NCBI RefSeq assembly: GCF_007829835.1 | Contig: NZ_VIWP01000001.1 | Coordinates: 1-64,000, forward strand | From: Neorhizobium alkalisoli | GTDB taxonomy: Bacteria; Pseudomonadota; Alphaproteobacteria; Rhizobiales; Rhizobiaceae | DNA length: 64,000 nt | Direction of reading: 5' to 3' | Shown: positions 1 through 64,000 of the stretch, piece by piece | Layout: every line of letters begins with the position of its first letter | How positions within the stretch are numbered: the stretch's first letter is position 1 | Notes under the pieces: generated by a model | Told to the model about the DNA's origin: nothing | Seen by the model: only the letters and a program-made list of their open reading frames with translations | Databases searched by the model: none | Program-made: the position numbers and the translations under genes

Positions 1-96
1 GGCGGCATCATCTCGGAACGAGGGGGCGACTATTTCTCGGAATCAGGGGGCGACATCATTTCGGAATCAGGGGGCGGATTGCCTCGGAATTTGCAC
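1..96. repeat. Four tandem 24-bp repeats, probable IS21-type terminal end
   Basis: Four consecutive 24-base units fill the left edge, with core TCGGAATCAGGGGGCGA; the fourth unit is degenerate. They sit back to back without spacers, so this is not CRISPR. Read on the minus strand the inner border begins TGCAAATTCC. Several internal terminal repeats and a TG start are typical of IS21-family ends, so I infer one end of such an element, cut off by the window edge. It interrupts the IS66 tnpC gene at about 96/97. Confidence 0.55.
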
Positions 97-990
97 GTAG
101 GTGAAGGCCACGCCCGGTGGAGAGCCGCCGCCTCACGGTCCATCATCCCGCGCCAGCGCCCAGAAGTATCCTGTCTTCGTTTTGCGCGAGCCGGGGTCCA
201 GAACTGGTGCACGGGTCTCGTCCATGAACAGCTTGGTCGAGCGCTTCAGGTCGGCAATCAGTGCATCGAAGACGGGACGTAATTCGAACGCTGCCCGGCC
301 GACCCAATCGGCGAGCGTGGAGCGGTCGAGATCGACGCCTTGGCGGTTCATGATCTGGGCCTGACGGTAAAGCGGAAGACGATCGGCATATTTGGAGACA
401 AGGACATGGGCCACCGTGGCCTCCGTCGGCAGTCCTGCCGAGATCAGCCGTGCTGGAGCCGGGGCTTGAACGACGCCGTCGGTGCAGGCACGGCACGCAT
501 ATTTGGGACGACAGGTGACGATGACGCGGAACTGCGCCGGGACGACGTACAACCGCTCGGAGACATCTTCGCCAATGCAATGCAGGCAACCGCCGCAGGC
601 ACAGATCAGGCTTTCTGGCTCGATTACCTCTTCAAAACGAGGAAGATGCTTTGGAAGGGAGCCGCGATTGATCGCACGTGGCTTGGCAATCCTATTTGCC
701 GCAGGAGCGTCCGCCTCATCCTCGGCATGGATCACGGCCATCGCCGTCTCCAGGTCTTCCAGCGCCAGGTCGAATTGATCAGGATCGGTCTTCTCGGATT
801 TGCGCCCGAAGGCTGCCTGCTTGAATGCTGCGACCAGCTTCTCAAGCCGCTCGATCCGCTCATCCTTGCGGGCGATGTGCTCATCTTTGCTGGCTATAGC
901 AACATCCTTGGCCGCCTCGCGTGCCTGCGCCGCAATCAGCATCGCCTTCAGGGCGGCAACGTCATCGGGAAGGTCGGAGGCATCAAGCAT
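97..990 (-). pseudogene. tnpC: IS66 transposase TnpC, broken
   Basis: This is the DDE transposase of the IS66 element. The open frame gives 285 residues: a coiled N-terminus (KDEHIARKDERIERLEKL), a Cys-rich zinc-binding part (CACGGCLHC) and the start of the catalytic core (MDETRAPVLDPG), ending GYFWALARDDGP. Intact TnpC proteins are about 500 residues. At 133-135 a TGA stands where the family usually has Trp; reading on gives GGGSPPGVAFTY, which still matches, until the sequence changes to the 24-bp repeats at about 96. The gene therefore carries a nonsense change and a truncation and should be inactive. Confidence 0.85.
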
Positions 991-1059
991 GGCCGGAAAC
1001 TACCAAATCCCGAGCCGATTTGCCTTTGGAATTTGTCGTACTGAGTCATCGTGCCGCAG

Positions 1060-1413
1060 CTATTCGATGGCCTCCGGCGTTCTCGTCTGGATGGCATGAA
1101 CCCGCCGCCAATCGAGGCCCGCGAACAGCGCCTCGAACTGGGCATGGGTGAGCGTCATCAATCCGTCCTTGATGCCTGGCCAGGTGAACGTGTGCTCTTC
1201 CAGCCTTTTGTAGGCCATGACGATCCCGGAGCCATCCCAGTAGATCAGCTTCAACCGGTCCGCCTTGCGTGATCGGAACACGAAGACCGTTCCGGTAAAC
1301 GGGTCTTTGTGCAGCTCGTTCTTCACCAGCGCCGCCAAGCCGTCATGACCCTTGCGGAAGTCTACGGGTTTGGTGGCCACCATGATCCTGACGCGGTTCG
1401 ACGGAAAGATCAT
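1060..1413 (-). CDS. tnpB: IS66 accessory protein TnpB
   Basis: The 117-residue protein matches IS66 TnpB (the Orf2 family) over its whole length, with the typical stretches VATKPVDFRKGHDGLAALV, GTVFVFRSRKADRLKLIYWD and KRLEEHTFTWP. TnpB is an accessory protein needed for IS66 transposition; its biochemical role is not firmly settled. Its start codon overlaps the tnpA stop (ATGA at 1410-1413), so the two are translationally coupled. It appears intact, but the element cannot move by itself with a broken tnpC. Confidence 0.92.
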   Translation of the reverse strand: MIFPSNRVRIMVATKPVDFRKGHDGLAALVKNELHKDPFTGTVFVFRSRKADRLKLIYWDGSGIVMAYKRLEEHTFTWPGIKDGLMTLTHAQFEALFAGLDWRRVHAIQTRTPEAIE

Positions 1414-1796
1414 GTCGCCGCCGCCAAGGCACGCGCGATAGCGGCGATCCGGGCCGTAGACGCCCCTTCCTCAAGACGGATGGTGACTGGACCGATGATA
1501 ATCTCGGGGCGACCAACTGTTTTAGGCGGCGGTTCCGAAACAGGTGAATCGACGATCACCGCCGCGAACTCTACAGCATCCTCCGGTGCGGGCAGGATTA
1601 GCTTGCCCTGCCGCGCCATCGTCCGCCAGGTGGAAAGGCTGTTCGCTCGCAATCCATAGCGCTGAGCAACTTCATTGACCGTCGTACCAGGCCGCAAGCT
1701 TTCCGAAACGATCTTCGCTTTGACCTCGTCCGGCCATTGACGGTGAACATCACGTACAGGCTTCCTAGTTGTGAGAAACTCCAATGTAGTCTCCAT
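1410..1796 (-). CDS. tnpA: IS66 accessory protein TnpA
   Basis: This protein matches IS66 TnpA (Orf1), a small helix-turn-helix protein of the transposase_8-like group. The HTH is visible in VNEVAQRYGLRANSLSTWRTMARQGKL, followed by the typical C-terminal part IIIGPVTIRLEEGA and IAAIARALA. I place the start at the ATG at 1796 (METTLEFLTTRKPV) because GGGAG lies seven bases before it; the frame stays open upstream to a GTG at 1871. It is the first gene of the element and overlaps tnpB by four bases. Confidence 0.88.
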   Translation of the reverse strand: METTLEFLTTRKPVRDVHRQWPDEVKAKIVSESLRPGTTVNEVAQRYGLRANSLSTWRTMARQGKLILPAPEDAVEFAAVIVDSPVSEPPPKTVGRPEIIIGPVTIRLEEGASTARIAAIARALAAAT

Positions 1797-1938
1797 GGAG
1801 AAACTCCCGTCTTCATCCATGGTAAGCCGATCACAGATCAGGCGACGGCGGGAAAGGTGGGGGTAGAACACCGGTTACGGTACAAAGCGACTTTGTGCTC
1901 GGTAAAGCTGCTTTTTTTCACCAGCCTCAGAATCACCG

Positions 1939-1966
1939 TTGACTTCGGAAATTTTGTTCATATTTT
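1939..1966 (+). promoter_or_regulatory. Candidate promoter for the TnsA-like/FtsH-like operon
   Basis: TTGACT at 1939-1944 and TATTTT at 1961-1966 are separated by 16 bases, a plausible sigma-70 arrangement about 90 bases before the first gene at 2056. The -10 region overlaps a short direct repeat, TTTTGTTCA. It lies outside the inferred IS66 end at 1878, so the operon would have its own promoter. Confidence 0.35.
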
Positions 1967-2055
1967 GTTCACCATGATCAAGCTCCTGAGGACATCCCGA
2001 ATAGGTTGAACGGCGCGCCGCCCGCGCGGCAGAAAATCCGTTTACATATTTCAGG

Positions 2056-2679
2056 ATGTTCATGATGAGCCATTCGCACATCGAAGAGCCTGCGGCGCTC
2101 TACGCCGCTTATGCAGAAGCCTCCAGTCAGCTTTTTTACCCTAGGGGGACCGTCCGTTGTTCCGCGGATGCAATGTTCAGATCGCGGTCCGCACGTGATC
2201 TCGGCTGCCTCTTGGACGTCGACCCGAACGTCGTCGCGTGGCTGTGCCTGCCTCTGGAATTCCAGTGCGAAACAGGAAGCCATGTGCCCGACTTCCTAGT
2301 TGACTACGAAGACGGCGAACGAACGCTGCTCGATGCGGTAGAGGATCGAGAACTTCCGTCGATCGCGGAAGGCGCCGCGCTCTCTGGGTTCCGGTATCGC
2401 GGCATTCCGCGACGCGAAGTCACTGATGGCTGTCGTCTTCTCAATGCGCGCGATCTGCTTCGTTACGCCAACTGCAGGACGCCCCTTAACGACCGTATTC
2501 GGATGCTGTCCGCCATCGAGGAGGCGGGAGCGCTGACGGTCGCCGAGTGCCTAGGCATCTTCAGGGAGGTTCAGCCGATGACCGGGATTTCCTGGATGGT
2601 GCTGCACCGACTGATTGCTGTGGAACTCGACGAAGCAATGATCGGTCCGGAGACCGTCATTCGCCGTTTTCAGCGCTGA
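2056..2679 (+). CDS. TnsA-endonuclease-like protein, probably catalytically inactive
   Basis: The 207-residue protein resembles the N-terminal nuclease domain of TnsA, the end-cleaving subunit of Tn7-like transposons: SARDLGCLLDVDPNVVAW (45-62), then PLEF and HVPDFLVDYEDG (77-88), then LLDAVED (91-97). A possible winged-helix region follows (about 145-205). In active TnsA-type enzymes the acidic residue of the first motif and the Lys after the last strand are catalytic. Here the first is Ala (SARDL) and the last motif has no Lys, while Asp79 is kept, so I infer a non-cutting or altered protein. Three in-frame ATGs (2056, 2062, 2065) are possible starts. It is first of three linked genes, 11 bases before the protease gene. 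The family call rests on motif reading only. Confidence 0.55.
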   Translation: MFMMSHSHIEEPAALYAAYAEASSQLFYPRGTVRCSADAMFRSRSARDLGCLLDVDPNVVAWLCLPLEFQCETGSHVPDFLVDYEDGERTLLDAVEDRELPSIAEGAALSGFRYRGIPRREVTDGCRLLNARDLLRYANCRTPLNDRIRMLSAIEEAGALTVAECLGIFREVQPMTGISWMVLHRLIAVELDEAMIGPETVIRRFQR

Positions 2680-2690
2680 GGGGGGCAAAA

Positions 2691-4562
2691 ATGACCCATC
2701 CTTCTAAAAGTCGCCGCACGGTGACTATGGAACGCGTTGCCTACGGCCTCGCCCTAAAAGTCGCCGCCAGAGTGGGTGGCGGCTTCAAGAAGGTAGAGAA
2801 CGGCCGTCAGGTCGTGATCGCTCTCCGGCTTCCTGCCGGTTCCGACTTCCAGGAATATGTTGCCGCCGCAAACATCCTCGTTTCTTCGGTTGAAGCCCTG
2901 AGCAGGTTCGATGTTGCTGCTCCAAAGGTCGGATATAAGGGAGCTCTCGAGGCGCAGAGCGTTCGAGATGACCTCAAAAGAAAACACTTCCTTCTCGTCA
3001 TCTGGCCGCACGAATACACGATGCCCCGCGACGTCGCGCTGGCTGCCGATCGTGTCGTGGACGTCGAACCTGTCCGGCCGTTTCACCTCGTCTCAGCGGC
3101 CAAGAGCGTTGCAGATCAAAAGGTAGAACTGGCCGACGCAAGGAAGATGCTCGATCATCCAGTGACGGACGTCTTTGCGGCCTTCCGCAACCGGCGTCCG
3201 CCCGCGGAGGTCCTCGATCGATTGGAGCAGCCACGGATTGTCGCCGAGCCCGTGCCGCAGGGACCCTATCTTGAAGAACTTGTCGGGTACGGGGAGGCTA
3301 AGGTCTGGGGGCTTTCGCTCGCCACAGACATTGATGCATGGAGGGCCGCTAACCTCGAATGGTCAGACGTCGATCGCGGCCTTCTCCTGAGCGGTCCGCC
3401 CGGAACCGGCAAGACGATGTTTGCTGGAGCGGTTGCTCGATCCTGCGGCGCGCATCTCGTGGCGACATCGGTTGCGCAATGGCAGGCGGCGGGACATCTC
3501 GACGACACCTTGAAAGCAATGCGTCGAACTTTCGAAGAAGCGATCGCAAACAAACCCGCCATCGTCTTCATCGACGAGTTCGACGGAATCGGCGACCGGA
3601 CGCGGCTTGTGGGCAACGAGTACGAAACATATTGGCGTCAGGTGATCAATCTGCTGCTCGAACTGATTGATGGCCACGAACGGCTTGAAGGCGTCGTAGT
3701 CATCGGCGCAACGAATTATCCCACTATGATCGATGCCGCCCTCCGGCGTCCTGGTCGTCTTGATCGGCATATCCAGATCTCCCTTCCAGATCACGGCGAG
3801 CGCAAGCATCTATCCCGCAGGTATTTCGGTGACCAATTTTCCGACACCGAGGTCGAAATGCTGGCGGCGGCGACCGCCGGGTTCTCTGGAGCACATTTCG
3901 AGCAAGCTGGCCGCGAAGCGAGGCGGACGGCTCGACGAAAGGATAGGGCTGTTTCCATTGTCGATGTACTGGCCGTCCTTCCTGAGCCGAAACGGATCGC
4001 CGGCCATGAACGCCGCATGGTGGCCCTTCATGAAGCTGGGCACGCTGTCGTCGGAGTTCGACTGGGCGTCGGTGTTCTCAGAACGGTAGCCGTCCCTTGG
4101 GAGGCGCACGCCATGCAGCCCCTGGGATTTGCACACTTTGAGTTCGACAACGACCTGCTGATGAGCAGGCAGGGATATCTCGATCAGATCGCAATGACTC
4201 TCGGGGGCAGGGCGGCGGAGGAGGTCATCCTCGGGACCGCCTTCGAAGGCGCAGGGGCGGGTGAAGGCGCGGATCTCCACAAGGCGAGCGACCTCGCCAC
4301 CAGATTAGAAGTCCAGCTCGGCATGGGAGAGAGCCTTGCTTACTTCAATCTCAAGTCCCCCGAGCAGCGGGACGGCCTTCGTCAAGCCAATCATGTCGTC
4401 GCGGCACGCGTGGAGCGTCTCCTTGCTCAGGAGATGGAGCGAAGCCGGGAAATCGTTGGGAAGTTCCGCGCGGCAGTCGAACAGATTGCCGACATCCTTG
4501 TTGAAAAGGCGCTCATCGACGGTGACGAAGTCAGGCGCATTGTATGGGAGGCTTCGCAATGA
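2691..4562 (+). CDS. Soluble FtsH-like AAA+ ATP-dependent zinc metalloprotease
   Basis: This 623-residue protein joins an AAA+ ATPase to an M41 zinc peptidase, as in FtsH. Walker A GPPGTGKT is at 235-242, Walker B IVFIDEFD at 291-298, and the second region of homology with two Arg at 340-359 (RRPGRLDR). The zinc motif HEAGH is at 447-451, with Asp528 as the likely third ligand. FtsH has N-terminal membrane helices and a periplasmic domain; here the first 230 residues are hydrophilic with no transmembrane segment. The FVG pore motif of FtsH is also not evident (the region reads WQAAGHLDD). The ATG at 2691 follows a strong GAGGGGGG site. It probably unfolds and degrades specific targets, perhaps presented by its operon partners; substrates are unknown. 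Confidence 0.85.
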   Translation: MTHPSKSRRTVTMERVAYGLALKVAARVGGGFKKVENGRQVVIALRLPAGSDFQEYVAAANILVSSVEALSRFDVAAPKVGYKGALEAQSVRDDLKRKHFLLVIWPHEYTMPRDVALAADRVVDVEPVRPFHLVSAAKSVADQKVELADARKMLDHPVTDVFAAFRNRRPPAEVLDRLEQPRIVAEPVPQGPYLEELVGYGEAKVWGLSLATDIDAWRAANLEWSDVDRGLLLSGPPGTGKTMFAGAVARSCGAHLVATSVAQWQAAGHLDDTLKAMRRTFEEAIANKPAIVFIDEFDGIGDRTRLVGNEYETYWRQVINLLLELIDGHERLEGVVVIGATNYPTMIDAALRRPGRLDRHIQISLPDHGERKHLSRRYFGDQFSDTEVEMLAAATAGFSGAHFEQAGREARRTARRKDRAVSIVDVLAVLPEPKRIAGHERRMVALHEAGHAVVGVRLGVGVLRTVAVPWEAHAMQPLGFAHFEFDNDLLMSRQGYLDQIAMTLGGRAAEEVILGTAFEGAGAGEGADLHKASDLATRLEVQLGMGESLAYFNLKSPEQRDGLRQANHVVAARVERLLAQEMERSREIVGKFRAAVEQIADILVEKALIDGDEVRRIVWEASQ

Positions 4563-4864
4563 CCAAAGGAAACCCGGCGTCGGAAATCGACTGGAAACTC
4601 GTCGTGCGGAGCTTGAAGTCAAGTGGCACGGACGGCGCGCTCGTGCTCGCGGAGAAGGCAATCCTTGAAGCGGCAGGAATTCCGCTTAGGCTTCGCGAAG
4701 CGCGACGTCGGCTCTTCATGCTGACGACGTCCGCGTCCGAAGGAAGGCCGGCGGTAATCGGGACGGACACCGGGCTGGTCTGCCTCATCGCGTTGGATGA
4801 TCTGCTGGACGTTGTGATAGAGGACGGGCCAACGTTGGCGGAGGTATTAAGAGATCGCCGTTGA
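4559..4864 (+). CDS. Small unknown protein, third gene of the protease operon
   Basis: A 101-residue protein I do not recognise. It starts at the ATG at 4559, which overlaps the stop codon of the protease gene (ATGA), so it is translationally coupled to it. It is mostly helical and charged, with a central stretch RRRLFMLTTSASEGRPAVIGTD and an acidic C-terminus (DLLDVVIEDGPTLAEVL). It has no signal peptide or membrane segment. Coupling suggests an adaptor, inhibitor or substrate of the protease, which is inference. The stop codon lies exactly where an IS66 remnant begins, so the original C-terminus may have been altered. Confidence 0.6.
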   Translation: MTKGNPASEIDWKLVVRSLKSSGTDGALVLAEKAILEAAGIPLRLREARRRLFMLTTSASEGRPAVIGTDTGLVCLIALDDLLDVVIEDGPTLAEVLRDRR

Positions 4865-4967
4865 TCCATACCTGAGCGCCACGCTGACCGCGATCGTCAA
4901 TGGCGATAGGCAGAGCCGTATCGAAGAGCTGATACCGTGGAATAATTCGCGGCGGTCAAACGGCTAA
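4863..4967 (+). pseudogene. IS66 tnpC 3'-end remnant
   Basis: In the frame starting at 4863 the sequence reads DPYLSATLTAIVNGD, then SRIEELIPWN and a short tail to a TAA at 4965-4967. This is the characteristic C-terminus of IS66 TnpC. It is on the plus strand, opposite to the IS66 copy at 97-1878, and starts at the stop codon of the preceding gene. The three-gene operon is therefore bracketed by IS66 sequence on both sides. Confidence 0.7.
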
Positions 4968-5861
4968 AGTCTGCTGTCGGCCCAAACCGGTCACTGCCAG
5001 CAGGGTGGCGGGAGGGCAGCTTCGCGCCCCCAGGTCAGACGTAGAAACCATCTGTCGCGTTCCTGAAAGTGGACATACTCACTACCCGGCAATCCTCACT
5101 GTGCGCGCAAGTTGCGAGGGTTCACGGAAGCTACTCCATCTACGGCTGGGCACCCTCGTGTTGTGGTGCCGCTCAGGAGAAAGGATCGTAGGCGGGGTGG
5201 CGAAGTCTCACCAGCTAGTCCGTCGGCAATCGAAAAGGTCTATCCTTGATCACCTGCTTCGTGGAGGGCTCTGCCTCGACGCCCCAGCAGATCATCGCGA
5301 AGTGTGTGATGTTTACTTGTAGCGTCGCATTTGGGTCTGTTCCGATCAGGATACAGGCTCAAGAGCCGAGGGGCCACCCTGCATCGAAGTCAGAAGATCG
5401 GGTCGCCAACGAAAAACTCGTCCCACGTTTCTATAGTCCCTATTAGATTGGCACCTGAGCGATTGACGTTCCTCTCTAGTAACCAAGCGATTGGTCCAAA
5501 TAGTGCATAACCGTATGCGGTCTGGGTGACCTAATCCTTTTGGCGGATACGGTGTAAAACGGCTTATTCGTTGTAACGGAGACCACCATGAAATTCTCGG
5601 GCTTCCAATCGTGTGTATTCTCCCTGCTTGCCCTTGTTTGTGGCATAGGGTGGATTGCGCACATCCAAAATTGCACTGCCTAAACGTCCTCGGCTCAATG
5701 TGCCGCATCCATGCTGCCCAGCAGCTTAAGCAAAATTGCCCAAACTCCGGTAGCCCTGTCGCTCAATGGCTTGCGAGCTATCCTCCGCTGCTGAAGAACC
5801 GTGAATGCCACCTAATCATTTTGTATCCCCGCCAATCGCTTGGACATATCGATCCTGAACA
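4968..5861. other. Long stretch without a recognisable gene
   Basis: About 900 bases with no open frame that shows a recognisable family, good start site or rhizobial codon pattern. The longest frames (5005-5322 plus, 5346-5708 minus) have unusual composition rich in Cys, His, Trp and Arg. It begins with a copy of a dispersed motif (4969-4997) and ends where the paoB fragment starts. It is best read as degraded or rearranged DNA. Confidence 0.5.
4969..4997 (+). repeat. Dispersed motif copy, GTCTGCTGTCGGCCCAAACC-type
   Basis: This short sequence shares the core CGGCCCAAA(C/G)CGG with copies at 11863-11915 and 13071-13100. It lies just after the IS66 tnpC remnant. Such motifs are common in non-coding DNA of Rhizobiales as I recall, and probably mark degenerate intergenic repeats. 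Confidence 0.4.
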
Positions 5862-6119
5862 TCAATCAATTGGATCATGCGACGCGAGATCGGTGTTGCG
5901 CACCATGGCGCCGATCCGCAGCCCGCCGTCTGCGGTGGCCTCGATCGTGTCCAGCCCGAGGCCGTTCACGTCGATCAGGTGGGTGGGCGTCTCGATCTCC
6001 AGCTTCATCAGGTCGAGGAGATTGGTGCCGCCGGCGATGAACTTGGCTTCCCGGTTGCCGGCAGCCGTCTGCGCCGCGGCCTCGATGGAGGAAGCACGTT
6101 CGTAGGTAAAGGCTCTCAT
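5862..6119 (-). pseudogene. Truncated FAD-binding subunit of a xanthine/aldehyde dehydrogenase (PaoB/YagS type)
   Basis: The 85-residue frame starts [15 protein letters not shown] and contains [13 protein letters not shown], then [15 protein letters not shown] and [14 protein letters not shown]. This is the N-terminal FAD-binding part of the roughly 320-residue medium subunit of molybdenum hydroxylases. It stops after LASHDPID, where the family sequence is lost. Only about a quarter of the gene remains, so it is non-functional. Its start overlaps the stop of the upstream fragment, as in genuine paoAB operons. Confidence 0.8.
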
Positions 6120-6292
6120 GCTTCGATCCCCGCAACTTCGGATATGGCGTCGAGAATGTTGGAATAAGCACCGCAGCGACTGTCCTGCACGGTAACGGGA
6201 GGATTGGAGAGCGGGTATTTTTTGTCTTCGGCAAGGGCTGGCGCCGTGGCAATCGAGACAGAGAGCGCCGTTGCGGCGAGGTGCTGCTTCAT
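6116..6292 (-). pseudogene. Chimeric remnant: signal peptide fused to a PaoA C-terminal tail
   Basis: The 58-codon frame from the ATG at 6292 begins with a typical signal peptide ([21 protein letters not shown]). After about residue 36 it changes to [20 protein letters not shown], which matches the end of the 2Fe-2S subunit PaoA (the RCGAY motif carries a cluster Cys). The stop overlaps the paoB start (ATGA). An internal deletion seems to have joined the start of one exported-protein gene to the end of paoA. No functional protein is expected. Confidence 0.65.
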
Positions 6293-6527
6293 GGGTCAAG
6301 TCCTTCGGTTGAGTAACACTCACGAACGCAACAGCGGCCGCCTAAGCGATATGGCGATGCAGTTCAGCGGGATTAGAGGTCCGTTTTTGATAAGGCTTAT
6401 GCGTCTACCCCATCACTGCCGAGGCCGGGCAGGCCCACCATAGTCTTTAAAGGGGTTCACCCTGCACGCCACCGACGAGTTAAGCATGGGCGCGGCAAAA
6501 CACTAGCGACCTTGTCAGCGCGTGGAT

Positions 6528-6947
6528 TCAATGGGCCTTATCGACTGTGACGGTGACTTTACCGGGACGATCAAAGACCGAAACGTCGCCTTGCACCCGA
6601 CCCAGAATAACGATGCCTGGCGCCGGCACGCGTCCATCACGGTAGTAGATGACGAAATCGCTCGAACTCCATAGGCCAAGCGTTCCCGTGGAAAATTCGC
6701 GCTGGCGTGAAGCCGTTGGCAAGGCAGAAGGCAGGTCGCCCGTCTTTTCCTGGCGCAGATGATCGTCCATCTCGATCGTTAAAGGCAGCATTTCGGCAAA
6801 GGCGCGAGCAGCAGCGTTGTCCGCGAGCTCGGCCGTGACATTGCCCCAGTTCGACGAAATCGAGATACGATCCTGGGCCATTGCGGTCCCTCCCATTGGC
6901 ATTGTCAGCGAGGCAATGATGAATGCGCTTCCTGCGAGATACTTCAT
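6528..6947 (-). CDS. Exported cyclophilin-like fold protein
   Basis: The 139-residue protein has an N-terminal signal peptide with a cut site after GGTAMA. The rest resembles the small bacterial cyclophilin-like fold family: NAAARAFAEMLPLTIEMDD, EKTGDLPSALP, GTLGLWSSSDFVIYYRDG and ILGRVQGD. These proteins have a cyclophilin-like barrel but are not shown to be peptidyl-prolyl isomerases. Its start overlaps the stop of the DUF4405 gene by ATGA, making it the last gene of an operon with cytochrome P460. It should act in the periplasm; the function is unknown. Confidence 0.72.
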   Translation of the reverse strand: MKYLAGSAFIIASLTMPMGGTAMAQDRISISSNWGNVTAELADNAAARAFAEMLPLTIEMDDHLRQEKTGDLPSALPTASRQREFSTGTLGLWSSSDFVIYYRDGRVPAPGIVILGRVQGDVSVFDRPGKVTVTVDKAH

Positions 6948-7639
6948 GTTCCACCATTATTTGAGCGAGAACGGGGCTTTCCGGCCGACCTTAGAGCAGC
7001 CATCGAATAATATGAAAGCACGGCGACACCAGCAATGACCGCTGTCCAATGGGCAAAAAACGGCGTCACCGACGCGGTGAAATCCCAGAAGTACAGGCTG
7101 TAGCCAAACGTCAGCTTCGTCGAGACGCCGAGGACAGCGAAACTCCATGCTCCATACGCCAGCAAGAGCGCGGAAAAGAGCCTGAGCCAGTTGGTCCTGA
7201 CCCGCGAGGGAGAGAGCCTGAGTACAGTAGCGAAAGTCACCATCACACGCGGCCAATGGCTTCCGAGATGCACGGCGATGATCAACACCACCCAGTAAGC
7301 CGAGAACCAGTGGACTTCGATGACGCTGACGTGATCCGTGAACTGGATGAAGCTCACCGACCGGGAGATCAGCACGCTGGTCACGAACAGCACCGTGATG
7401 TTGATCGCCAACCAAGTATGGATGATCACGACCGCCCAGCGGCGGGCGTCGTATTGGCCGATACGAAGCGTTAGGAACCACCGCCTGTTGGTGTAAATGT
7501 GCCAGGTCAAAAGTCCTAACATTGCCGTCCCAAAGGCCTCGTGTGGGCCGTTGTCGAGCCACCAGTAGGCAAGGGATAGCATCAAGAGCGCGGCCATAGC
7601 TGCGGGCAGAAGAAGGCGATTGATTGCTAGTCGGAGCAT
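6944..7639 (-). CDS. DUF4405-type membrane protein, possible b-type cytochrome
   Basis: The 231-residue protein has about five hydrophobic segments. WHIYTNRRWF near residue 46 and HWFSAYWVVLIIAVHLGSHW near 109-128 supply paired His residues of the kind that bind haem in small cytochrome b-like membrane proteins (DUF4405). I infer an electron-carrying membrane subunit. It lies 18 bases after the cytochrome P460 gene and overlaps the cyclophilin-like gene, so the three are co-transcribed. Haem binding is a family-based inference. Confidence 0.65.
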   Translation of the reverse strand: MLRLAINRLLLPAAMAALLMLSLAYWWLDNGPHEAFGTAMLGLLTWHIYTNRRWFLTLRIGQYDARRWAVVIIHTWLAINITVLFVTSVLISRSVSFIQFTDHVSVIEVHWFSAYWVVLIIAVHLGSHWPRVMVTFATVLRLSPSRVRTNWLRLFSALLLAYGAWSFAVLGVSTKLTFGYSLYFWDFTASVTPFFAHWTAVIAGVAVLSYYSMAALRSAGKPRSRSNNGGT

Positions 7640-7657
7640 CGCGATACCCCGCTAACA

Positions 7658-8131
7658 TCAGAGGAGATCATCATCTGAGATAGCTCCATCGAACGTGAAC
7701 ATGAACTGTTCGGACTGACGTGAGCGATGGCAGGAATAGCAACGAGCGACATTTTCGTCTGCTTTGGCTGTCCCATCCGGCCAGAACCACTGATATTCCC
7801 ACTCGTTCTCCCCGTCGCCGATCTTTTGGCCGACGAGATAGCGCGTCAGGACATCGCGCTGATAATCGACAAGAACCATGTGCGTGCCTGTGGGAACAGG
7901 CTGGCCGGCTTTGAGAGCTGTGAGGGCCTGAGGGCTTGTCAGCATGTGTTCCCGCGTGATGCCCCGTCGAACCGTCGTGTAGTGCATAAGCTGATCGAGA
8001 GGCGGGAATGTCACCGAGTTGGCAGCCGCAAGTGCTGGTGTCGGCGAAAACTCGGTCTCGACCAGGAAATAGCCTGTCAGAACGACCACGAAGGGTAGGG
8101 CCATCAAGCCGGACAAGCGATAGACTTTCAT
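7658..8131 (-). CDS. Cytochrome P460-family c-type cytochrome
   Basis: The 157-residue protein has an N-terminal membrane or signal segment (residues 6-24) and one haem c motif CYSCH at 131-135. Upstream are FPPLDQLMHYTTVRRGITREHM and WEYQWFWPDG, typical of the cytochrome P460 family. P460 proteins act in the periplasm, some oxidising hydroxylamine, though most members are uncharacterised. I chose the ATG at 8131 because GGGTG precedes it and the signal segment follows at once; the frame stays open upstream to 8185. It leads an operon with the DUF4405 and cyclophilin-like genes. Confidence 0.8.
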   Translation of the reverse strand: MKVYRLSGLMALPFVVVLTGYFLVETEFSPTPALAAANSVTFPPLDQLMHYTTVRRGITREHMLTSPQALTALKAGQPVPTGTHMVLVDYQRDVLTRYLVGQKIGDGENEWEYQWFWPDGTAKADENVARCYSCHRSRQSEQFMFTFDGAISDDDLL

Positions 8132-8210
8132 AGTATTCACCCTTGTAACGATCGATTGACGCTGTCGCACTCTTCGCCTCCGCATTGGGCAGGCATATTC
8201 TTGAGCTTGC

Positions 8211-8250
8211 CCATCTGTCTCGGTCGCCTCACGACGGCCGAGACAGATGG
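8211..8250. terminator. 13-bp perfect inverted repeat after the hydrolase gene
   Basis: CCATCTGTCTCGG at 8211-8223 pairs with CCGAGACAGATGG at 8238-8250 across a 14-base loop. It lies between the hydrolase gene and the cytochrome P460 gene, both on the minus strand. It has no clear T-run, so it may be an attenuator or a Rho-assisted stop rather than a classic terminator. Confidence 0.45.
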
Positions 8251-8296
8251 AGGGACCAAGGCCACAAGCAACGCCTGCGGCTGGTTCCGCTTCAGT

Positions 8297-9403
8297 TTAG
8301 GCGAGATGCTGATCGAAAAAGTTCTTCAGCCGGTCGAACGGAATGAGATCAACGCGGTCGTAGAGATCGACATGACCCGCTCCCTTGACCCAGACCAGTT
8401 CCTTGGGCTCCGACGCCCGGTTGTAGGCATCTTGGCTGAATTCCTTCGAATGCGCCTGGTCGCCGGAGATGAACAGCATCGGGCGCGGCGAGATCGTCTC
8501 GATGTCGTTGAAGGGATAGAAGTTCATGAACTTGACGCTGCTGCTAAGGGTCGGCTTCGTCGTCGTCTCCCTCATGACGCCGACAGGCGTGAACTCACCG
8601 CGGGGCGTGCGATAGAAGTCATAGAACTCGCGCTGAATCGGATCCGTATCGGCCGTCAGTTCCAGTGTGGTGCCACCAATGTACTGGGTCTTTGCACCGT
8701 CGGCCTCCGCCCAGCGCTGTTCTGCGGCGGTTGCGATGAACTCCTTGCGCTGCTCGACTGTCTGCGACTTGTTCAGTGCGTCGCGAAAGGCAGCGCCCAT
8801 GTCGTACATGCTGACCGTTGCGACCGCCTTGATACGCGGGTCGATCTTGGCGGCGCTGATGACGAAGCTTCCGCTACCGCAGACTCCGATTGCGCCGATA
8901 TTCTTTCGGTCCACGAAGTCGCTTGACCCGAGGAAGTCGACGCCCGCGCTGAATGCTTCGGCGTAGATTTCCGGCGAAACGAGATTGCGCAACTGTCCCT
9001 CGCTGTCCCCCCAGAAAGGAAGATCGATGGACATGGCTACAAAACCCTGCTCGGCCATTTTCGTGGCGTAGAGATTTGCGCTCTGCTCTTTGACTGCTCC
9101 CATTGGGTGACCCACGATGATGGCAGGGCTCTTGACCGTCCGGTCGAGGTCCTTGGGAAGGTACAGGTTGCCGGCGACATTTGTCTGATACTGCGTTTTG
9201 AACGTGACCTTGTGGAAGGTTACCTTATCGCTGGTGTAGAAATTTGCCGCCCCGTTGGACATGTCTTGAGCCTTTGCAACTGTTATGTCGAAAGTGGACA
9301 TCGCCGCGATGGTTGCTACGCCGGCTCCTGTCATCTTGAGCAGGTGGCGGCGATCGATGCCGGTTTTCGAGGTCTCTGCGTTCTCGTGAATATCTTGGGT
9401 CAT
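8297..9403 (-). CDS. Tat-exported alpha/beta hydrolase
   Basis: The 368-residue protein begins with a twin-arginine signal (DRRHLLKMTGAG, Arg at 18-19) followed by a hydrophobic segment ending near AKA. The body is an alpha/beta hydrolase of the dienelactone hydrolase-like group: HPMGAVKEQS around the oxyanion region, nucleophile elbow GVCGSGSF, Asp in FISGDQ and His in GAGHVDLYD. The elbow suggests Cys or Ser as nucleophile. The ATG at 9403 is preferred because an AGGAGA site precedes it. It follows an MFS exporter gene on the same strand by 57 bases, with a LysR regulator divergent, suggesting shared control. The substrate is unknown. Confidence 0.8.
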   Translation of the reverse strand: MTQDIHENAETSKTGIDRRHLLKMTGAGVATIAAMSTFDITVAKAQDMSNGAANFYTSDKVTFHKVTFKTQYQTNVAGNLYLPKDLDRTVKSPAIIVGHPMGAVKEQSANLYATKMAEQGFVAMSIDLPFWGDSEGQLRNLVSPEIYAEAFSAGVDFLGSSDFVDRKNIGAIGVCGSGSFVISAAKIDPRIKAVATVSMYDMGAAFRDALNKSQTVEQRKEFIATAAEQRWAEADGAKTQYIGGTTLELTADTDPIQREFYDFYRTPRGEFTPVGVMRETTTKPTLSSSVKFMNFYPFNDIETISPRPMLFISGDQAHSKEFSQDAYNRASEPKELVWVKGAGHVDLYDRVDLIPFDRLKNFFDQHLA

Positions 9404-9460
9404 CTGCGCGTCTCCTTTAGAAATCATAGGTTGCGAATTGTGCCGGACGGCAGACCAGCT

Positions 9461-10690
9461 TCACCGACCCGCTGAATGCCGCGCCGCGATGGCTAAAACG
9501 AAAGATCCGCCCAGCAGCGCCGCAGCGAACAGGAAGGTGGTCCACCAACCTGCGCTGTCGAACAGCACGCCTCCGATAGAGGCGCCAAGCGTGATCGCGA
9601 GCTGAATGGTCGCCACCTGCAGTCCTCCACCTGCCTCTGCGTCGTCAGGCATGGTTCGGCTAAGCCAGGTCCCCCAACCGACAGGAGCGGCAGTGCTGAA
9701 CAGACCCCAGCCTATGAGCAGAGCTGCTGTGATCGTTGGGGATGTACCGAATGCGATCAGCGCCAATGCAATGACGGCCATGATCAGCGGTATCGCAGCG
9801 AGAACGACGAACAACCACTTTTGCAGCAGGTGACTGACGATCGTGGTCCCTGCCACTCCCGCCAGACCCATCAACAGAAGCAGGAGCGACAGGGTCGATA
9901 TTGAAACCGACGTCACGGTTTCCAGGAAAGGACGGAGATATGTGAACAGGGCAAACTGACCCATAAAGACGAGCATGATTGATGCCATGCCGATGGCTAC
10001 CGGTGGGCGGAGCAGCAACCTGAACACGTTTGATGAGCCCTCACTGCGACGCGGAGGCAGGGGCGGAATGCTGATCCACTGCCAGACGAGCGCCAGAAGT
10101 GCCAGCGGAACGACGGCAAAGAAGGCGCCGCGCCAGCCTATGTAGCTTCCAAGCAGGCTTCCGAGTGGCGCAGCAATCGTTGCCGAAATGGCATTGCCTG
10201 CATTCAGCATCGCAAGGCCCTTGGGCACGGAGTTTTCTGGAACCAGACGCATGACGACCGACGTCGACATCGACCAGAAGCCACCAATGGCGACGCCTAG
10301 CAAGGCACGCCCGACCATCAGCACGATGTAGTTTGGCGCAAAGGTCACAATCGCTCCCGAGATCACCAGGATCAGCGAGAACGATCCCAGCACCAATCGC
10401 TTGTCCAATCGACGCGTGAACCCCGCCACGCAAATGCTGGTGACGACGGCAAAAATGCCTGAGATGGAGATCGCCTGGCCGGCTCGGCCCTCCGTTACAC
10501 CCAGGTCCGTGGCGATGGGGGAGAGAAGGCTGACCGGCATAAATTCCGACGCGATCAGGACGGCAACGCACAAGGCCATGGAGATGACTGCGCCCCAGGC
10601 CGCAACCGGTACAGCCGAAGTGGCAGGAGACGTGACCGAGGCTACTTCGTCGTTCTTAAAGTCGGATTGTATGAGAGCTTTTTGTGCCAT
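9461..10690 (-). CDS. MFS transporter, AraJ/sugar-efflux-like
   Basis: The roughly 409-residue protein has twelve predicted membrane helices and the features of DHA1-type exporters related to AraJ and YdhP: SEFMPVSLLSPIATDLGVTEG in the first helix region, and GRALLGVAIGGFWSMS in helix 4-5. I place the start at the ATG at 10690 (MAQKALIQ); an in-frame upstream start at 10720 is possible. It runs in the same direction as the hydrolase gene and diverges from the LysR gene across 100 bases. The substrate cannot be told; export of a small metabolite or drug is likely. Confidence 0.82.
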   Translation of the reverse strand: MAQKALIQSDFKNDEVASVTSPATSAVPVAAWGAVISMALCVAVLIASEFMPVSLLSPIATDLGVTEGRAGQAISISGIFAVVTSICVAGFTRRLDKRLVLGSFSLILVISGAIVTFAPNYIVLMVGRALLGVAIGGFWSMSTSVVMRLVPENSVPKGLAMLNAGNAISATIAAPLGSLLGSYIGWRGAFFAVVPLALLALVWQWISIPPLPPRRSEGSSNVFRLLLRPPVAIGMASIMLVFMGQFALFTYLRPFLETVTSVSISTLSLLLLLMGLAGVAGTTIVSHLLQKWLFVVLAAIPLIMAVIALALIAFGTSPTITAALLIGWGLFSTAAPVGWGTWLSRTMPDDAEAGGGLQVATIQLAITLGASIGGVLFDSAGWWTTFLFAAALLGGSFVLAIAARHSAGR

Positions 10691-10790
10691 GGCCGCAATA
10701 TACGCAACGGTCAGTTCCAAGATTAGTCATTGCAATTCGCTTGGACCTATCGCCCTATGACATCAATCACCGATGCTTTGGAGACGGACC

Positions 10791-11678
10791 ATGAAGCGGG
10801 AAGATCTCAATGACATGCTTTGGTTTCTGGCAGTGGCAGAGGAGCGGAGCTTCACAAAAGCGGCCGCGAGACTCGGTACGTCGCAATCGACCATCAGCCA
10901 TACCATCAAGAAGCTCGAAGCTCGGATGGGGCTACGCCTTCTGACCCGCACGACCCGCAGCGTTTCTCCCACGGAAGCGGGAGAGAGATTGATCCGCTCC
11001 CTGGCGCCGCGCATCGAGGAGCTCGAGACCGAGATCGACGCGCTGATGGAGTTCAGGGACAAACCGTCGGGCTCTGTTCGCATAACGCTTTCCGATCACG
11101 CGTTGGAAAGCGTTGTCTGGCCGAAGCTGCGCTCAGTTCTACGAGACTACCCCGACATCAAGGTCGAGCTTAACAGCGACAACGGCTTCCGGAATATTGT
11201 GGAAGAGAAATTTGACGCCGGGGTGCGGCTCGGTGAAAGTGTTGATAAGGACATGATCGCCGTCCGCATCGGGCCAGACTGGCGACTGATCGTCGTGGCC
11301 TCTCCGGAATATTTCGCAGGGAGGCCGGCTCCTGAAATGCCACAGCAGCTCGTCGCTCATGACTGTATCAACCATAGGCAGTCGCGCCTCGGAGGGCTGT
11401 ACAGTTGGGAATTCGAGAAGGGTGGCAGGGAGCTTCGGGTCCGTGTAGAGGGCCAACTGACCTTCAACACGTCCTACGCGATGATCGATGCCGCCGTGAA
11501 AGGGTACGGAATTGCTTACGTACCCGAAAATCTGGTTCAACGGCAGCTTGCGTCCGGTGAGTTAGTGCAGGTTCTCGATGACTGGACCCCGCTGTTTCCA
11601 GGCTACTACCTCTATTACCCAAGCAGACGACAGAACTCTCCAGCGTTCAAGGTCGTTGTAGAGGCGCTGCGCGTTTAA
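10791..11678 (+). CDS. LysR-family transcriptional regulator
   Basis: The 295-residue protein has the N-terminal winged helix-turn-helix of LysR regulators (MLWFLAVAEERSFTKAAARLGTSQSTISHTIKKLE, residues 6-40) and a C-terminal effector-binding domain ending in the usual YYPSRRQNSPAFKVVVEAL. I chose the ATG at 10791 because GGAG lies eight bases before it. It diverges from the MFS exporter gene, the classic layout in which a LysR protein controls its neighbour from the shared 100-base region. The inducer is unknown. Confidence 0.9.
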   Translation: MKREDLNDMLWFLAVAEERSFTKAAARLGTSQSTISHTIKKLEARMGLRLLTRTTRSVSPTEAGERLIRSLAPRIEELETEIDALMEFRDKPSGSVRITLSDHALESVVWPKLRSVLRDYPDIKVELNSDNGFRNIVEEKFDAGVRLGESVDKDMIAVRIGPDWRLIVVASPEYFAGRPAPEMPQQLVAHDCINHRQSRLGGLYSWEFEKGGRELRVRVEGQLTFNTSYAMIDAAVKGYGIAYVPENLVQRQLASGELVQVLDDWTPLFPGYYLYYPSRRQNSPAFKVVVEALRV

Positions 11679-12060
11679 ATGTGAAAGGGGCGAACGCAGC
11701 CGATGTAGCGTTAAGGGCCGTTGCGGGGCTGCGGAGTAATGCAGCTTCGATGCTTAAAACATGTTCTCCTCGCCCGCATTCGTCCGCTGCCCGGCTCCAT
11801 CACCTGAAAGCCGCCCGTCCGCTTGCGGCCCCAGTACAGCCGTCAACTTCGAAGCAGCTCATGTCTCCTTTTGGCGCAAAGCGGAAGACGGCTATCGGCC
11901 CAAAGCGGCCGACAACGGAATCCCTACGTATTGGGTGCCGGGTTGACACCGGCCGCACATCGACAAATATTTCGCTTGGCGCGGGAGTGGGGCAGACCCC
12001 TAACTTTTCGCCCGCTGGGACTTCAACTCCGCGCCACCATTATTTTGGAGTCGCCGTCTC
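11679..12060. other. Intergenic stretch with dispersed motif, no clear gene
   Basis: About 380 bases after the LysR gene. The open frames here (for example 11681-12097) have no recognisable family and run across the dispersed motif at 11863-11915. I see no convincing start site or coding pattern. It probably is degraded intergenic DNA. Confidence 0.5.
11863..11915 (+). repeat. Double copy of the dispersed GGCCCAAAGCGG motif
   Basis: Two imperfect copies lie side by side: one around CTTTTGGCGCAAAGCGGAAG and one around CTATCGGCCCAAAGCGGCCG. The same core occurs at 4969-4997 and 13071-13100. All copies are outside recognised genes. Confidence 0.45.
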
Positions 12061-12261
12061 ATGCTGCAAGAGCACCTTCATCACCTGCCACCCTTAACAT
12101 CCGACGATCTGGCTACGCTTCAGGAAGTATTCGACCAAGTGTGCAAGAAGAAGTCGCTCAAAAAGATGTCACAGGAAGCCGAAGATATGGCGGCTACAAT
12201 CGTTCAGCATTACCAGCACGGCGTGCGAGACCCGAGGCAGCTCCTGCGGCTTCTCGTTTGA
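12061..12261 (+). CDS. Small conserved-looking rhizobial protein
   Basis: The 66-residue protein reads PPLTSDDLATLQEVFDQVC, then SQEAEDMAATIVQHYQHGVRD and a Leu-rich end. The arrangement (a Leu-rich helix, a second helix with ATIVQ-Y, then RDP-LLRLL) resembles small proteins commonly seen in Rhizobiaceae, as I recall; no function is known. It is likely a cytosolic helical protein. No strong ribosome-binding site is visible before the ATG. Confidence 0.6.
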   Translation: MLQEHLHHLPPLTSDDLATLQEVFDQVCKKKSLKKMSQEAEDMAATIVQHYQHGVRDPRQLLRLLV

Positions 12262-12368
12262 CGATGGGGCAAACTCCTACACAGGTATGGAGCCGATTAT
12301 CGATCCTCAAATCTATGGAACCATATCAGCTTTGGCCTGTTGGCGTCAGGCAAATAGGAGAAACTATC

Positions 12369-12509
12369 ATGACCGACAAAAAGCCAGACGCTGAGAGCGA
12401 TGCTGCAAGAAGCGGGGCCGATGCAGACAAGAATCGCGAGGAACTTGTGAAGAGGGCGGAAAAGGGTATCGAAGATGCCAAGGGAAAGAAGCCAAAAGAT
12501 CAGATCTGA
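12369..12509 (+). CDS. 46-residue charged small protein
   Basis: A short frame from an ATG at 12369, eight bases after a good AGGAG site (12356-12360). It encodes a hydrophilic, Lys-, Asp- and Glu-rich peptide (MTDKKPDAESDAARSGADAD, then an EELVKRAEKGIEDAKGKK helix). The clean ribosome-binding site and amphipathic helix support a real gene. It has no family I recognise. Confidence 0.6.
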   Translation: MTDKKPDAESDAARSGADADKNREELVKRAEKGIEDAKGKKPKDQI

Positions 12510-12674
12510 CTAAGGCCGATTAGTGGGTCATGATGACGGCATCTACCCGCGTGGGATTATCCCTAAGGCTCACGGCTCATCTATGCGGCGAAATAAGCCG
12601 CGTTTCATTTCTCAGAACGTGAAATTATCTTGCGATGCGGGAGCATGCACTTGCACCCTTTGAAGGGATACAGC

Positions 12675-12938
12675 TTGAACTCCGTAATACCCGTAGGCTT
12701 CAGCCTCCAATGGGAATTCGTCGTCTTCGTGAAAGAAGGGCTCCGAGATAAGGCTATTACAGGCCCGCGGCAGGCCCTTAACTTCCTGCTGGAGGATTTT
12801 GATATTCAAGCGGGTGCGCATTATCGGGCCGCCGTCTCCGACTGCAGACAAGCTCTTTGTTACCGCTGCGATATAGAAGTTGCCCGCACTTCGTTTATCA
12901 TTGCTTATGCCGAGTACATGGTGAAGACGGAGCATTAG
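12675..12938 (+). CDS. DUF982-family protein
   Basis: The protein fits the small DUF982 family, which is expanded in Rhizobiales: LQWEFVVFVKEGLRD, then a helix PRQALNFLLEDFDIQAG, HYRAAVSDCRQAL and a final helix ARTSFIIAYAEYMV. The function of DUF982 proteins is unknown. I chose a TTG at 12675 as start because AAGGGA lies six bases before it; an in-frame ATG at 12645 is the alternative. It stands alone, without an obvious operon partner. Confidence 0.6.
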   Translation: MNSVIPVGFSLQWEFVVFVKEGLRDKAITGPRQALNFLLEDFDIQAGAHYRAAVSDCRQALCYRCDIEVARTSFIIAYAEYMVKTEH

Positions 12939-13070
12939 CGATCCACATATTCGCGCTGGCTTGAAGTCGGATCGAGGGAACCTATCTGAGGCTCGCCTTG
13001 GACATTGTCCGGCACGAGGCTCGCGCTCTGGCGGACCAGCGCGGGCCTCTTTTGATGATGGGCGGTGGAT

Positions 13071-13100
13071 GTCAGCTTTCGGCCCCAAACCGGTCATTCC
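13071..13100 (+). repeat. Dispersed motif copy, GTCAGCTTTCGGCCCCAAACC-type
   Basis: A third location of the motif seen at 4969-4997 and 11863-11915, with the core TTTCGGCCCCAAACCGGTCA. It overlaps the 3' end of the GrpB-family gene, whose stop codon is at 13094-13096. Confidence 0.4.
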
Positions 13101-13606
13101 ATACCTCGCTGTGCAACGTAGACGACTTCGGAAATGAAAGCACTTTTTTCCGAGGTATAGCTATCACCATCATACGGGAAATGGTCCGCAAGGCGGCGTT
13201 TCAGATTCGAGTATTTCAAGGCTGTATCGTTGTGCTGACGGAGGTAATTTCGGAAAAGTATCCGCCGCTCATGCGTCCGGTTAAAAGGTGAGCAGAGATA
13301 GGCCCTTATCTGGGGTAGAGAGCATTTCAAAAGGAAGGCCCAAACATCATCGTCATACCGATTGCCGCGAGCCTCAAAGCCAGCGCCGATGAGAGCCGCG
13401 CTCGCCTCAGCAATGTCTCCGAGGCTCGACAATACGACGTCCACGTCAAGTACCGGCTTTGCGGCCAATCCCGGCACTGCGGTGCTGCCGACGTGCTCGA
13501 CCGCTACGACATATCCCCCGAGTATATTCCGCAAGAGGATTTCAGCCGTCGAAAAGTCATCTACCCACTTCGGGTCGTAGGGAACAATTTCAACCAAAGT
13601 CGGCAT
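13094..13606 (-). CDS. GrpB family protein (nucleotidyltransferase fold)
   Basis: The 170-residue protein matches the GrpB/UPF0157 family: VEIVPYDPKWVDDFSTAE at the start, VEHVGSTAVPGLAAKPVLDVDVVL (about 37-60) with the GST and paired Asp typical of the nucleotidyltransferase-like fold, and LCSPFNRTHERRILFRNYLRQHND. Family members have a minimal nucleotidyltransferase fold but no settled role; some are fused to dephospho-CoA kinase. It is monocistronic here and its 3' end overlaps a dispersed repeat. Confidence 0.88.
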   Translation of the reverse strand: MPTLVEIVPYDPKWVDDFSTAEILLRNILGGYVVAVEHVGSTAVPGLAAKPVLDVDVVLSSLGDIAEASAALIGAGFEARGNRYDDDVWAFLLKCSLPQIRAYLCSPFNRTHERRILFRNYLRQHNDTALKYSNLKRRLADHFPYDGDSYTSEKSAFISEVVYVAQRGME

Positions 13607-13880
13607 GTGAGCGAATCCGTGATCGTGGAGGACGGACCAAAGTTAGCCTATCCAGTCCGCGTATGTCTCCTCGTGGCGCTTTGTTGCCGTCAATGCTGCA
13701 GCGGTAGCCTCGGAACCGCCCACCCCGTTTGGTCAACGTGCGAGGGAAACACCGCTTACGTTGATCCGATCGGAGCGACAGAACGACTTGTCGGACTGCC
13801 GCCGCCGCTATTATTGGAATTGGCTCAGATGATGCTGCTTGAGTTTTCCACCGGCAGCGCCGGAAAGACGGGAGAAACAG

Positions 13881-14333
13881 TTGACCGAGAAATCACGTGA
13901 CGAAGCGAGCGCTCTGGATGCCAAATTCGAAGCGGAGCTTTCGTTAAGCCCCTTACTCGAAGGGTGGGCGTTAGCTCAGGACGGTGGATGGATCCATGCC
14001 TGGTTTTTCGGACATCCCGAGATCGAGGACGGCACCCACGGCCATACTTCCCGGATGGTCGAAATCGATGCCGGCCCAAATCCTCGATGGGCCCGCTCGG
14101 AAAATCGACTGTATCGCCTCGGAACCTTCTATCCCCCAGCCGAGCGCGAGATCCGCTATTGGACGCAGAAGCACTCCGGAAAGCCTGTTGCTGTTGGCGA
14201 AGCCCCAGGCGGCACCGATGTCGAGATGATGATTACGTTTCTTCGATCTAGCGGGCGTATTCGTAGTTCTAAGATCGATCGTCTGGAGAATGCCTACTTT
14301 AACGAGGGAAAACAAATATCTTCCAGGCCGTGA
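13881..14333 (+). CDS. DUF6634-like hypothetical protein
   Basis: The 150-residue protein contains LSPLLEGWALAQDGGWIHAW, FGHPEIEDGTHGHTSRMVEI, and RWARSENRLYRLGTFY. The pattern of a GHP motif, a TS before an acidic strand and a WARS-x-RLYRLG end resembles the DUF6634 group of rhizobial proteins as I recall it; this is not certain. A TTG at 13881 preceded by GGGAGAAACAG is the most likely start; the frame is open further upstream without an ATG. Function unknown. Confidence 0.5.
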   Translation: MTEKSRDEASALDAKFEAELSLSPLLEGWALAQDGGWIHAWFFGHPEIEDGTHGHTSRMVEIDAGPNPRWARSENRLYRLGTFYPPAEREIRYWTQKHSGKPVAVGEAPGGTDVEMMITFLRSSGRIRSSKIDRLENAYFNEGKQISSRP

Positions 14334-14422
14334 ACTCATAAGTTCCAAGAGTGGTAGCGGCTACTTTTCTTGCTCCGTACGTTTCTAGGTCGACGCTCGA
14401 AATCACATGCATGAACATGCGA

Positions 14423-14451
14423 AAAGGCCCGCCGAAACGACGGGCCTTTTC
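14423..14451. terminator. Bidirectional Rho-independent terminator
   Basis: AAAAGGCCCG at 14423-14432 pairs perfectly with CGGGCCTTTT at 14442-14451 around a 9-base loop. It lies just downstream of the CsbD-like gene on the minus strand and about 90 bases after the DUF6634-like gene, so it can end transcription from both sides. Confidence 0.85.
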
Positions 14452-14468
14452 CAAGATCGTGAAGGCAA

Positions 14469-14659
14469 TCACGCGCGGTCGACGATGTCCTTAGCCGAGT
14501 CCTTGGCTTTACCCTTGAACTGCTGCGCGTCGCCCTTAGCTTCCTGCGCTGCGCCCTTGGCCTGCATCTCGCGGTCATTCATTGCTCACCGGCAGCCTGA
14601 CGTGCCTTACCAGCCATTTCGTTGGTCTTACCTGCGACCTTGTCGGACATGCTTCCCAT
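14469..14659 (-). pseudogene. CsbD-family stress protein gene with a one-base frameshift
   Basis: From the ATG at 14659 (after GGAGAATTGAC) the frame reads MGSMSDKVAGKTNEMAGKAR, then QAAGEQ and a TGA. Shifting by one base gives NDREMQAKGAAQEAKGDAQ and QFKGKAKDSAKDIVDRA. Together these make a normal 63-residue CsbD protein, so one base (probably a G after GGTGAG) has been lost. The second part begins with an ATG that overlaps the stop codon of the first (ATGA), so coupled synthesis of two half proteins is conceivable. CsbD-like proteins are stress-induced and of unknown mechanism. Confidence 0.8.
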
Positions 14660-14755
14660 GTCAATTCTCCCTATAAATCGTTTGTGATATCAACCTAACC
14701 TGAATGCGGCGGCGTTCGTTCCATCGAAATGATCACACGGACGGCATGGGGGCGA

Positions 14756-16090
14756 TTACTCTGCCGGGACCATCTCTTCTCGACGCCCATCGCGGACATT
14801 GGCGGCCGCCATAAGCGTCCCGACGCCAGCAACGCTGAGCATGATACAAACCCCGCTCGATCCGAAGGTGTCGATCAGCCAGGCTGCGACGACCGGCGTA
14901 AGGGCGGCGCCGACGATCCAGCTCAGATCGGCCGCAATGGCCGAGCCCGTGTAACGATCCCGGCGAGAGAACTGGCGGGCGACAAGACGTGGGTTCTGGC
15001 CGTAGGTGAGGCCCAGCAGGGCAAAGCCGACGATGATGAAGGCTCCTGTGCCGATCCCATCGCTCTGAAGTAAAATCAGGCTTAGCAATGCGAAGACGAC
15101 GGTTGCCGCACCACCTGTTCGGACGACGCGCAATGCCCCAGTCCGCTTGCTTAGAAACGCGCCGGCGAAGATGGACGCGATGCCCACGATGACGCCGATG
15201 ATCTCGTAGATGAACAGCGACCCGATCGATGCAGAATCGCGGGCAACCGCACGGCCGAGCGGGTACAGCGTGATCAGAACAAGCGTGGCAATCCCTGCAA
15301 AGGGAACGATGGCTCCTGTCCATACGGCGCGCCAGTTCTCAATTCTCGATATCGGCTTGGGGTCAAGCTGGAAGTCCTTGGTCGCCTCAACGAATTCGGA
15401 ACTGGCGACGATGCGGAGCCTTGCGAAGAGGGCGACGACATTGATGGCGAATGCCACATACATCGGGTAGCGCCAGCCGAATGCCAGGAAGTCTTCCGGC
15501 GACAGCGAGCTGTGGATGTATGTGAAAATCAGAAGCGCAAGGCCGAACCCGATCGGCGCGCCAAGTTGCGGCATTGTTGTGTACCAGGTCCGCTCGGACG
15601 GCTGAGCGTTAGCCGCAGCTACAGAGGTCAGGCCGTCGAAGGCGCCGCCCAGCGCAAGTCCTTGTAGTGCACGAAAGACGATTAGCAGGATGACGGCGGT
15701 CGATCCGATCGAATCGTAAGACGGAATAAACGCCGTGCCGGCTGTAGAAGCGCCGAGCAGAAGCAATGCCGCAGTCAGTTTTGATCCACGCCCATACCGC
15801 CGCTGGATGGCGAGGAATAGCGCAGACCCGAAAGGCCGCGTCAAATAACCGATGGCGAACACGAGAAGCGAATAGGTCAGCCCTATCGTGGGATCGCCTG
15901 CGAAAGAAAAGATCAGCGCAGGGAAAACCAGGATTGATGCTATCCCGTAGGTGAAGAAGTCGAAGAATTCAGACGCCTTGCCGATAACCATACCTAGTGC
16001 GACGCTTTCGGCCTTCGGTTCACGATCGTCGTACATGGCCTGCACTGACTGCTCTTGGGGTGTTGAAGACGGTTCTGATCCGGCTGACAT
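14756..16090 (-). CDS. MFS transporter, metabolite:H+ symporter type
   Basis: The roughly 444-residue protein has twelve predicted helices and resembles the MHS branch of MFS carriers: IGKASEFFDFFTYGIASILVF in helix 1, FAIGYLTRPFGSALFLAIQRRYGR between helices 2 and 3, and RALQGLALGGAFDG in helix 4-5. Family members import organic acids, betaines or shikimate with protons. I chose the ATG at 16090 because GAGG lies five bases before it. It is not in an obvious operon, so the substrate is open. Confidence 0.82.
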   Translation of the reverse strand: MSAGSEPSSTPQEQSVQAMYDDREPKAESVALGMVIGKASEFFDFFTYGIASILVFPALIFSFAGDPTIGLTYSLLVFAIGYLTRPFGSALFLAIQRRYGRGSKLTAALLLLGASTAGTAFIPSYDSIGSTAVILLIVFRALQGLALGGAFDGLTSVAAANAQPSERTWYTTMPQLGAPIGFGLALLIFTYIHSSLSPEDFLAFGWRYPMYVAFAINVVALFARLRIVASSEFVEATKDFQLDPKPISRIENWRAVWTGAIVPFAGIATLVLITLYPLGRAVARDSASIGSLFIYEIIGVIVGIASIFAGAFLSKRTGALRVVRTGGAATVVFALLSLILLQSDGIGTGAFIIVGFALLGLTYGQNPRLVARQFSRRDRYTGSAIAADLSWIVGAALTPVVAAWLIDTFGSSGVCIMLSVAGVGTLMAAANVRDGRREEMVPAE

Positions 16091-16313
16091 GGCGGCCTCA
16101 TTGTTGTGCTGCGGGGATATGGCCAAAACTCGTGACCCGCCGAACCGTTCCGCACCGCAGCATTTTGGGGTAATAGATGCGCCGAATGCTGCGCTGCAAT
16201 AAATTCTCTCGTCATGGCGGGGAAGTGATGGCCACCGGCACTCATTTGGGTCGTTGTCGCTGCGGCAGTCAGGAAGCGTTCATCTCGATAACCCGAATGG
16301 AACTGCCATCCTT

Positions 16314-16409
16314 ATAACAGATGAAAAGAAAGTTCGTTATGCCGTCGTCGGCGGCGGACAGATCACTCAGAAGGCATTCATGCCCGGCATAGGCCAAACG
16401 GACAACTTA
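16314..16409 (+). pseudogene. Gfo/Idh/MocA oxidoreductase N-terminal fragment
   Basis: In one frame the sequence reads TDEKKVRYAVVGGGQITQKA, then FMPGIGQTDN, the characteristic NAD(P)-binding start of a Gfo/Idh/MocA dehydrogenase (GGGQIT is the dinucleotide-binding loop). Family members are about 350-400 residues; here the match ends after TDN. The codon where the start ATG is expected reads ATA. It is a gene relic. Confidence 0.65.
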
Positions 16410-16568
16410 ATGCGCTGGTCTTGCTACCCGATCTTCGGCGGCGATCCGTGTCAATAGATCTCTTCACTAAATGCCGGCGGGACCGTTCAAGGGTAACTGT
16501 CGGCGAGTTGCTGCCGGCTGAATTCAATGAAACCATAGTCGACATCGAAAGCATGGGTGGAGTCACGC

Positions 16569-16931
16569 GTGGAAAAATTGGAAGTTACCTCGGGGCTTCT
16601 CGATCTTCGAGCAATGAGCAGCAGAGCACTTGAAGCAGCAGGTCTAGCTGCCCCTTCTGAAGACGTGGTTGAACTGGCGCAACGGACAGTCGTGCACCTG
16701 GAAACGGCCAACGATTTCGATATCGCACTCATCTCCAAATCGACGGAGCTGTGCCGCAACTATTTCACTTACCTACACTCGTTCAAGCTTGAGCTCATCG
16801 TCGCCGAACTCTGGGATCTCCATGGTGTACTCAGAGGCTCTGCAAATCCATTCGCTGTCGCCCGCGCTGCGTCCGACGTAAAGGGTAGAGTAGCATCGTT
16901 GATTGATCGGGTATCGACTATCCAGGCGTAA
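16569..16931 (+). CDS. Helical hypothetical protein
   Basis: The 120-residue protein is predicted to be almost entirely alpha-helical (SSRALEAAGLAAPSEDVVEL, TANDFDIALISKSTELCRNY, VKGRVASLIDRVSTI). It has no signal peptide or membrane segment and I do not recognise the family; a phasin-like helical bundle is one possibility. I chose the GTG at 16569 because GGAG lies six bases before it; an in-frame GTG at 16557 is the alternative. It lies 45 bases before another hypothetical gene on the same strand. Confidence 0.5.
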   Translation: MEKLEVTSGLLDLRAMSSRALEAAGLAAPSEDVVELAQRTVVHLETANDFDIALISKSTELCRNYFTYLHSFKLELIVAELWDLHGVLRGSANPFAVARAASDVKGRVASLIDRVSTIQA

Positions 16932-16976
16932 GACTTGATTCATGGCGATCAGCTATCACGGCACCGAGAGGTGACC

Positions 16977-17399
16977 ATGGTAGCAGATTTAAATCGTTTA
17001 CAGAGTCAGTTGGAAGCTTTCGACGAGCTTGCCCAGAATGAGATGAAAGAGAGATACGGGGAGGCGGTCAAGTCTATCGACCACCACCTAGCTGAGTTCG
17101 GAGAGAGTAATCGACTTGGTTTAGCGCGCGCACTCGTAGTAGCGCACGGCTTCGCAGCGCGCTACTATATGGCCTTCGGAGAACCAGTAAATACCGACGC
17201 ATTTCCGGGTGACGTACAAACCGGTGACGGACCAGCCTACCGCGGGAACTTTATCGGCCACTCTTCTAGCCTTCAAAATCTTGAAGACGAGTTGTTCGAA
17301 TTCTTGGCCGATAGGTACCCGTCTTTGCGACAGGAGTTTTTGAAACTGCTTGAAGAAGGTTGGATTGCAGCAGTCCTTGAGCCTTCGCGAGCTGAGTGA
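16977..17399 (+). CDS. Hypothetical protein downstream of the helical protein
   Basis: The 140-residue soluble protein starts MVADLNRLQSQLEAFDELAQ at an ATG preceded by GAGAGGTGACC; the frame is open a little further upstream. It contains a central part ARYYMAFGEPVNTDAFPGDV and a helical C-terminus (ELFEFLADRYPSLRQEFLKL). I recognise no family. Base use is lower in GC than the later core genes, consistent with the accessory nature of this region. It may form a pair with the preceding gene. Confidence 0.55.
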   Translation: MVADLNRLQSQLEAFDELAQNEMKERYGEAVKSIDHHLAEFGESNRLGLARALVVAHGFAARYYMAFGEPVNTDAFPGDVQTGDGPAYRGNFIGHSSSLQNLEDELFEFLADRYPSLRQEFLKLLEEGWIAAVLEPSRAE

Positions 17400-17636
17400 C
17401 GCGCGCCTGAACTTCGCCTCTCGTCACGCTGTTTGTTTTGGTGTTCGATGAGGCATTCATCCGGCGTTACGAAGTTTCCTCGCTCTAGGAAAAGGTCCAG
17501 CGACGCCAGCAAAGCTGGTCGGCGCAACACGGCTGCTATCCAATCGAAGGTCGGAAAATCATTCCTGCAGCGGCGGCATTACAAAGTGAACCGCGCCGGC
17601 TTTGCCGGAGACCCCAACTCGTGAGACGTAGGGTCT

Positions 17637-17990
17637 GTGACAAGCAAGACGACGAACAACTTTTTCTCCTGAAGTCCGCGCCCGCGCCGTTCGAATGGTG
17701 GCTGATCATGAAGCCGAACATCCTTCCCGGTCGGCGGCTGTATCTTCCATAGCGGCCAAGATCGGCCGCTTGGCGCATACGCTCAATGAATGGGTGAAGA
17801 AGGCCGAGGTCGTCAGCGGCAAGCCTGCAGGTTTTCCGAGTGACGTGGCGGAGAAGATGAAGGCGTTGGAGCGGGAGAACCGGGAGCTTCGTCAGGCGAA
17901 TGAGATTTTACGCAAAGCCTCGGCGTATTTTGCCCAGGCGGAGCTCGACCGCCCAGTGAAGCGATGATTTCCTTCATCGATGCACACCGC
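17637..17990 (+). pseudogene. IS3-family remnant: frameshifted orfA and start of orfB
   Basis: A GTG at 17637 begins MTSKTTN; one extra base in a T-run then shifts the frame, after which [32 protein letters not shown] and [21 protein letters not shown] follow, the HTH and leucine-zipper of IS3 OrfA. OrfB starts at 17964, overlapping the orfA stop as usual for the frameshifting of this family, but keeps only MISFIDAHR before unrelated sequence. The transposase is therefore inactive. Confidence 0.85.
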
Positions 17991-17998
17991 ATGCCGGT

Positions 17999-18045
17999 GC
18001 ATCGGGACGAAATTAGGGGCGGTGTCCACCCAAAATTAGGGACAT
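17999..18045. repeat. Short AAATTAGGG direct repeats, possible second IS end
   Basis: Two copies of AAATTAGGG flank GCGGTGTCCACCC in the sequence right after the truncated IS3 orfB. Repeated short motifs with a TGTCCAC-type core occur at ends of some IS21-like elements. It may be the end of the element that truncated the IS3 copy; this is a weak inference. Confidence 0.35.
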
Positions 18046-18166
18046 GCATTCGCGCACTTTATGCGCGGAATCGAGTGCTTTCGAGCCATTGTTGGCGGAC
18101 GGATTCAGGTGTGTAATTTCCAACTCTTAGAGCCATGCGTAGAGCGCATATCTGGCGTTCGAAAAC

Positions 18167-18196
18167 TTGCCTAGAATTTGGGCGAGAATCGATTAT
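18167..18196 (+). promoter_or_regulatory. Candidate promoter of the CCTCCTCCC small RNA
   Basis: TTGCCT (18167-18172) and GATTAT (18191-18196) are 18 bases apart, giving a predicted transcription start near 18203, just before the first hairpin. The -35 region CTTGCC also resembles the CTTG core of RpoH promoters, which control related RNAs in other Alphaproteobacteria. Confidence 0.4.
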
Positions 18197-18202
18197 CTTG
18201 AG

Positions 18203-18358
18203 GGTGTCGAAGCGATGTACCTCCTCCCACATCGCCAGATGAGCGGAACCTTACTCCTCCTCCCAGAGGTTCTGCACCAGAGCAGCGGCACTCCTCCTCC
18301 CAGCCGTTACTCATCAGTTCAAGAAGCCTGCCGCACCTCCTCCCGCGGCAGGCTTTTT
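18203..18358 (+). ncRNA. Small RNA with four CCTCCTCCC-loop hairpins (cuckoo-type)
   Basis: Four consecutive hairpins each carry CTCCTCCC in the loop. Stems are GCGATGT/ACATCGC (18212-18235), GAACCT/AGGTTC (18246-18272), AGCGGC/GCCGTT (18284-18308) and AGCCTGCCGC/GCGGCAGGCT (18325-18354). The last is followed by a T-run and is a strong terminator. CCUCCUCCC is complementary to Shine-Dalgarno sequences and is the hallmark of the alphaproteobacterial cuckoo/CcsR family of stress-related RNAs. Such RNAs can bind ribosome-binding sites or titrate factors. No DUF1127 gene, the usual neighbour in some species, is visible. Length about 155 nt. Confidence 0.8.
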
Positions 18359-18437
18359 GCTTTTCTGGCGCTCTATTATGCCGTGAAAATCTTCGCATTT
18401 TTTGCGTTTTGCGTTGCAGCGGTTTTTCTGCCGTCGG

Positions 18438-19724
18438 CTATAAGGCCTTGATGCGCCACGTGTTCTTGCCGGCCGCCTTTGCTTCATAGAGCTGCATGTC
18501 CGCGATCTTGGCAAAGCTTTCGAGGCTGGCCGGCTTTTGAAAGGACCATGCGCCGCCAACGCTCGCGCGGGCAATCACGGATGCTTCCGGCAGGAGGATG
18601 GGGCGTGCGAGCGAGGTGACGATGCGTGCGGCAATATCCTCGAAGGCTGCTTGTGCAACATCGACTGCAATCACGAACTCGTCGCCGCCCATGCGGGAGA
18701 CAACGCCCTGCTTTCCAACCGCGCTGATGAGGCGATTGGCGGTTTCGATCAGGACGCCGTCACCGGCGGCGTGGCCGTGAAGGTCGTTGACGGCCTTAAA
18801 ACCATCAAGGTCGACGGTCAGCAGGCCGCAGCCTGAAACGAAAGTCGACTTGAGGAAGTGCTTGAGGAGGCCACGTCGGTTGAGCAGGGCCGTCAAAGCG
18901 TCGGTTTCGGCGCTCGTTTCCAGCTGCTGCAGCCGGTTGTGTTCGTCGGTGAAGTCGATCACCGCGCCGACGATGCGCAGAGGGTTGCCTTTCGGGTCCC
19001 TCAACAGGCGGCGGTCACAGCGCATCCAGCGCTCGCCCCGGCTGGTATCGAGCCGATATTCGGCGACGGACTGATCGACCTTGCCTTCGACCAGCGGTGC
19101 CAGGGTTGCTCCAGCGCGGTCCCTGATTTCGATATGGTCGAGATAACCCTGAAGATCGAGCGGAGGCGTTCCGGGCCCGCCGATAAATTCGGCCAGTTTT
19201 GCCGAGGTTTCGAACCGCAGGCTTTCGACATCCATGTGCCAGAAGCCGCCGCGGATTGCCTCCATGGCAAGTTCGAGCTGGGCCGCGCGTTCGGCAAGCT
19301 GCCTTTCAGCGCGTTTCTGCTCCGTCATGTCCTCGATCTGCGAGATGAAGCGGATGACCTGACCTTGCGGGTTGCGCATGGCCGTCACTGTCAGCATGGT
19401 CGGAACCACGGTGCCATCCGGCTTCAGATAGCGCTTTTCAAGGCGGTAGCCGTTGCGTCGCCCGTCCAGCACTTCGCCAAAAAGCTCCAGATCGATATTC
19501 AGGTCTTCCGGATGGGTGAAATCCTGGAAAGGCTTGGAATCAAGTTCGGAGCTCGAAAGCCCGACAATGCGCGAAAAGCTGTCATTGGCACGAAGGACGC
19601 GGCCAAGTGTATCGACGAGCGCGATACCGATCGGAGCCGCCTCGAAAGCATAGTCGAAAAGCAGGCGGCGATCCTCGTCGTGATCGATCCCGTCTGTATT
19701 CGATGCCTTGACGTTATGCTTCAT
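18438..19724 (-). CDS. PAS-PAS-GGDEF diguanylate cyclase
   Basis: The 428-residue soluble protein has a PAS domain (about 20-140, FEAAPIGIALVDTLGRVLRA), a second PAS-like domain (about 150-270) and a C-terminal GGDEF domain with an intact active site SRMGGDEFVIAVD. It should make cyclic di-GMP from GTP in response to a signal sensed by the PAS domains. The RxxD inhibitory site just before GGDEF is not present, so product feedback may be absent. The ATG at 19724 fits the domain start better than the upstream in-frame start at 19793. No EAL domain is present. It is monocistronic and divergent from glpR. Confidence 0.9.
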   Translation of the reverse strand: MKHNVKASNTDGIDHDEDRRLLFDYAFEAAPIGIALVDTLGRVLRANDSFSRIVGLSSSELDSKPFQDFTHPEDLNIDLELFGEVLDGRRNGYRLEKRYLKPDGTVVPTMLTVTAMRNPQGQVIRFISQIEDMTEQKRAERQLAERAAQLELAMEAIRGGFWHMDVESLRFETSAKLAEFIGGPGTPPLDLQGYLDHIEIRDRAGATLAPLVEGKVDQSVAEYRLDTSRGERWMRCDRRLLRDPKGNPLRIVGAVIDFTDEHNRLQQLETSAETDALTALLNRRGLLKHFLKSTFVSGCGLLTVDLDGFKAVNDLHGHAAGDGVLIETANRLISAVGKQGVVSRMGGDEFVIAVDVAQAAFEDIAARIVTSLARPILLPEASVIARASVGGAWSFQKPASLESFAKIADMQLYEAKAAGKNTWRIKAL

Positions 19725-19882
19725 CTTTCCGGAGGCTCCAGGCAGTATTTCGGTTCGATCCGGTCTTTGGCAACACTCTCCTTTGCCGCACAAGTCCCGG
19801 TAATAGCTGGGCTAATTTAGTGTGGCGAGTTAAAGAAATCGAAAACGCCGTGCAGGGCGCGCATCCGCGTTGCCAATTGCCG

Positions 19883-19913
19883 CGTTTTCGCGCAAAGTGA
19901 AAGAAAAACGAAA
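19883..19913. promoter_or_regulatory. Candidate DeoR-type operator upstream of glpR
   Basis: GTTTTCG at 19884-19890 and CGAAA at 19909-19913 form an inverted pair just before the glpR start. TTTCG/CGAAA half sites also occur before glpD (20753-20783), suggesting GlpR autoregulation. The match is short and the call tentative. Confidence 0.35.
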
Positions 19914-19925
19914 GGGGAGGGTGAT

Positions 19926-20720
19926 GTGCATCTGACGGACCGTCAGGCGAAGATCATTGAGCAGGCGCGGTCTGTGGGGCGTGTTCTCGTCGAGGATCTG
20001 GCCTCACAATTTACGGTGACGCCGCAGACGATTCGCAAGGATCTCAACGACCTCTGTGATGCCCAGCTTTTGACCCGTATCCACGGGGGCGCCACATTTC
20101 CGCGCGGCACCGAGAACATGCGCTACGAAGCGCGCCGCCAGATCGCGGCCGGCGAGAAACAGGCGATCGGCGCTGCGGCCGCTGCGGCCATTCCCGATGG
20201 CGCCTCGCTCTTCATCAATATCGGCACGACGACGGAAGCCGTAGGCGAAGCTTTGGCGGGCCATCGCGACTTGATGGTGATCACAAACAATATCAATGTT
20301 GCCAATACGTTGAGACTGATTGATGAGATTGAAGTTATCATTGCAGGCGGTGTCGTACGGCAGTCGGATGGCGGCATTGTCGGTGAGGCAGCTGTCGATT
20401 TCATCCGCCAGTTCAAGGTCGATTATGCCGTGATCGGCGCCTCGGCGATCGATGCGGATGGCGCACTTCTCGACTACGATTTTCGCGAAGTGAAGGTCGC
20501 CCAGGCGATTATCGCCAATGCCCGGCATGTCATTCTCGTTGCCGATTCCAACAAGTTCCAGCGAACTGCACCGGTGCGGATAGCACAACTTTCGCAGGTT
20601 CATACCTTCGTCACGGATCGATGCGAATCCGAGGCTATTCATGCGCTCTGTCGGCAGAGCGGCGTTACGCTGGTCGAGGCAGCTAGCGGCTTACGGGCGC
20701 AGGAAGAGGCAGAGATATAA
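19926..20720 (+). CDS. glpR: GlpR, DeoR-family glycerol-3-phosphate repressor
   Basis: The 264-residue protein has the DeoR helix-turn-helix at the N-terminus (VEDLASQFTVTPQTIRKDLNDL, 22-43) and the sensor domain with the DeoR signature (INIGTTTEAVGEAL and VADSNKFQRTAPVRI). The GTG start at 19926 follows AAAGGGGAGGG. It lies directly before glpD and the glycerol importer, so it should repress them until glycerol-3-phosphate is present. Placement at the head of the same-strand locus matches the arrangement described for Rhizobium leguminosarum glpRDSTPQUV. Confidence 0.88.
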   Translation: MHLTDRQAKIIEQARSVGRVLVEDLASQFTVTPQTIRKDLNDLCDAQLLTRIHGGATFPRGTENMRYEARRQIAAGEKQAIGAAAAAAIPDGASLFINIGTTTEAVGEALAGHRDLMVITNNINVANTLRLIDEIEVIIAGGVVRQSDGGIVGEAAVDFIRQFKVDYAVIGASAIDADGALLDYDFREVKVAQAIIANARHVILVADSNKFQRTAPVRIAQLSQVHTFVTDRCESEAIHALCRQSGVTLVEAASGLRAQEEAEI

Positions 20721-20737
20721 TCTTTGCGTGCATTCGT

Positions 20738-20783
20738 TTGACATTCGGAAGGTTTTCGATTTAATGGCTTTGACTTTCGAAAA
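20738..20783 (+). promoter_or_regulatory. glpD promoter overlapped by a candidate GlpR operator
   Basis: TTGACA (20738-20743) and TTTAAT (20760-20765) with 16 bases between form a good promoter. A perfect 7-bp inverted repeat, TTTTCGA (20753-20759) and TCGAAAA (20777-20783), straddles the -10 region. A repressor bound there would block transcription, which fits GlpR. Confidence 0.5.
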
Positions 20784-20825
20784 AGCGGCGCTTCAGATCG
20801 CGATATTCGGGTCGGTGAGGGAACG

Positions 20826-22340
20826 ATGAGCGAGATCATTCACGATCTTTTCGTCATAGGCGGGGGTATCAACGGCTGCGGCATTGCCCGCGATGCTGCT
20901 GGGCGCGGTTATTCCGTGGCGCTTGCCGAGATGAACGATTTCGCCTCCGGCACGTCCTCCGGCGCCACCAAACTCATCCATGGCGGGTTGCGATATCTCG
21001 AGCATTACGAGTTTCGTCTCGTGCGCGAATCGTTGATGGAGCGCGAGGTCCTATGGGCCATGGCGCCGCATATCATCTGGCCGATGCGCTTTGTCCTGCC
21101 CTATCACAAGGGCGGTATCCGCCCGGCCTGGCTGATCCGGCTTGGCCTGTTCCTCTATGACCATCTCGGTGGCCGCAAGCTGCTGCCGCCGACGGCTGTT
21201 CTCGACATGCGCAAGGATGCGGCTGCCAAGCCGTTGAAATCGCTCTTCACCAAGGCCTTCGAATATTCGGACGGCTGGGTGGATGACGCCCGCATGGTCG
21301 TGCTCAACGCCCGCGACGCCGCCGACAAGGGCGCTAGGATCATGCCGCGCACCAAGGTCGTTTCGGCACGCCGCGAAGACGGTGTCTGGCTGATCGAGAC
21401 GCGCGATGCGGACGATCGCAGCGAAACCCATCGCGCCCGCATGCTGGTCAATGCCGCCGGCCCCTGGGTCGATCAGGTCATTCGCGCCGCTTTTGGCCAG
21501 AACGAGGCGCGACACGTCCGTCTGGTGCAGGGCAGCCATATTGTCGTGAAGAAGAAGTTCGAAGGTCCGCGGGCCTATTTCTTCCAGAACCCGGATAACC
21601 GCATCATCTTTGCCATCCCCTATGAAGGCGAGTTCACGCTGATCGGCACGACGGACCGCGATTTCAAGGCCGACCCGAAAGATGTCCGGATTTCCGAGGA
21701 GGAAACCGTCTATCTCTGCAATGCGGCGAGCGAATATTTCAAGGAGCCGGTGCGGCCGGAAGATATCGTCTGGACCTATTCGGCCGTGCGGCCGCTGTTC
21801 GACGACGGCGCTTCCAAGGCACAGGAAGCGACGCGCGACTACGTGCTGAAGCTCGAAGCCGAACAGGGTGCGCCGCTGCTCAACGTTTTCGGCGGCAAGC
21901 TCACCACCTATCGGCGCCTGTCGGAACATGCGCTGGAAAAGATCGGCGAGGCGATCGGCGTCAAGGGCAAGCCCTGGACGGCCGGCAGCCATCTGCCGGG
22001 CGGCGATTTCCCGGCGCGCGGTTACGAGGATCAGGTGGCGAAGCTGAAGGCGGCTTATCCTTTCCTGGCCGACAGCCATGCACGCCGTCTCGTGCGCCGC
22101 TACGGCACCCGCTCGGCCCTGCTGCTCGGCAAGGCGTCGAGTGCCGCTGACCTTGGAAAACGTTTCGGTGGCGATCTCTATGAGGTGGAGGTTCGCTACC
22201 TGATCGAACACGAATGGGCAAAAAGCGCCGCCGACGTCCTTTGGAGGAGGACGAAGGACGGATTGCGTCTGTCGGAAGACGAAAAGAGGCTTTTGGAGGA
22301 GTACATGGCCGCGATACCGGCTCAGATGATGGCTGGTTAA
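20826..22340 (+). CDS. glpD: Glycerol-3-phosphate dehydrogenase, aerobic
   Basis: The 504-residue flavoprotein oxidises sn-glycerol-3-phosphate to dihydroxyacetone phosphate, passing electrons to the quinone pool at the inner membrane. The FAD-binding start FVIGGGINGCGIARDAAGRG is at 7-26, and the family block GTSSGATKLIHGGLRYLEHYE follows. The length is normal for GlpD. The ATG follows GTGAGGG. It is the first metabolic gene of the glycerol locus and lies 41 bases before glpS. Confidence 0.95.
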   Translation: MSEIIHDLFVIGGGINGCGIARDAAGRGYSVALAEMNDFASGTSSGATKLIHGGLRYLEHYEFRLVRESLMEREVLWAMAPHIIWPMRFVLPYHKGGIRPAWLIRLGLFLYDHLGGRKLLPPTAVLDMRKDAAAKPLKSLFTKAFEYSDGWVDDARMVVLNARDAADKGARIMPRTKVVSARREDGVWLIETRDADDRSETHRARMLVNAAGPWVDQVIRAAFGQNEARHVRLVQGSHIVVKKKFEGPRAYFFQNPDNRIIFAIPYEGEFTLIGTTDRDFKADPKDVRISEEETVYLCNAASEYFKEPVRPEDIVWTYSAVRPLFDDGASKAQEATRDYVLKLEAEQGAPLLNVFGGKLTTYRRLSEHALEKIGEAIGVKGKPWTAGSHLPGGDFPARGYEDQVAKLKAAYPFLADSHARRLVRRYGTRSALLLGKASSAADLGKRFGGDLYEVEVRYLIEHEWAKSAADVLWRRTKDGLRLSEDEKRLLEEYMAAIPAQMMAG

Positions 22341-22381
22341 AACGGCATGTGTTCCCGCTGTGAGGAGGCAGGGGAACCGGA

Positions 22382-23455
22382 ATGCTGGAATTGCGAAAAG
22401 CCGCGAAGATGGTGGCGGGTGAATATCACATTCACCCGACCGACCTTGCATTCGAGCGCGGCTCCCTGAACGTGCTGCTTGGCCCGACCCTGTCGGGCAA
22501 GACGTCGCTGATGCGGCTGATGGCCGGTCTTGATAAGCCGACCGAAGGCTCCGTTTATTTCGACGGCGCAGATGTCACTGGCCTTGCCGTGCAGAAGCGC
22601 AATGTCGCGATGGTCTACCAGCAGTTCATCAATTACCCGCTTCTCAGCGTCTACGAAAATATCGCCTCTCCTATGCGTATTGCCGGCAAGGATGCTGCGA
22701 CGATCGACCGCGAGGTGCGCAAGGCCGCCGAACTGATGCGGCTGACGCCCTATCTCGACCGCACGCCGCTCAATCTTTCCGGCGGCCAGCAGCAGCGCAC
22801 GGCGCTTGCCCGCGCGCTGGTCAAGAATGCAAGCCTCGTCTTGATGGACGAGCCGCTGGCCAATCTCGATTACAAGCTTCGTGAGGAACTGCGCGAGGAA
22901 CTGCCGAAGATCTTTGCCCAGTCGGGTGCGATCTTCGTTTATGCGACGACCGAACCTTCGGAGGCGCTGCTGCTCGGCGGCAATACGGCGACGCTTTCCG
23001 AAGGTCGGGTCACGCAGTTCGGACCGACGATCGATGTCTATCGCCGGCCGGCCGACCTGATGACGGCAAAAACCTTTGCCGATCCGCCGCTCAACGTCAT
23101 CGACGTGGTGAAGGCGGGCGGCAATTTTGCCGAACAGGGCGGCGGCAATCTGCCTGTGCCGGCCCATCTTCGCCAGATCGCCGACGGGCCGATGGCGCTC
23201 GCCTTCCACCCGCACCATGTCGGCTTTTCGCGCCAGACGCCGGATGCGGCGGCACTCAAGGCCCGCATGCAGATTTCCGAAATCACCGGCTCGGAAAGTT
23301 TTTTGCACCTGAGTTATGGCGGCAGGCGCTGGGTCATGCTGGCGCCGGGCATCCACGACATCGATCCCGATACGGATATCGAGGTCTTTCTCGACACCCG
23401 CCATCTGATGGCATTCGACGCCCATGGCCGCGCCATCGCGGCCGGCGCGGCTTGA
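22382..23455 (+). CDS. glpS: Glycerol ABC importer ATP-binding protein GlpS
   Basis: The 357-residue ABC ATPase has Walker A GPTLSGKT (34-41), an intact signature LSGGQ (132-136) and Walker B VLMDEP (153-158), with a C-terminal regulatory TOBE-like domain as in MalK-type sugar ATPases. It is one of two different ATPases in this importer; each importer would therefore carry a GlpS/GlpT pair. It is followed by glpT with 13 bases between. Confidence 0.92.
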   Translation: MLELRKAAKMVAGEYHIHPTDLAFERGSLNVLLGPTLSGKTSLMRLMAGLDKPTEGSVYFDGADVTGLAVQKRNVAMVYQQFINYPLLSVYENIASPMRIAGKDAATIDREVRKAAELMRLTPYLDRTPLNLSGGQQQRTALARALVKNASLVLMDEPLANLDYKLREELREELPKIFAQSGAIFVYATTEPSEALLLGGNTATLSEGRVTQFGPTIDVYRRPADLMTAKTFADPPLNVIDVVKAGGNFAEQGGGNLPVPAHLRQIADGPMALAFHPHHVGFSRQTPDAAALKARMQISEITGSESFLHLSYGGRRWVMLAPGIHDIDPDTDIEVFLDTRHLMAFDAHGRAIAAGAA

Positions 23456-23468
23456 GGGGGATAAGGAC

Positions 23469-24554
23469 ATGGCACGGATCACCCTCGACCATATCCGCCA
23501 CGCCTACGGCCCCAATCCGCAGGCCGATACGGATTACGCCCTTCGCGAGGTTCACCATGAATGGAAGGATGGCGGCGCTTATGCGTTGCTCGGACCTTCC
23601 GGCTGCGGCAAGACCACGCTGCTCAACATCATTTCCGGGCTGCTGCAGCCCTCGCATGGGCGCATCCTGTTCGACGGCAAGGACGTCACCGACCTTTCCA
23701 CCCAGGCCCGCAACATCGCCCAGGTCTTTCAGTTCCCGGTCGTCTACGACACGATGAGCGTCTACGACAATCTCGCCTTCCCCTTGCGCAATCGCGGTGT
23801 CGCCGAAGCGGACGTCGATCGGCGCGTCAAGGAAATGCTCGAAATCATCGACCTCTCGGATCGGGCAAAACGCAAGGCGCAAGGGTTGACGGCGGACCAG
23901 AAGCAGAAGATTTCGCTCGGTCGCGGGCTGGTGCGCAACGATGTCAACGCGATCCTGTTCGACGAACCGCTGACCGTCATCGACCCGCATATGAAATGGG
24001 TTCTGCGCTCGCAGCTGAAACGGCTGCACAAGCAGCTCGGTTTCACCATGGTCTATGTCACCCATGACCAGACCGAAGCGCTGACCTTCGCCGACAAGGT
24101 CGTTGTCATGTATGAGGGCCAGATCGTTCAGATCGGTACGCCGGCGGAACTGTTCGAAAAACCGCGCCATACATTCGTCGGGTATTTCATCGGCTCGCCC
24201 GGTATGAATGTCATGCCGGTTTCGCTCGATGGCGCCCGCGCTGTGGTCGGCAGTCAGGATATTGCGCTCGCAGAGGCGCCGAAGTCCGTCGCCGGTGACC
24301 GGCTGCAGCTCGGCATCCGGCCGGAATTCATCCGCATCGGCCGTGAAGGCATGCCTGTCCGTATCGACCGGGTGGAGGATATCGGCCGACGAAAGATCGT
24401 CCGCGCCGATTTCGAGGGGCGGCCGATCGCCATCGTCGCGTCGGAAGATGTCGAGATCCCGGCAGAACCGAAAATCGCCTTCGATCCGGCCGGCGTCCAC
24501 ATCTATGTCAATTCGTGGCTGGCAGGCTCTCCAGCAACAGCCGGGGAGGCGTGA
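23469..24554 (+). CDS. glpT: Glycerol ABC importer ATP-binding protein GlpT, degenerate signature
   Basis: The 361-residue ABC ATPase has Walker A GPSGCGKT (42-49) and Walker B ILFDEP (162-167), and a C-terminal TOBE-like domain. Its ABC signature reads LTADQKQKISLGRG (140-153) rather than LSGGQ, so one of the two ATP sites in a GlpS/GlpT heterodimer may be catalytically weak. The ATG at 23469 is preferred; the frame is open upstream within glpS. The name follows the rhizobial glycerol operon and is unrelated to the E. coli antiporter GlpT. The next gene, glpP, starts three bases later. Confidence 0.9.
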   Translation: MARITLDHIRHAYGPNPQADTDYALREVHHEWKDGGAYALLGPSGCGKTTLLNIISGLLQPSHGRILFDGKDVTDLSTQARNIAQVFQFPVVYDTMSVYDNLAFPLRNRGVAEADVDRRVKEMLEIIDLSDRAKRKAQGLTADQKQKISLGRGLVRNDVNAILFDEPLTVIDPHMKWVLRSQLKRLHKQLGFTMVYVTHDQTEALTFADKVVVMYEGQIVQIGTPAELFEKPRHTFVGYFIGSPGMNVMPVSLDGARAVVGSQDIALAEAPKSVAGDRLQLGIRPEFIRIGREGMPVRIDRVEDIGRRKIVRADFEGRPIAIVASEDVEIPAEPKIAFDPAGVHIYVNSWLAGSPATAGEA

Positions 24555-24557
24555 ACC

Positions 24558-25424
24558 ATGGAAAAGACATGGAACAACAAGGCCTGGTTCCTGGTCCTAC
24601 CGGTCCTGCTGCTCGTCGCCTTTTCGGCGGTGATCCCGCTGATGACGGTGGTCAACTATTCGGTTCAGGACACTTTTGGCAATAACGAGTTCTTCTGGGC
24701 CGGCACGGACTGGTTCACCGAAATCCTGCATTCCGACCGTTTCTGGGCGGCCTTGCAACGCAATCTGCTCTTCTCCTTCATCATTCTCGCACTGGAAATT
24801 CCACTCGGCATCTTCATCGCCCTCAACATGCCGAAAAAAGGCTTGGGCGTGCCGGTCTGCCTCGTGCTGATGTCGCTGCCGCTGCTCATTCCGTGGAACG
24901 TCGTCGGCACGATCTGGCAGGTTTTCGGGCGCGTCGATATCGGCCTGCTCGGTCATACGCTCGAAGCGCTCGGCCTCGACTACAACTATGTCCGCGATCC
25001 GCTCGATGCCTGGATCACCGTCATAGTCATGGATGTCTGGCACTGGACGAGCCTGGTCGTGCTTCTCTGCTATGCCGGTCTCGTATCGATCCCGGACGCC
25101 TATTATCAGGCGGCGAAGATCGACGGAGCCTCGCGCTGGGCCGTGTTCCGCTATATCCAGCTGCCAAAAATGAAGCGTGTTCTTCTGATCGCCGTGCTAC
25201 TGCGCTTCATGGACAGTTTCATGATCTATACCGAACCCTTTGTCGTCACCGGCGGCGGGCCGGGTAATTCGACGACCTTCCTGTCGATCGACCTCGTCAA
25301 GATGGCGGTCGGCCAGTTCGATCTGGGGCCGGCGGCGGCCATGTCGATCATCTACTTCCTGATCATCCTGCTGATGTCGTGGATCTTCTACACGGTCATG
25401 ACCAGCAGTGATGCCGATAACTGA
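24558..25424 (+). CDS. glpP: Glycerol ABC importer permease GlpP
   Basis: The 288-residue inner-membrane permease has six or so helices and the conserved EAA-type cytoplasmic loop (IPDAYYQAAKIDGASRWAVFRYIQLPKMK), which contacts the ATPases. It forms the pore with GlpQ. It sits between glpT and glpQ in a tight operon (3 and 17 base gaps). Confidence 0.93.
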   Translation: MEKTWNNKAWFLVLPVLLLVAFSAVIPLMTVVNYSVQDTFGNNEFFWAGTDWFTEILHSDRFWAALQRNLLFSFIILALEIPLGIFIALNMPKKGLGVPVCLVLMSLPLLIPWNVVGTIWQVFGRVDIGLLGHTLEALGLDYNYVRDPLDAWITVIVMDVWHWTSLVVLLCYAGLVSIPDAYYQAAKIDGASRWAVFRYIQLPKMKRVLLIAVLLRFMDSFMIYTEPFVVTGGGPGNSTTFLSIDLVKMAVGQFDLGPAAAMSIIYFLIILLMSWIFYTVMTSSDADN

Positions 25425-25441
25425 GAAAGGAGGATTACCCC

Positions 25442-26269
25442 ATGGCGGAAGTCAAGAAATACAAGCCTGCCGGAAATCTCTCCTGGCTCGTTTCGACGCT
25501 CTATATCGTCTTCCTGCTGCTGCCGATCTACTGGCTCGTCAACATGAGCTTCAAGGAAAACAGCGAGATCAACGGTACGTTCTCGCTGTGGCCGCAAAAC
25601 CCGACGCTCAACAATTACGCTGTCATCTTCACGGATCCGTCATGGTATTCGGGTTACATCAACTCGATCATCTATGTGGTGATGAACACGGTGATTTCGG
25701 TCGCAGCCGCACTGCCGGCAGCCTATGCCTTCTCGCGCTATCGCTTCCTCGGCGACAAGCACCTGTTCTTCTGGCTGCTCACCAACCGCATGGCGCCTCC
25801 GGCGGTGTTCGCGCTACCCTTCTTCCAGCTCTATTCGGCCTTCGGGCTGATCGATACGCATATCGCTGTCGCCTTGGCGCATTGCCTGTTCAACGTGCCG
25901 CTGGCGGTCTGGATCCTCGAAGGTTTCATGTCCGGCGTGCCAAAGGAAATCGACGAGACCGCCTATATCGACGGTTATTCCTTCCCGCGCTTCTTTGTGC
26001 GGATCTTCATGCCGCTGATCGCATCCGGCATCGGCGTCGCCGCCTTCTTCTGCTTCATGTTCTCATGGGTGGAACTGCTGCTTGCCCGCACACTGACGAC
26101 GACGGACGCAAAGCCGATCTCGGCAATCATGACCCGTACCGTCTCGGCGGCCGGCATGGACTGGGGCGTGCTGGCTGCTGCCGGCGTACTCACCATCGTG
26201 CCCGGCGCGCTCGTCATCTATTTCGTCCGCAACTACATCGCCAAGGGCTTTGCCCTCGGGCGCGTCTGA
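25442..26269 (+). CDS. glpQ: Glycerol ABC importer permease GlpQ
   Basis: The 275-residue permease has six helices and the EAA loop (MSGVPKEIDETAYIDGYSFPRFFVRIFMPL). It is the second pore subunit of the glycerol importer. The ATG follows GAAAGGAGG at 25424-25432. The name follows the rhizobial glycerol operon and is unrelated to the phosphodiesterase GlpQ of enterobacteria. Confidence 0.93.
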   Translation: MAEVKKYKPAGNLSWLVSTLYIVFLLLPIYWLVNMSFKENSEINGTFSLWPQNPTLNNYAVIFTDPSWYSGYINSIIYVVMNTVISVAAALPAAYAFSRYRFLGDKHLFFWLLTNRMAPPAVFALPFFQLYSAFGLIDTHIAVALAHCLFNVPLAVWILEGFMSGVPKEIDETAYIDGYSFPRFFVRIFMPLIASGIGVAAFFCFMFSWVELLLARTLTTTDAKPISAIMTRTVSAAGMDWGVLAAAGVLTIVPGALVIYFVRNYIAKGFALGRV

Positions 26270-26286
26270 CAGGGAAGGATACGACC

Positions 26287-26568
26287 ATGAACTTTACCTG
26301 GATGGCCTGGACGCTGCCTACGGCCCTGTTTTTCGTGACGATCCTGATTTTCCTGCTCGGCATGAGCGTCTGGGAATATTTTGCGCCGGGCGGTTCGCCG
26401 CGCATCGGCATCCTGCGCTTCGAGACGACGCGGGGGGACCGGTTGTTCATCTCGCTGCTCGGCGCCGCATTCATTCAACTCGCATGGCTGGGGCTGGTCG
26501 GCCCTAACCTGTGGTGGGCTCTTGGCCTCGCAGTGGTCTACGCCATCGGCGTTTTCCGCTTCGTCTAG
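26287..26568 (+). CDS. glpU: Small membrane subunit GlpU (DUF2160)
   Basis: The 93-residue protein has two or three hydrophobic helices (PTALFFVTILIFLLGMSVWE near the start and LWWALGLAVVYAIGVFRFV at the end) and matches the small DUF2160 protein found in rhizobial glycerol importer operons. Its role is not known; it may help assemble the permease. The ATG at 26287 follows AGGGAAGGA. The frame is open upstream across glpQ, but that part is a shadow of glpQ. Confidence 0.88.
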   Translation: MNFTWMAWTLPTALFFVTILIFLLGMSVWEYFAPGGSPRIGILRFETTRGDRLFISLLGAAFIQLAWLGLVGPNLWWALGLAVVYAIGVFRFV

Positions 26569-26640
26569 GGCAAGCTGAAAGGCGGCCCGGGGAGGGGCGC
26601 CAAACCGATATCGTGCAATCGCAAACTCTGGGAGGACATT

Positions 26641-28371
26641 ATGCGACGGCATCTACTCACAACGACGGCAGGCATGTTGCTGGCTCTGGCGGGTTCCGCC
26701 TATGCCGGCATGGACGAGGCAAAACAGTTCCTCGGCAAGGAAATCGGCACACTCTCGACGCTTTCGCCGGCCGAGCAGGAAAAGGAAATGCAGTGGTTCA
26801 TCGATGCGGCAAAACCCTTTGCCGGCATGGATATCAAGGTGGTTTCCGAAACGCTGACCACCCATGAATACGAATCTAAGGTTCTGGCGCCTGCCTTCAC
26901 GGCGATCACCGGCATCAAGATCACCCATGACCTGATCGGCGAAGGCGACGTGGTCGAAAAGCTGCAGACACAGATGCAGTCGGGCGAAAACATTTATGAC
27001 GCCTATGTCAACGATTCGGACCTGATCGGTACCCATTGGCGCTACCAGCAGGCCCGCTCGCTGACCGACTGGATGGAAAAGGAAGGCAAGTCCGTCACCA
27101 ATCCCGGTCTCGACCTTGCCGACTTCATCGGCACGTCGTTCACGACCGCGCCGGACAAGAAGCTCTACCAGCTGCCCGACCAGCAGTTCGCCAACCTTTA
27201 CTGGTTCCGGTACGACTGGTTCAACGACGCCAAGAACAAGGCCGATTTCAAGGCCAAATATGGCTACGACCTCGGCGTGCCGGTCAACTGGTCAGCCTAT
27301 GAGGATATCGCCGAATTCTTTACCGGCCGCGAGATCGGCGGCAAGAAGGTGTTCGGCCATATGGACTACGGCAAGAAGGACCCGTCGCTCGGCTGGCGCT
27401 TCACCGATGCCTGGCTCTCGATGGCCGGCAATGGCGACAAGGGCCTGCCGAACGGTCTGCCGGTTGACGAATGGGGCATTAAGGTCGACGAGAAGTCGCG
27501 GCCGGTCGGCTCCTGCGTCGCGCGCGGCGGCGATACCAACGGCCCGGCATCCGTTTATGCGATCCAAAAATATCTCGACTGGATCAAGGCTTATGCTCCG
27601 CCGGCTGCCCAGGGCATGAACTTCTCCGAATCCGGCCCCGTGCCGGCGCAGGGCGAAGTGGCGCAGCAGATCTTCTGGTACACGGCGTTTACCGCCGATG
27701 CGGTCAAGAAGGGCCTGCCCGTCGTCAACGAGGACGGCACGCCGAAATGGCGCATGGCACCGTCTCCGCATGGCGTCTACTGGAAGGACGGCATGAAGCT
27801 CGGTTACCAGGATGTCGGTTCCTGGACGCTGATGAAATCGACGCCTGAAAAGCGTGCGCAGGCGGCCTGGCTCTACGCCCAGTTCGTCACCTCGAAGACG
27901 GTAGACGTGAAGAAGAGCCATATCGGCCTCACCTTCATCCGTGAATCGACCATCCGCGACAAGAGCTTTACCGAACGTGCGCCAAAACTTGGCGGTCTGG
28001 TCGAGTTCTACCGCTCGCCGGCCCGCGTCCAGTGGTCGCCGACCGGCACCAACGTGCCTGACTATCCGAAGCTGGCTCAGCTGTGGTGGCAAGCTGTCGG
28101 TGACGCGTCCTCGGGTGCCAAGACCGCGCAGGCGGCGATGGACTCGCTGTGCGCCGAACAGGAAAAGGTGATGCAGCGTCTCGAACGTGCCAAGGTCCAG
28201 GGCGATATCGGCCCGAAACTGGCCGAAGAGCATGACCTTGCCTACTGGAACAAGGATGCGGTCTCCAAGGGCAATCTTGCGCCGCAGCTGAAGATCGAGA
28301 AGGAAAAGGAAAAGCCGATCACCGTCAATTACGACGATCTGGTCAAGAGCTGGGCCGACGCCAAGAAGTAA
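26641..28371 (+). CDS. glpV: Glycerol-binding periplasmic protein GlpV
   Basis: The 576-residue protein has a signal peptide (about 1-23, ending SAYAG) and a long extracellular solute-binding domain of the type 1 family. It is larger than usual sugar-binding proteins (about 420 residues), as expected for this importer. It delivers glycerol to GlpPQ. It ends the operon, 26 bases before a strong terminator. Confidence 0.93.
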   Translation: MRRHLLTTTAGMLLALAGSAYAGMDEAKQFLGKEIGTLSTLSPAEQEKEMQWFIDAAKPFAGMDIKVVSETLTTHEYESKVLAPAFTAITGIKITHDLIGEGDVVEKLQTQMQSGENIYDAYVNDSDLIGTHWRYQQARSLTDWMEKEGKSVTNPGLDLADFIGTSFTTAPDKKLYQLPDQQFANLYWFRYDWFNDAKNKADFKAKYGYDLGVPVNWSAYEDIAEFFTGREIGGKKVFGHMDYGKKDPSLGWRFTDAWLSMAGNGDKGLPNGLPVDEWGIKVDEKSRPVGSCVARGGDTNGPASVYAIQKYLDWIKAYAPPAAQGMNFSESGPVPAQGEVAQQIFWYTAFTADAVKKGLPVVNEDGTPKWRMAPSPHGVYWKDGMKLGYQDVGSWTLMKSTPEKRAQAAWLYAQFVTSKTVDVKKSHIGLTFIRESTIRDKSFTERAPKLGGLVEFYRSPARVQWSPTGTNVPDYPKLAQLWWQAVGDASSGAKTAQAAMDSLCAEQEKVMQRLERAKVQGDIGPKLAEEHDLAYWNKDAVSKGNLAPQLKIEKEKEKPITVNYDDLVKSWADAKK

Positions 28372-28397
28372 TGCCGTCACTGGCTTAGAAAAAAAAG

Positions 28398-28430
28398 ACC
28401 GCGCCGGACTTCTGTTCGGCGCGGTTTTTT
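28398..28430 (+). terminator. Rho-independent terminator of the glp operon
   Basis: ACCGCGCCG (28398-28406) pairs with CGGCGCGGT (28417-28425), followed by six T. An A-run precedes the stem, so it may also work on the minus strand. Confidence 0.9.
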
Positions 28431-28621
28431 TATGGGTTGTTGCCAAGGTCCTTGCGACCGTCATCCGGGCGGGGCGCGCTTTCGCAAAGGCTGCGCCGGC
28501 CGCATCCGGAAAGTGCATCCCGACGCGCTTGGGAGGAGAAGCGTCGAGAGCGAAGCTGTAAACGGGTCGTCGTCGGACTTTTGAACGTCAACCGAGCATG
28601 TCTTCCGATTTACCGGACAGA

Positions 28622-29011
28622 TCAGTCCTTGCCCATCATCCGGTCGACGCTGAATTTGCCGGCGCCCGAGGTGACGAAATACAGGAAGACGAAGCAGAAG
28701 ACCGCAGCCGCATAACCGCCGTTCTCGGTCGGGAAGAAGCTTTTCGGAAAATGCGCGACGAAATAGGCGGCGGCCATTTCACCCGACAGGATGAAGGCGG
28801 CAATGCGCGTCTTGAAGCCGATCAGGAAGAAGAAGCCGACAACCAGCTCGATCAGGCCGGCGATCCAGGGCATCGAACCTTCCGGCGGCATGAACTGGCC
28901 GGCGTGAAAGTGAAAAATCTTCGCTGTGCCGAAGGAGAAGATAACCAGGCCGAAGGCAATGCGCAGGATGCCGAGTGCAGTGGGCTGCAGGTCTTTCAGA
29001 TATTTATCCAT
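28622..29011 (-). CDS. DoxX-family membrane protein
   Basis: The 129-residue protein has four hydrophobic helices and the DoxX pattern: ILRIAFGLVIFSFGTAKI, PWIAGLIELVVGFFFLIGF and GEMAAAYFVAHFPKSFFP. DoxX proteins are small quinone-like membrane proteins, some linked to redox stress. The ATG at 29011 (MDKYLKDLQ) fits better than the open frame upstream. It is convergent with glpV. Confidence 0.88.
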   Translation of the reverse strand: MDKYLKDLQPTALGILRIAFGLVIFSFGTAKIFHFHAGQFMPPEGSMPWIAGLIELVVGFFFLIGFKTRIAAFILSGEMAAAYFVAHFPKSFFPTENGGYAAAVFCFVFLYFVTSGAGKFSVDRMMGKD

Positions 29012-29168
29012 GAGGGACTCCGTTGTTGATCCAACGGGTGTTGCCGCCGCCACTCTCAGCCGTCAACAAAATCCACCAGCACTTATTTGTGATTGCGCTG
29101 GATCGTCACACCGGTCCCGATTACGGCCGGCTTTAGAGAAGATCGAAAGGATCGACCTTAAACGTATC

Positions 29169-29297
29169 TCACACCGTAACGGCGTTCACGACCATCAGGA
29201 TCGGCAGGCCGGCGACGACGATAGCGCCAAGCCATGCCATCAGAATCTTGATGAAGTAGGTCCGAGGAATGACCGGATTTTCCCACTCGCGATGCAT
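29169..29297 (-). CDS. 42-residue single-helix membrane protein
   Basis: A short frame starts at an ATG preceded by GAGGAGTGAAGC, a strong ribosome-binding site. It encodes MHREWENPVIPRTYFIKILM followed by a hydrophobic helix (WLGAIVVAGLPILMVV) and a short tail. It lies 160 bases upstream of the DoxX gene on the same strand. I recognise no family; the start site and the clean membrane helix support it. Confidence 0.6.
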   Translation of the reverse strand: MHREWENPVIPRTYFIKILMAWLGAIVVAGLPILMVVNAVTV

Positions 29298-29634
29298 GCT
29301 TCACTCCTCACGCCAATGGCCGGAGTGAACCACCTGCCGTCGTCCGAGTCGAGTGCGGTTTTGCAACAGGCTAAACCATACGTTTACACGCTGGCGGCGA
29401 GAACCTGGAGGTGAGGCTTAGCGCGTACCAGGGCGTGATCTGCGCGCCAAGCCTCTGCCGCAGGCTGCATTTTGAGGGGGACACCCGCGACAAGGGGACA
29501 TTGCCGCGGCAAATTTTATGGTTCCAGTTGCGTAAGCAGACATGCCTAACGAATTATGAATACCCACAGGCTTCGCGGATTGAGATACCACATCAGCGGG
29601 TGCGCCGCTGTTTTCAGATACCGCAGGCTTCGAT
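29298..29634. other. Intergenic stretch, nothing recognised
   Basis: About 340 bases between the 42-residue gene and the next small gene. I see no open frame with a family match, no RNA gene and no strong repeat. It probably holds the promoter of the small membrane protein. Confidence 0.5.
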
Positions 29635-29808
29635 CTATTGCAGGTTCAGCCGAAGCTGAACGCCCTTGGGCACGCTCAGCTTACGCAGTGTCGCAAGCTC
29701 GATTCGTCCGTAAACTGCCTTGCGCTCACGATCATGGCGCTCGCGAAGCGCCTTGGATGCTGCCACGGCTGCAAGAGCGCGTGCGACGACCTCATCAGTT
29801 CTTTGCAT
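29635..29808 (-). CDS. 57-residue hypothetical protein
   Basis: The start is the ATG at 29808, after AAAGGAGATTGCC. The peptide is a charged helix (MQRTDEVVARALAAVAASKA, LRERHDRERKAVYGRIELA) with a short basic tail. It is divergent from gnd. I recognise no family. The good ribosome-binding site supports expression. Confidence 0.5.
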   Translation of the reverse strand: MQRTDEVVARALAAVAASKALRERHDRERKAVYGRIELATLRKLSVPKGVQLRLNLQ

Positions 29809-30032
29809 GGCAATCTCCTTTGTTCTTCTTTTGTTCTCATATTTTTTACTCGACGTCAAGAGATATGGCGGCATGGAGAATTGTCGGTTCGCGGCATGCG
29901 GGCGGGCGCTGGCAAATTATCCTCACCCCATTCCAGCGGGGTGCCAATCCGCGGGTGAACTGTTATGTCTATCGCGCAATTGAGTCCGGACTGTCGGACA
30001 AAGACGCTGTTTATGCGCAGAAAGGAATTGCA

Positions 30033-31034
30033 ATGCAGATCGCTATGATAGGCCTGGGAAGAATGGGCGCCAACATGGTTCGGCGGCTTCTTCGCGGTGG
30101 TCATGAATGCGTGGTATTTGACGTCAACAAGGCAAGCGTCGATGCGCTCGCAGGCGAAGGCGCCGTTGGCGCAAGCTCGATCGAGGACCTCGTCTCCAAG
30201 CTTGCCAAGCCGGCCGCCGTTTGGATGATGCTTCCCGCCGCAATTACCGATGACACTTTGAATGTTCTCGCCGGCCTTCTGGCTCGTGGCGACGTGATCA
30301 TCGATGGCGGCAATTCGAATTACCAGGACGACGTGGATCGCGCCGGCAAGCTCGCTGAAAAGGGCATCGACTATATCGATGTCGGCACGAGCGGCGGCGT
30401 CTGGGGTCTCGAGCGCGGTTATTGCCTGATGATCGGTGGCCCGAAGGCTGCGGTAACGCGCCTCGACCCGATCTTCCTGTCGCTGGCACCGGGTGCCGGC
30501 ACGGCGGAAAGCGGCGTAGGCCGCCGCACCTCGGAACTCGGCTATATCCATTGCGGACCGAGCGGTTCCGGCCATTTCGTCAAGATGGTCCACAACGGTA
30601 TCGAATACGGCATGATGGCCGCTTATGCGGAAGGCATGAACCTTCTGAAAGCCGCCAATTCCGGCAAGCAGACCCGCACAGTCGATGCCGAGACGAGCCC
30701 GCTGTCGCATCCGCAATATTACCAGTTCGATCTCGATGTCGCCGAGATCAGCGAAGTATGGCGCCATGGCAGCGTCGTTTCCTCCTGGCTGCTCGATCTT
30801 CTGGCGCAGTCGCTGGAAAACGACCCGAACCTCGAAGTGTTCAGCGGACGCGTTTCGGATTCCGGCGAAGGTCGCTGGATGCTGAAGGCTGGTATCGATA
30901 CCGGCATTCCGCTGCCGGTCCTGTCCTCGGCGCTCTTCCAGCGCTTCTCCTCGCAGGGCCACGAGCGTTATTCCAACCAGGTTCTCTCCGCACTGCGCGC
31001 TGCCTTCGGCGGCCATGCGGAAAAGAAGCACTGA
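30033..31034 (+). CDS. gnd: 6-phosphogluconate dehydrogenase, decarboxylating (short form)
   Basis: The 333-residue enzyme converts 6-phosphogluconate to ribulose-5-phosphate with NAD(P), in the pentose phosphate pathway. The nucleotide-binding start IGLGRMGANMVRRL, the substrate motif GGNSNYQDD, DVGTSGGVWG and the catalytic HFVKMVHNGIEYG are all present. The length fits the short GntZ/YqeC-type branch (about 300-335) rather than the 470-residue form. I chose the ATG at 30033 after AAAGGAATTG; the frame is open far upstream without support. Confidence 0.93.
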   Translation: MQIAMIGLGRMGANMVRRLLRGGHECVVFDVNKASVDALAGEGAVGASSIEDLVSKLAKPAAVWMMLPAAITDDTLNVLAGLLARGDVIIDGGNSNYQDDVDRAGKLAEKGIDYIDVGTSGGVWGLERGYCLMIGGPKAAVTRLDPIFLSLAPGAGTAESGVGRRTSELGYIHCGPSGSGHFVKMVHNGIEYGMMAAYAEGMNLLKAANSGKQTRTVDAETSPLSHPQYYQFDLDVAEISEVWRHGSVVSSWLLDLLAQSLENDPNLEVFSGRVSDSGEGRWMLKAGIDTGIPLPVLSSALFQRFSSQGHERYSNQVLSALRAAFGGHAEKKH

Positions 31035-31042
31035 TATCGATT

Positions 31043-31074
31043 TTTCAGGCGGGTGTTTTGGCACCCGCCTGAAA
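31043..31074. terminator. 13-bp hairpin after gnd
   Basis: TTTCAGGCGGGTG (31043-31055) and CACCCGCCTGAAA (31062-31074) form a perfect stem with a six-base loop, eight bases after the gnd stop. No downstream T-run is present on either strand, so termination is plausible but not certain. Confidence 0.6.
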
Positions 31075-31098
31075 TCCCTTTAGGGTCGAGATGTCATC

Positions 31099-32328
31099 AT
31101 GAGCGATATCGATCGGACACGGGCCGAACAGCTTTGCCGTGAGGCTGGCCTCGATGCTCTTGTTCTCTTCCAGCCTGAAGCATTCCGTTATGCCGTCGGT
31201 GCTCCGGCCGGTGTCGCCACCATGTGGGGCAGGGCAGGTGCGGCAATCGCGCTCGTGCCTGCGGATCGTGGCGCAAAGATTGCAGCTGTTGCCAGCGACC
31301 ATGCGGCTGGCGCGATCCGTAAAATTTCCCCAGCCATCGATCTGCGCACCCACCGGGTCTGGATCGACAGTGCCGATCTGACCGGTGCCGAAACCGTCGC
31401 ACAGGTCAATGAAGCCTATCGCCGTTCGGGCGCTGGTGGTTCGCGACCGGAGACATTCGATCGGACGCGCTGTTTCGAACTTCTGGCCGATCTCCTTACC
31501 GAACGTGGATTGGCGAAGGCCCGGATCGGCGCCGATCTGGAATTCATGCCAGCCGCCGATTTCGACGCCTTGAAACAGGCAATACCTGGCATAGACTGGG
31601 TGGATGGGTCTCCGCTGCTGCGCCGGCTGCGCATGGTCAAGACCGGGGCAGAAATCGAACGTTTGCGCCGCGCAGCCCTGGCGGCGGAAGCCGGGCTGGT
31701 GCGGCTTGCTGCAGCCGTCAGGCCGGGTGTTTCGCTTTCGGCACTTTCCGCTGCGTGGAAGGATGGTGCTTTGTCCTTTGCTGCGGGCAACGGTTTTTCC
31801 CTAAGCGGTCACTGGGACTTCATCTCGGTTGGGCCTGACCTGTCGGATATGTCCGCGGTCGTTGAGCCGGGCGCCCTGATCAAGGCGGATGTCGGCACGC
31901 TGGTGGACGGTTATTCCTCCGATGGTGCCCGCAGTTTCGTCTACGGTTCGCCGTCGCCGCTTGCGGCAGACGTATTCAAGGCGCTTGAAAATGCCTTCGC
32001 AGCCGGCCTCGGGAACCTGCGCCCCGGCAATGGTTTTGCCTCGGTCCATGCCGCGATGCTCGCCTCGATGCGCCGCGACGGCTTTAGCGAATATTATCGC
32101 GGCCATTTTGGCCATTCCGTCGGCGGCGGTGTCGGGATCGAGGAATGGCCGTTCTTTTCCGCGACCAGCACCGAAACCCTCGAGCCGGGCATGGTCGTTG
32201 CCCTCGAGGCGCCGTTTTACGGCCAGGGCTTTGGCGCCCTGATGATCGAGGACCAGTTCCTCATCACCGAAACGGGCGCCGAATGCATGACGACGCTGCC
32301 GCGAAACCTGCGTGATCTTTCCGTCTGA
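31099..32328 (+). CDS. M24-family metallopeptidase (creatinase/Xaa-Pro peptidase-like)
   Basis: The 409-residue protein has the creatinase N-terminal domain and the M24 pita-bread domain. Likely metal ligands are the Asp pair in KADVGTLVDGYSSDGARSF, His in GHFGHSVGGG, and Glu in EAPFY and IEDQF. Members are Xaa-Pro aminopeptidases or creatinases; the sequence alone does not tell which. It is cytosolic and starts 25 bases after the hairpin that follows gnd. Confidence 0.88.
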   Translation: MSDIDRTRAEQLCREAGLDALVLFQPEAFRYAVGAPAGVATMWGRAGAAIALVPADRGAKIAAVASDHAAGAIRKISPAIDLRTHRVWIDSADLTGAETVAQVNEAYRRSGAGGSRPETFDRTRCFELLADLLTERGLAKARIGADLEFMPAADFDALKQAIPGIDWVDGSPLLRRLRMVKTGAEIERLRRAALAAEAGLVRLAAAVRPGVSLSALSAAWKDGALSFAAGNGFSLSGHWDFISVGPDLSDMSAVVEPGALIKADVGTLVDGYSSDGARSFVYGSPSPLAADVFKALENAFAAGLGNLRPGNGFASVHAAMLASMRRDGFSEYYRGHFGHSVGGGVGIEEWPFFSATSTETLEPGMVVALEAPFYGQGFGALMIEDQFLITETGAECMTTLPRNLRDLSV

Positions 32329-32432
32329 AATGATTTTTCGCTTTTGCCCGTTTACGGAGATGCTGCGCTCTGGTGCGCCGCAATAAACTGCCTATGTGAG
32401 AAGGCAGGCTTTCATTTCCGTAGAGCGACCTC

Positions 32433-33752
32433 ATGGCAAAATCCCTGCATCTCACCGCCTTCATGCGTCCCGTCAGCCTGCATACCGGTGCCTGGCGTTA
32501 TCCGGGCGCCTATGCCGATGCCAATTTCAATTTTCAGCATCTGAAATCCTTTGCCCAGAAGCTGGAGGCAGCCAAGTTCGATGCCTTCTTCATGGCGGAT
32601 CATCTCGCCGTCCTTAACATGTCCGTCGAGGCGTTGAAGCGCAGCCACACCGTCACCTCCTTCGAGCCTTTCACGCTTCTTTCGGCACTGGCCGGCGTCA
32701 CGGAAAAGATCGGTCTCGCAGCGACCGCCTCGACCACCTATGACGAGCCCTATCACATCGCCCGGCGCTTCGCCTCGCTCGACCATATCAGCGGCGGCCG
32801 GGCAGCATGGAATATCGTCACGACATCCAATCCGGATGCCGCCCGCAACTTTGGGCATGACGAGCATGCCGAACACGGTGAACGCTACAAACGGGCCCGC
32901 GAATTCTATGACGTGGTCACCGGCCTGTGGGACAGTTTTGCTGACGATGCCTTCATTCGCGATCAGGAAAGCGGCATCTTTTTTGATCCTGAGAAAATGC
33001 ATGTGCTGAACCACAAGGGCGACGAGTTGAGTGTTCGCGGACCGCTCAACATCGCGCGACCCGTACAGGGATGGCCCGTCATCGTTCAGGCCGGACAATC
33101 GGAGCCGGGCCGCCAGCTGGCTGCGGAAACGGCGGAAGTCGTGTTCTGCGCCCCACGCGATATCGCGGGCGCAAAGACCCTTTATGCAGATATCAAGGGG
33201 CGGATGGCAGCAGCGGGACGTGATCGCGATCACCTGAAGATCCTGCCTGCCGCCTTCATCGTCCTCGGGGAAACGGTTGAGGAGGCGAAGGCCAAGCGAG
33301 CTCAACTCGACAGCCTCGTTCATTACGACAGCGCCATTGCCTCGCTCTCGATCGCACTCGGCCATGATGCATCTGGCTTCGACCCTGATGGTCCTCTGCC
33401 TGAAACCCCGGAAACCAATGCCAGCAAATCCGGCCGCGCCCAGCTTCTCAAGCTCGCCGAAGAGGAAAAGCTGACGGTGCGGCAGCTTGCACAGCGTTAC
33501 GGCGGTTATTCGGGGCTCGCCTTCGTTGGCACACCAAAAACCGTGGCCGACGAAATGGAGGCATGGCTTGCGCAGGAAGCGGCCGACGGTTTTACCGTCG
33601 TGTTTCCCTTCCTTCCGCAAGGCTTGGACGACGTCACGCAAAAGCTGGTCCCCGAACTGCAAGGCCGGGGCCTCTTCCGCCGCGACTACGAAGGCGCGAC
33701 CTTGCGGGAACACTTTGGGCTTCCGAGGCCGGCGAACCGCTTCTTTTCTTAA
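32433..33752 (+). CDS. LLM-class flavin monooxygenase (NtaA/SnaA/DszA type)
   Basis: The 439-residue protein matches the FMNH2-dependent monooxygenase group: GAWRYPGAYADANFNFQHLK at the start, KFDAFFMADHLAVL, LDHISGGRAAWNIVTTSNPDA and PVIVQAGQSEPGRQLAAETA. Members oxidise nitrilotriacetate, dibenzothiophene sulfone or other sulfur and nitrogen compounds with a separate flavin reductase. No reductase or ABC transporter lies beside it, so the substrate is unknown. Confidence 0.9.
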   Translation: MAKSLHLTAFMRPVSLHTGAWRYPGAYADANFNFQHLKSFAQKLEAAKFDAFFMADHLAVLNMSVEALKRSHTVTSFEPFTLLSALAGVTEKIGLAATASTTYDEPYHIARRFASLDHISGGRAAWNIVTTSNPDAARNFGHDEHAEHGERYKRAREFYDVVTGLWDSFADDAFIRDQESGIFFDPEKMHVLNHKGDELSVRGPLNIARPVQGWPVIVQAGQSEPGRQLAAETAEVVFCAPRDIAGAKTLYADIKGRMAAAGRDRDHLKILPAAFIVLGETVEEAKAKRAQLDSLVHYDSAIASLSIALGHDASGFDPDGPLPETPETNASKSGRAQLLKLAEEEKLTVRQLAQRYGGYSGLAFVGTPKTVADEMEAWLAQEAADGFTVVFPFLPQGLDDVTQKLVPELQGRGLFRRDYEGATLREHFGLPRPANRFFS

Positions 33753-33921
33753 GCATCGGAAAGGGGCTCCGGGATCGTTTATGCTTGGGCGCCCCGATTC
33801 CGACACATATTTTGCAGGCTTTTGCCATAAATTGGCATCGCGTTATGGCTCCCGGCGTTGACCTTGAAGCGATTTCACCCGAAAGTCAGGGTGAAGAAAT
33901 GTTTAACGTGATGGAGCTGCG

Positions 33922-34113
33922 ATGATTGACGGAAGCTTTTCGCTTTTCGGATTCGACCTTCTGGGTCCGAGCCGCCACGCCCGCCGTGAGGCCGATCGCA
34001 AAAAGGCTGATGCCAAGGCTGGCGAATTCGCCGGCAAGGGGAGCGAAGGCGCACTGGTTTCGGATCGCGAGTTGTCGACAACCTTCCTCTGGGGCATGTA
34101 TCCCCACTATTGA
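33922..34113 (+). CDS. 63-residue hypothetical protein, uncertain
   Basis: A short frame from the ATG at 33922 with GGAG nine bases before it. It begins MIDGSFSLFGFDLLGPSRHA and then becomes a charged helix. I recognise no family. It is convergent with the IclR-type gene, which ends eight bases later. Apart from this frame the interval 33753-34120 shows nothing else. Confidence 0.35.
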   Translation: MIDGSFSLFGFDLLGPSRHARREADRKKADAKAGEFAGKGSEGALVSDRELSTTFLWGMYPHY

Positions 34114-34120
34114 TCGCTCG

Positions 34121-34876
34121 TCAGCGCAGTAAAGGCCTAAGAGCATTTGCCACGGCTTGCAGTGGCTCGAGGAATTTATGTGCCATCTGGTCGGCGGATA
34201 TGCTGGCTGCTGAAGCGCCGATATTAAGCGCGGCGACAGTGATGCCGCGATCATTTTTCAATGGTACCGCGATTGAGCACAGGCCAAGCTCAAGCTCCTG
34301 GTCGATGATTGCAAACCCCTGCTGCCTTACCTTTGAAAGTTCTTCCAGAAGCTCGTTGGGTTCAGTCTTGGTTCGCGGCGTGAACGCGGCAAGGCTGGTT
34401 TTTTCCAGAAGCTGGCGCGCCTCGTTTTCGGGAAGGGCGGCCAGAAGCACACGGCCCATGGAGGCGCAATAGGCCGGAAGACGGCTTCCCGGCATGAGGT
34501 TGATCGACATTACCCGTTTTTGCGAGGCGCGCGCAATATAGACGACTTCCGTGCCGTCCAGCACGCTTGCCGATGCGCTCTGGTGGACTTCTTCCGCAAG
34601 CCTGTCGAGGTAAGGTTGAACGACCTGCGGCAGCGGTGTCGCCGACAGATAGGCATGGCCAAGGCGCAGGATTTTTGGCGTCAGCGAAAAGAATTTCCCG
34701 TCATAATCTGCATAACCGAGCTCGGCCAGCGTCAGCAGGCAACGTCGTGCGGTCGCCCGATCGAGGCCGGTTGCCTTCGAGACATCGGCAATCGCCAGTC
34801 TTGGCGTTTTCTCGCCAAAGGCCTCGATCACTTTCAATCCGCGCGCAAAGCCGCTGACGAAATCCGTTTCCCGCAT
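34121..34876 (-). CDS. pcaR: IclR-family regulator, probably PcaR
   Basis: The 251-residue protein has the IclR winged helix (FARGLKVIEAFGEKTPRLAI, DVSKATGLDRATARRCLLTL) and the C-terminal effector domain (LPAYCASMGRVLLAALPENE, IAVPLKNDRGITVAALNIGA). These blocks match the PcaR/PobR branch, which senses 3-oxoadipate and activates pca genes. It diverges from pcaIJF across 156 bases holding a perfect inverted repeat, which supports PcaR. Confidence 0.85.
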   Translation of the reverse strand: MRETDFVSGFARGLKVIEAFGEKTPRLAIADVSKATGLDRATARRCLLTLAELGYADYDGKFFSLTPKILRLGHAYLSATPLPQVVQPYLDRLAEEVHQSASASVLDGTEVVYIARASQKRVMSINLMPGSRLPAYCASMGRVLLAALPENEARQLLEKTSLAAFTPRTKTEPNELLEELSKVRQQGFAIIDQELELGLCSIAVPLKNDRGITVAALNIGASAASISADQMAHKFLEPLQAVANALRPLLR

Positions 34877-34903
34877 GATGGCACCTTAAACGTAAGAGCG
34901 CCA

Positions 34904-34946
34904 TTTTGTGCGATATATGAACAAATGTCAATTATCGCACAAAATT
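34904..34946. promoter_or_regulatory. 13-bp perfect inverted repeat, candidate PcaR operator
   Basis: ATTTTGTGCGATA (34904-34916) and TATCGCACAAAAT (34934-34946) are exact inverted copies with a 17-base spacer, between the divergent pcaR and pcaI genes. The TGCGAT/ATCGCA core resembles known IclR-type pca operators as I recall. It probably controls both directions. Confidence 0.7.
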
Positions 34947-35032
34947 CTTGTCGGCTGATGGCTGCCGTCCTATCCATTGTGCCGGAGGCGTGGCCGTCGA
35001 TAGCGGCCGCACAGAATCCCGGAGGATTTTGC

Positions 35033-35740
35033 ATGGACAAGACGATCGCGACGATGGCCGAGGCTGTCGCGGAAATCGGAGACGGCGCCACGATCATGAT
35101 CGGGGGCTTTGGTGGGTCGGGGGCGCCGATCGAGCTGATCCACGCGCTGATCGACCGCGGGATCAAGGATCTGACCGTCATCAACAACAATGCCGGCAAT
35201 GGCCGCATCGGCATCGCCGCGATGATCGACGCGGGCATGGTGCGCAAGATGATCTGCTCCTTCCCGAAATCGTCGGATCCGCGCGCCTTCACGGATCGCT
35301 ATCTGGCCGGTCAGATCGAGCTGGAACTGGTGCCGCAGGGCACGCTTGCGGAGCGGATCCGTGCCGGCGGCGCCGGGATCCCAGCCTTCTACACGCCGAC
35401 CGGCTATGGAACCGAACTGGCGGAAGGCAAGGTCATCGCCGAATTCGACGGCCGTCCTTACGTCCAGGAACGCTGGCTGAAGGCCGATTTCGCCATCATC
35501 AAGGCGCATCTCGGCGATGCGCTCGGCAACCTCACCTACAACAAGGCCGCCCGCAACTTTAATCCGCTGATGTGCATGGCCGCCGCAAAGACGATCGTGC
35601 AGGTCTCGAAGATCGTGCCGGTCGGGGATATCGATCCCGAACATGTCGTGACGCCGGGCATTTTTGTCGACCGTGTCGTCGAAGTCGCCAATCCGCAACA
35701 GGAAGAAGAGCTCATCCGGGCCGGAGTTGTCTACGCATGA
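35033..35740 (+). CDS. pcaI: 3-oxoadipate CoA-transferase subunit A
   Basis: The 235-residue alpha subunit moves CoA from succinyl-CoA to 3-oxoadipate in the beta-ketoadipate pathway. It shows the class I CoA-transferase motif GDGATIMIGGFGGSGAP (about 17-33). The ATG follows GGAGG at 35021-35025. It overlaps pcaJ by four bases. Confidence 0.93.
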   Translation: MDKTIATMAEAVAEIGDGATIMIGGFGGSGAPIELIHALIDRGIKDLTVINNNAGNGRIGIAAMIDAGMVRKMICSFPKSSDPRAFTDRYLAGQIELELVPQGTLAERIRAGGAGIPAFYTPTGYGTELAEGKVIAEFDGRPYVQERWLKADFAIIKAHLGDALGNLTYNKAARNFNPLMCMAAAKTIVQVSKIVPVGDIDPEHVVTPGIFVDRVVEVANPQQEEELIRAGVVYA

Positions 35741-36426
35741 CCCTCAACACGCGAGAAGACATCAAACTTTCCAACGCCCAGATCGCCTGGCGCGCCGCGC
35801 AGGACATTGCCGATGGCGCCTATGTAAACCTCGGGATCGGCTTTCCGGAAATGGTGGCGCGCTACCAGCCACCGGGCCGCGAGGCGATCTTTCATACCGA
35901 AAACGGCATCCTCAACTTTGGCGAGGCGCCGGCCGCCGGTGAAGAGGACTGGGACCTCATCAATGCCGGCAAGAAGGCGGTAACGCTGAAGCCGGGTGCC
36001 GCCTTTTTCCACCATGCTGACAGTTTTGCCATGGTGCGAGGCGGCCATCTCGATGTCGCCATCCTCGGCGCGCTGCAGGTGGCCCAGAACGGTGACCTTG
36101 CCAACTGGCGGGTCGGCTCGAAGGGCGTGCCGGCCGTCGGCGGCGCCATGGATCTCGTGCATGGCGCAAAACAGGTCTGCGTCGTCACCGAACATGTGAC
36201 GAAAAACGGCGAACCAAAATTAGTTGAAGCTTGTACCTTTCCGCTAACCGGGGTTGGCTGTATCACTCGGGTCTATACGAGCCATGCCGTGATCGACATC
36301 GTCGATGGCCGGTTCGTGCTGCGTGAAAAACTGGCCGACATGTCGGTCGAAGAGCTGCAGGCGATGACCGGCGCGCCGCTTCATATCGATGGAGCCGTTG
36401 CCGATCTCACCGTACCGGCTTTGTAA
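35737..36426 (+). CDS. pcaJ: 3-oxoadipate CoA-transferase subunit B
   Basis: The 229-residue beta subunit carries the catalytic Glu in the HTENGILNFG block (about residue 50). It also has the conserved GGHLDVAILGALQVAQNGDLANW. It pairs with PcaI. The start overlaps the pcaI stop (ATGA), giving coupled translation. It is followed by pcaF after 26 bases. Confidence 0.93.
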   Translation: MTLNTREDIKLSNAQIAWRAAQDIADGAYVNLGIGFPEMVARYQPPGREAIFHTENGILNFGEAPAAGEEDWDLINAGKKAVTLKPGAAFFHHADSFAMVRGGHLDVAILGALQVAQNGDLANWRVGSKGVPAVGGAMDLVHGAKQVCVVTEHVTKNGEPKLVEACTFPLTGVGCITRVYTSHAVIDIVDGRFVLREKLADMSVEELQAMTGAPLHIDGAVADLTVPAL

Positions 36427-36452
36427 GAAGACGAAATTGTGAGGAGGGAAGA

Positions 36453-37661
36453 ATGACGGAAGCCTATATCTGCGATTACATCCGCACGCCGATCGGCCGT
36501 TTCGGCGGTTGTTTGTCTTCGGTTCGCGCCGATGATCTCGCTGCCGTGCCGCTGAAGGCTCTGGTCGAGCGCAACGCCTCCGTCGATTGGGAAGCCGTCG
36601 CCGATGTCATCTATGGCTGCGCCAACCAGGCCGGCGAGGACAATCGCAACGTTGCCCGCATGGCCGTGCTTCTCGCGGGGCTGCCGGTTTCTGTCTCCGG
36701 CACGACCATGAACCGTCTCTGCGGTTCGGGCATGGATGCCGTCATCACCGCCGCTCGCGCCATCAAGGCCGGCGAGGCCGAGATCATGATTGCCGGTGGC
36801 GTCGAAAGCATGAGCCGTGCGCCTTTCGTTATGCCCAAGGCCGAGACCGCCTTTTCGCGCAATGCCGAAATCTATGACACGACGATCGGTTGGCGCTTCG
36901 TCAATCCGCTGATGAAAAAGCAGTATGGCGTCGATTCCATGCCGGAGACCGGTGACAACGTGGCGATCGACTACAAGGTCTCCCGCGAAGACCAGGACGC
37001 CTTCGCCGTCCGCAGTCAGGTCAAGGCCGCTGCGGCTCAGGAAAACGGCCGTCTTGCGAAGGAAATCACCTCCGTCAGCGTGCCCCAGCGCAAGGGCGCC
37101 CCCGTTATCGTCGATCGCGACGAACATCCGCGCGCAACGAGCATGGAAGCGCTCGGCAAGCTGAAGCCGGTTAACAAGATCGAAGGCGGCACGGTCACTG
37201 CCGGCAATGCCTCGGGCGTCAATGATGGCGCCGCGGCATTGATCATCGCCTCTGAAGCTGCCGCCAAGAAATTCGGCCTGACGCCGATCGCCCGTATCGT
37301 CGGCGGCGCGACGGCCGGTGTTCCGCCGCGGATCATGGGTATCGGCCCGGCACCCGCAACCCAAAAACTCTGCGCCAGGCTTGGCCTTTCGCCCAAGGAT
37401 TTCGACGTCGTCGAGCTGAATGAAGCCTTCGCCTCTCAGGGCATCGCCGTCCTGCGCGAACTCGGCATTGCCGAGGATGCCGACCACGTCAATCCGAACG
37501 GCGGCGCTATCGCACTCGGCCACCCGCTCGGCATGTCCGGTGCCCGCATTGCCGGCACGGCTGCGCTCGAGCTCTCGCTGCGCGGCGGCGCCAAGCGAGC
37601 GCTCGCCACGATGTGCATTGGTGTTGGTCAGGGCATCGCGGTGGCGCTGGAGCGGGTTTAG
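36453..37661 (+). CDS. pcaF: 3-oxoadipyl-CoA thiolase
   Basis: The 402-residue thiolase cleaves 3-oxoadipyl-CoA to acetyl-CoA and succinyl-CoA. The acyl-accepting Cys is at 90 (TTMNRLCGSGMDA), the His in NGGAIALGHPLG and the second Cys in TMCIGVGQG. The operon context with pcaIJ supports the 3-oxoadipyl specificity. The ATG follows GTGAGGAGGG. Confidence 0.93.
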   Translation: MTEAYICDYIRTPIGRFGGCLSSVRADDLAAVPLKALVERNASVDWEAVADVIYGCANQAGEDNRNVARMAVLLAGLPVSVSGTTMNRLCGSGMDAVITAARAIKAGEAEIMIAGGVESMSRAPFVMPKAETAFSRNAEIYDTTIGWRFVNPLMKKQYGVDSMPETGDNVAIDYKVSREDQDAFAVRSQVKAAAAQENGRLAKEITSVSVPQRKGAPVIVDRDEHPRATSMEALGKLKPVNKIEGGTVTAGNASGVNDGAAALIIASEAAAKKFGLTPIARIVGGATAGVPPRIMGIGPAPATQKLCARLGLSPKDFDVVELNEAFASQGIAVLRELGIAEDADHVNPNGGAIALGHPLGMSGARIAGTAALELSLRGGAKRALATMCIGVGQGIAVALERV

Positions 37662-37672
37662 TCCCGCTCCCT

Positions 37673-39169
37673 TTAATCCGTCGCCTTCGCTCCATAGAAG
37701 GCGCGGATATCCTCGGCAAAAGCGTGGCGTGAATCCGGGTTGGTGTAGAACATGTGCCCGCCGCGATAACGCTTGAGCTCCGCCCGGCCGGTCGCAAGCG
37801 GCGCAGGCAGGTGCTCAATCACGTAGCGGCTGGCGCCATAGGGCGTCAGCGCGTCGCTATAGCCATGGGCGATGACCAGCCGGAAGGGCGGGATGACCGA
37901 GAGGAGATCGCGCAGATCGGTGGAGGCGCTCGCGAGTGCGCGGGAATCGCCGCCGCGGCTGCCGTTCCATTCCCAGCGGCGGTTCACTTCCTCGTTGAGG
38001 AGGTTGTAGGTCATGTCGCTTGAGAATTTCAGCTCGTTGCGGGCGTAAGCGACGAAGGCTGCGCCATAGGCGCGGGTGTAACCTTCGAGAATGGGGTCGT
38101 CATTGCGGCTGAAGGGCGATTCCGGATAGGCGTCGGGAACGGAATAGGATGCGTCATAGGGGCTGACGACCCGGCCGGGACCACCCATCTGCTTCGTATA
38201 GGCATCACCGATGAAGCCGCGGCTTTCCGCAATGACATCCTTCGATATGCCCGTCATCGCGGAGATACGCGAGTAGAGGCCATCTGCGGCCGTGCCGCTC
38301 GGAGCAGGCCCAGCAAGCGCCGGCAGATAGTCTTTCAGCGCAAATGTTTCTGCTTCTGCGAGCTTTTCCGGCGTGAAGCTTTTTGTGTTTTCCATATGGG
38401 CAGCGGCAAGAGATGGAAGCTGCAGCGCTGCGCTCAGGGGATCATCGGAATTGGCGAGGAACCGGCCCTCCAGCAAGGGCGACAGCATCACGATGCCGGA
38501 GACGAGAAGACCCTGATTGTTTTTCATCGACAGCGCCACCTTGGCCGCTCGAAAACCGCCGTAACTCTCGCCTGCGAGATATTTCGGCGCATCCAGCCGG
38601 TCGTTTTTCTGCACGTAGAGCGTGATTGCCTTGGCAAGGCTGTCGGCATCCTGCCGGACGCCGTAAAAATTCTTGGCGGTCTCGTCATCGCTGGCACGGC
38701 TCCAGCCAGTGCCGACGGGATCGATGATCACGAGATCGGTCAAGGCGAGCCAGCTGTCCGGATTGTCCTTCAGCGTGGGCATCGTGCCGTCGTCGCCGCT
38801 CTTGCCGAAATCAACGATTTTCGGGCCGATCAGCCCGAGATGCAGATAGGCGGAGGCTGCACCCGGCCCGCCATTAAAGGCAAAGGTTAGCGGCCGGCCC
38901 GGCTTGCGGTCCTTGGCGATATAGGCGGTGTAAAAAATCTTTGCCGATCGGTTGCCGTCCTGGCCGAAGAGATCGAGTGTGCCGGCGGTCGCGGTATAGG
39001 GTAGATCGCCTGTTGCGGTTTTCAGCACGTGATCCGTTACCGAATCCTCGGGGATTAGGCTGAAAATAACGGGTCCGCGCGCTTGTTCGCCGCCACGCTG
39101 TTGCGCCGAAACGGGTGCAGTGAGGGACAGGAGCAGGATAAGGCAGGCGATCGGTCGAAACAGGGACAC
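37673..39169 (-). CDS. S10-family serine carboxypeptidase, exported
   Basis: The 498-residue protein has a signal peptide (SLFRPIACLILLLSLTAPVSA) and the S10 fold: oxyanion block FNGGPGAAS (98-106), nucleophile Ser202 in GESYGG and a C-terminal His in KRYRGGHMFYTNPD. I chose the GTG at 39169 because AGGAGG lies six bases upstream, inside the longer frame. It should remove C-terminal residues from peptides in the periplasm. It is convergent with pcaF. Confidence 0.88.
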   Translation of the reverse strand: MSLFRPIACLILLLSLTAPVSAQQRGGEQARGPVIFSLIPEDSVTDHVLKTATGDLPYTATAGTLDLFGQDGNRSAKIFYTAYIAKDRKPGRPLTFAFNGGPGAASAYLHLGLIGPKIVDFGKSGDDGTMPTLKDNPDSWLALTDLVIIDPVGTGWSRASDDETAKNFYGVRQDADSLAKAITLYVQKNDRLDAPKYLAGESYGGFRAAKVALSMKNNQGLLVSGIVMLSPLLEGRFLANSDDPLSAALQLPSLAAAHMENTKSFTPEKLAEAETFALKDYLPALAGPAPSGTAADGLYSRISAMTGISKDVIAESRGFIGDAYTKQMGGPGRVVSPYDASYSVPDAYPESPFSRNDDPILEGYTRAYGAAFVAYARNELKFSSDMTYNLLNEEVNRRWEWNGSRGGDSRALASASTDLRDLLSVIPPFRLVIAHGYSDALTPYGASRYVIEHLPAPLATGRAELKRYRGGHMFYTNPDSRHAFAEDIRAFYGAKATD

Positions 39170-39250
39170 GGCAAATCCTCCTAGACAGGCCACGCCTTAT
39201 CTAATGCGCGCAAGGGATGCCGGGAAGTTCACTTCCTGTTGAAGCGGCGA

Positions 39251-40171
39251 TCAGCCGTGGCTGGAATCCGTCGGTAGCACAGGAGACGTATCCTGTTTGA
39301 CATTGCCGCGGTGGAAGATGAACAGGCCGGATCCGACGATGACAGCAGCACCGATCCATGTCTGGGCATCCGGCAGGTCGCCGAAGAAAAGCCAGCCGAG
39401 GAAGACGGCCCAGACGAGCAGCGTATATTGCAACGGTGCGAGAACCGAGGCGGGCGCCAGTTTCAGCGAGCGCGTCAGAAGCAGGTGGCCGGTGCTGGCG
39501 ACGACGCCGAGCAGGAGAAGCGCCATGAGTTCGCCGAAGGTGAAAGGCGACCAGTGGCCGATGCTGAGGAAGACGCCGCCGATCAGGCCGGCGATAGCCT
39601 GCCAGGTGACGAGCGTCGCATCCGAGGTGGCGCGCAGCTGCCTGTTGAGGACGATCGTCAACGCAAACCCAAAACTGCCGACAAGCCCGAACAAAGCCGG
39701 CCAGTCCAGCATGGCAGAGGAGGGGCGGAGCGCGATGATGACGCCGACAAAGCCGAGAAACACGGCGAGCCAGCGCCGCCAGCCGATCCGCTCGCCGAGG
39801 AAGAAATGCGAAAGCGCCGCGACATAGATCGGTCCGGCCATATAGAAGGTCATGACATCGGCAAGCGGCAGATAGGCGACGGCCGCGTAAAACAGGGAAA
39901 GATCGAGCGTTGCAAAGGCAACGCGCATGATCTGGATGCCCGGCTGTTCGACCCGATAGAGCGCACTCAGCGGCTGGCGAGCCAGCATTGGCGCCAGCAC
40001 GATGGCTGAGCCGATCGAGCGCAGCACCAGAACCTGCCCGACGGCAAAACTGGCGACCAGCCATTTGCCCATGGCATCGTTGAGTGCGAACAGGAAATCG
40101 CCGAGCAGCATCAGCAGGATGCCGGCAGTAACAGCGCTGATGCCGGCGCGTGCCGACAGGCCCTTGGCCAT
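39251..40171 (-). CDS. EamA/DMT-family permease
   Basis: The 306-residue protein has ten predicted helices in two EamA repeats (GDFLFALNDAMGKWLVASFA and LLLTRSLKLAPASVLAPLQYTLL). Family members export metabolites or amino acids. It is not in an operon with a clear pathway, so the substrate is unknown. Confidence 0.88.
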   Translation of the reverse strand: MAKGLSARAGISAVTAGILLMLLGDFLFALNDAMGKWLVASFAVGQVLVLRSIGSAIVLAPMLARQPLSALYRVEQPGIQIMRVAFATLDLSLFYAAVAYLPLADVMTFYMAGPIYVAALSHFFLGERIGWRRWLAVFLGFVGVIIALRPSSAMLDWPALFGLVGSFGFALTIVLNRQLRATSDATLVTWQAIAGLIGGVFLSIGHWSPFTFGELMALLLLGVVASTGHLLLTRSLKLAPASVLAPLQYTLLVWAVFLGWLFFGDLPDAQTWIGAAVIVGSGLFIFHRGNVKQDTSPVLPTDSSHG

Positions 40172-40213
40172 GGTGTTTCTCCGTCCGAGTCGGAGCGCTC
40201 GGTTATCTTCCGC

Positions 40214-41341
40214 TTAGCCGGCCAACCGCCCACCTTGCAAGGGCTTTGGAGCCCCTGTCGTGGTCGGGAAACTGATCGGCAGGCCGCGCAGAACGCGCAC
40301 CGCCAGAAAGGCGAAGCATTCGGCCTCGACGGCGTCTCCGCGCCAGCCGAACTGGTCGGCGGAGACGGCCTTTGCGCCGGCCCTATCTTCCAGCATCGCC
40401 ATGATGGTCGGGTTGTGCCGGCCGCCGCCGGAGACGATCAGCCGCTTCGGTCGCCGCGGCAGGAGATCGAGCGCCTTGCCGACGGCCGATGCGGTGAAGG
40501 CCGAGAGAGTGGCGGCGCCTTCGGCATCGCCAAGCCCATCGGCCATGGCGGCCGTGAACGAAAACCGGTCGAGCGATTTCGGATAGGCGGCGGTCAGGTA
40601 GGGGTGTTTCGTCAGCTCGGCGAGCCGGGCTTCATCGACCGTACCGGACGCACCAAGCGCGCCGCCAAAATCCATTTCCCCAAGGCCGCGGGCCTTCATG
40701 AAATCGTTGAGCGGTGCGTTGGCGGGGCCGGTGTCGAAAGCGACGACCAGATCGCCACCATCCCACCAGGTGATATTGGCGACGCCGCCAAGATTGAGCA
40801 CGGCCGTCTCCCCGGTCTTGTCCAGACTGCGCAGGAGGGCGGAATGATAGGCAGCAGCAAGCGGCGCTCCCTGTCCGCCGGCACGGACATCTGTTGAGCG
40901 GAAATCATAGGCGACCTTAGTCCCGAGGATCGGGGCCATCAGTTCACCATCGCCGAGCTGGCGCGTATCGCCCAGTCGCTCTTTGGTCGGGGCACGATGC
41001 AGCACGGTCTGGCCGTGAAAGCCGACGATGCCGATATCGGCCATGGTCAGCCCGGCGCTTTCCACCAGATCCTTGACCGCCTGCGATTGCGCGCGCGTCA
41101 GCGCCCCTTCGGCCTCGCGAAAAATATCTGGCTCCGGCCCTTCGAAATTCCAGGCACGCGCTTGCTTCAGCGTCTCTTCCAAGAGCGTCCGGATCTCAGG
41201 CGGGTAGGGCGCCAGTGTATAAGCTCCGAAGGTTTCGATCGTCTCGCCATCGGTCTTCAGCAGGGCCACGTCGATATTGCCGTCGAGGACGGTCCCGGTC
41301 ATCAGGCCGACGGCCCATATCGGCTCGAAAATATCTGCCAT
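40214..41341 (-). CDS. anmK: Anhydro-N-acetylmuramic acid kinase
   Basis: The 375-residue kinase opens 1,6-anhydroMurNAc and phosphorylates it to MurNAc-6-phosphate during peptidoglycan recycling. It shows the family start [20 protein letters not shown], the block [11 protein letters not shown], catalytic Asp in [10 protein letters not shown] and the end block [12 protein letters not shown]. The ATG at 41341 is chosen; the frame is open further upstream in shadow. It is last in the recycling operon, 11 bases after the serine hydrolase gene. Confidence 0.93.
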
Positions 41342-41352
41342 CGTAAAATTCC

Positions 41353-42384
41353 TCAATCCTGATTGACGAGATCGCCGACCGCCTGACGCAACGCGATGAT
41401 GCCGCTGTCGAAATGGCGGGTCGGGTGAATGCGGTTGGTGAGCAGCGTCCAGGCGCGGCCACGGTCGAAATCGATCCAGAGGCCGGTGCCGGTAAAGCCC
41501 GTATGGCCAATCGTGCCCGCGCTGCAGGCATTGCCGCCGGACCAGTCGTGGTAGGGGTGCTCCCAGCCATGCGTCCGCTTTTCGGAAAGCGGCGTACGCA
41601 TCAGCTTGATCGTTTCCTCGGATGCGCCTGTGCCGACGAGCAGGCTTTCGGCGAAATCGAGAACCGAGGTCACCGTGCCGAACAGGCCGGCATGGCCGGA
41701 GCCTTCCAGCGCCGAGCAATTGTCGTCATGCACTTCGCCGGACAGGATCCGGTGTCGCCAGGTGCAATCTTCCGTCGCGGCGGAATTTTCAGGCGCGGCC
41801 GACCATGCGAAACCCTGGCCGGGATCGAGCTCGCGCCAGGGTTTTCCCGTGAGCCGCTCGAGCACGAAGCCGAGCAGGATGAAATTAATGTCGGAATAGA
41901 CCGGCGGGCCGGCCTTCCATTCCCTCTGCAGGATGAAGGCGCGTAGCAGATCCGGATCGCGGCCATAGGTATAGATCGGCTCAACGGCCGGAAATGGCGT
42001 CTGGTGGCCGAGGCATTGGCGAAAAGTCACCTGCCGCTCCCAGTCGTCGGCGGAATATTGCCGGAGGTCGGGAAGGCGCGTCGTCAGCGGCGCATCGAGA
42101 TCGATCGTGCCGTCATGGGCAAGTTCCAGAATGCGCGGCGTGGTGAAGATGACCTTGGTCAGCGATGCGAGGTCGAACCATGTCTTTTCGGTCATCTCGC
42201 GGTATTTCGGCATGAATTCCGCCGAACCAATCGCCTGGGTCCTGCGGCCATGCTTCAGGTCGACGATGCCGAGTACGCCGCCCGGAATACGGCGCGTTGC
42301 GACAGCGGTCCTGAGCGGCTCGAAGGCGCGGTTGAACCGGACGTTCAGATCGGTGACTGCTGTCCTGAAAGTTCCGTTCTCCAT
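41353..42384 (-). CDS. Cytosolic serine beta-lactamase-fold hydrolase
   Basis: The 343-residue protein has the SxxK motif SLTK (74-77), a YSDIN motif for the YxN box and HTG in GHTGFTGTG. These are the three motifs of class C beta-lactamases and low-molecular-weight penicillin-binding proteins. No signal peptide is present, so it should be cytosolic. I chose the ATG at 42384 because GGAGGCGTGAGG precedes it. It sits between the ABC ATPase and anmK, suggesting action on imported muropeptides, for example as a peptidase or esterase; this is inference. Confidence 0.85.
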
Positions 42385-42388
42385 GACC

Positions 42389-44131
42389 TCACGCCTCCAC
42401 CCTTGCACGGTGATCCCCACCAAAACCCCGCCAATCGGCCTGCGGCGGCTCGTATCCGGCCGGGCGGACGAGAGAGGGTATCTGACGCGTGTCGATTTCG
42501 AAGTGCTGCTGGCGACGATCGATGGTCGGAACGGCGGAAATCAGGCGTTTCGTATAGGAATGTTGCGGGTTGGACAGGACGGAGGCCGCATCGCCGATCT
42601 CGACGATCTGCCCCGCATAAACGACGGCGATCCGGTGCGCGATCCGCTCCACCACCGCCATGTCATGGCTGACGAAGAGATAGGCAAGGCCGTATTCCTT
42701 CTGCAGGTCGATGAGCAGTTCCAGCACTCTTGCCTGAACGGAGACATCGAGCGCCGAAACCGCCTCATCCAGCACCAGAATTTTCGGATTGAGCATCAGT
42801 GCGCGGGCAATGCAGAGCCTCTGCCGCTGCCCGCCGGAAAACTGGTGCGGGTAACGCTCAAGACTGTCCTCGGGCAGGCCGACACGTTTGAGGAGCATGG
42901 CCATCCGCTCGCGCGTTTTTGCGGTGACCGGTTCACCGGCGGCAATCACCGGTTCGGCCAGAATGCTGTCGATCCGAAGCCGCGGATTGAGCGAGGCATA
43001 GGGGTTCTGGAACACCATCTGCACGCCCGGGTCCGTGCGGGTTGCCGCATTTGTCCCGGGCGTCGAAAAGTCACCGCGGATCGGTTTGACGAGGCCGAGA
43101 ATGGCGCGGGCCGTGGTGGACTTGCCCGAGCCGCTTTCGCCGACGATCGCCAGCGTCTCGCCCGGCATCAGGTCGAAACCGATATTTTCGACGGCATGGA
43201 CCGAGCCTGGCGAGCGGCTGAAAATGCTGCCCGAAACGGGAAAACGGACAGTAAGTCCCTCGACCTTCAACGCAGCCATCTGCTTTTGCTGACGGGCAAA
43301 ATCCGCGCGCGCGGCACGGCCGGACTGGAAATGCGGAACGGCGCTGAGAAGGTGTTTCGTATAGGCATGCTGTGGCCGATCCAGGATGTCGTCGAGCGGG
43401 CCCTGTTCCACCGCTTCGCCGGCCTGCATGACCATCACCTTGTCGGCGCTGCCGGCGACGAGGCCGATATCATGGGTGATGAAGATCATGCCCATGCCGG
43501 TCTCGCGCTTCAACTCGGCGAGTAGCGCCATGATCTGCGCCTGTACGGTTACGTCGAGCGCCGTGGTCGGTTCGTCGGCAATCAGCAGGCGCGGATTGCA
43601 GGCAAGGGCCGAGGCGATCATCACCCGCTGCAGCATGCCGCCGGAAAGCTGGTTCGGCGTGTATTTGAGCCGCCGTGCGGCGTCGGGAATGCGAACCCGG
43701 TCGAGCGCATCCTTTGCTGCAGCTTCTGCCTGCCTTCCGGTCAGGCCGCGATGCAGGCGAAAGGATTCGGCAATCTGCCTGCCGATCGACAGGACCGGAT
43801 TGAGCGAGGTCATCGGCTCCTGGAAGATCATGCCGATCTCGCCGCCGCGGATCTTTTCGAGAACCGGTTCCTTTGCTGTAGCGATGTCGACGGTCGTCCC
43901 GTCGGCGCGCGACAGCATGATCGAGCCGGCGGTGATCCGCCCGCCGCCGAAATCGACGAGGCGGTTGATCGAAAGCGCCGTCACGGATTTGCCGGAGCCG
44001 CTTTCGCCGACGATGGCCAGTGTTTCGCCCGCCGAAAGGTCGAAGCTGACGCCCTTCACGATCTCGGTCTTTACCAGATCGCGGCCGAAACCGACGTGAA
44101 GGTTGGAAACGGAAAGAAGCGGGCTGATCAT
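42389..44131 (-). CDS. Oligopeptide-type ABC importer, fused double ATPase
   Basis: The 580-residue protein holds two complete ABC domains, equivalent to DppD and DppF joined. Each has a Walker A (GESGSGKS), a signature (LSGGM in the first, FSGGQ in the second) and a Walker B (LLIADEP and ILVLDEA). The second Walker B ends DEAVSALD. It overlaps the permease gene before it by four bases. It powers import of cell-wall peptides or muropeptides, as inferred from the neighbours. Confidence 0.92.
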   Translation of the reverse strand: MISPLLSVSNLHVGFGRDLVKTEIVKGVSFDLSAGETLAIVGESGSGKSVTALSINRLVDFGGGRITAGSIMLSRADGTTVDIATAKEPVLEKIRGGEIGMIFQEPMTSLNPVLSIGRQIAESFRLHRGLTGRQAEAAAKDALDRVRIPDAARRLKYTPNQLSGGMLQRVMIASALACNPRLLIADEPTTALDVTVQAQIMALLAELKRETGMGMIFITHDIGLVAGSADKVMVMQAGEAVEQGPLDDILDRPQHAYTKHLLSAVPHFQSGRAARADFARQQKQMAALKVEGLTVRFPVSGSIFSRSPGSVHAVENIGFDLMPGETLAIVGESGSGKSTTARAILGLVKPIRGDFSTPGTNAATRTDPGVQMVFQNPYASLNPRLRIDSILAEPVIAAGEPVTAKTRERMAMLLKRVGLPEDSLERYPHQFSGGQRQRLCIARALMLNPKILVLDEAVSALDVSVQARVLELLIDLQKEYGLAYLFVSHDMAVVERIAHRIAVVYAGQIVEIGDAASVLSNPQHSYTKRLISAVPTIDRRQQHFEIDTRQIPSLVRPAGYEPPQADWRGFGGDHRARVEA

Positions 44132-44967
44132 GCGGGCCGGCTCCTTGTCTTGGGGTCAAAGATGTCGCGCAGGGCATCGCCCAGAAGGTTGAAGCCGAGA
44201 ATGCTGATCATGATGGCGACGGCCGGGAAGATGAGAAGCCAGGGCGCTGTCTCCATCATGTTTCGGCTGTCCGCCAGCATCAGGCCGAGCGAGGCCGCGG
44301 GTGGTTGGGTGCCGAGGCCGAGGAAGGAAAGGCCGGCCTCGGTCAAAAGCGACCATGCGAGTGCCAGCGTCACCTGCACGGTGAGCGGCGCGACGAGGTT
44401 GAGCAGCAGATGGCGGGTCAGGATATAGCGGCGGCTGGAGCCGAAGGTGCGGGCCGCATCGACAAATTCGCGGCCCTTGATCGACAGCGCCGGGCCGCGC
44501 ACGACGCGGGTAAAGATCGGCGTGTAGACAATGGCGATCGCGGCAATGCTCGTAAAACTGCCGGGGCCGGCAATGGCGATGATCAAGAGCGCGAGCAGGA
44601 TGGCGGGGAAGGCAAGCAGCACATCCATGATCCGCATGACGAGGCCATCCCAAAGCCGTCCGAACCAGGCGGCGGTCAGCCCCAGTATCGTGCCAAAAAT
44701 GCTGGCGATCGCGACCGAGGCGAAGGCGACGAGGAAGGACTGGCCGATCGCCGTCATCAGCCGGCTTGCGACATCGCGGCCGAACAGGTCCGTGCCCATC
44801 AGGTATTTCATGCTCGGGCCATGCAGGCGGTCGATGCGGAATTGCTGCAGCGGATTGTGCGGCGTCACCCCGAAGACGCCGAGCAGGGCGATGACCAGAT
44901 AGACAAGCACGATCGTGCCGCCGATACGGCCGCTGGGATGCGAGAATATGGCTCGGAGGAAGGCCAT
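44128..44967 (-). CDS. Oligopeptide-type ABC importer permease (DppC-like)
   Basis: The 279-residue permease has six predicted helices and the DppC pattern HGPSMKYLMGTDLFGRDVAS, then the EAA loop (GPALSIKGREFVDAARTFGSSRRY). It forms the pore with the DppB-like gene before it, which it overlaps by one base. It is followed at once by the fused ATPase. Confidence 0.92.
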   Translation of the reverse strand: MAFLRAIFSHPSGRIGGTIVLVYLVIALLGVFGVTPHNPLQQFRIDRLHGPSMKYLMGTDLFGRDVASRLMTAIGQSFLVAFASVAIASIFGTILGLTAAWFGRLWDGLVMRIMDVLLAFPAILLALLIIAIAGPGSFTSIAAIAIVYTPIFTRVVRGPALSIKGREFVDAARTFGSSRRYILTRHLLLNLVAPLTVQVTLALAWSLLTEAGLSFLGLGTQPPAASLGLMLADSRNMMETAPWLLIFPAVAIMISILGFNLLGDALRDIFDPKTRSRPA

Positions 44968-45929
44968 CAGCTGCCCTCTCCAAGCCGGATGCGTGGATCG
45001 AGCGCTACATAGGCGAGATCGACGAGAAGATTGACGACCATGAAGTTGAAGGCGATGAACAGCACGCAGCCCTGCACCAGCGCATAATCCCGCTGCAGGA
45101 TCGCTTCGAGCACCAGTCGTCCGAGGCCCGGCAGCGCAAAGATCTGTTCCACCAGAACGGCGCCACCCAGAAGATAACCGAACTCGACGCCGCTGATCGT
45201 CACGACCGGGATCAACGCATTGGGCAGCGCATGCCGCCAGATCACCCAGCGTTTTGGCGCGCCTCGTGAGCGGGCGGTTCGGACATAATCCTCGCTCAGC
45301 ACATCGAGCATGGCGGAACGGGAAATGCGTGCGACGGAGGCGGCGAAGGCAAAGCCGAGCGTGATGGCCGGCAGGATCATCTGGCCGAGGTTTTTCAGGG
45401 GATCGACCGTGAGCGGCGTGAATTCACCCATGGTCGGCAGGATGCCGAACCCGGCCGAGAGTGCGTAGATCAGAAGCAGGCCGGTGACGAAATTCGGTGT
45501 CGACTGGCCGATCATCGCGATGATCCGCACGCCGAGGTCGGAGAGCTTTTCGGTGCGCGTTGCGGCAAAGATGCCGGCGGGCAGCCCGACCAGAATGGCA
45601 ATCATCATGGAAAGCAAGGCGAGCTCGAGCGTCAGCGGAAAACGCTCGAGAATGATGCCGAGGACCGGCTTGCCGTGAATGACGGAAATGCCGAGATCGC
45701 CCTTGAACACGCCGAGCAGCCAGTGGCCATATTGCACGAGGATCGGCTGATCGATGCCGAAATAGGCCGCAAGCGCCTGCCGCTGCGCCGGTGTCAGCAG
45801 ACCCGCTTCGGTGCCGAGCATGGCGGTGATCGCATCGCCCGGCACCATGCGGATGGCAACGAAGACGAGGATCGATACGCCGAGCATGACCAGCGGAAAG
45901 GTCAAAAGCCGTTTCGCCAGATAGGTCAT
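44967..45929 (-). CDS. Oligopeptide-type ABC importer permease (DppB-like)
   Basis: The 320-residue permease has the DppB start (YLAKRLLTFPLVMLGVSILV), six helices, and the EAA loop (DVLSEDYVRTARSRGAPKRW). It pairs with the DppC-like permease. Its promoter side holds a RIME-type repeat, and the binding-protein gene lies 230 bases upstream on the same strand. Confidence 0.92.
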   Translation of the reverse strand: MTYLAKRLLTFPLVMLGVSILVFVAIRMVPGDAITAMLGTEAGLLTPAQRQALAAYFGIDQPILVQYGHWLLGVFKGDLGISVIHGKPVLGIILERFPLTLELALLSMMIAILVGLPAGIFAATRTEKLSDLGVRIIAMIGQSTPNFVTGLLLIYALSAGFGILPTMGEFTPLTVDPLKNLGQMILPAITLGFAFAASVARISRSAMLDVLSEDYVRTARSRGAPKRWVIWRHALPNALIPVVTISGVEFGYLLGGAVLVEQIFALPGLGRLVLEAILQRDYALVQGCVLFIAFNFMVVNLLVDLAYVALDPRIRLGEGS

Positions 45930-45967
45930 AATGTTGTCAGGCTCTGCTGCATGGCTGTTGTGTTCCC

Positions 45968-46102
45968 AAGGCCGCCTCTGGCCTGTCGGCCATCTCCCCC
46001 GACAAGGGAGAGAAAACCCCGTCGCACCCGCCTGCCCAAATAGGGGCTTGGCTGTGCGATCGGGTTAAGCCCTCCCCATGTGGGGAGGGTTGGGAGGGAC
46101 CT
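45968..46102. repeat. RIME-type rhizobial intergenic mosaic element
   Basis: The sequence contains GCCTCTGGCCTGTCGGCCAT, CTCCCCCGACAAGGGAGAG, GGTTAAGCC and the palindrome CCCTCCCCATGTGGGGAGGG at 46069-46088. These are the hallmarks of the intergenic mosaic elements of Rhizobiaceae. It lies between the binding-protein and DppB-like genes and could form strong RNA hairpins in the operon transcript, lowering expression of the downstream genes. Confidence 0.7.
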
Positions 46103-46158
46103 TCATTCATTGACGGTGATCCTGACCCTTGTCTTGCGGGGTCAAGAAAAGGCTTCGA

Positions 46159-47679
46159 TCAATTCAAGCTCACCTTGCTCAGCCCGAACAGCGAGCCTTC
46201 CGGTGTCGGCTGAAAACCCTGCACGTTCTTCTGCTGCGCCGTGTAGCTGTAGGACGTGTAGAGCCAGATCCAGGGCGAGACCTCGACGAGGTGCTTTTCG
46301 AAATCGGCGAAGATCGTCTTGCGCTTGGCTGGATCCGTCTCGACGCGGCCCTTCTGCATCAGGCTGTCCAGCGTGTCGTCGATATAGTTCGAGACTTTCT
46401 GCAGGTTACCGGTCTTGGTGAAGTAGCGATTATACATCGAATAGGGATCGGCGCGGCCGCCGTTCAGCGCTACCGCCATGTCGAAATCGCCCTTCAGCCA
46501 GGCATCGACATAGACGTTGAGCTCCATCATCTTGATGTCGAGCTTGATGCCGATCTCGGCGAGCTGCGACTGCAGGACCTGCGCTTCGGCTGCAGCCGTT
46601 GCCGGTTCGCCATTGGCGGCGATCACGGTGGCGGAAAAGCCGCTGCCGAAGCCGGCATCGGCCATCAGCTTCTTCGCCTTTGTAAGATCCTTCTTGTAGC
46701 AGGGAAGTGTGCTGGCATCGGCCGTATAACCCGGCATGGTCAGCGGGCCGGTGACCTTGCCTTCGCCGACCGAGGCGGTGTCAAGCACGTCCTGACGATC
46801 GACGGCGCAGGAGATCGCCTGGCGGACGGCAAGATTGTCCATCGGCTTGCGCGACGGATTGAGCTGCAGGACGTGGTAGGCGAGAACCGGCGTGCGGTTC
46901 AGCACGAGGCTCTTTTCGTTCGGGATGAGCGTTGCGACGAGCGGATCATTGATCAGCGCAAAATCGACCTGCTTGGTGCGAAGGGCGGCGAGGATCGCCG
47001 TTTCGTCCGGCAGGACGCTGATATCGATGCCATCGACACCGACCTTGCCGCCGGCCCAGTCCTTGTTGGCGGACAGCGTTTCCTTGGAATTCGGTTCCCA
47101 CTTGTCGAGTTTGAATGGACCGGAGCCGAGCGCCTTGGTGCCGACCGTGCCGGCGGTGATTTCTGCCGCCGGAACGATTGCGGCATTGATGCTTGCCATG
47201 GCCGTCAGCAGCGGCACATCCGGCTGCGACAGCTTGAAGATCACGGCCTGCGGATCCGGCGCTTCGATCGAGGCGATGGAGAGGAAGTTGGCGCGGGCGG
47301 CGGCGGCGGTCTTTTCATCGAGCAGGCGCTCGAACGAAGCTTTCACGTCGGCCGAGGTGACCGGCTTGCCATCCTGGAATTTCGCCTTCGGATCGAGCTT
47401 GAAGGTGATCTGCTTGGCGTCGGGCGCAAATTCCCAGGAGGATGCGACAGCCGGGACGATCTGCAGGTCCTTGTCGAACCGCACCAGCGGCTCATAGATC
47501 AGTTCGAGGAGGCGGATGGAGGAGAAGGCGGTCTGCTTGTGCGGATCAAGGCCGGTCGCGTCCTGTTTCCAGGCCATTTTCAGCGACGCGGCGGAGGCCG
47601 GAGCCGAAAGTGCGGAAGCGCAAAGTGCTGCCGCAAGGGTCAGTCCGGTGATGAATTTCGTCGAAAAATGCCTTCCCAT
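46159..47679 (-). CDS. Periplasmic binding protein of the oligopeptide-type importer
   Basis: The 506-residue protein has a signal peptide (about 1-30, ending SAPASAA) and a solute-binding family 5 domain: GLDPHKQTAFSSIRLLELIY, FKLDPKAKFQDGKPVTSADV and LNRTPVLAYHVLQLNPSRKP. Members bind peptides, nickel or muropeptides. Its place beside murQ and the sugar kinases makes a cell-wall ligand likely; this is inference. Confidence 0.9.
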   Translation of the reverse strand: MGRHFSTKFITGLTLAAALCASALSAPASAASLKMAWKQDATGLDPHKQTAFSSIRLLELIYEPLVRFDKDLQIVPAVASSWEFAPDAKQITFKLDPKAKFQDGKPVTSADVKASFERLLDEKTAAAARANFLSIASIEAPDPQAVIFKLSQPDVPLLTAMASINAAIVPAAEITAGTVGTKALGSGPFKLDKWEPNSKETLSANKDWAGGKVGVDGIDISVLPDETAILAALRTKQVDFALINDPLVATLIPNEKSLVLNRTPVLAYHVLQLNPSRKPMDNLAVRQAISCAVDRQDVLDTASVGEGKVTGPLTMPGYTADASTLPCYKKDLTKAKKLMADAGFGSGFSATVIAANGEPATAAAEAQVLQSQLAEIGIKLDIKMMELNVYVDAWLKGDFDMAVALNGGRADPYSMYNRYFTKTGNLQKVSNYIDDTLDSLMQKGRVETDPAKRKTIFADFEKHLVEVSPWIWLYTSYSYTAQQKNVQGFQPTPEGSLFGLSKVSLN

Positions 47680-47724
47680 TCTTATTCTCCCCTTTTTTCC
47701 AGATTTCTGGCCTGTTTCAGTAGC

Positions 47725-48648
47725 TTATGCTGTCTTCCCATGGATTGCGGCGCGAAGGAAGCCTCCTGCGTCATGAAGTGCATTGCGGGCGGTTTCAACC
47801 TCCATTCCGGTCAGTTCGATCAGGATCGCCAGCTTCACGTCATTGCCGGTGAGATCCAGCACGCGACGCGCCTCGTCCGCTTCGCAGCCGGTCGCCTGCA
47901 TGACGATACGGGCGGCCCGCGCCTCGAGTTTCCGGTTGGTGGCGCTGAGATCGACCATCAGGTTCTGATAGCTCTTGCCGATCTTGATCATGCTGGCGGT
48001 CGTCAGCATGTTGAGAACCAGCTTTTGCGCTGTGCCGGATTTCAGCCGCGTCGAGCCGGTCAGAATTTCCGGGCCGACGACCGGGGAAATCGCGATATCG
48101 GCGATATCGGCAATGGCCGAGCCGGGATTGCAGGAGAGCGCGACGGTTTTTGCGCCAAGCGCCTTCGCATGGTTCAAGGCGCCGATCACATAGGGCGTGC
48201 GGCCGCTGACGGCGATGCCGACCACGACATCGTCCTTCGTCAGGCCGATACCGGCCAAATCCTTGGCGCCCTGTTCGGGATCGTCTTCTGCGCCTTCGAT
48301 CGCGTGCATCAACGCATCATTGCCGCCGGCAATCAGGCCGACGACCGTGCCTTCGGGCACGCTGAAGGTCGGCGGGCACTCGGAGGCATCGAGCACGCCG
48401 AGCCGGCCGCTCGTGCCGGCGCCGATATAGACGAGGCGGGCGCCTTTCCGGAAAGCCCTGACGATTTCGTCGACGGCCTCGGCGATCTGCGGCAGGACTT
48501 TCTCGACGGCTTCGGGAACAAGCCGGTCTTCCGTATTGATCTCGCGCAGAACATCGACGGTCGGCAGGAGGTCGATGTCCATCGAGCGGGGATTGCGATC
48601 CTCGGAGACCAGTCGTTCCAGCTCGGAAATCAGACGCACTTCACTCAT
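47725..48648 (-). CDS. murQ: N-acetylmuramic acid 6-phosphate etherase
   Basis: The 307-residue enzyme removes the lactyl ether from MurNAc-6-phosphate to give GlcNAc-6-phosphate and D-lactate. It has the SIS fold with the family blocks [46 protein letters not shown] and [11 protein letters not shown]. It follows the candidate MurR operator and leads the operon that includes the importer and anmK. Confidence 0.95.
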
Positions 48649-48708
48649 GGCAATCCTTGACCTTTCGTTAAAGGATTAGGATCGTTCATTCCTCAAGTCA
48701 ATCGACTA

Positions 48709-48725
48709 AGGAATATTTTATTCCT
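48709..48725. promoter_or_regulatory. Palindrome AGGAAT-N5-ATTCCT, candidate MurR operator
   Basis: AGGAAT ATTTT ATTCCT lies 60 bases before the murQ start. The same design, TGGAAT-N5-ATTCCA, occurs at 50958-50974 in the murA/regulator interval. Identical spacing and core (GGAAT-N5-ATTCC) point to one regulator, most simply the RpiR-family protein. Confidence 0.6.
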
Positions 48726-48764
48726 ATTTTGGCGAGTCTTCGGGATTAACCAATCCGTATGGGC

Positions 48765-49643
48765 TCAGCTGGCAGTAATGGCGCGGCGGGCAAGGATGAT
48801 GGCGCCGGAAACCGCATCGCCGTCGGCCGGCTTCAGGCGGCGGCGGACGTCGGGGGAAAGCCAGGCTTCGAGCGGCGAAGAGAGGCCGCCGAGCAGGGTG
48901 ACGCGGGGTGCGCCGAGATCGAACAGGGCGCGCACCAGCGTATCGATCTGTTCGGCCGCGCTCTGGACGATGCGGCGGCCGGAAGCATCGCCCTGGTCGG
49001 CATGGCGCATGACCATCGGCGCCAGTGCAGCGTAATCGGTCGCCGTAGCCCGGTCCATCCAGGCGACGGCTTCCATCGGATCGTCGCGAAAGCGCTGCAT
49101 GACTTCGCTGAGAAGCGCGGTCTTTTCCAACCGTCCGTCATGGGCGCGCAAAGCGAACTGGACCGCCTTCAGCCCGAGATCGGCGCCGCTGCCCTCGTCG
49201 GAAATCGGAAAGCCGTAGCCGCCGACACGCAGGTTTTTGTCCCCGACAAAGCCGAGGCCGATCGAGCCGGTGCCGGCAATGACGATCGCGCCATCCTTGC
49301 CCGAATGGGCGCCGAGGCAGGCTCCCATGCCGTCGCTGACGAAATCAATGCTGGCAAAGTCGTGCGGAATTGCCTTAAGCGTCTCGATCGCACCCTTGCG
49401 GCCGATCCCGGCAAGGCCGATGCCGACATGCACATGCGCGGTTTTGTCGGTTTCGAGGCCCGCCTCATCAAGAGCAGCATTGAAGGCGCGCGAAATCGAG
49501 GCCCAGGCTTCCTCTATGCCGAGCCGTGTCGTGGCCGGGCCCGAAAGCCCTTGGCCCAAAACAGTGCCAGAAGCGTCTTCAATCCTTGCTCGGCAGCCGG
49601 TGCCGCCGCCATCGACGCCGAGAAAATAATGCGGCCCGCTCAT
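48765..49643 (-). CDS. N-acetylglucosamine kinase-like BadF/BadG ATPase
   Basis: The 292-residue protein is in the ASKHA kinase fold: the phosphate-1 loop YFLGVDGGGTGCRARIED (6-23), the adenosine region VIAGTGSIGLGF and GYGFPISDEGSGADLG. This matches N-acetylglucosamine kinases of the BadF/BadG family. It should give GlcNAc-6-phosphate, joining the MurQ product. The ATG at 49643 overlaps the murA stop (ATGA). Confidence 0.85.
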   Translation of the reverse strand: MSGPHYFLGVDGGGTGCRARIEDASGTVLGQGLSGPATTRLGIEEAWASISRAFNAALDEAGLETDKTAHVHVGIGLAGIGRKGAIETLKAIPHDFASIDFVSDGMGACLGAHSGKDGAIVIAGTGSIGLGFVGDKNLRVGGYGFPISDEGSGADLGLKAVQFALRAHDGRLEKTALLSEVMQRFRDDPMEAVAWMDRATATDYAALAPMVMRHADQGDASGRRIVQSAAEQIDTLVRALFDLGAPRVTLLGGLSSPLEAWLSPDVRRRLKPADGDAVSGAIILARRAITAS

Positions 49644-50896
49644 ATGCTTTGCCGCTCGATATCGGCACCGCAGAGTTTGAGCTTGCGGTCCAGCTGCTCG
49701 TAGCCGCGATCGAGATGGTAGACACGGTTGATGATCGTCTCGCCACTCGACACCAGCCCGGCCAGCACGAGCGAGACCGAGGCGCGCAGGTCGGTCGCCA
49801 TCACCTGAGCGCCTTTGAGCGCCGGACCGCCGCGTACCAAAGCCGTCGTGCCCTGAAGCGCGATATTGGCGCCAAGCCGCATCAGTTCCGGTACGTGCAT
49901 GAACCGGCTTTCGAACACCGTCTCGCGGATCAGCGATGCCCCTTCGGCGCAGGCGGCAAGCGCCATGAACTGCGCCTGCAGGTCTGTCGGGAAACCGGGA
50001 TAGGGTTCGGTGGTCAGGTCCGCGCCGCGCAATGGGCCATCGCGCGACACGACGAGGCCGCGGTCGCTCGGCCAGACGCTGACGCCCATCGCCTCCAGCG
50101 CCTGCACGACGGCGGCCATGTTTTCCAGCCGGGCATTGGTGAGTTCCAGCGTGCCGCCGGTGATCGCTGCGGCAACGGCATAGGTGCCGGCCTCGATACG
50201 GTCCGGAATGCCGTGATGGCGTGCCGGCTGCCATGTCGTTGTGCCTTCGACGAGAATGCGATGCGTGCCGGCGCCTTCGATCCGGGCGCCCATGGCGGTG
50301 AGGCAGGCGGCGAGATCGGCAACTTCCGGCTCACGCGCCGCGTTCAGGATTTCGGTCTCGCCCTTGGCGGAGGTCGCCGCCATCATCGCCGTCTCGGTCG
50401 CGCCGACAGAAGGGGAGGGGAGCACGATGCGGCCACCCTTCAGCCCGCCGGTCGCCGAGGCGACGATCAGCCCGTTTTCGATGGCGATTTCGGCGCCCAA
50501 TGCTGCAAGCGCCTTGATGTGCATATCGACCGGCCGGGCGCCGATCGCGCAGCCGCCGGGCAGGCTCACGCGTGCCTCACCAAAGCGGGCGAGCAGCGGT
50601 GCCAGAACGAGCACGGTCGCCCGCATCCGCCGTACGGTATCGTAGGATGCTTCCTTGGAAACGATATGTTTTGCGTCGATCACGGTCGAATGGCCGCTGC
50701 GGGTGACGTCGGCGCCATGCAGGGCGATGACGCCGAGCATGTTTTCGACATCGCTCACCTGCGGCAGGTTTGTCAGTTCCAGCGGGTGCGGGCTGAGCAG
50801 CGAGGCGGCGATCTGCGGCAGGGCGGCGTTCTTAGCGCCGGCAATGGTCACCGCGCCCTGCAATTTATGCCCGCCGACGATCCTCAATCTGTCCAT
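49640..50896 (-). CDS. murA: MurA paralogue, UDP-GlcNAc 1-carboxyvinyltransferase
   Basis: The 418-residue protein is a full MurA-type EPSP-synthase-fold enzyme, which adds enolpyruvate to UDP-GlcNAc in cell-wall synthesis. Lys22-Asn23 (GAKNAALP) and the catalytic Cys116 ([14 protein letters not shown]) are present. It lies in a recycling operon next to the sugar kinase and murQ rather than in a housekeeping setting, so I expect a second murA elsewhere in the genome. It is divergent from the RpiR-type regulator. Confidence 0.9.
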
Positions 50897-50957
50897 GTGC
50901 CGACCCGTTCCGCTTTTCCGGACGAAACTAAACCTTGGTCACGGCCTGTCAATGATC

Positions 50958-50974
50958 TGGAATTTTATATTCCA
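50958..50974. promoter_or_regulatory. Palindrome TGGAAT-N5-ATTCCA, candidate MurR operator
   Basis: TGGAAT TTTAT ATTCCA sits between the divergent murA and RpiR genes. It shares the GGAAT-N5-ATTCC core and exact spacing with the palindrome before murQ (48709-48725). Confidence 0.6.
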
Positions 50975-51080
50975 TTCTTCGTTTCAGTTCGTCATAATCC
51001 AGTGCAGTCAAGGGCGGGCTGTTTTCGGTGGCCATCGGAATGCTATCCTCGTCCACCATTGTCCTGATTTGCCGGATCCC

Positions 51081-51935
51081 ATGTCAGTTCTGAAGAAGAT
51101 TACTGCTCAGCTCGAAGAAATGGCCCCCGCCGACCGCGAGATCGGCCGCTTCATCCTCGACAATCCCGAGCAGATGCTGACGCTGTCTTCTGCTGCACTG
51201 GCGATGGAGACGGGCCGCAGCCAGTCGGCGGTCGTGAAATTCAGCCAGAAACTCGGTTTCGCCGGTTACCAGCAGCTGAAACTCGCCGTCAGCGAGGCGA
51301 AGGTGCAGGAGCGTCACGCGCCGCCCGGCGTGATCCATGGCACGATCGAGACCGGCGACAGCTACCTCACCATTCTGCAGAAGCTGATCGGCAGCAAGAT
51401 GCTTTCCATGCAGCAGACGCTTGCCGTCAACAGCGAGCAGGAGATCGAGAAGGCTCTTCAGGCGCTGAATGGAGCGCGGCGGGTGCATCTGGCGGGCGTC
51501 GGCGCCTCTTCGCTGGTGGCGCGAGACTTTTCCTACAAGCTTATGAAGCTCGGCCGCAGCGTGCTGCACGATGCCGACAGCCATGTGCAGATGGCCAATG
51601 CCTCGACCCTAGGACGGGAGGATGTGCTGGTTGCGCTCTCCTATTCCGGCGCCAGTATCGAGACGCTCAGGATCGCAGAATTGGCGCATCAGCGGGGGGC
51701 GACGGTGATTGCGATCACCGGCCTGTCCGGAGGCCCGCTGCATCAGGCCGCCAATATCCGGCTTTATACGGTGGCGGATGAGGAGAGGGCGCGGTCGTCG
51801 TCTATCACCGCGCGCGATGCGCAGTTAATGCTGACGGATCTGCTCTTCATCTTGCTGATCCAGCGCCAGCCCGACGCCAACGAATATGTCCATAACAGCG
51901 AGCTTGCGGTTTCGGCCTTGAAGGTGCCGCGCTAG
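51081..51935 (+). CDS. MurR/RpiR-family transcriptional regulator
   Basis: The 284-residue protein has the N-terminal RpiR helix-turn-helix (ADREIGRFILDNPEQMLTLS, then SAALAMETGRSQSAVVKFSQ) and a C-terminal SIS domain (VHLAGVGASSLVARDFSYKL, VALSYSGASIETLRIAEL) that binds a phosphosugar. MurNAc-6-phosphate is the likely ligand, given murQ and anmK nearby. I chose the ATG at 51081. It diverges from murA. Confidence 0.88.
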   Translation: MSVLKKITAQLEEMAPADREIGRFILDNPEQMLTLSSAALAMETGRSQSAVVKFSQKLGFAGYQQLKLAVSEAKVQERHAPPGVIHGTIETGDSYLTILQKLIGSKMLSMQQTLAVNSEQEIEKALQALNGARRVHLAGVGASSLVARDFSYKLMKLGRSVLHDADSHVQMANASTLGREDVLVALSYSGASIETLRIAELAHQRGATVIAITGLSGGPLHQAANIRLYTVADEERARSSSITARDAQLMLTDLLFILLIQRQPDANEYVHNSELAVSALKVPR

Positions 51936-52021
51936 CGCCGTTCCGCGGAATGGCCTGTTGATGAAATCCCGCCCCGGCTCTAGACCTTAAGACTTCGATG
52001 GAATCCGGGACACTTTTTCGC

Positions 52022-52846
52022 ATGTCGAATAACAGCTACTTTTCCAATCTCGGCGGTCTGCCGCCCCAGACCAATCTTCTTTCCAGCAAGGCCGTCTTCA
52101 CGACGTCCTATGCGGTCATTCCCGGCTCGGTGATGAGCGATATCGTCACCAGCCTCCTTCCGCACTGGGAAAAGTCGCGTGCCTGGATCATCTCGCGGCC
52201 GCTGTCCGGTTTTGCCGAAACGTTTTCGCAATATATCATGGACGTGCAGCCCGGCGGCGGCAGTGCCCGACCGGAACCGGATGCAAGGGCGCAGGCGGCA
52301 ATCTTCGTGGTCGAGGGCGAGATGGTGATCGAGCTGGACGGCAAGCCGCATGCGCTGCGGCCTGGCTCCTTTGCCTATATTCCGGCTGGCTCCGCCTGGC
52401 AGGTCTGGAACAGCAGCGGTGCGGCCGTGCGCTTCCACTGGGTGCGGAAAATCTATCAGGTCGTCGATGGCATCGAAAAGCCGCCGGCCATCTTCTCTCA
52501 TGAGGACGAGGTCGAGTTCGCAGCCATGCCGGATACGGATGGCAAATGGGGCACGACGCGTTTCGTCGACCACAACGACATCCGCCACGACATGCATTTC
52601 AACATCGTCACGCTGCAGCCGGGTGCGGTGATCCCTTTCATGGAAACCCACATTATGGAGCACGGGCTCTATGTGCTGGAGGGCAAGGCCGTTTATCGCC
52701 TCAATCAGGACTGGGTCGAAGTCGAGGCCGGCGACTACATGTGGCTGCGCGCCTTTTGCCCGCAGGCCTGTTATGCGGGCGGCCCCGGCCGTTTCCGTTA
52801 CCTCCTCTATAAGGATGTGAACCGGCACCCGGCGCTATCGCTTTAA
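52022..52846 (+). CDS. allE: (S)-ureidoglycine aminohydrolase
   Basis: The 274-residue bicupin matches the ureidoglycine aminohydrolase family, which acts in allantoate breakdown to release ammonia: AAIFVVEGEMVIELDGKPHA in the first cupin and FNIVTLQPGAVIPFMETHIM with EHGLYVLEGKAVYRL in the second, the latter holding the Mn-binding His/Glu set. I chose the ATG at 52022 (MSNNSYFSN); an in-frame ATG lies at 51998. No other allantoin gene is adjacent, so it acts with genes elsewhere. Confidence 0.88.
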   Translation: MSNNSYFSNLGGLPPQTNLLSSKAVFTTSYAVIPGSVMSDIVTSLLPHWEKSRAWIISRPLSGFAETFSQYIMDVQPGGGSARPEPDARAQAAIFVVEGEMVIELDGKPHALRPGSFAYIPAGSAWQVWNSSGAAVRFHWVRKIYQVVDGIEKPPAIFSHEDEVEFAAMPDTDGKWGTTRFVDHNDIRHDMHFNIVTLQPGAVIPFMETHIMEHGLYVLEGKAVYRLNQDWVEVEAGDYMWLRAFCPQACYAGGPGRFRYLLYKDVNRHPALSL

Positions 52847-52865
52847 GTCACCTCAAAGAAATCGG

Positions 52866-52890
52866 CGCGAGATCGTCGATCTCGCGTTTT
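52866..52890 (+). terminator. Rho-independent terminator after allE
   Basis: CGCGAGATCG (52866-52875) pairs with CGATCTCGCG (52877-52886), followed by TTTT. It is just after the allE stop. Confidence 0.85.
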
Positions 52891-52938
52891 CTTTTCGACG
52901 GTAAGCCAATTTTAAGCGGAAAAGATGATCTTTTCCGC

Positions 52939-53958
52939 ATGAACAAGTGCGCTCTCTCGGTTGTCGTTCCCTGCTTTAACGAAGAAGCCGTCCTGGAGGA
53001 ATTTTCCGGGCGGATGGCGAGAGCCTGCGCTGCCGTCACCAGCGATTATGAGATCATTGTCGTTGACGACGGATCGTCCGACAGCACCTGGTCGATCATC
53101 GAGAAACTGACGGATGGCGATCCCCGCTTCGTCGGTGTCCGGCTCTTCCGCAATCACGGCCACCAGCTGGCGGTGACCGCCGGATTATCGATGACGCGAG
53201 GCGAGCGCGTCCTGCTGATCGACGCGGATCTGCAGGATCCCCCGGAACTGCTGCCGGCCATGGTGAATGTCCTCGATCAGGGGCATGACGTCGTCTATGG
53301 CAAGCGCATTGCGCGCATGGGCGAAACGCCATTCAAACGCTTCACCGCGTCATCCTTTTACCGGCTCCTCAATCGGCTTTCCTCCGTTCCGATCCCGGAG
53401 GATACCGGCGATTTCCGGCTGATGACACGGCAGGTCGTCGATATTCTGAACAGCATGCCGGAACGCCATCGTTTCATTCGCGGCATGGTCAGCTGGATCG
53501 GTGGACGGCAGGTTGCCTTTCCTTATGCGCGGGACGCACGTTATGCCGGCACGACAAAATATCCACTGCGCAAGATGGTTGCGCTAGCGCTTGATGCTGT
53601 GACGAGCTTTTCGACCAAACCACTTCGTGCCGCGGTCTGGCTCGGTCTCCTATCGTCGATGTTTGCGTTTTCCATCCTTCTCTACGCCATCGTCCAATGG
53701 GCAGCCGGCAATGTCGTTCCGGGGTGGGCAAGCTCGGTGGCCACGATCTCGTTTTTCTCTGGCACACAGCTTTTCGTCATGGGCGTGTTTGGCGAATATC
53801 TCGGCCGCGTCGTGCAGGAGATCAAAGGCCGCCCCTTGTTCACGATTGGGGAAATTCGGCAGCAGCAAGCGGCTGCAGGTCGCATAGACGATGTGCACGG
53901 TCTTCAGGCGTCGCTGGAGAAACGCCACCGCCCTGAAAAGAGTGCATCCGCCCCATGA
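52939..53958 (+). CDS. GT2 glycosyltransferase, GtrB/DPMS-like membrane enzyme
   Basis: The 339-residue enzyme has the GT2 fold (LSVVVPCFNEEAVLEE, VDDGSSDSTW, LIDADLQDPPEL) and two C-terminal helices, as in bactoprenol glucosyltransferases GtrB and dolichol phosphate mannose synthases. It should load a sugar onto undecaprenyl phosphate. Its stop overlaps the start of a large membrane protein (ATGA at 53955), so the two are likely a donor/transferase pair. Confidence 0.9.
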   Translation: MNKCALSVVVPCFNEEAVLEEFSGRMARACAAVTSDYEIIVVDDGSSDSTWSIIEKLTDGDPRFVGVRLFRNHGHQLAVTAGLSMTRGERVLLIDADLQDPPELLPAMVNVLDQGHDVVYGKRIARMGETPFKRFTASSFYRLLNRLSSVPIPEDTGDFRLMTRQVVDILNSMPERHRFIRGMVSWIGGRQVAFPYARDARYAGTTKYPLRKMVALALDAVTSFSTKPLRAAVWLGLLSSMFAFSILLYAIVQWAAGNVVPGWASSVATISFFSGTQLFVMGVFGEYLGRVVQEIKGRPLFTIGEIRQQQAAAGRIDDVHGLQASLEKRHRPEKSASAP

Positions 53959-55613
53959 ACGCAGTGAAGTCGGACTTGACCGAAGACGAGCAGGCGAACC
54001 TCGTTGCCCCGAATCAAGCCGATTGCCGGCGCGAAAGCCTGCGGGCTGTCGCTTTTATCGTTCTCGCGGCGCTTATCTCGCTCATACCGGTGCTATCGGT
54101 ACGTTTCCCGCCGATGACCGACTATGCCAACCATTATGTCCGGTTATGGCTTCTGACCGGTGGCATCAACCGGCCACATATGGCCGATTTTTACCAGATC
54201 GACTGGAACGTCGCCTGGACAAATATCGCCATCGATCTGATGGCGTTTGTGCTCGGCAAGGTGGCAGGTATTGGCATTATCGGACCGCTGATGCTTGGTC
54301 TTGCCTTGCTGCTGCCTTCGCTTGGCGTTGCGCTGCTCAACCGCAAGCTTTTCGGCGGCTTCCATTGGTGGCAGGTTCTTTGTTTTGTTCTCGCCTGGAA
54401 TTCAGTCTTCCTTTTCGGCTTCCTCAGCTTCTCGATCAGTCTCGGGCTCGCGCTGATCTTCGCTTATGCCGACGAGCATCTGAAATCGAGAAATCCGGCG
54501 CTCGTTTTTGGCGTGCGCGCAGTCCTGTCCGCCATCCTGCTCGTTGCTCACCCCTTTGGTTTGCTGTTTTACACAGCCCTGCTTGCCGCGCTCGCGTTCG
54601 GACCATCGATTGCGCCCTTACGGCAGCGAAAGATGTTTTTCGCCGCGGTCTTGCGGGTTTTGGTCGCCGTCGCTCCGGTCTTTCTTCCCCTGGTCATATT
54701 CCTGTTGTTTGGCCCCTCATTGCCCGGCCAGAAAAACGTCTCCCTGTTCGAAAGCATGTATTGGGACAATCCGTCCCTCATCCGCTCTTTCATGATGCTG
54801 CTGACGTATTTCAGGACTTATGACATTCGCATCGACATGATCTACCTGTTGCTGCTGCTCGTTGTGGTTCGCGAAACCATCCGGCGAAATCTCATGCGCC
54901 TCCATTGGGGCCTCATCCTCGCTTCGATCGTTTTGGGCCTGCTATCCCTGGTCATGCCGACTCAGGTCTTTGACACCGGCGGTATCGACGTCCGTTTGCC
55001 CTGCATGATGGCCCTTGCGGCTGCTGCTGGTCTTCGGCCGGATGTGAGGGGACGGCTGCAGCTCATCATCTTGCCGGTCGTTTTTCTCGTCGTCGCCTCT
55101 CGCACCGCCTTCATCGAATATGTCTGGCTGCAGCGGTCTGCGGATGTCGCCTCCGTCGAGAGGGTCCTTGATCACGTAGAGCCGGGTGCAGCCATATTGC
55201 CAGCGCAAACTTCACTCGATACGGCTGAGTTTCAGAAGATGCCAGTCGGCCGGTCGGTCGGCGGCATGTTCCCGAGCTTCCTGCATTATCCTGCGCTTGC
55301 AAGTCTGGAGCGGGATGCGTTCATGCCATATCTGTTTACCGCCGCAGGCAAGCAGCCATTGCGGGTGCGTGAACCGTGGCGCGCTATTTCCGTACCGGAA
55401 GGTGCACCTGTTCCAAGCCGATTGCTCGATATGGATGTCGCTGACTATCTTCCTTACATGGCCGACTGGAAAAACCGGTTCGATTATATCCTGCTTTTGA
55501 ATGCCGATATGGAAAGCTCCTCTTATCCCATGCCGACATTCGACACGGTCCATATCGTCGCAGACGAAGGCTTCGCCCGCCTTTATCGGATTGATCATGA
55601 TGCTTCTCATTAA
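53955..55613 (+). CDS. Large polytopic membrane protein, possible GT-C glycosyltransferase
   Basis: The 552-residue protein has about ten hydrophobic segments and a C-terminal soluble part (about 430-552). The N-terminal loop after the first helix contains VRFPPMTDYANHYVRLWLLT, whose acidic residue is of the type seen in GT-C enzymes that use lipid-linked sugars. It is translationally coupled to the GT2 gene, which fits a transferase using the lipid-linked sugar that gene makes. The family is not certain. Confidence 0.6.
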   Translation: MNAVKSDLTEDEQANLVAPNQADCRRESLRAVAFIVLAALISLIPVLSVRFPPMTDYANHYVRLWLLTGGINRPHMADFYQIDWNVAWTNIAIDLMAFVLGKVAGIGIIGPLMLGLALLLPSLGVALLNRKLFGGFHWWQVLCFVLAWNSVFLFGFLSFSISLGLALIFAYADEHLKSRNPALVFGVRAVLSAILLVAHPFGLLFYTALLAALAFGPSIAPLRQRKMFFAAVLRVLVAVAPVFLPLVIFLLFGPSLPGQKNVSLFESMYWDNPSLIRSFMMLLTYFRTYDIRIDMIYLLLLLVVVRETIRRNLMRLHWGLILASIVLGLLSLVMPTQVFDTGGIDVRLPCMMALAAAAGLRPDVRGRLQLIILPVVFLVVASRTAFIEYVWLQRSADVASVERVLDHVEPGAAILPAQTSLDTAEFQKMPVGRSVGGMFPSFLHYPALASLERDAFMPYLFTAAGKQPLRVREPWRAISVPEGAPVPSRLLDMDVADYLPYMADWKNRFDYILLLNADMESSSYPMPTFDTVHIVADEGFARLYRIDHDASH

Positions 55614-55669
55614 AAGGCGCCAGATCGTGCTTTGACGAAGATCAAGACTTGAGCAGATGTGCTCGAAAT

Positions 55670-55710
55670 AAATTTATCAAATGGTCAAAATTTTATCAGG
55701 CGATAAATTT
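55670..55710. promoter_or_regulatory. Inverted repeat before rutA, possible regulatory site
   Basis: AAATTTATC (55670-55678) and GATAAATTT (55702-55710) are exact inverted copies 120 bases before rutA, with a further TTTATCA between them. The compact TTGACCA-type RutR palindrome is not evident, so a different factor may act here. Confidence 0.4.
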
Positions 55711-55828
55711 CGCTCGACCAAACTTCTCTAAGTATCTGATATATATAAGATACATCATCTGGCACGACGCTTGCGTCGATCCATTCAGCGCACGCCTGTC
55801 AAATGTGCAGCATTGAAGGGATCAGGAT

Positions 55829-56920
55829 ATGGAAATCGGAGTTTTCATCCCGATTGGGAACAATGGGTGGCTGCTTTCGGAGAACGCACCGCAATACAAG
55901 CCGAGCTTCGAGCTCAACAAGGAAATTACCCTCAAGGCCGAAAAATACGGCTTTGATTTCGCGCTCTCGATGATCAAGCTGCGCGGTTTCGGCGGCAAGA
56001 CGGAATTTTGGGATTACAATCTCGAATCTTTCACGCTGATGGCCGGTCTTGCCGCCGTCACCTCGAAGATAAAACTGTTCGGCACGGCCGCGACGCTGGT
56101 CATGCCGCCGGCCATCGTCGCGCGCATGGCAACCACGATCGACAGCATTTCCGGTGGCCGTTTCGGCGTCAATCTCATCACAGGCTGGCAGCGCCCCGAA
56201 TATAGTCAGATGGGGCTGTGGCCGGGCGACGATTATTTCGGCGATCGCTACCAGTATCTCGATGAATACACGACGGTGCTGAAGGAGCTGCTCACTTTCG
56301 GTCAGTCGGATTTTAAGGGCCAGTTCTTCCAAATGGAGGATTGCCAGATGAAGCCGGTGCCGGAAGGTCCGGTCAAGATGATCTGCGCCGGCTCTTCCGA
56401 CAAGGGAATGGCATTTTCTGCCAAGTTCGCGGATTACAGCTTTTGCTTCGGTGTCGGTGTCAACACGCCGACCGCTTTCGCAAAGACCAATGAGCGCCTG
56501 CTGGCCGCAACCGAAAAGACAGGACGCGACGTTCGTTCCTTCGTGCTGACGATGATCATTGCCGAGGAAAAATCCGAGGATGCCTGGGCGAAATGGGAGC
56601 ATTACAAGGCCGGCGCCGACCAGGATGCGATCAAGTGGCTCGGGTTGCAGAGCGCGGTCGATACCAAATCCGGCGCCGATACCAATGTCCGCCACATGTC
56701 CAACCCGGTTTCGGCGGTCAATATCAACATGGGCACGCTGATCGGCTCCTATGAGGAAGTGGCGGCCATGCTGGACGAAATGTCCGAAGTACCCGGCACC
56801 GGCGGCGCCATGCTGACCTTCGACGACTTTGTTGAAGGTGTCGAAAAGTTCGGCAAATATATCCAACCATTGATGAAATGCCGGCAGCATGTCCTGCCGC
56901 TTCTGGAGGCCGCCGAATGA
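55829..56920 (+). CDS. rutA: Pyrimidine monooxygenase RutA
   Basis: The 363-residue flavin-dependent LLM-class enzyme opens the uracil or thymine ring, giving ureidoacrylate. It matches RutA throughout ([60 protein letters not shown]). It needs FMNH2 from a reductase, usually RutF. It is first in the operon and overlaps rutB by four bases. Confidence 0.95.
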
Positions 56921-57648
56921 GCACTGTCGCAGGATACCAGATGCCGGTTGGCAAGTCGGAAAGCGTCACGCTTCCGGCCCGTCCGGAGCCGATCACGCTC
57001 AAGCCATCGGAAACCGCCATCGTCGTGGTCGACATGCAGAATGCCTATTCGACCGAGGGCGGTTATGTCGATCTTGCCGGGTTCGACATTTCCGGCGCCA
57101 AGGGCACGATCGCCAATATCAAGAAGACGCTGGAGACGGCCCGCGCCAATGGCGTACAGGTGATCTATTTCCAGAACGGCTGGGACAAGGATTATATCGA
57201 GGCCGGTGGCCCCGGCTCGCCCAATTGGCACAAGTCGAATGCGCTGAAGCATATGCGGGCCAATCCCGAGCTTCAGGGCCAGCTTCTCGCCAAGGGTGGC
57301 TGGGACTATGCGATTGTCGACGAGTTGCAGCCGCAGCCGGGCGACATTCTGGTCCCTAAGACGCGTTATAGCGGGTTCTTCAATACCAATATGGACAGCG
57401 TCCTGCGCGCCCGCGGTATCCGCAATCTGGTGTTTGTCGGCATCGCCACCAATGTCTGCGTTGAAAGCTCGCTGCGCGATGCCTTCCACCTCGAATATTT
57501 CGGCGTGATGCTGGAGGATGCGACCCATCATCTGGGGCCTGACTTCATCCAGCAGGCGACCGTCTACAATGTGGAAAAATTCTTCGGCTGGGTCGCGACC
57601 GTCAATGATTTCTGTGGCGTGATCAGCCAGGCGGCTCCGGCGGCCTGA
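56917..57648 (+). CDS. rutB: Ureidoacrylate amidohydrolase RutB
   Basis: The 243-residue isochorismatase-like hydrolase turns the RutA product into aminoacrylate, carbon dioxide and ammonia. Its catalytic set is Asp in VVVDMQNAY, Lys in PKTRYSGF and Cys in [11 protein letters not shown]. The start overlaps the rutA stop. Confidence 0.95.
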
Positions 57649-57677
57649 GCATCGTTTTATCAAGGAGAGGAAACCGA

Positions 57678-58064
57678 ATGCCCAAGTCCATTATCGTTCC
57701 CGAAGGCACACAGAAGCCGATCGCCCCTTATTCGCCCGGCACACTTGCCGATGGTGTCGTTTATGTTTCCGGCACGCTGCCGTTCGACAAGAACAACGAT
57801 GTCGTTCATGTCGGTGATGCCGGCGCTCAAACAAGGCATGTGCTCGAAGTCATCAAGTCGGTCATCGAGACGGCCGGCGGCACGATGGAAGATGTCACGA
57901 TGAACCACATCTTCATCACCGACTGGGCCAATTACCAGGCAGTCAACAAGGTCTATGCCGAATATTTCCCGGGCGACAAGCCGGCGCGTTATTGCATCCA
58001 GTGCGGTCTGGTCAAGCCGGATGCGCTGGTCGAGATCGCTACCGTCGCACATATCGGCAAATAG
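57678..58064 (+). CDS. rutC: RutC, YjgF/RidA-family aminoacrylate deaminase
   Basis: The 128-residue RidA-family protein ([20 protein letters not shown], then [16 protein letters not shown]) helps hydrolyse aminoacrylate to malonic semialdehyde. It lies between rutB and rutD in the usual order. Confidence 0.93.
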
Positions 58065-58067
58065 TCC

Positions 58068-58838
58068 GTGCTGTATCATCAGGTTCACGGGGCGTCCGAC
58101 GCCCCGACCATCATCCTGTCATCGGGTCTCGGCGGCAGTCATGCCTATTGGGCGCCGCAGATCGAGGCGCTTTCCCGTCGTTTCCGTGTCGTCACCTATG
58201 ATCAGTTCGGCACGGGGCGGTCGCCAGGCGAAGTTCCCGAGAATGGCGGTATCGCTGCGATGGCCGATGATGTCATCGCACTTGCGGAAGAACTCGGCAT
58301 CGAGAGTTTCAGCCTGATGGGGCATGCGCTAGGCGGGTTGATTGGCCTCGATCTCGCGGCCCGTCGACCGGAACTCATCGAAAATCTGGTTCTCATCAAT
58401 GCCTGGGGCAAGGCCGATCCGCATTCCGGTCGGTGTTTCGACGTTCGCATCGAGCTTCTGAAAAAGTCCGGCGTTCCGGCTTTCGTCAAGGCACAGCCGC
58501 TTTTCCTGTATCCGGCTGTGTGGATGTCGGAAAATGCGGCCCGGATGGATGCCGAGGAAGCCCATGCAGCGGCCCATTTCCAGGGCGAGCAGAATATCTT
58601 GCGGCGCATCGCCGCGCTGCGCGCTTTTGATATCGAGGCACGCTTGTCTGAGATCACCCATCCGACGCTTCTGGTCGCGACGAAGGATGATCTTCTGGTT
58701 CCCTTCACGCGCTCGGTAATGCTTGCCGGACAGATGCCGAATGCCGAACTCTGCCTGATGGAATTTGGCGCCCATGCAGTGAATGTGGTCGACCCTGCCG
58801 GCTTTAACCGCGCAATGATGGCTTTCCTGGCGCCGTAG
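58068..58838 (+). CDS. rutD: RutD alpha/beta hydrolase
   Basis: The 256-residue hydrolase starts at a GTG three bases after the rutC stop. The nucleophile elbow reads LMGHALGGLIG, with Ala at the usual Ser position; RutD proteins frequently show such a change. The C-terminal His is in FGAHAVNVVDP. RutD is thought to speed release of carbamate or aminoacrylate products. It is the last gene; rutE and rutF do not follow. Confidence 0.9.
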   Translation: MLYHQVHGASDAPTIILSSGLGGSHAYWAPQIEALSRRFRVVTYDQFGTGRSPGEVPENGGIAAMADDVIALAEELGIESFSLMGHALGGLIGLDLAARRPELIENLVLINAWGKADPHSGRCFDVRIELLKKSGVPAFVKAQPLFLYPAVWMSENAARMDAEEAHAAAHFQGEQNILRRIAALRAFDIEARLSEITHPTLLVATKDDLLVPFTRSVMLAGQMPNAELCLMEFGAHAVNVVDPAGFNRAMMAFLAP

Positions 58839-58879
58839 CGTCAATCGACATTTCACCAATCCGGTATTCGTCCAAAATC

Positions 58880-58920
58880 CTCCCCCTGGAAATCTCCTCG
58901 ATTTCCGGGGGGATGCTTTT
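58880..58920 (+). terminator. Rho-independent terminator after rutD
   Basis: A stem with CCCCCTGGAAATC pairs with GATTTCCGGGGG (one bulged T) around TCCTC, followed by TTTT at 58917-58920. It closes the rutABCD operon. Confidence 0.8.
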
Positions 58921-59054
58921 CTGCGTCCGGTCTGACACGGAAGGTTAAGAAAATTCCTGCCATTGTTAAAAAATGCATATTTACTAAAATACAACCTTGT
59001 CTGGATGGAATCTCTTAAATTTCGTGTGTCAGGGTGAAACGCAAAGGAGCAGTC

Positions 59055-60302
59055 ATGAGGATCGCTTCAAACAGACGCCGCGTTTCTGCGGCTTCGCCAA
59101 ATGTAGAGACAAGCTCCATGCCCCTGGAAATTGTGCAGATTATCCAAGAGTTTAGTACTGTCGGTGGAGCTGAGAACGTATCGTGGGAGCTGGCCCGTGC
59201 ATTCGAGCGCCTGGGTATTTCCAATCTAGTTCTGACCTCTCGCTCTGCGGCAGCGCCAGATGCCAAGAACGTACGCCTGGTCATACCCTTCACGTCTTCG
59301 ATCCCGACGCGGGGACCTTTGCGGTATATCGGTCGCCTGCTGGTCGTTCCACTGTTTACCTTCGTTGCCACTTTCACGCTTCGGCACTATCGAAACGCGG
59401 TTGCAATCAGCCATGGCGATACGCTGGCGGGCGACATTCTCGTCGTTCATGCCGTGAATATCGAGAACCTGCATGAGAAGCGTCGGGCCGGCGAATGGAT
59501 GTGGCGGTTCAATCCGCTGCATCTATGGGTTTCGCTACGCGATCATTTCATGATTGGTGGCCTGCGATATCGCCGCTATGTCGCGGTCTCGCCGCGTGTC
59601 GCTGGCGAACTCAAGCATCATTACAACGTGCCTGCCGATCGTATCCAGGTCATTCCCAACGGTATCGACGTCGAGCGCTTCAAGCCGGATCAGGCTGCGC
59701 GCCGTACGGCCCGGGCGCGTTTTGGAATTCCGCCGGATGCGCAGCTGCTTCTGTTCGTCGGGCATGAATTCGATCGCAAGGGCCTTGCCCATATCATCGG
59801 CGCGATGGAGCGGCTCGGACCGGAATACTGGCTTCTGGTCGTCGGGGCCGGCGATGAAGGCCGCTATAAGCGTATGGTAAGTCAGCTGCGTGGCCGGGTT
59901 GTCTTTGCTGGCGAGCAGCGCGGGCTTGAAAGCATCTATCCGGCAGCCGATGCCTTCGTCCTGCCGACGGCCTACGAGACCTTCTCACTGGTCTGCATGG
60001 AGGCCATGGCCTGTGCGGTCCCTGTCTTCGCCACCCGCGTCGGCGGCATCGAGGATTATCTGGTGGATGGCCATAACGGCTTTTCCATCGAGCGAGACCC
60101 GAACGATGTCGCCGCCAAGCTTGCCCAGGCCTTTCAGGACAAGGAAGGCCTCAAGCAACTTGCAAAAGGCGCTTACGAAACGGCGCTCGGCTACCGATGG
60201 GATGCGATCGCAACCCAGTATGTAGCGCTGGTCGAGCAGGTCGATCGCGAGAAGAAAGCCAGTACCAGAAGTACAGGTCCAGGAATGGTTAAGGTTGTAT
60301 AA
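59055..60302 (+). CDS. GT4 glycosyltransferase, exopolysaccharide cluster
   Basis: The roughly 415-residue enzyme has the GT-B fold: a GGAENVSWELARAFERLGI start, donor-site blocks VIPNGIDVERFKP and FVGHEFDRKGLAHIIGAME, and the EX7E motif in ETFSLVCMEAMACAVPV. It transfers a sugar from a nucleotide donor at the inner membrane. I chose the ATG at 59055 because AAAGGAG lies before it; an in-frame GTG is at 59034. It begins a run of polysaccharide genes. Confidence 0.88.
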   Translation: MRIASNRRRVSAASPNVETSSMPLEIVQIIQEFSTVGGAENVSWELARAFERLGISNLVLTSRSAAAPDAKNVRLVIPFTSSIPTRGPLRYIGRLLVVPLFTFVATFTLRHYRNAVAISHGDTLAGDILVVHAVNIENLHEKRRAGEWMWRFNPLHLWVSLRDHFMIGGLRYRRYVAVSPRVAGELKHHYNVPADRIQVIPNGIDVERFKPDQAARRTARARFGIPPDAQLLLFVGHEFDRKGLAHIIGAMERLGPEYWLLVVGAGDEGRYKRMVSQLRGRVVFAGEQRGLESIYPAADAFVLPTAYETFSLVCMEAMACAVPVFATRVGGIEDYLVDGHNGFSIERDPNDVAAKLAQAFQDKEGLKQLAKGAYETALGYRWDAIATQYVALVEQVDREKKASTRSTGPGMVKVV

Positions 60303-60356
60303 ATTCAAGATGGCCAAGCCAAGTTTCTCGGTATCCGGAAGTTTGGCCTGAGGCTG

Positions 60357-60411
60357 CAGGTGTTAACTAAGTAAATGAAATTTACTACTTTGTTAACAAA
60401 CATAACACCTG
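60357..60411. promoter_or_regulatory. Nested inverted repeats before the second GT4 gene
   Basis: The outer arms CAGGTGTTA (60357-60365) and TAACACCTG (60403-60411) enclose the inner palindrome AGTAAAT-GAA-ATTTACT (60370-60386). It lies in an AT-rich spot between two glycosyltransferase genes. It may be an operator or an RNA hairpin. Confidence 0.5.
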
Positions 60412-60457
60412 ACAGGTCTATATGGATCTGTTCCGGCACGTAAGTGAGGACCGGCGA

Positions 60458-61621
60458 ATGCGCGTCGCGATAGTACATGATTGGCTCTATGTGGTCGGGG
60501 GCGCGGAGCGCGTCCTCAAGGAGATAATCCATTGCTATCCGGAAGCCGATATCTATGCCCTGTTCGATTTCCTGACGCCCGAGGATCGCGCCAAGGTCGG
60601 CATCCGGGAAACCAAAACGAGTTTCCTTCAGCGTTTGCCCTTCGTCCGCCGCTGGCACCGTGCGTTTCTTCCATTGATGCCGATCGCCATCGAGCAGCTC
60701 GATCTGTCGGAATATGATCTCGTTATTTCCAGCAGCTATGCGGTTGCCAAGGGCGTCCTCACCGGGCCGAACCAGATCCATATCGCCTATGTGCATTCGC
60801 CGATGCGTTATGCCTGGGATCTGCAGCACACCTATCTGGCCGAGACGGGCAATACGCGTGGCGTCAAAAGCATGCTGATGCGCTATATCCTGCACAAGAT
60901 GCGGCTCTGGGACACGCGCACGGCCAATGGGCCGGATGTCATCGTTGCCAACTCGCATTTCATCTCGCGCCGTATCCGCAAGGTTTATGGTCGGGCGGCG
61001 AAGGTCATCTATCCGCCGGTCCAGCTTTCGACACGTGACATAAAGCCCGCCAACCGGTCGCATTTCCTCGCGGCAAGCCGGCTCGTGCCCTACAAGAATA
61101 TCGAGGCGATCGTTCGCGCCTTTGAAAAGCTTCCGGACCAGAAGCTGATCGTTGCCGGCCACGGGCCGCAGGCCGCGCATCTGAAGTCGATCGCCGGCCC
61201 GAACGTCACCTTTGCCGGCTTCGTCAAGGATGACGAGCTGCGTAGCCTGATGGCCTCGGCGCGTGCCTTCGTTTTTGCCGCCGAAGAGGATTTCGGCATC
61301 GTTCCCGTCGAAGCGCAGTCGGAAGGGACGCCGGTCCTGGCGCTTCGCAAGGGCGGCTCGCTGGAGACCGTCATCGAGAAGAAGACAGGCCTCTTTTTCG
61401 ATGCGCCGGAGCCCGATCGGATCGCAGCGACGGTGCGGGCCTTCATCGAAACCGAGACGGAATTTTCGGCAGAGACCTGCCGCACCCATGCATCGCGCTT
61501 CGCACCGGAGCGTTTTCGCCGGGAAATAAAGTCGACGGTCGAGGAGGCGCTGGTCGCTTTCAAGCCGGCTGTCGGACCGCAATTCGAGCAGCCGCAGCAG
61601 CTCTCAGCAAGAAAAAAGTGA
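60458..61621 (+). CDS. GT4 glycosyltransferase, exopolysaccharide cluster
   Basis: The roughly 387-residue enzyme has the GT-B fold: RVAIVHDWLYVVGGAERVLK at the start, HSPMRYAWDLQHTY in the acceptor half, RSHFLAASRLVPYKNIEAIV and the EX7E motif in EEDFGIVPVEAQSEG. I prefer the ATG at 60458, preceded by GTGAGGA, over the ATG at 60422. It lies seven bases before the Wzc-like gene. Confidence 0.9.
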   Translation: MRVAIVHDWLYVVGGAERVLKEIIHCYPEADIYALFDFLTPEDRAKVGIRETKTSFLQRLPFVRRWHRAFLPLMPIAIEQLDLSEYDLVISSSYAVAKGVLTGPNQIHIAYVHSPMRYAWDLQHTYLAETGNTRGVKSMLMRYILHKMRLWDTRTANGPDVIVANSHFISRRIRKVYGRAAKVIYPPVQLSTRDIKPANRSHFLAASRLVPYKNIEAIVRAFEKLPDQKLIVAGHGPQAAHLKSIAGPNVTFAGFVKDDELRSLMASARAFVFAAEEDFGIVPVEAQSEGTPVLALRKGGSLETVIEKKTGLFFDAPEPDRIAATVRAFIETETEFSAETCRTHASRFAPERFRREIKSTVEEALVAFKPAVGPQFEQPQQLSARKK

Positions 61622-61628
61622 GACGCCT

Positions 61629-63782
61629 GTGGCAGACAGTCGATCCTTCGAAAGCATGAGCAAAAGCCTTCCCTTAAGCCCAAGGGCCGCAGACATGCTT
61701 GCCGGCCTTTGGCGCCAGAAGATCCTGTTCGTGCTGGTCGTGGCCGCTGTGCTGGTTGCCACAGTCGGTGCGCTCGTGGTGCTGCCGGTCCGTTATCTCG
61801 CGACGGGAACGGTAATCGTCGCCGAACCGGATCCCGGCGTTGCGGATCCATCTGCATTGCGCACCCAGAATGCCGGCGATCCGGCCGACCTTGAGAGCCA
61901 GTTGATGATCCTGCGGTCTCCGAGACTGGTCAAGCTTGCGCTGGAACAACCAAGCGCGCTGGACGCGCTCAAGCGCGAATGCCGGTCCTCCCGTAGCCTG
62001 TTTTCCGGCAGTCGGAATTGTGATGGGCTGACGTCGGACGATCCGCAGCTGATCGATCGCGTCGGCGGCCTGTATTCGATCGGAACAGCTGGCCGCTCCC
62101 GCGTCATCAACATCGCCTACCAGTCCAATCTGCCCGATGTCGCCCAGTCGCTTGCCAATGCGCTGATCGCCGCCTTCCTTGCCGACCAACGTGACGGCAT
62201 GTCGAGCGGTCGCGAGGAAGCGGCCAAATGGATGTGGCAGGAACTGGCAAGGCTCGACAGCGACATCCGCGCTCAGGATACGCAGATCGAGGATTACCGC
62301 CGCCAGAAGGGTTTGATGCGTGGCGCAACGGCGCCCATCGCCTCCGAGCAGCTGACAAGTATCGGCCAGCAGCTTGCCGCTGCGCAGCAAAACAAGGCAC
62401 AGGCGGCTGCACGCCTCAAGGAAATCCGGGAAGGCCAGTCGGGTGGGGCATCCAGTGCCACCAGCGTTCTCGACAATCGCTCCATCGCCGACCTCAAACA
62501 ACAGATCGCAGCAGCAAGACGCCAGCTGGCCGCGACGACCACGATTTTCGGACCGCGGCATCCGCAGCTCAGGGTCCAGCAGGACGCGCTAGACGCTCTG
62601 CAGCAGCAGCTTTCCGTTGAGACCCGCAAGGTCAGTGAAAGCGCCCAGAAGGATTTTGACGCGGCTTCCAGCCTGGTGAATTCCCTGCAGTCGCAGATGA
62701 AGACTGCGACAGACGAGGCCGGGAAGGCCGCCTCCAATGAAGCCTCTATCGAAGGCATGGTGCGCGGCGTGGCGATCAAGCGCCAGCAATATGCCGAACT
62801 CTACCAGCGCGCCAGCGCGCTCGAAACCGAGCGCCGCTCGCTGATCGGCAGCACGCGTCTGATCAGCCTTGCCGAACTGCCTTTGAAGCCGGTCTTCCCG
62901 AAGAAGGTACCATTCCTCGCCATCGGCCTCGTCCTTGGCCTGATCCTTGGAGCAGTCGCAGCCTTGCTGCGTGACAAGTTTGCCGGCGGACCTTCGTCTG
63001 TGCCCCTCGCTCCGCAGGAGCCGGAGACGCTTGTCGCGTCCAACGCTCCGACTGCGCCGCGCCGGCCGCCGGCCATCATCGAACTGCCCGCCCTCAAGCC
63101 CGGTAGTCTGCTCGACAGCGCGACAATGTCTCTGCCCTCGGCACTCTGGAAGGCTTCGGCGGCACGCGACATGCAGCTGGCGCTGGACGACCTTCTGTCC
63201 GGGCTGCAGGAGCATGGTCTCGGAGACAATGTGAAACGCATCCTCGTCACCTCGGCAAGGGTTGGCCAAGGCAAGACCTTCACCACGATCGCGCTTGCGC
63301 GCGCCGCCGCCCGGGCCGGCATGAAGGTGCTTGCAATCGAATGCGCGTCCGCGCGCGGCGATTTCGAAGAGGCCTTTGTTTTCGACAGCGAAGGCGGGCT
63401 TTCCGATATTCTGAACGACCGTGTCGATCCGGCTTCGATCGTCCAGAGCGGTACGATCGAAGGTTTCCACCTTCTTCCTTCCGGCCACCAGCCGATGTCT
63501 TTCGTTGGCACGGCGAGCCGGCGCAAGATGTCGGCTCTTCTCGAATGGGCGCGCGGTTACGATCTGATTCTGCTCGACGGTCCCTGCCTCGGCGACGAGG
63601 CGACGGCGCTGGCTGCTCTCGTCGATGGCCTGCTGATCTGCACCAATGGCGACGAGCCGTTCCGCGAAGACGGGTTTGCCGGCGGATTGCTCGGGCATCC
63701 GCTCGCCATCGTCGTCACCGCGGCGCGTCCTGCCGAGGTGCAGCGTCCGACTGTTTCCCTCAGCCGAAGCAGGATCGCGTAA
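61629..63782 (+). CDS. Wzc-like polysaccharide co-polymerase with degenerate kinase domain
   Basis: The 717-residue protein has two membrane helices (about 30-55 and 435-455), a coiled-coil periplasmic Wzz part between them, and a C-terminal ATPase domain. Walker A is SARVGQGKTF (about 541-550) and Walker B is LILLDGPCLGD. The usual second Walker motif has Glu in place of Asp (LAIECASARG) and no Tyr-rich tail is seen. It controls chain length and export of exopolysaccharide, but may not act as a tyrosine kinase. Start GTG at 61629. Confidence 0.88.
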   Translation: MADSRSFESMSKSLPLSPRAADMLAGLWRQKILFVLVVAAVLVATVGALVVLPVRYLATGTVIVAEPDPGVADPSALRTQNAGDPADLESQLMILRSPRLVKLALEQPSALDALKRECRSSRSLFSGSRNCDGLTSDDPQLIDRVGGLYSIGTAGRSRVINIAYQSNLPDVAQSLANALIAAFLADQRDGMSSGREEAAKWMWQELARLDSDIRAQDTQIEDYRRQKGLMRGATAPIASEQLTSIGQQLAAAQQNKAQAAARLKEIREGQSGGASSATSVLDNRSIADLKQQIAAARRQLAATTTIFGPRHPQLRVQQDALDALQQQLSVETRKVSESAQKDFDAASSLVNSLQSQMKTATDEAGKAASNEASIEGMVRGVAIKRQQYAELYQRASALETERRSLIGSTRLISLAELPLKPVFPKKVPFLAIGLVLGLILGAVAALLRDKFAGGPSSVPLAPQEPETLVASNAPTAPRRPPAIIELPALKPGSLLDSATMSLPSALWKASAARDMQLALDDLLSGLQEHGLGDNVKRILVTSARVGQGKTFTTIALARAAARAGMKVLAIECASARGDFEEAFVFDSEGGLSDILNDRVDPASIVQSGTIEGFHLLPSGHQPMSFVGTASRRKMSALLEWARGYDLILLDGPCLGDEATALAALVDGLLICTNGDEPFREDGFAGGLLGHPLAIVVTAARPAEVQRPTVSLSRSRIA

Positions 63783-63783
63783 A

Positions 63784-64000
63784 ATGAATGCGCGAGTACT
63801 TTTCGTCAGCCATACGGGCAGCATGTCCGGTGCCGAATATGTTCTCGCCAATCTCACCCGTGGCTGGAAGAACGGGGCAGCCCTGATCTTTGAACAGGGG
63901 CCACTGGCAGAAGCCCTGAAAACCAACGGGCTCGATGTCGAGACCGTGCAGACAGGCGAATCTCTTCGGACGATCCGTCGCGGCGGGTCGCTGCTTGGGG
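63784..64000 (+). CDS. Glycosyltransferase, cut by the window end
   Basis: Only the first 72 residues are visible (MNARVLFVSHTGSMSGAEYV, LANLTRGWKNGAALIFEQG). The start and the SGAEYVLANL block fit a GT4-type enzyme. It begins one base after the Wzc-like stop, so it is part of the same exopolysaccharide operon. Confidence 0.75.
   Translation, partial: MNARVLFVSHTGSMSGAEYVLANLTRGWKNGAALIFEQGPLAEALKTNGLDVETVQTGESLRTIRRGGSLLG

Follow-up and report, generated by a model that had tools for sequence, protein, structure and literature searches.

Described Systems Closest to the Locus

The TnsA protein of Tn7 (1f1z, 1t0f) and the proteins described by NF033179 have a two-domain layout and PDF and RLxNA motifs. 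The TnsA-like protein of the locus analyzed here (P1) shares the motifs in the alignment and is predicted, at low confidence, to share the layout, but it lacks the catalytic Glu and Lys, is partnered by an AAA+ protease (P2), and is preceded by an SOS-type promoter. P2 resembles FtsH in being an AAA+ ATPase fused to an M41 protease with a HEXXH motif (TIGR01241 match over 194–598 of 598), but it scores only 198.6 against the 600-bit cut-off, has no transmembrane segment or membrane anchor, and has a different N-terminal domain. In IetAS, an AAA+ protein related to that of P2, IetA, is likewise coupled to proteolysis; however, IetS is a separate serine protease, whereas the protease of P2 is a fused M41 zinc domain, and P2 has an extra TnsA-like partner.

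ClpX or ClpXP, which acts on MuA and also on the complexes of Tn7-like CASTs, provides an example of an AAA+ unfoldase remodeling a transposition complex, a likeness in manner of working only. ClpX is host-encoded and, unlike P1–P2, has neither a fused M41 protease nor a TnsA-derived partner. ClpX aids the integration of a Tn7-like CAST, where it is hypothesized to disassemble the post-transposition complex; in human cells, the bacterial protein makes CAST integration more efficient but is toxic (PMC12326709). Among the results listed by full-text searches of open PMC papers for a TnsA-like/AAA protease system and for SOS control of Tn7-like elements, none describes the P1–P2 pair, in agreement with the preliminary description of this DNA, according to which these genes are not a known standard pair.

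Organization of the Operon

The window, i.e., the whole stretch of 64,000 nucleotides analyzed, begins at base 1 of its contig, and its left side is therefore cut. It contains the following features:

133..1871, minus strand: remnant of an IS66-like insertion sequence (a cut tnpC, tnpB, and tnpA), context near the contig start and outside the module
1939..1944, plus strand: –35-like hexamer TTGACT, with TTGAC in all 10 aligned upstream regions; putative promoter element
1956..1970, plus strand: LexA/SOS-type box GTTCATATTTTGTTC, of the pattern GTTC-N7-GTTC
1961–1966, plus strand: presumed –10 TATTTT, overlapped by the LexA-type box
2056..2679, plus strand: P1, TnsA-like protein, 207 aa as called
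2691..4562, plus strand: P2, AAA+/M41 zinc protease, 623 aa
4559..4864, plus strand: P3, small protein, 101 aa

The three genes had been described as tightly packed, and indeed all ORFs are intact, with 11 bases between P1 and P2 and an ATGA overlap between P2 and P3. The true start of P1 may lie two or three codons inside the call (ATGs at 2062 and 2065); its homologs begin with MMS or MS. The longest ORF of P2 begins at 2547 (GTG), and alignment favors the start at 2691. The three-ORF set at 133–1871, which we take to be of the IS66 family, lies 185 bases upstream of the operon. The preliminary description placed the operon between IS66 sequences, which holds for the left side, but blastn and tblastn across the 64-kb window detect the set only once. 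A search of positions 1–12000 against Rfam gave no match, there are no convincing terminal repeats around the window copy, and there are no end-like repeats in 4865–6600.

A Conserved Pair

P2 adjoins P1 at 69 of the 90 P1 loci, which include duplicates (the window copy L001, the near-identical L009 and L010, and L006, identical to L252); counted by the last 80 residues, there are 87 distinct P1 matches. The distances among P1 and among P2 proteins are correlated (Mantel r = 0.77, n = 63), and the pair is patchily distributed, being present in 58 of 394 Rhizobiaceae genomes. Judged from these comparisons, P1–P2 is a conserved, co-evolving pair. The search for a conserved neighborhood in other genomes, proposed at the outset, thus succeeded for these two genes. 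The IS66-like remnant and the contig edge could suggest that the genes were joined by chance where an IS66 inserted, or that they are remnants in decay. The probability of this is negligible: the gene order and the promoter region are common to many genomes and the motifs are intact, so that a chance junction is rejected for the pair. Neither finding named in advance as fatal, genes standing apart elsewhere or a chance IS junction, was made.

P1 Is Very Probably a Pseudo-Nuclease

NF033179 matches P1 with E = 4e-8 and 32.9 bits, below its cut-off of 110 bits, and P1 can be aligned with TnsA-like proteins, the PDF and RLxNA motifs being common to both. Tn7 TnsA and the P1 profile could not be aligned directly with hhalign, so intermediate TnsA-like proteins are needed for the alignment, and a search of PDB sequences with the P1 profile gave chance-level matches only. 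The catalytic residues of TnsA are Glu63, Asp114, and Lys132. In the automatic alignment, whose active-site columns are readable by eye once the intermediates are included, the column equivalent to Glu63 contains Glu in 0 of 77 P1 sequences (one gap), the one equivalent to Lys132 contains Lys in a single sequence of 77, and the catalytic Asp (Asp79) is retained in 74 of 77. Because the Glu and Lys columns are lost family-wide, P1 is very probably a pseudo-nuclease, and the reading of it as an active nuclease is rejected. Hence, the initial view of P1 as a relative of the Tn7-type nuclease stands as regards its relationship to TnsA but not as regards activity.

Residues 5–126 of the P1 model (pLDDT 60, low confidence) superpose on 1t0f and 1f1z with Z = 7.8 over 105–106 residues, a level that, according to the structure-comparison tool, unrelated folds can reach; Foldseek alone gave no match at E = 0.001. 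Residues 127–207, in a low-confidence part of the model, resemble winged-helix proteins (Z = 7–8). The predicted layout thus resembles that of TnsA, with a nuclease-type domain and a C-terminal winged helix. The C-terminal half of P1, which includes a DRxR region, is strongly conserved. Among viral contigs, the P1 profile matched 14 stretches, with no relative among them.

P2 Is a Soluble AAA+ Zinc Protease

P2 contains an AAA+ ATPase domain (PF00004, 2.9e-31) and an M41 protease domain (PF01434, 2.8e-23). The Walker A and B motifs, the arginine fingers, HExGH, and Asp528 are invariant in 13 P2 sequences, and HEXXH and Walker A are each found in 67 of the 69 P2 proteins; at the three loci where motifs are missed (L224, L225, and L253), the ORFs are shortened or split. 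There is no transmembrane helix in P2 (maximum Kyte–Doolittle [19] of 1.43), and the earlier reading of a soluble FtsH-like protease is borne out by the motifs and by the missing membrane anchor. The N-terminal domain of about 190 residues is unassigned; the idea that it is a decayed AAA+ domain is not supported (score of 19.2, against 21.6 for the top of 60 shuffles). The protease part of the structure model is of low confidence. In PADLOC, P2 has AAA+ matches only (IetA PDLC02196 at 2.8e-27, TRIP13, and others). The P2 profile also matches viral AAA/M41 proteins.

A LexA-Type Box Precedes the Pair

GTTC-N7-GTTC is found upstream of 55 of 65 P1–P2 loci and in the window, versus 1 of 296 control genes. 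It was first noticed in 10 aligned upstream regions and is present in 46 of the 56 other loci. Before tnsA-position genes it is absent (0/21, these being our own gene calls, of which a few, e.g., L278, are doubtful). The motif is the Caulobacter LexA box, as defined in two works (PMC9578287, PMC12700426), and the operon is apparently under SOS or DNA-damage control through a putative LexA operator. SOS control is reported as absent for the ANA-3 CAST in another work, where Tn7 is cited as alike (PMC12452197). An SOS box hints at a role in damage that need not concern transposition, and to that extent it counts against a transposition role.

Association with Tn7-Like Transposons

Tn7-like genes flank 24 of the 90 P1 loci and none of 20 control regions. 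A match to the TnsB profile occurs in 44 of 52 genomes with P1. These are part of 62 such genomes, ten of which were left out for weak or short P1 matches (G029, G102, G148, G174, G221, G297, G316, G604, G707, and G1107). In the other 8 of the 52, G166 (two contigs) among them, a TnsB match is lacking at E = 1e-15, and some further genomes with P1 have short or low-scoring TnsB matches only. TnsB lies within 50 kb of P1 at 36 of 63 P1 places, where 1.3 would be expected under uniform placement in 5.3-Mb genomes; the 63 places omit three fragments in left-out genomes, and the 51 TnsBs counted have at least 250 bits each. Mobile-element association, also proposed as a check, is therefore clear at these places, and at 25 of the 63 P1 and TnsB share no contig. 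The TnsB profile was built from the TnsBs next to P1, which favors a P1–TnsB association.

By genome, 23 have both genes, 4 TnsB only, 10 P1 only, and 200 neither (Fisher p = 2.5e-20), with a 380-bit TnsB threshold picked after viewing the list, G221 (a 26-bit P1 match) counted as positive, and the 237 genomes taken as G000–G236, an assumption for the 145 of these that are unlisted. All 12 genomes or records behind the named P1 loci have a TnsB match (L006 being already counted as G017). A control gene for type I restriction-modification specificity (PF01420) is associated with TnsB at 0 of 19 loci in the same genomes, a small control drawn from 17 genomes, of which some have no full-length TnsB. 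The distances of P1 and TnsB are correlated (Mantel r = 0.47, p = 0.0004, n = 19), but with r of 0.38–0.47 for P1–P2 against TnsB and 0.92 for TnsB against TnsC, the pair follows TnsB only loosely and hence is not obligatory for the element.

In Sinorhizobium meliloti USDA1021, P1–P2 lies inside a 33.9-kb insertion (1036427–1070366) delimited by comparison with CP140944.1, with inverted TTGGCAACAGCGTACAC-type repeats at its ends. As in Tn7-like transposons and CASTs, this element has TnsB (by profile), TniQ (PF06527), a relative of TniB, repeated end motifs, and a site adjoining a tRNA; it differs from them in carrying the SOS-boxed pseudo-TnsA/protease pair. The sequence as deposited has its tniB broken over two frames, so this element, the one with sharp limits, may not move today. 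An island of AK76, whose left edge is not sharp, occupies the same tRNA. In two islands at one tRNA, the P1 proteins are 45% identical, but the alignable part of the TnsBs is no longer than 147 residues, with 27% identity. The position and orientation of the pair vary within islands. On sequence grounds, P1–P2 clusters with TnsB-TniB-TniQ genes and is inside at least one delimited element. The copy in the window cannot be placed in an element, because the only TnsB of its genome is on another contig (C8) and P1–P2 is at a contig start.

Possible Functions of the Pair

We favor, with a probability of about 0.4, the interpretation that P1–P2 is an accessory module, induced by SOS, of the Tn7-like transposons of Rhizobiaceae, and that P1, as a pseudo-TnsA, would be the adaptor feeding transposition complexes to a dedicated protease. 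LexA would repress the operon until breaks or gaps from excision or insertion, or other damage, derepressed it. P1 would keep the docking of TnsA on TnsB/TnsC or on the transposon ends but be unable to cut, and its C-terminal half would pass the docked complexes to a P2 hexamer, which would unfold and degrade them. Degradation would end the round of transposition, clear the post-transposition complex for repair, and keep a damaged cell from undergoing excision again and again. Either P3 or the metallophosphoesterase would be an optional add-on. Of the three guesses made in the preliminary description (defense, transposon control, and a proteolysis switch with an adaptor), a transposon-control module with P1 as adaptor fits the new evidence best; the small protein is optional. 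A stronger version, in which a second, dead TnsA has been domesticated as adaptor to a private AAA+ zinc protease under the host LexA, is rather doubtful; here transposition would shut itself off, in a proteolytic feedback loop, through the DNA break that it makes.

A role as anti-phage or anti-plasmid defense cargo, where P1 would be the sensor of incoming DNA or of a phage protein and P2 would destroy proteins of the phage or the host, is unlikely. SOS induction would fit, because infection damages DNA, as would the patchy spread, the third gene that changes between loci, the resemblance of the P2 ATPase to IetA, and the CBASS and Kiwa-like genes annotated beside P1–P2 in two named plasmids. 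PADLOC models give 172 matches in 142 sampled neighbors (of 212, those of L274, which lacks P2, included) versus 10 in 140 control proteins (of 301), a count inflated by six cytosine methylases that each match many models. However, P1 is TnsA-derived, PADLOC has no match for P1 or P3, and none of its described defense systems is matched by all components. Since the restriction-modification specificity gene is never near TnsB (0/19, in a small control), defense cargo in general does not explain the P1–P2–TnsB association, and the defense-rich surroundings are largely the usual look of the cargo of Tn7-like elements. One could also see in P1–P2 an SOS trigger instead of a brake, the protease removing a repressor of the element and mobilizing it when the host is endangered. 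Element-encoded, SOS-dependent anti-repressor proteases exist (ImmA of ICEBs1 is one), and a LexA-type box on P1–P2 but on none of the 21 tnsA-position genes is the pattern expected of an indirect trigger; still, this is quite improbable, as the TnsA-derived partner points at the transposase and not at a repressor, and no conserved repressor gene was identified, although there was no systematic search. A host protease for DNA-damage tolerance or clean-up that merely travels on islands would account for the SOS box and for the P1–P2 loci in genomes without TnsB. With strong clustering with TnsB and presence in just 58 of 394 genomes, it is likewise quite improbable.

If the accessory-module interpretation is correct, the element itself would encode an unfoldase-protease together with an adaptor derived from the transposase. 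Such a pair would directly answer how Tn7-like elements take apart their product complexes and keep excision from recurring, would be an accessory ready for use in CAST tools, and would link the SOS response to transposition in elements where such control seems to be missing from the core genes. The module may then be a built-in means for Tn7-like elements to police their own movement. Should P1–P2 prove to serve defense, a dead nuclease would be the sensor of a system based on a protease.

The Variable Third Gene

P3 homologs follow P2 in only 11 loci, a count that takes in the window and a duplicate strain, and at 8 loci a metallophosphoesterase gene stands in their place. The third gene is optional, P3 being replaced or absent at most loci, and an obligate three-gene system is rejected; what remains of the unit first proposed is the P1–P2 pair. 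PF02604 (Phd/YefM) matches none of 10 P3 members at E up to 10. The top PDB sequence matches of P3 are, weakly, to Rv3357/RelJ (E = 0.29–0.37), and its hhalign with Phd scores 17.3, with 1 of 200 shuffles higher (18.7), which is suggestive only of a protein that is possibly Phd/YefM-like.

Conservation of the Pair

In the window, three intact and tightly spaced ORFs code for proteins of 207, 623, and 101 amino acids, with a LexA-type box in front of them:

1956–1970, LexA-type box upstream of P1, match to GTTC-N7-GTTC
2056–2679 (+), P1, TnsA-like protein
2691–4562 (+), P2, soluble AAA+/M41 zinc protease
4559–4864 (+), P3, small optional third protein

The P1–P2 pair is conserved, and the third gene is not. 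Homologs of P1 lie immediately 5′ of homologs of P2 in Neorhizobium, Rhizobium, and Sinorhizobium loci. The P1 profile search was positive in 58 of 394 Rhizobiaceae genomes, in 11 of 397 at the level of the order (8 of the 11 being Rhizobiaceae), and in 2 of 385 at the level of the class, including the window's own genome. P2 adjoins P1 at 69 of 91 P1 hits in the 90 fetched loci, a few of which repeat the window or another locus of the same strain; at several hits lacking P2, the contig ends, the P1 match is weak, or the P2 gene is broken. The distance matrices of the two proteins are concordant (Mantel r 0.77, n = 63). The gene following P2 is P3, for which profile searches gave no convincing family match, in 11 loci, and a metallophosphoesterase in 8.

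P2 matches the AAA (2.9e-31) and Peptidase_M41 (2.8e-23) family profiles. The FtsH equivalog aligns to it over profile positions 194–598 (198.6 bits versus a cut-off of 600), and no transmembrane stretch was found in its sequence. Walker A and B, the arginine fingers, HExGH, and one Asp, presumably the third zinc ligand, are kept in 13 of 13 homologs. Of 69 P2 homologs, 67 carry HEXXH, the exceptions being shortened ORFs. Other Alphaproteobacteria have a longer AAA-M41 relative of about 900 amino acids (loci L011, L012, and L013), apparently a separate family: no P1 was seen near it in these three loci, and the neighbors in L011 and L013 resemble each other.

P1 as a Probably Disarmed TnsA Relative

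Sequence is better evidence than the structure model for the kinship of P1 with TnsA. P1 matches NF033179 (TnsA-like) at 4e-8, under that model's cut-off. AlphaFold modeled P1 with low confidence (pLDDT 60), and a Foldseek search with the model gave no match at E 0.001. Realigned Foldseek candidates of the same low-confidence model place residues 5–126 on TnsA (1t0f/1f1z, Z 7.8) and the C-terminal part on winged-helix proteins (Z 7–8), levels that, as the tool warns, may reflect merely a common arrangement. When P1 is aligned with Tn7 TnsA and the TnsA-like proteins found in other Rhizobiales, these reference proteins show ESxLE...PDF...E-V-K, whereas P1 has RSxxA...PDF...D-A-V in the same columns. 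Among 77 P1 sequences, the catalytic Glu column never holds Glu and the catalytic Lys column holds Lys once (L266); the catalytic Asp is kept in 74. By these substitutions, P1 is probably a disarmed TnsA relative. Conservation peaks in its C-terminal half (Asn130 in 77/77, Arg147 in 76/77), which we read as a probable protein- or DNA-binding face. By eye, the catalytic Glu and Lys are likewise missing from the tnsA-position gene of four elements (L212, L219, L260, and L276), which may point to replicative transposition.

Association with Tn7-Like Elements

The pair belongs with Tn7-like elements. Relatives of TnsB, TniB, or TniQ flank 24 of 90 P1 loci versus 0 of 20 control regions drawn from contigs of the same set; among sampled neighbor proteins, TniB accounts for 4 of 142 and TniQ for 3. 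In most of 21 laid-out loci, P1–P2 lies upstream of the tnsA-position gene, in either direction, and in L217 and L276 it adjoins tniQ. Whole-genome searches found a TnsB-profile match, sometimes short, in 44 of 52 P1-positive genomes. TnsB is on the same contig at 38 of 63 P1 places (the other 25 being often on short contigs), within 50 kb at 36, with about 1.3 expected, and within 10 kb at 21. The control, a type I R-M specificity gene (19 loci in 17 of the 52 genomes), was within 50 kb of TnsB at 0 of 19 loci, some of these genomes lacking a full-length TnsB. All 12 genomes or records behind the named P1 loci have a TnsB match, at 35 kb from P1 in Rhizobium johnstonii 3841, at 96 kb (fragmentary) and 134 kb in two others, and interrupted by stops in R. 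acidisoli. P1 co-varies more loosely with TnsB (r 0.47) than TnsB does with TnsC (r 0.92); hence, P1–P2 is accessory, not core.

In many loci there is a PIN-domain (VapC-type) gene near P1. It matches PF01850 in 6 of 6 tested (L216, L266, L271, L272, L277, and L278, with L266 slightly under the cut-off); further ones are found in L090 (by annotation) and L222 (only by eye).

Islands at a tRNA gene of Sinorhizobium meliloti pSymB provide examples:

USDA1021 pSymB (NZ_CP021802.1) 1036427–1070366, 33.9-kb insertion relative to CP140944.1
USDA1021 pSymB 1046287–1048855, P1–P2 inside this insertion
L363 (fetched locus) 35115–36057, TniB relative of the USDA1021 element
AK76 415957–418179, TnsB
AK76 455462–458079, P1–P2
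L366 (fetched locus) 44785–44861, tRNA-Arg(CCG)

The USDA1021 insertion, a delimited element, adjoins the 3′ end of tRNA-Arg(CCG), has inverted TTGGCAACAGCGTACAC-like repeats at both ends, and also contains TnsB, TniQ (PF06527), and the TniB relative. The gene for the TniB relative is broken into two frames in the sequence as deposited, and therefore the USDA1021 copy may be decayed. A second island, with a left edge that is not sharp, lies at the same tRNA in strain AK76; this tRNA gene is thus a hot spot where two different P1–P2/TnsB islands end. Between the two islands, P1 shows 45% identity, but the TnsBs can be aligned over only 147 residues (27%), so that related P1–P2 pairs accompany very different transposases.

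A LexA-Type Box Upstream of P1

An alignment of the regions preceding ten P1 genes shows two common motifs, TTGAC and GTTC-N7-GTTC. The second is the Caulobacter LexA box (a table in PMC9578287; a passage of PMC12700426) and suggests control of the pair by DNA damage. The box, with the consensus GTTCTCTATTTGTTC, occurs within 300 bp upstream in 55 of 65 P1–P2 loci versus 1 of 296 control genes, and in 8 of 15 P1 hits lacking P2; divergent, low-scoring P1 groups mostly lack it. It precedes none of 21 tnsA-position genes. A Shewanella CAST study reports that SOS left the transposase genes unaffected and refers to an equivalent finding for Tn7 (PMC12452197). The window holds two more matches, at 29822 (within a predicted ORF, 29556–31031) and at 34360 (between predicted ORFs).

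Proposed Function

A dead TnsA could retain contacts with TnsB, TnsC, and transposon ends without cutting. Coupled to the unfoldase-protease P2, whose synthesis would follow DNA damage, P1 would allow the pair to strip transposition complexes off DNA. CAST integration improves with ClpX, the closest precedent by analogy, which is hypothesized to disassemble the post-transposition complex (a passage of PMC12326709).

We rank this removal of complexes above three alternatives, in which P1–P2 is a trigger degrading a repressor, a general damage-tolerance system, or a defense system carried as cargo. As to the last, proteins neighboring P1–P2 matched 172 PADLOC models (six cytosine methylases accounting for many) versus 10 for control proteins, and annotated CBASS and Kiwa-like genes adjoin the pair in two plasmids. 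Since Tn7-like elements are known to carry defense cargo (a passage of PMC8649781), such context cannot decide the function of the pair.

In locus L007, P1–P2 adjoins a region (6611–9603) whose genes seem to resemble Pycsar/CBASS parts: one is cyclase-like, one cyclic-nucleotide-binding-like, and one an E2-like ORF.

The Copy in the Window

Contig C1 begins 2 kb before this copy, and an IS66-like remnant lies between. The sole TnsB of the genome is on contig C8, within a Tn7-like block (150560–157336), and no P1–P2 homolog was found in 60 kb around it. For close relatives of the window's P1, TnsB is 40 kb away in genome G017, 20 kb away in G375 (contig C26), and, provided that the contig numbering matches, about 12 kb away in N. 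vignae. The window copy may be free-standing, or it may be a fragment of an element that is broken or was left unassembled. At the contig start (1–90), copies of a TCGGAATCAGGGGGCG-like motif are closely spaced beside a truncated IS66-like tnpC.
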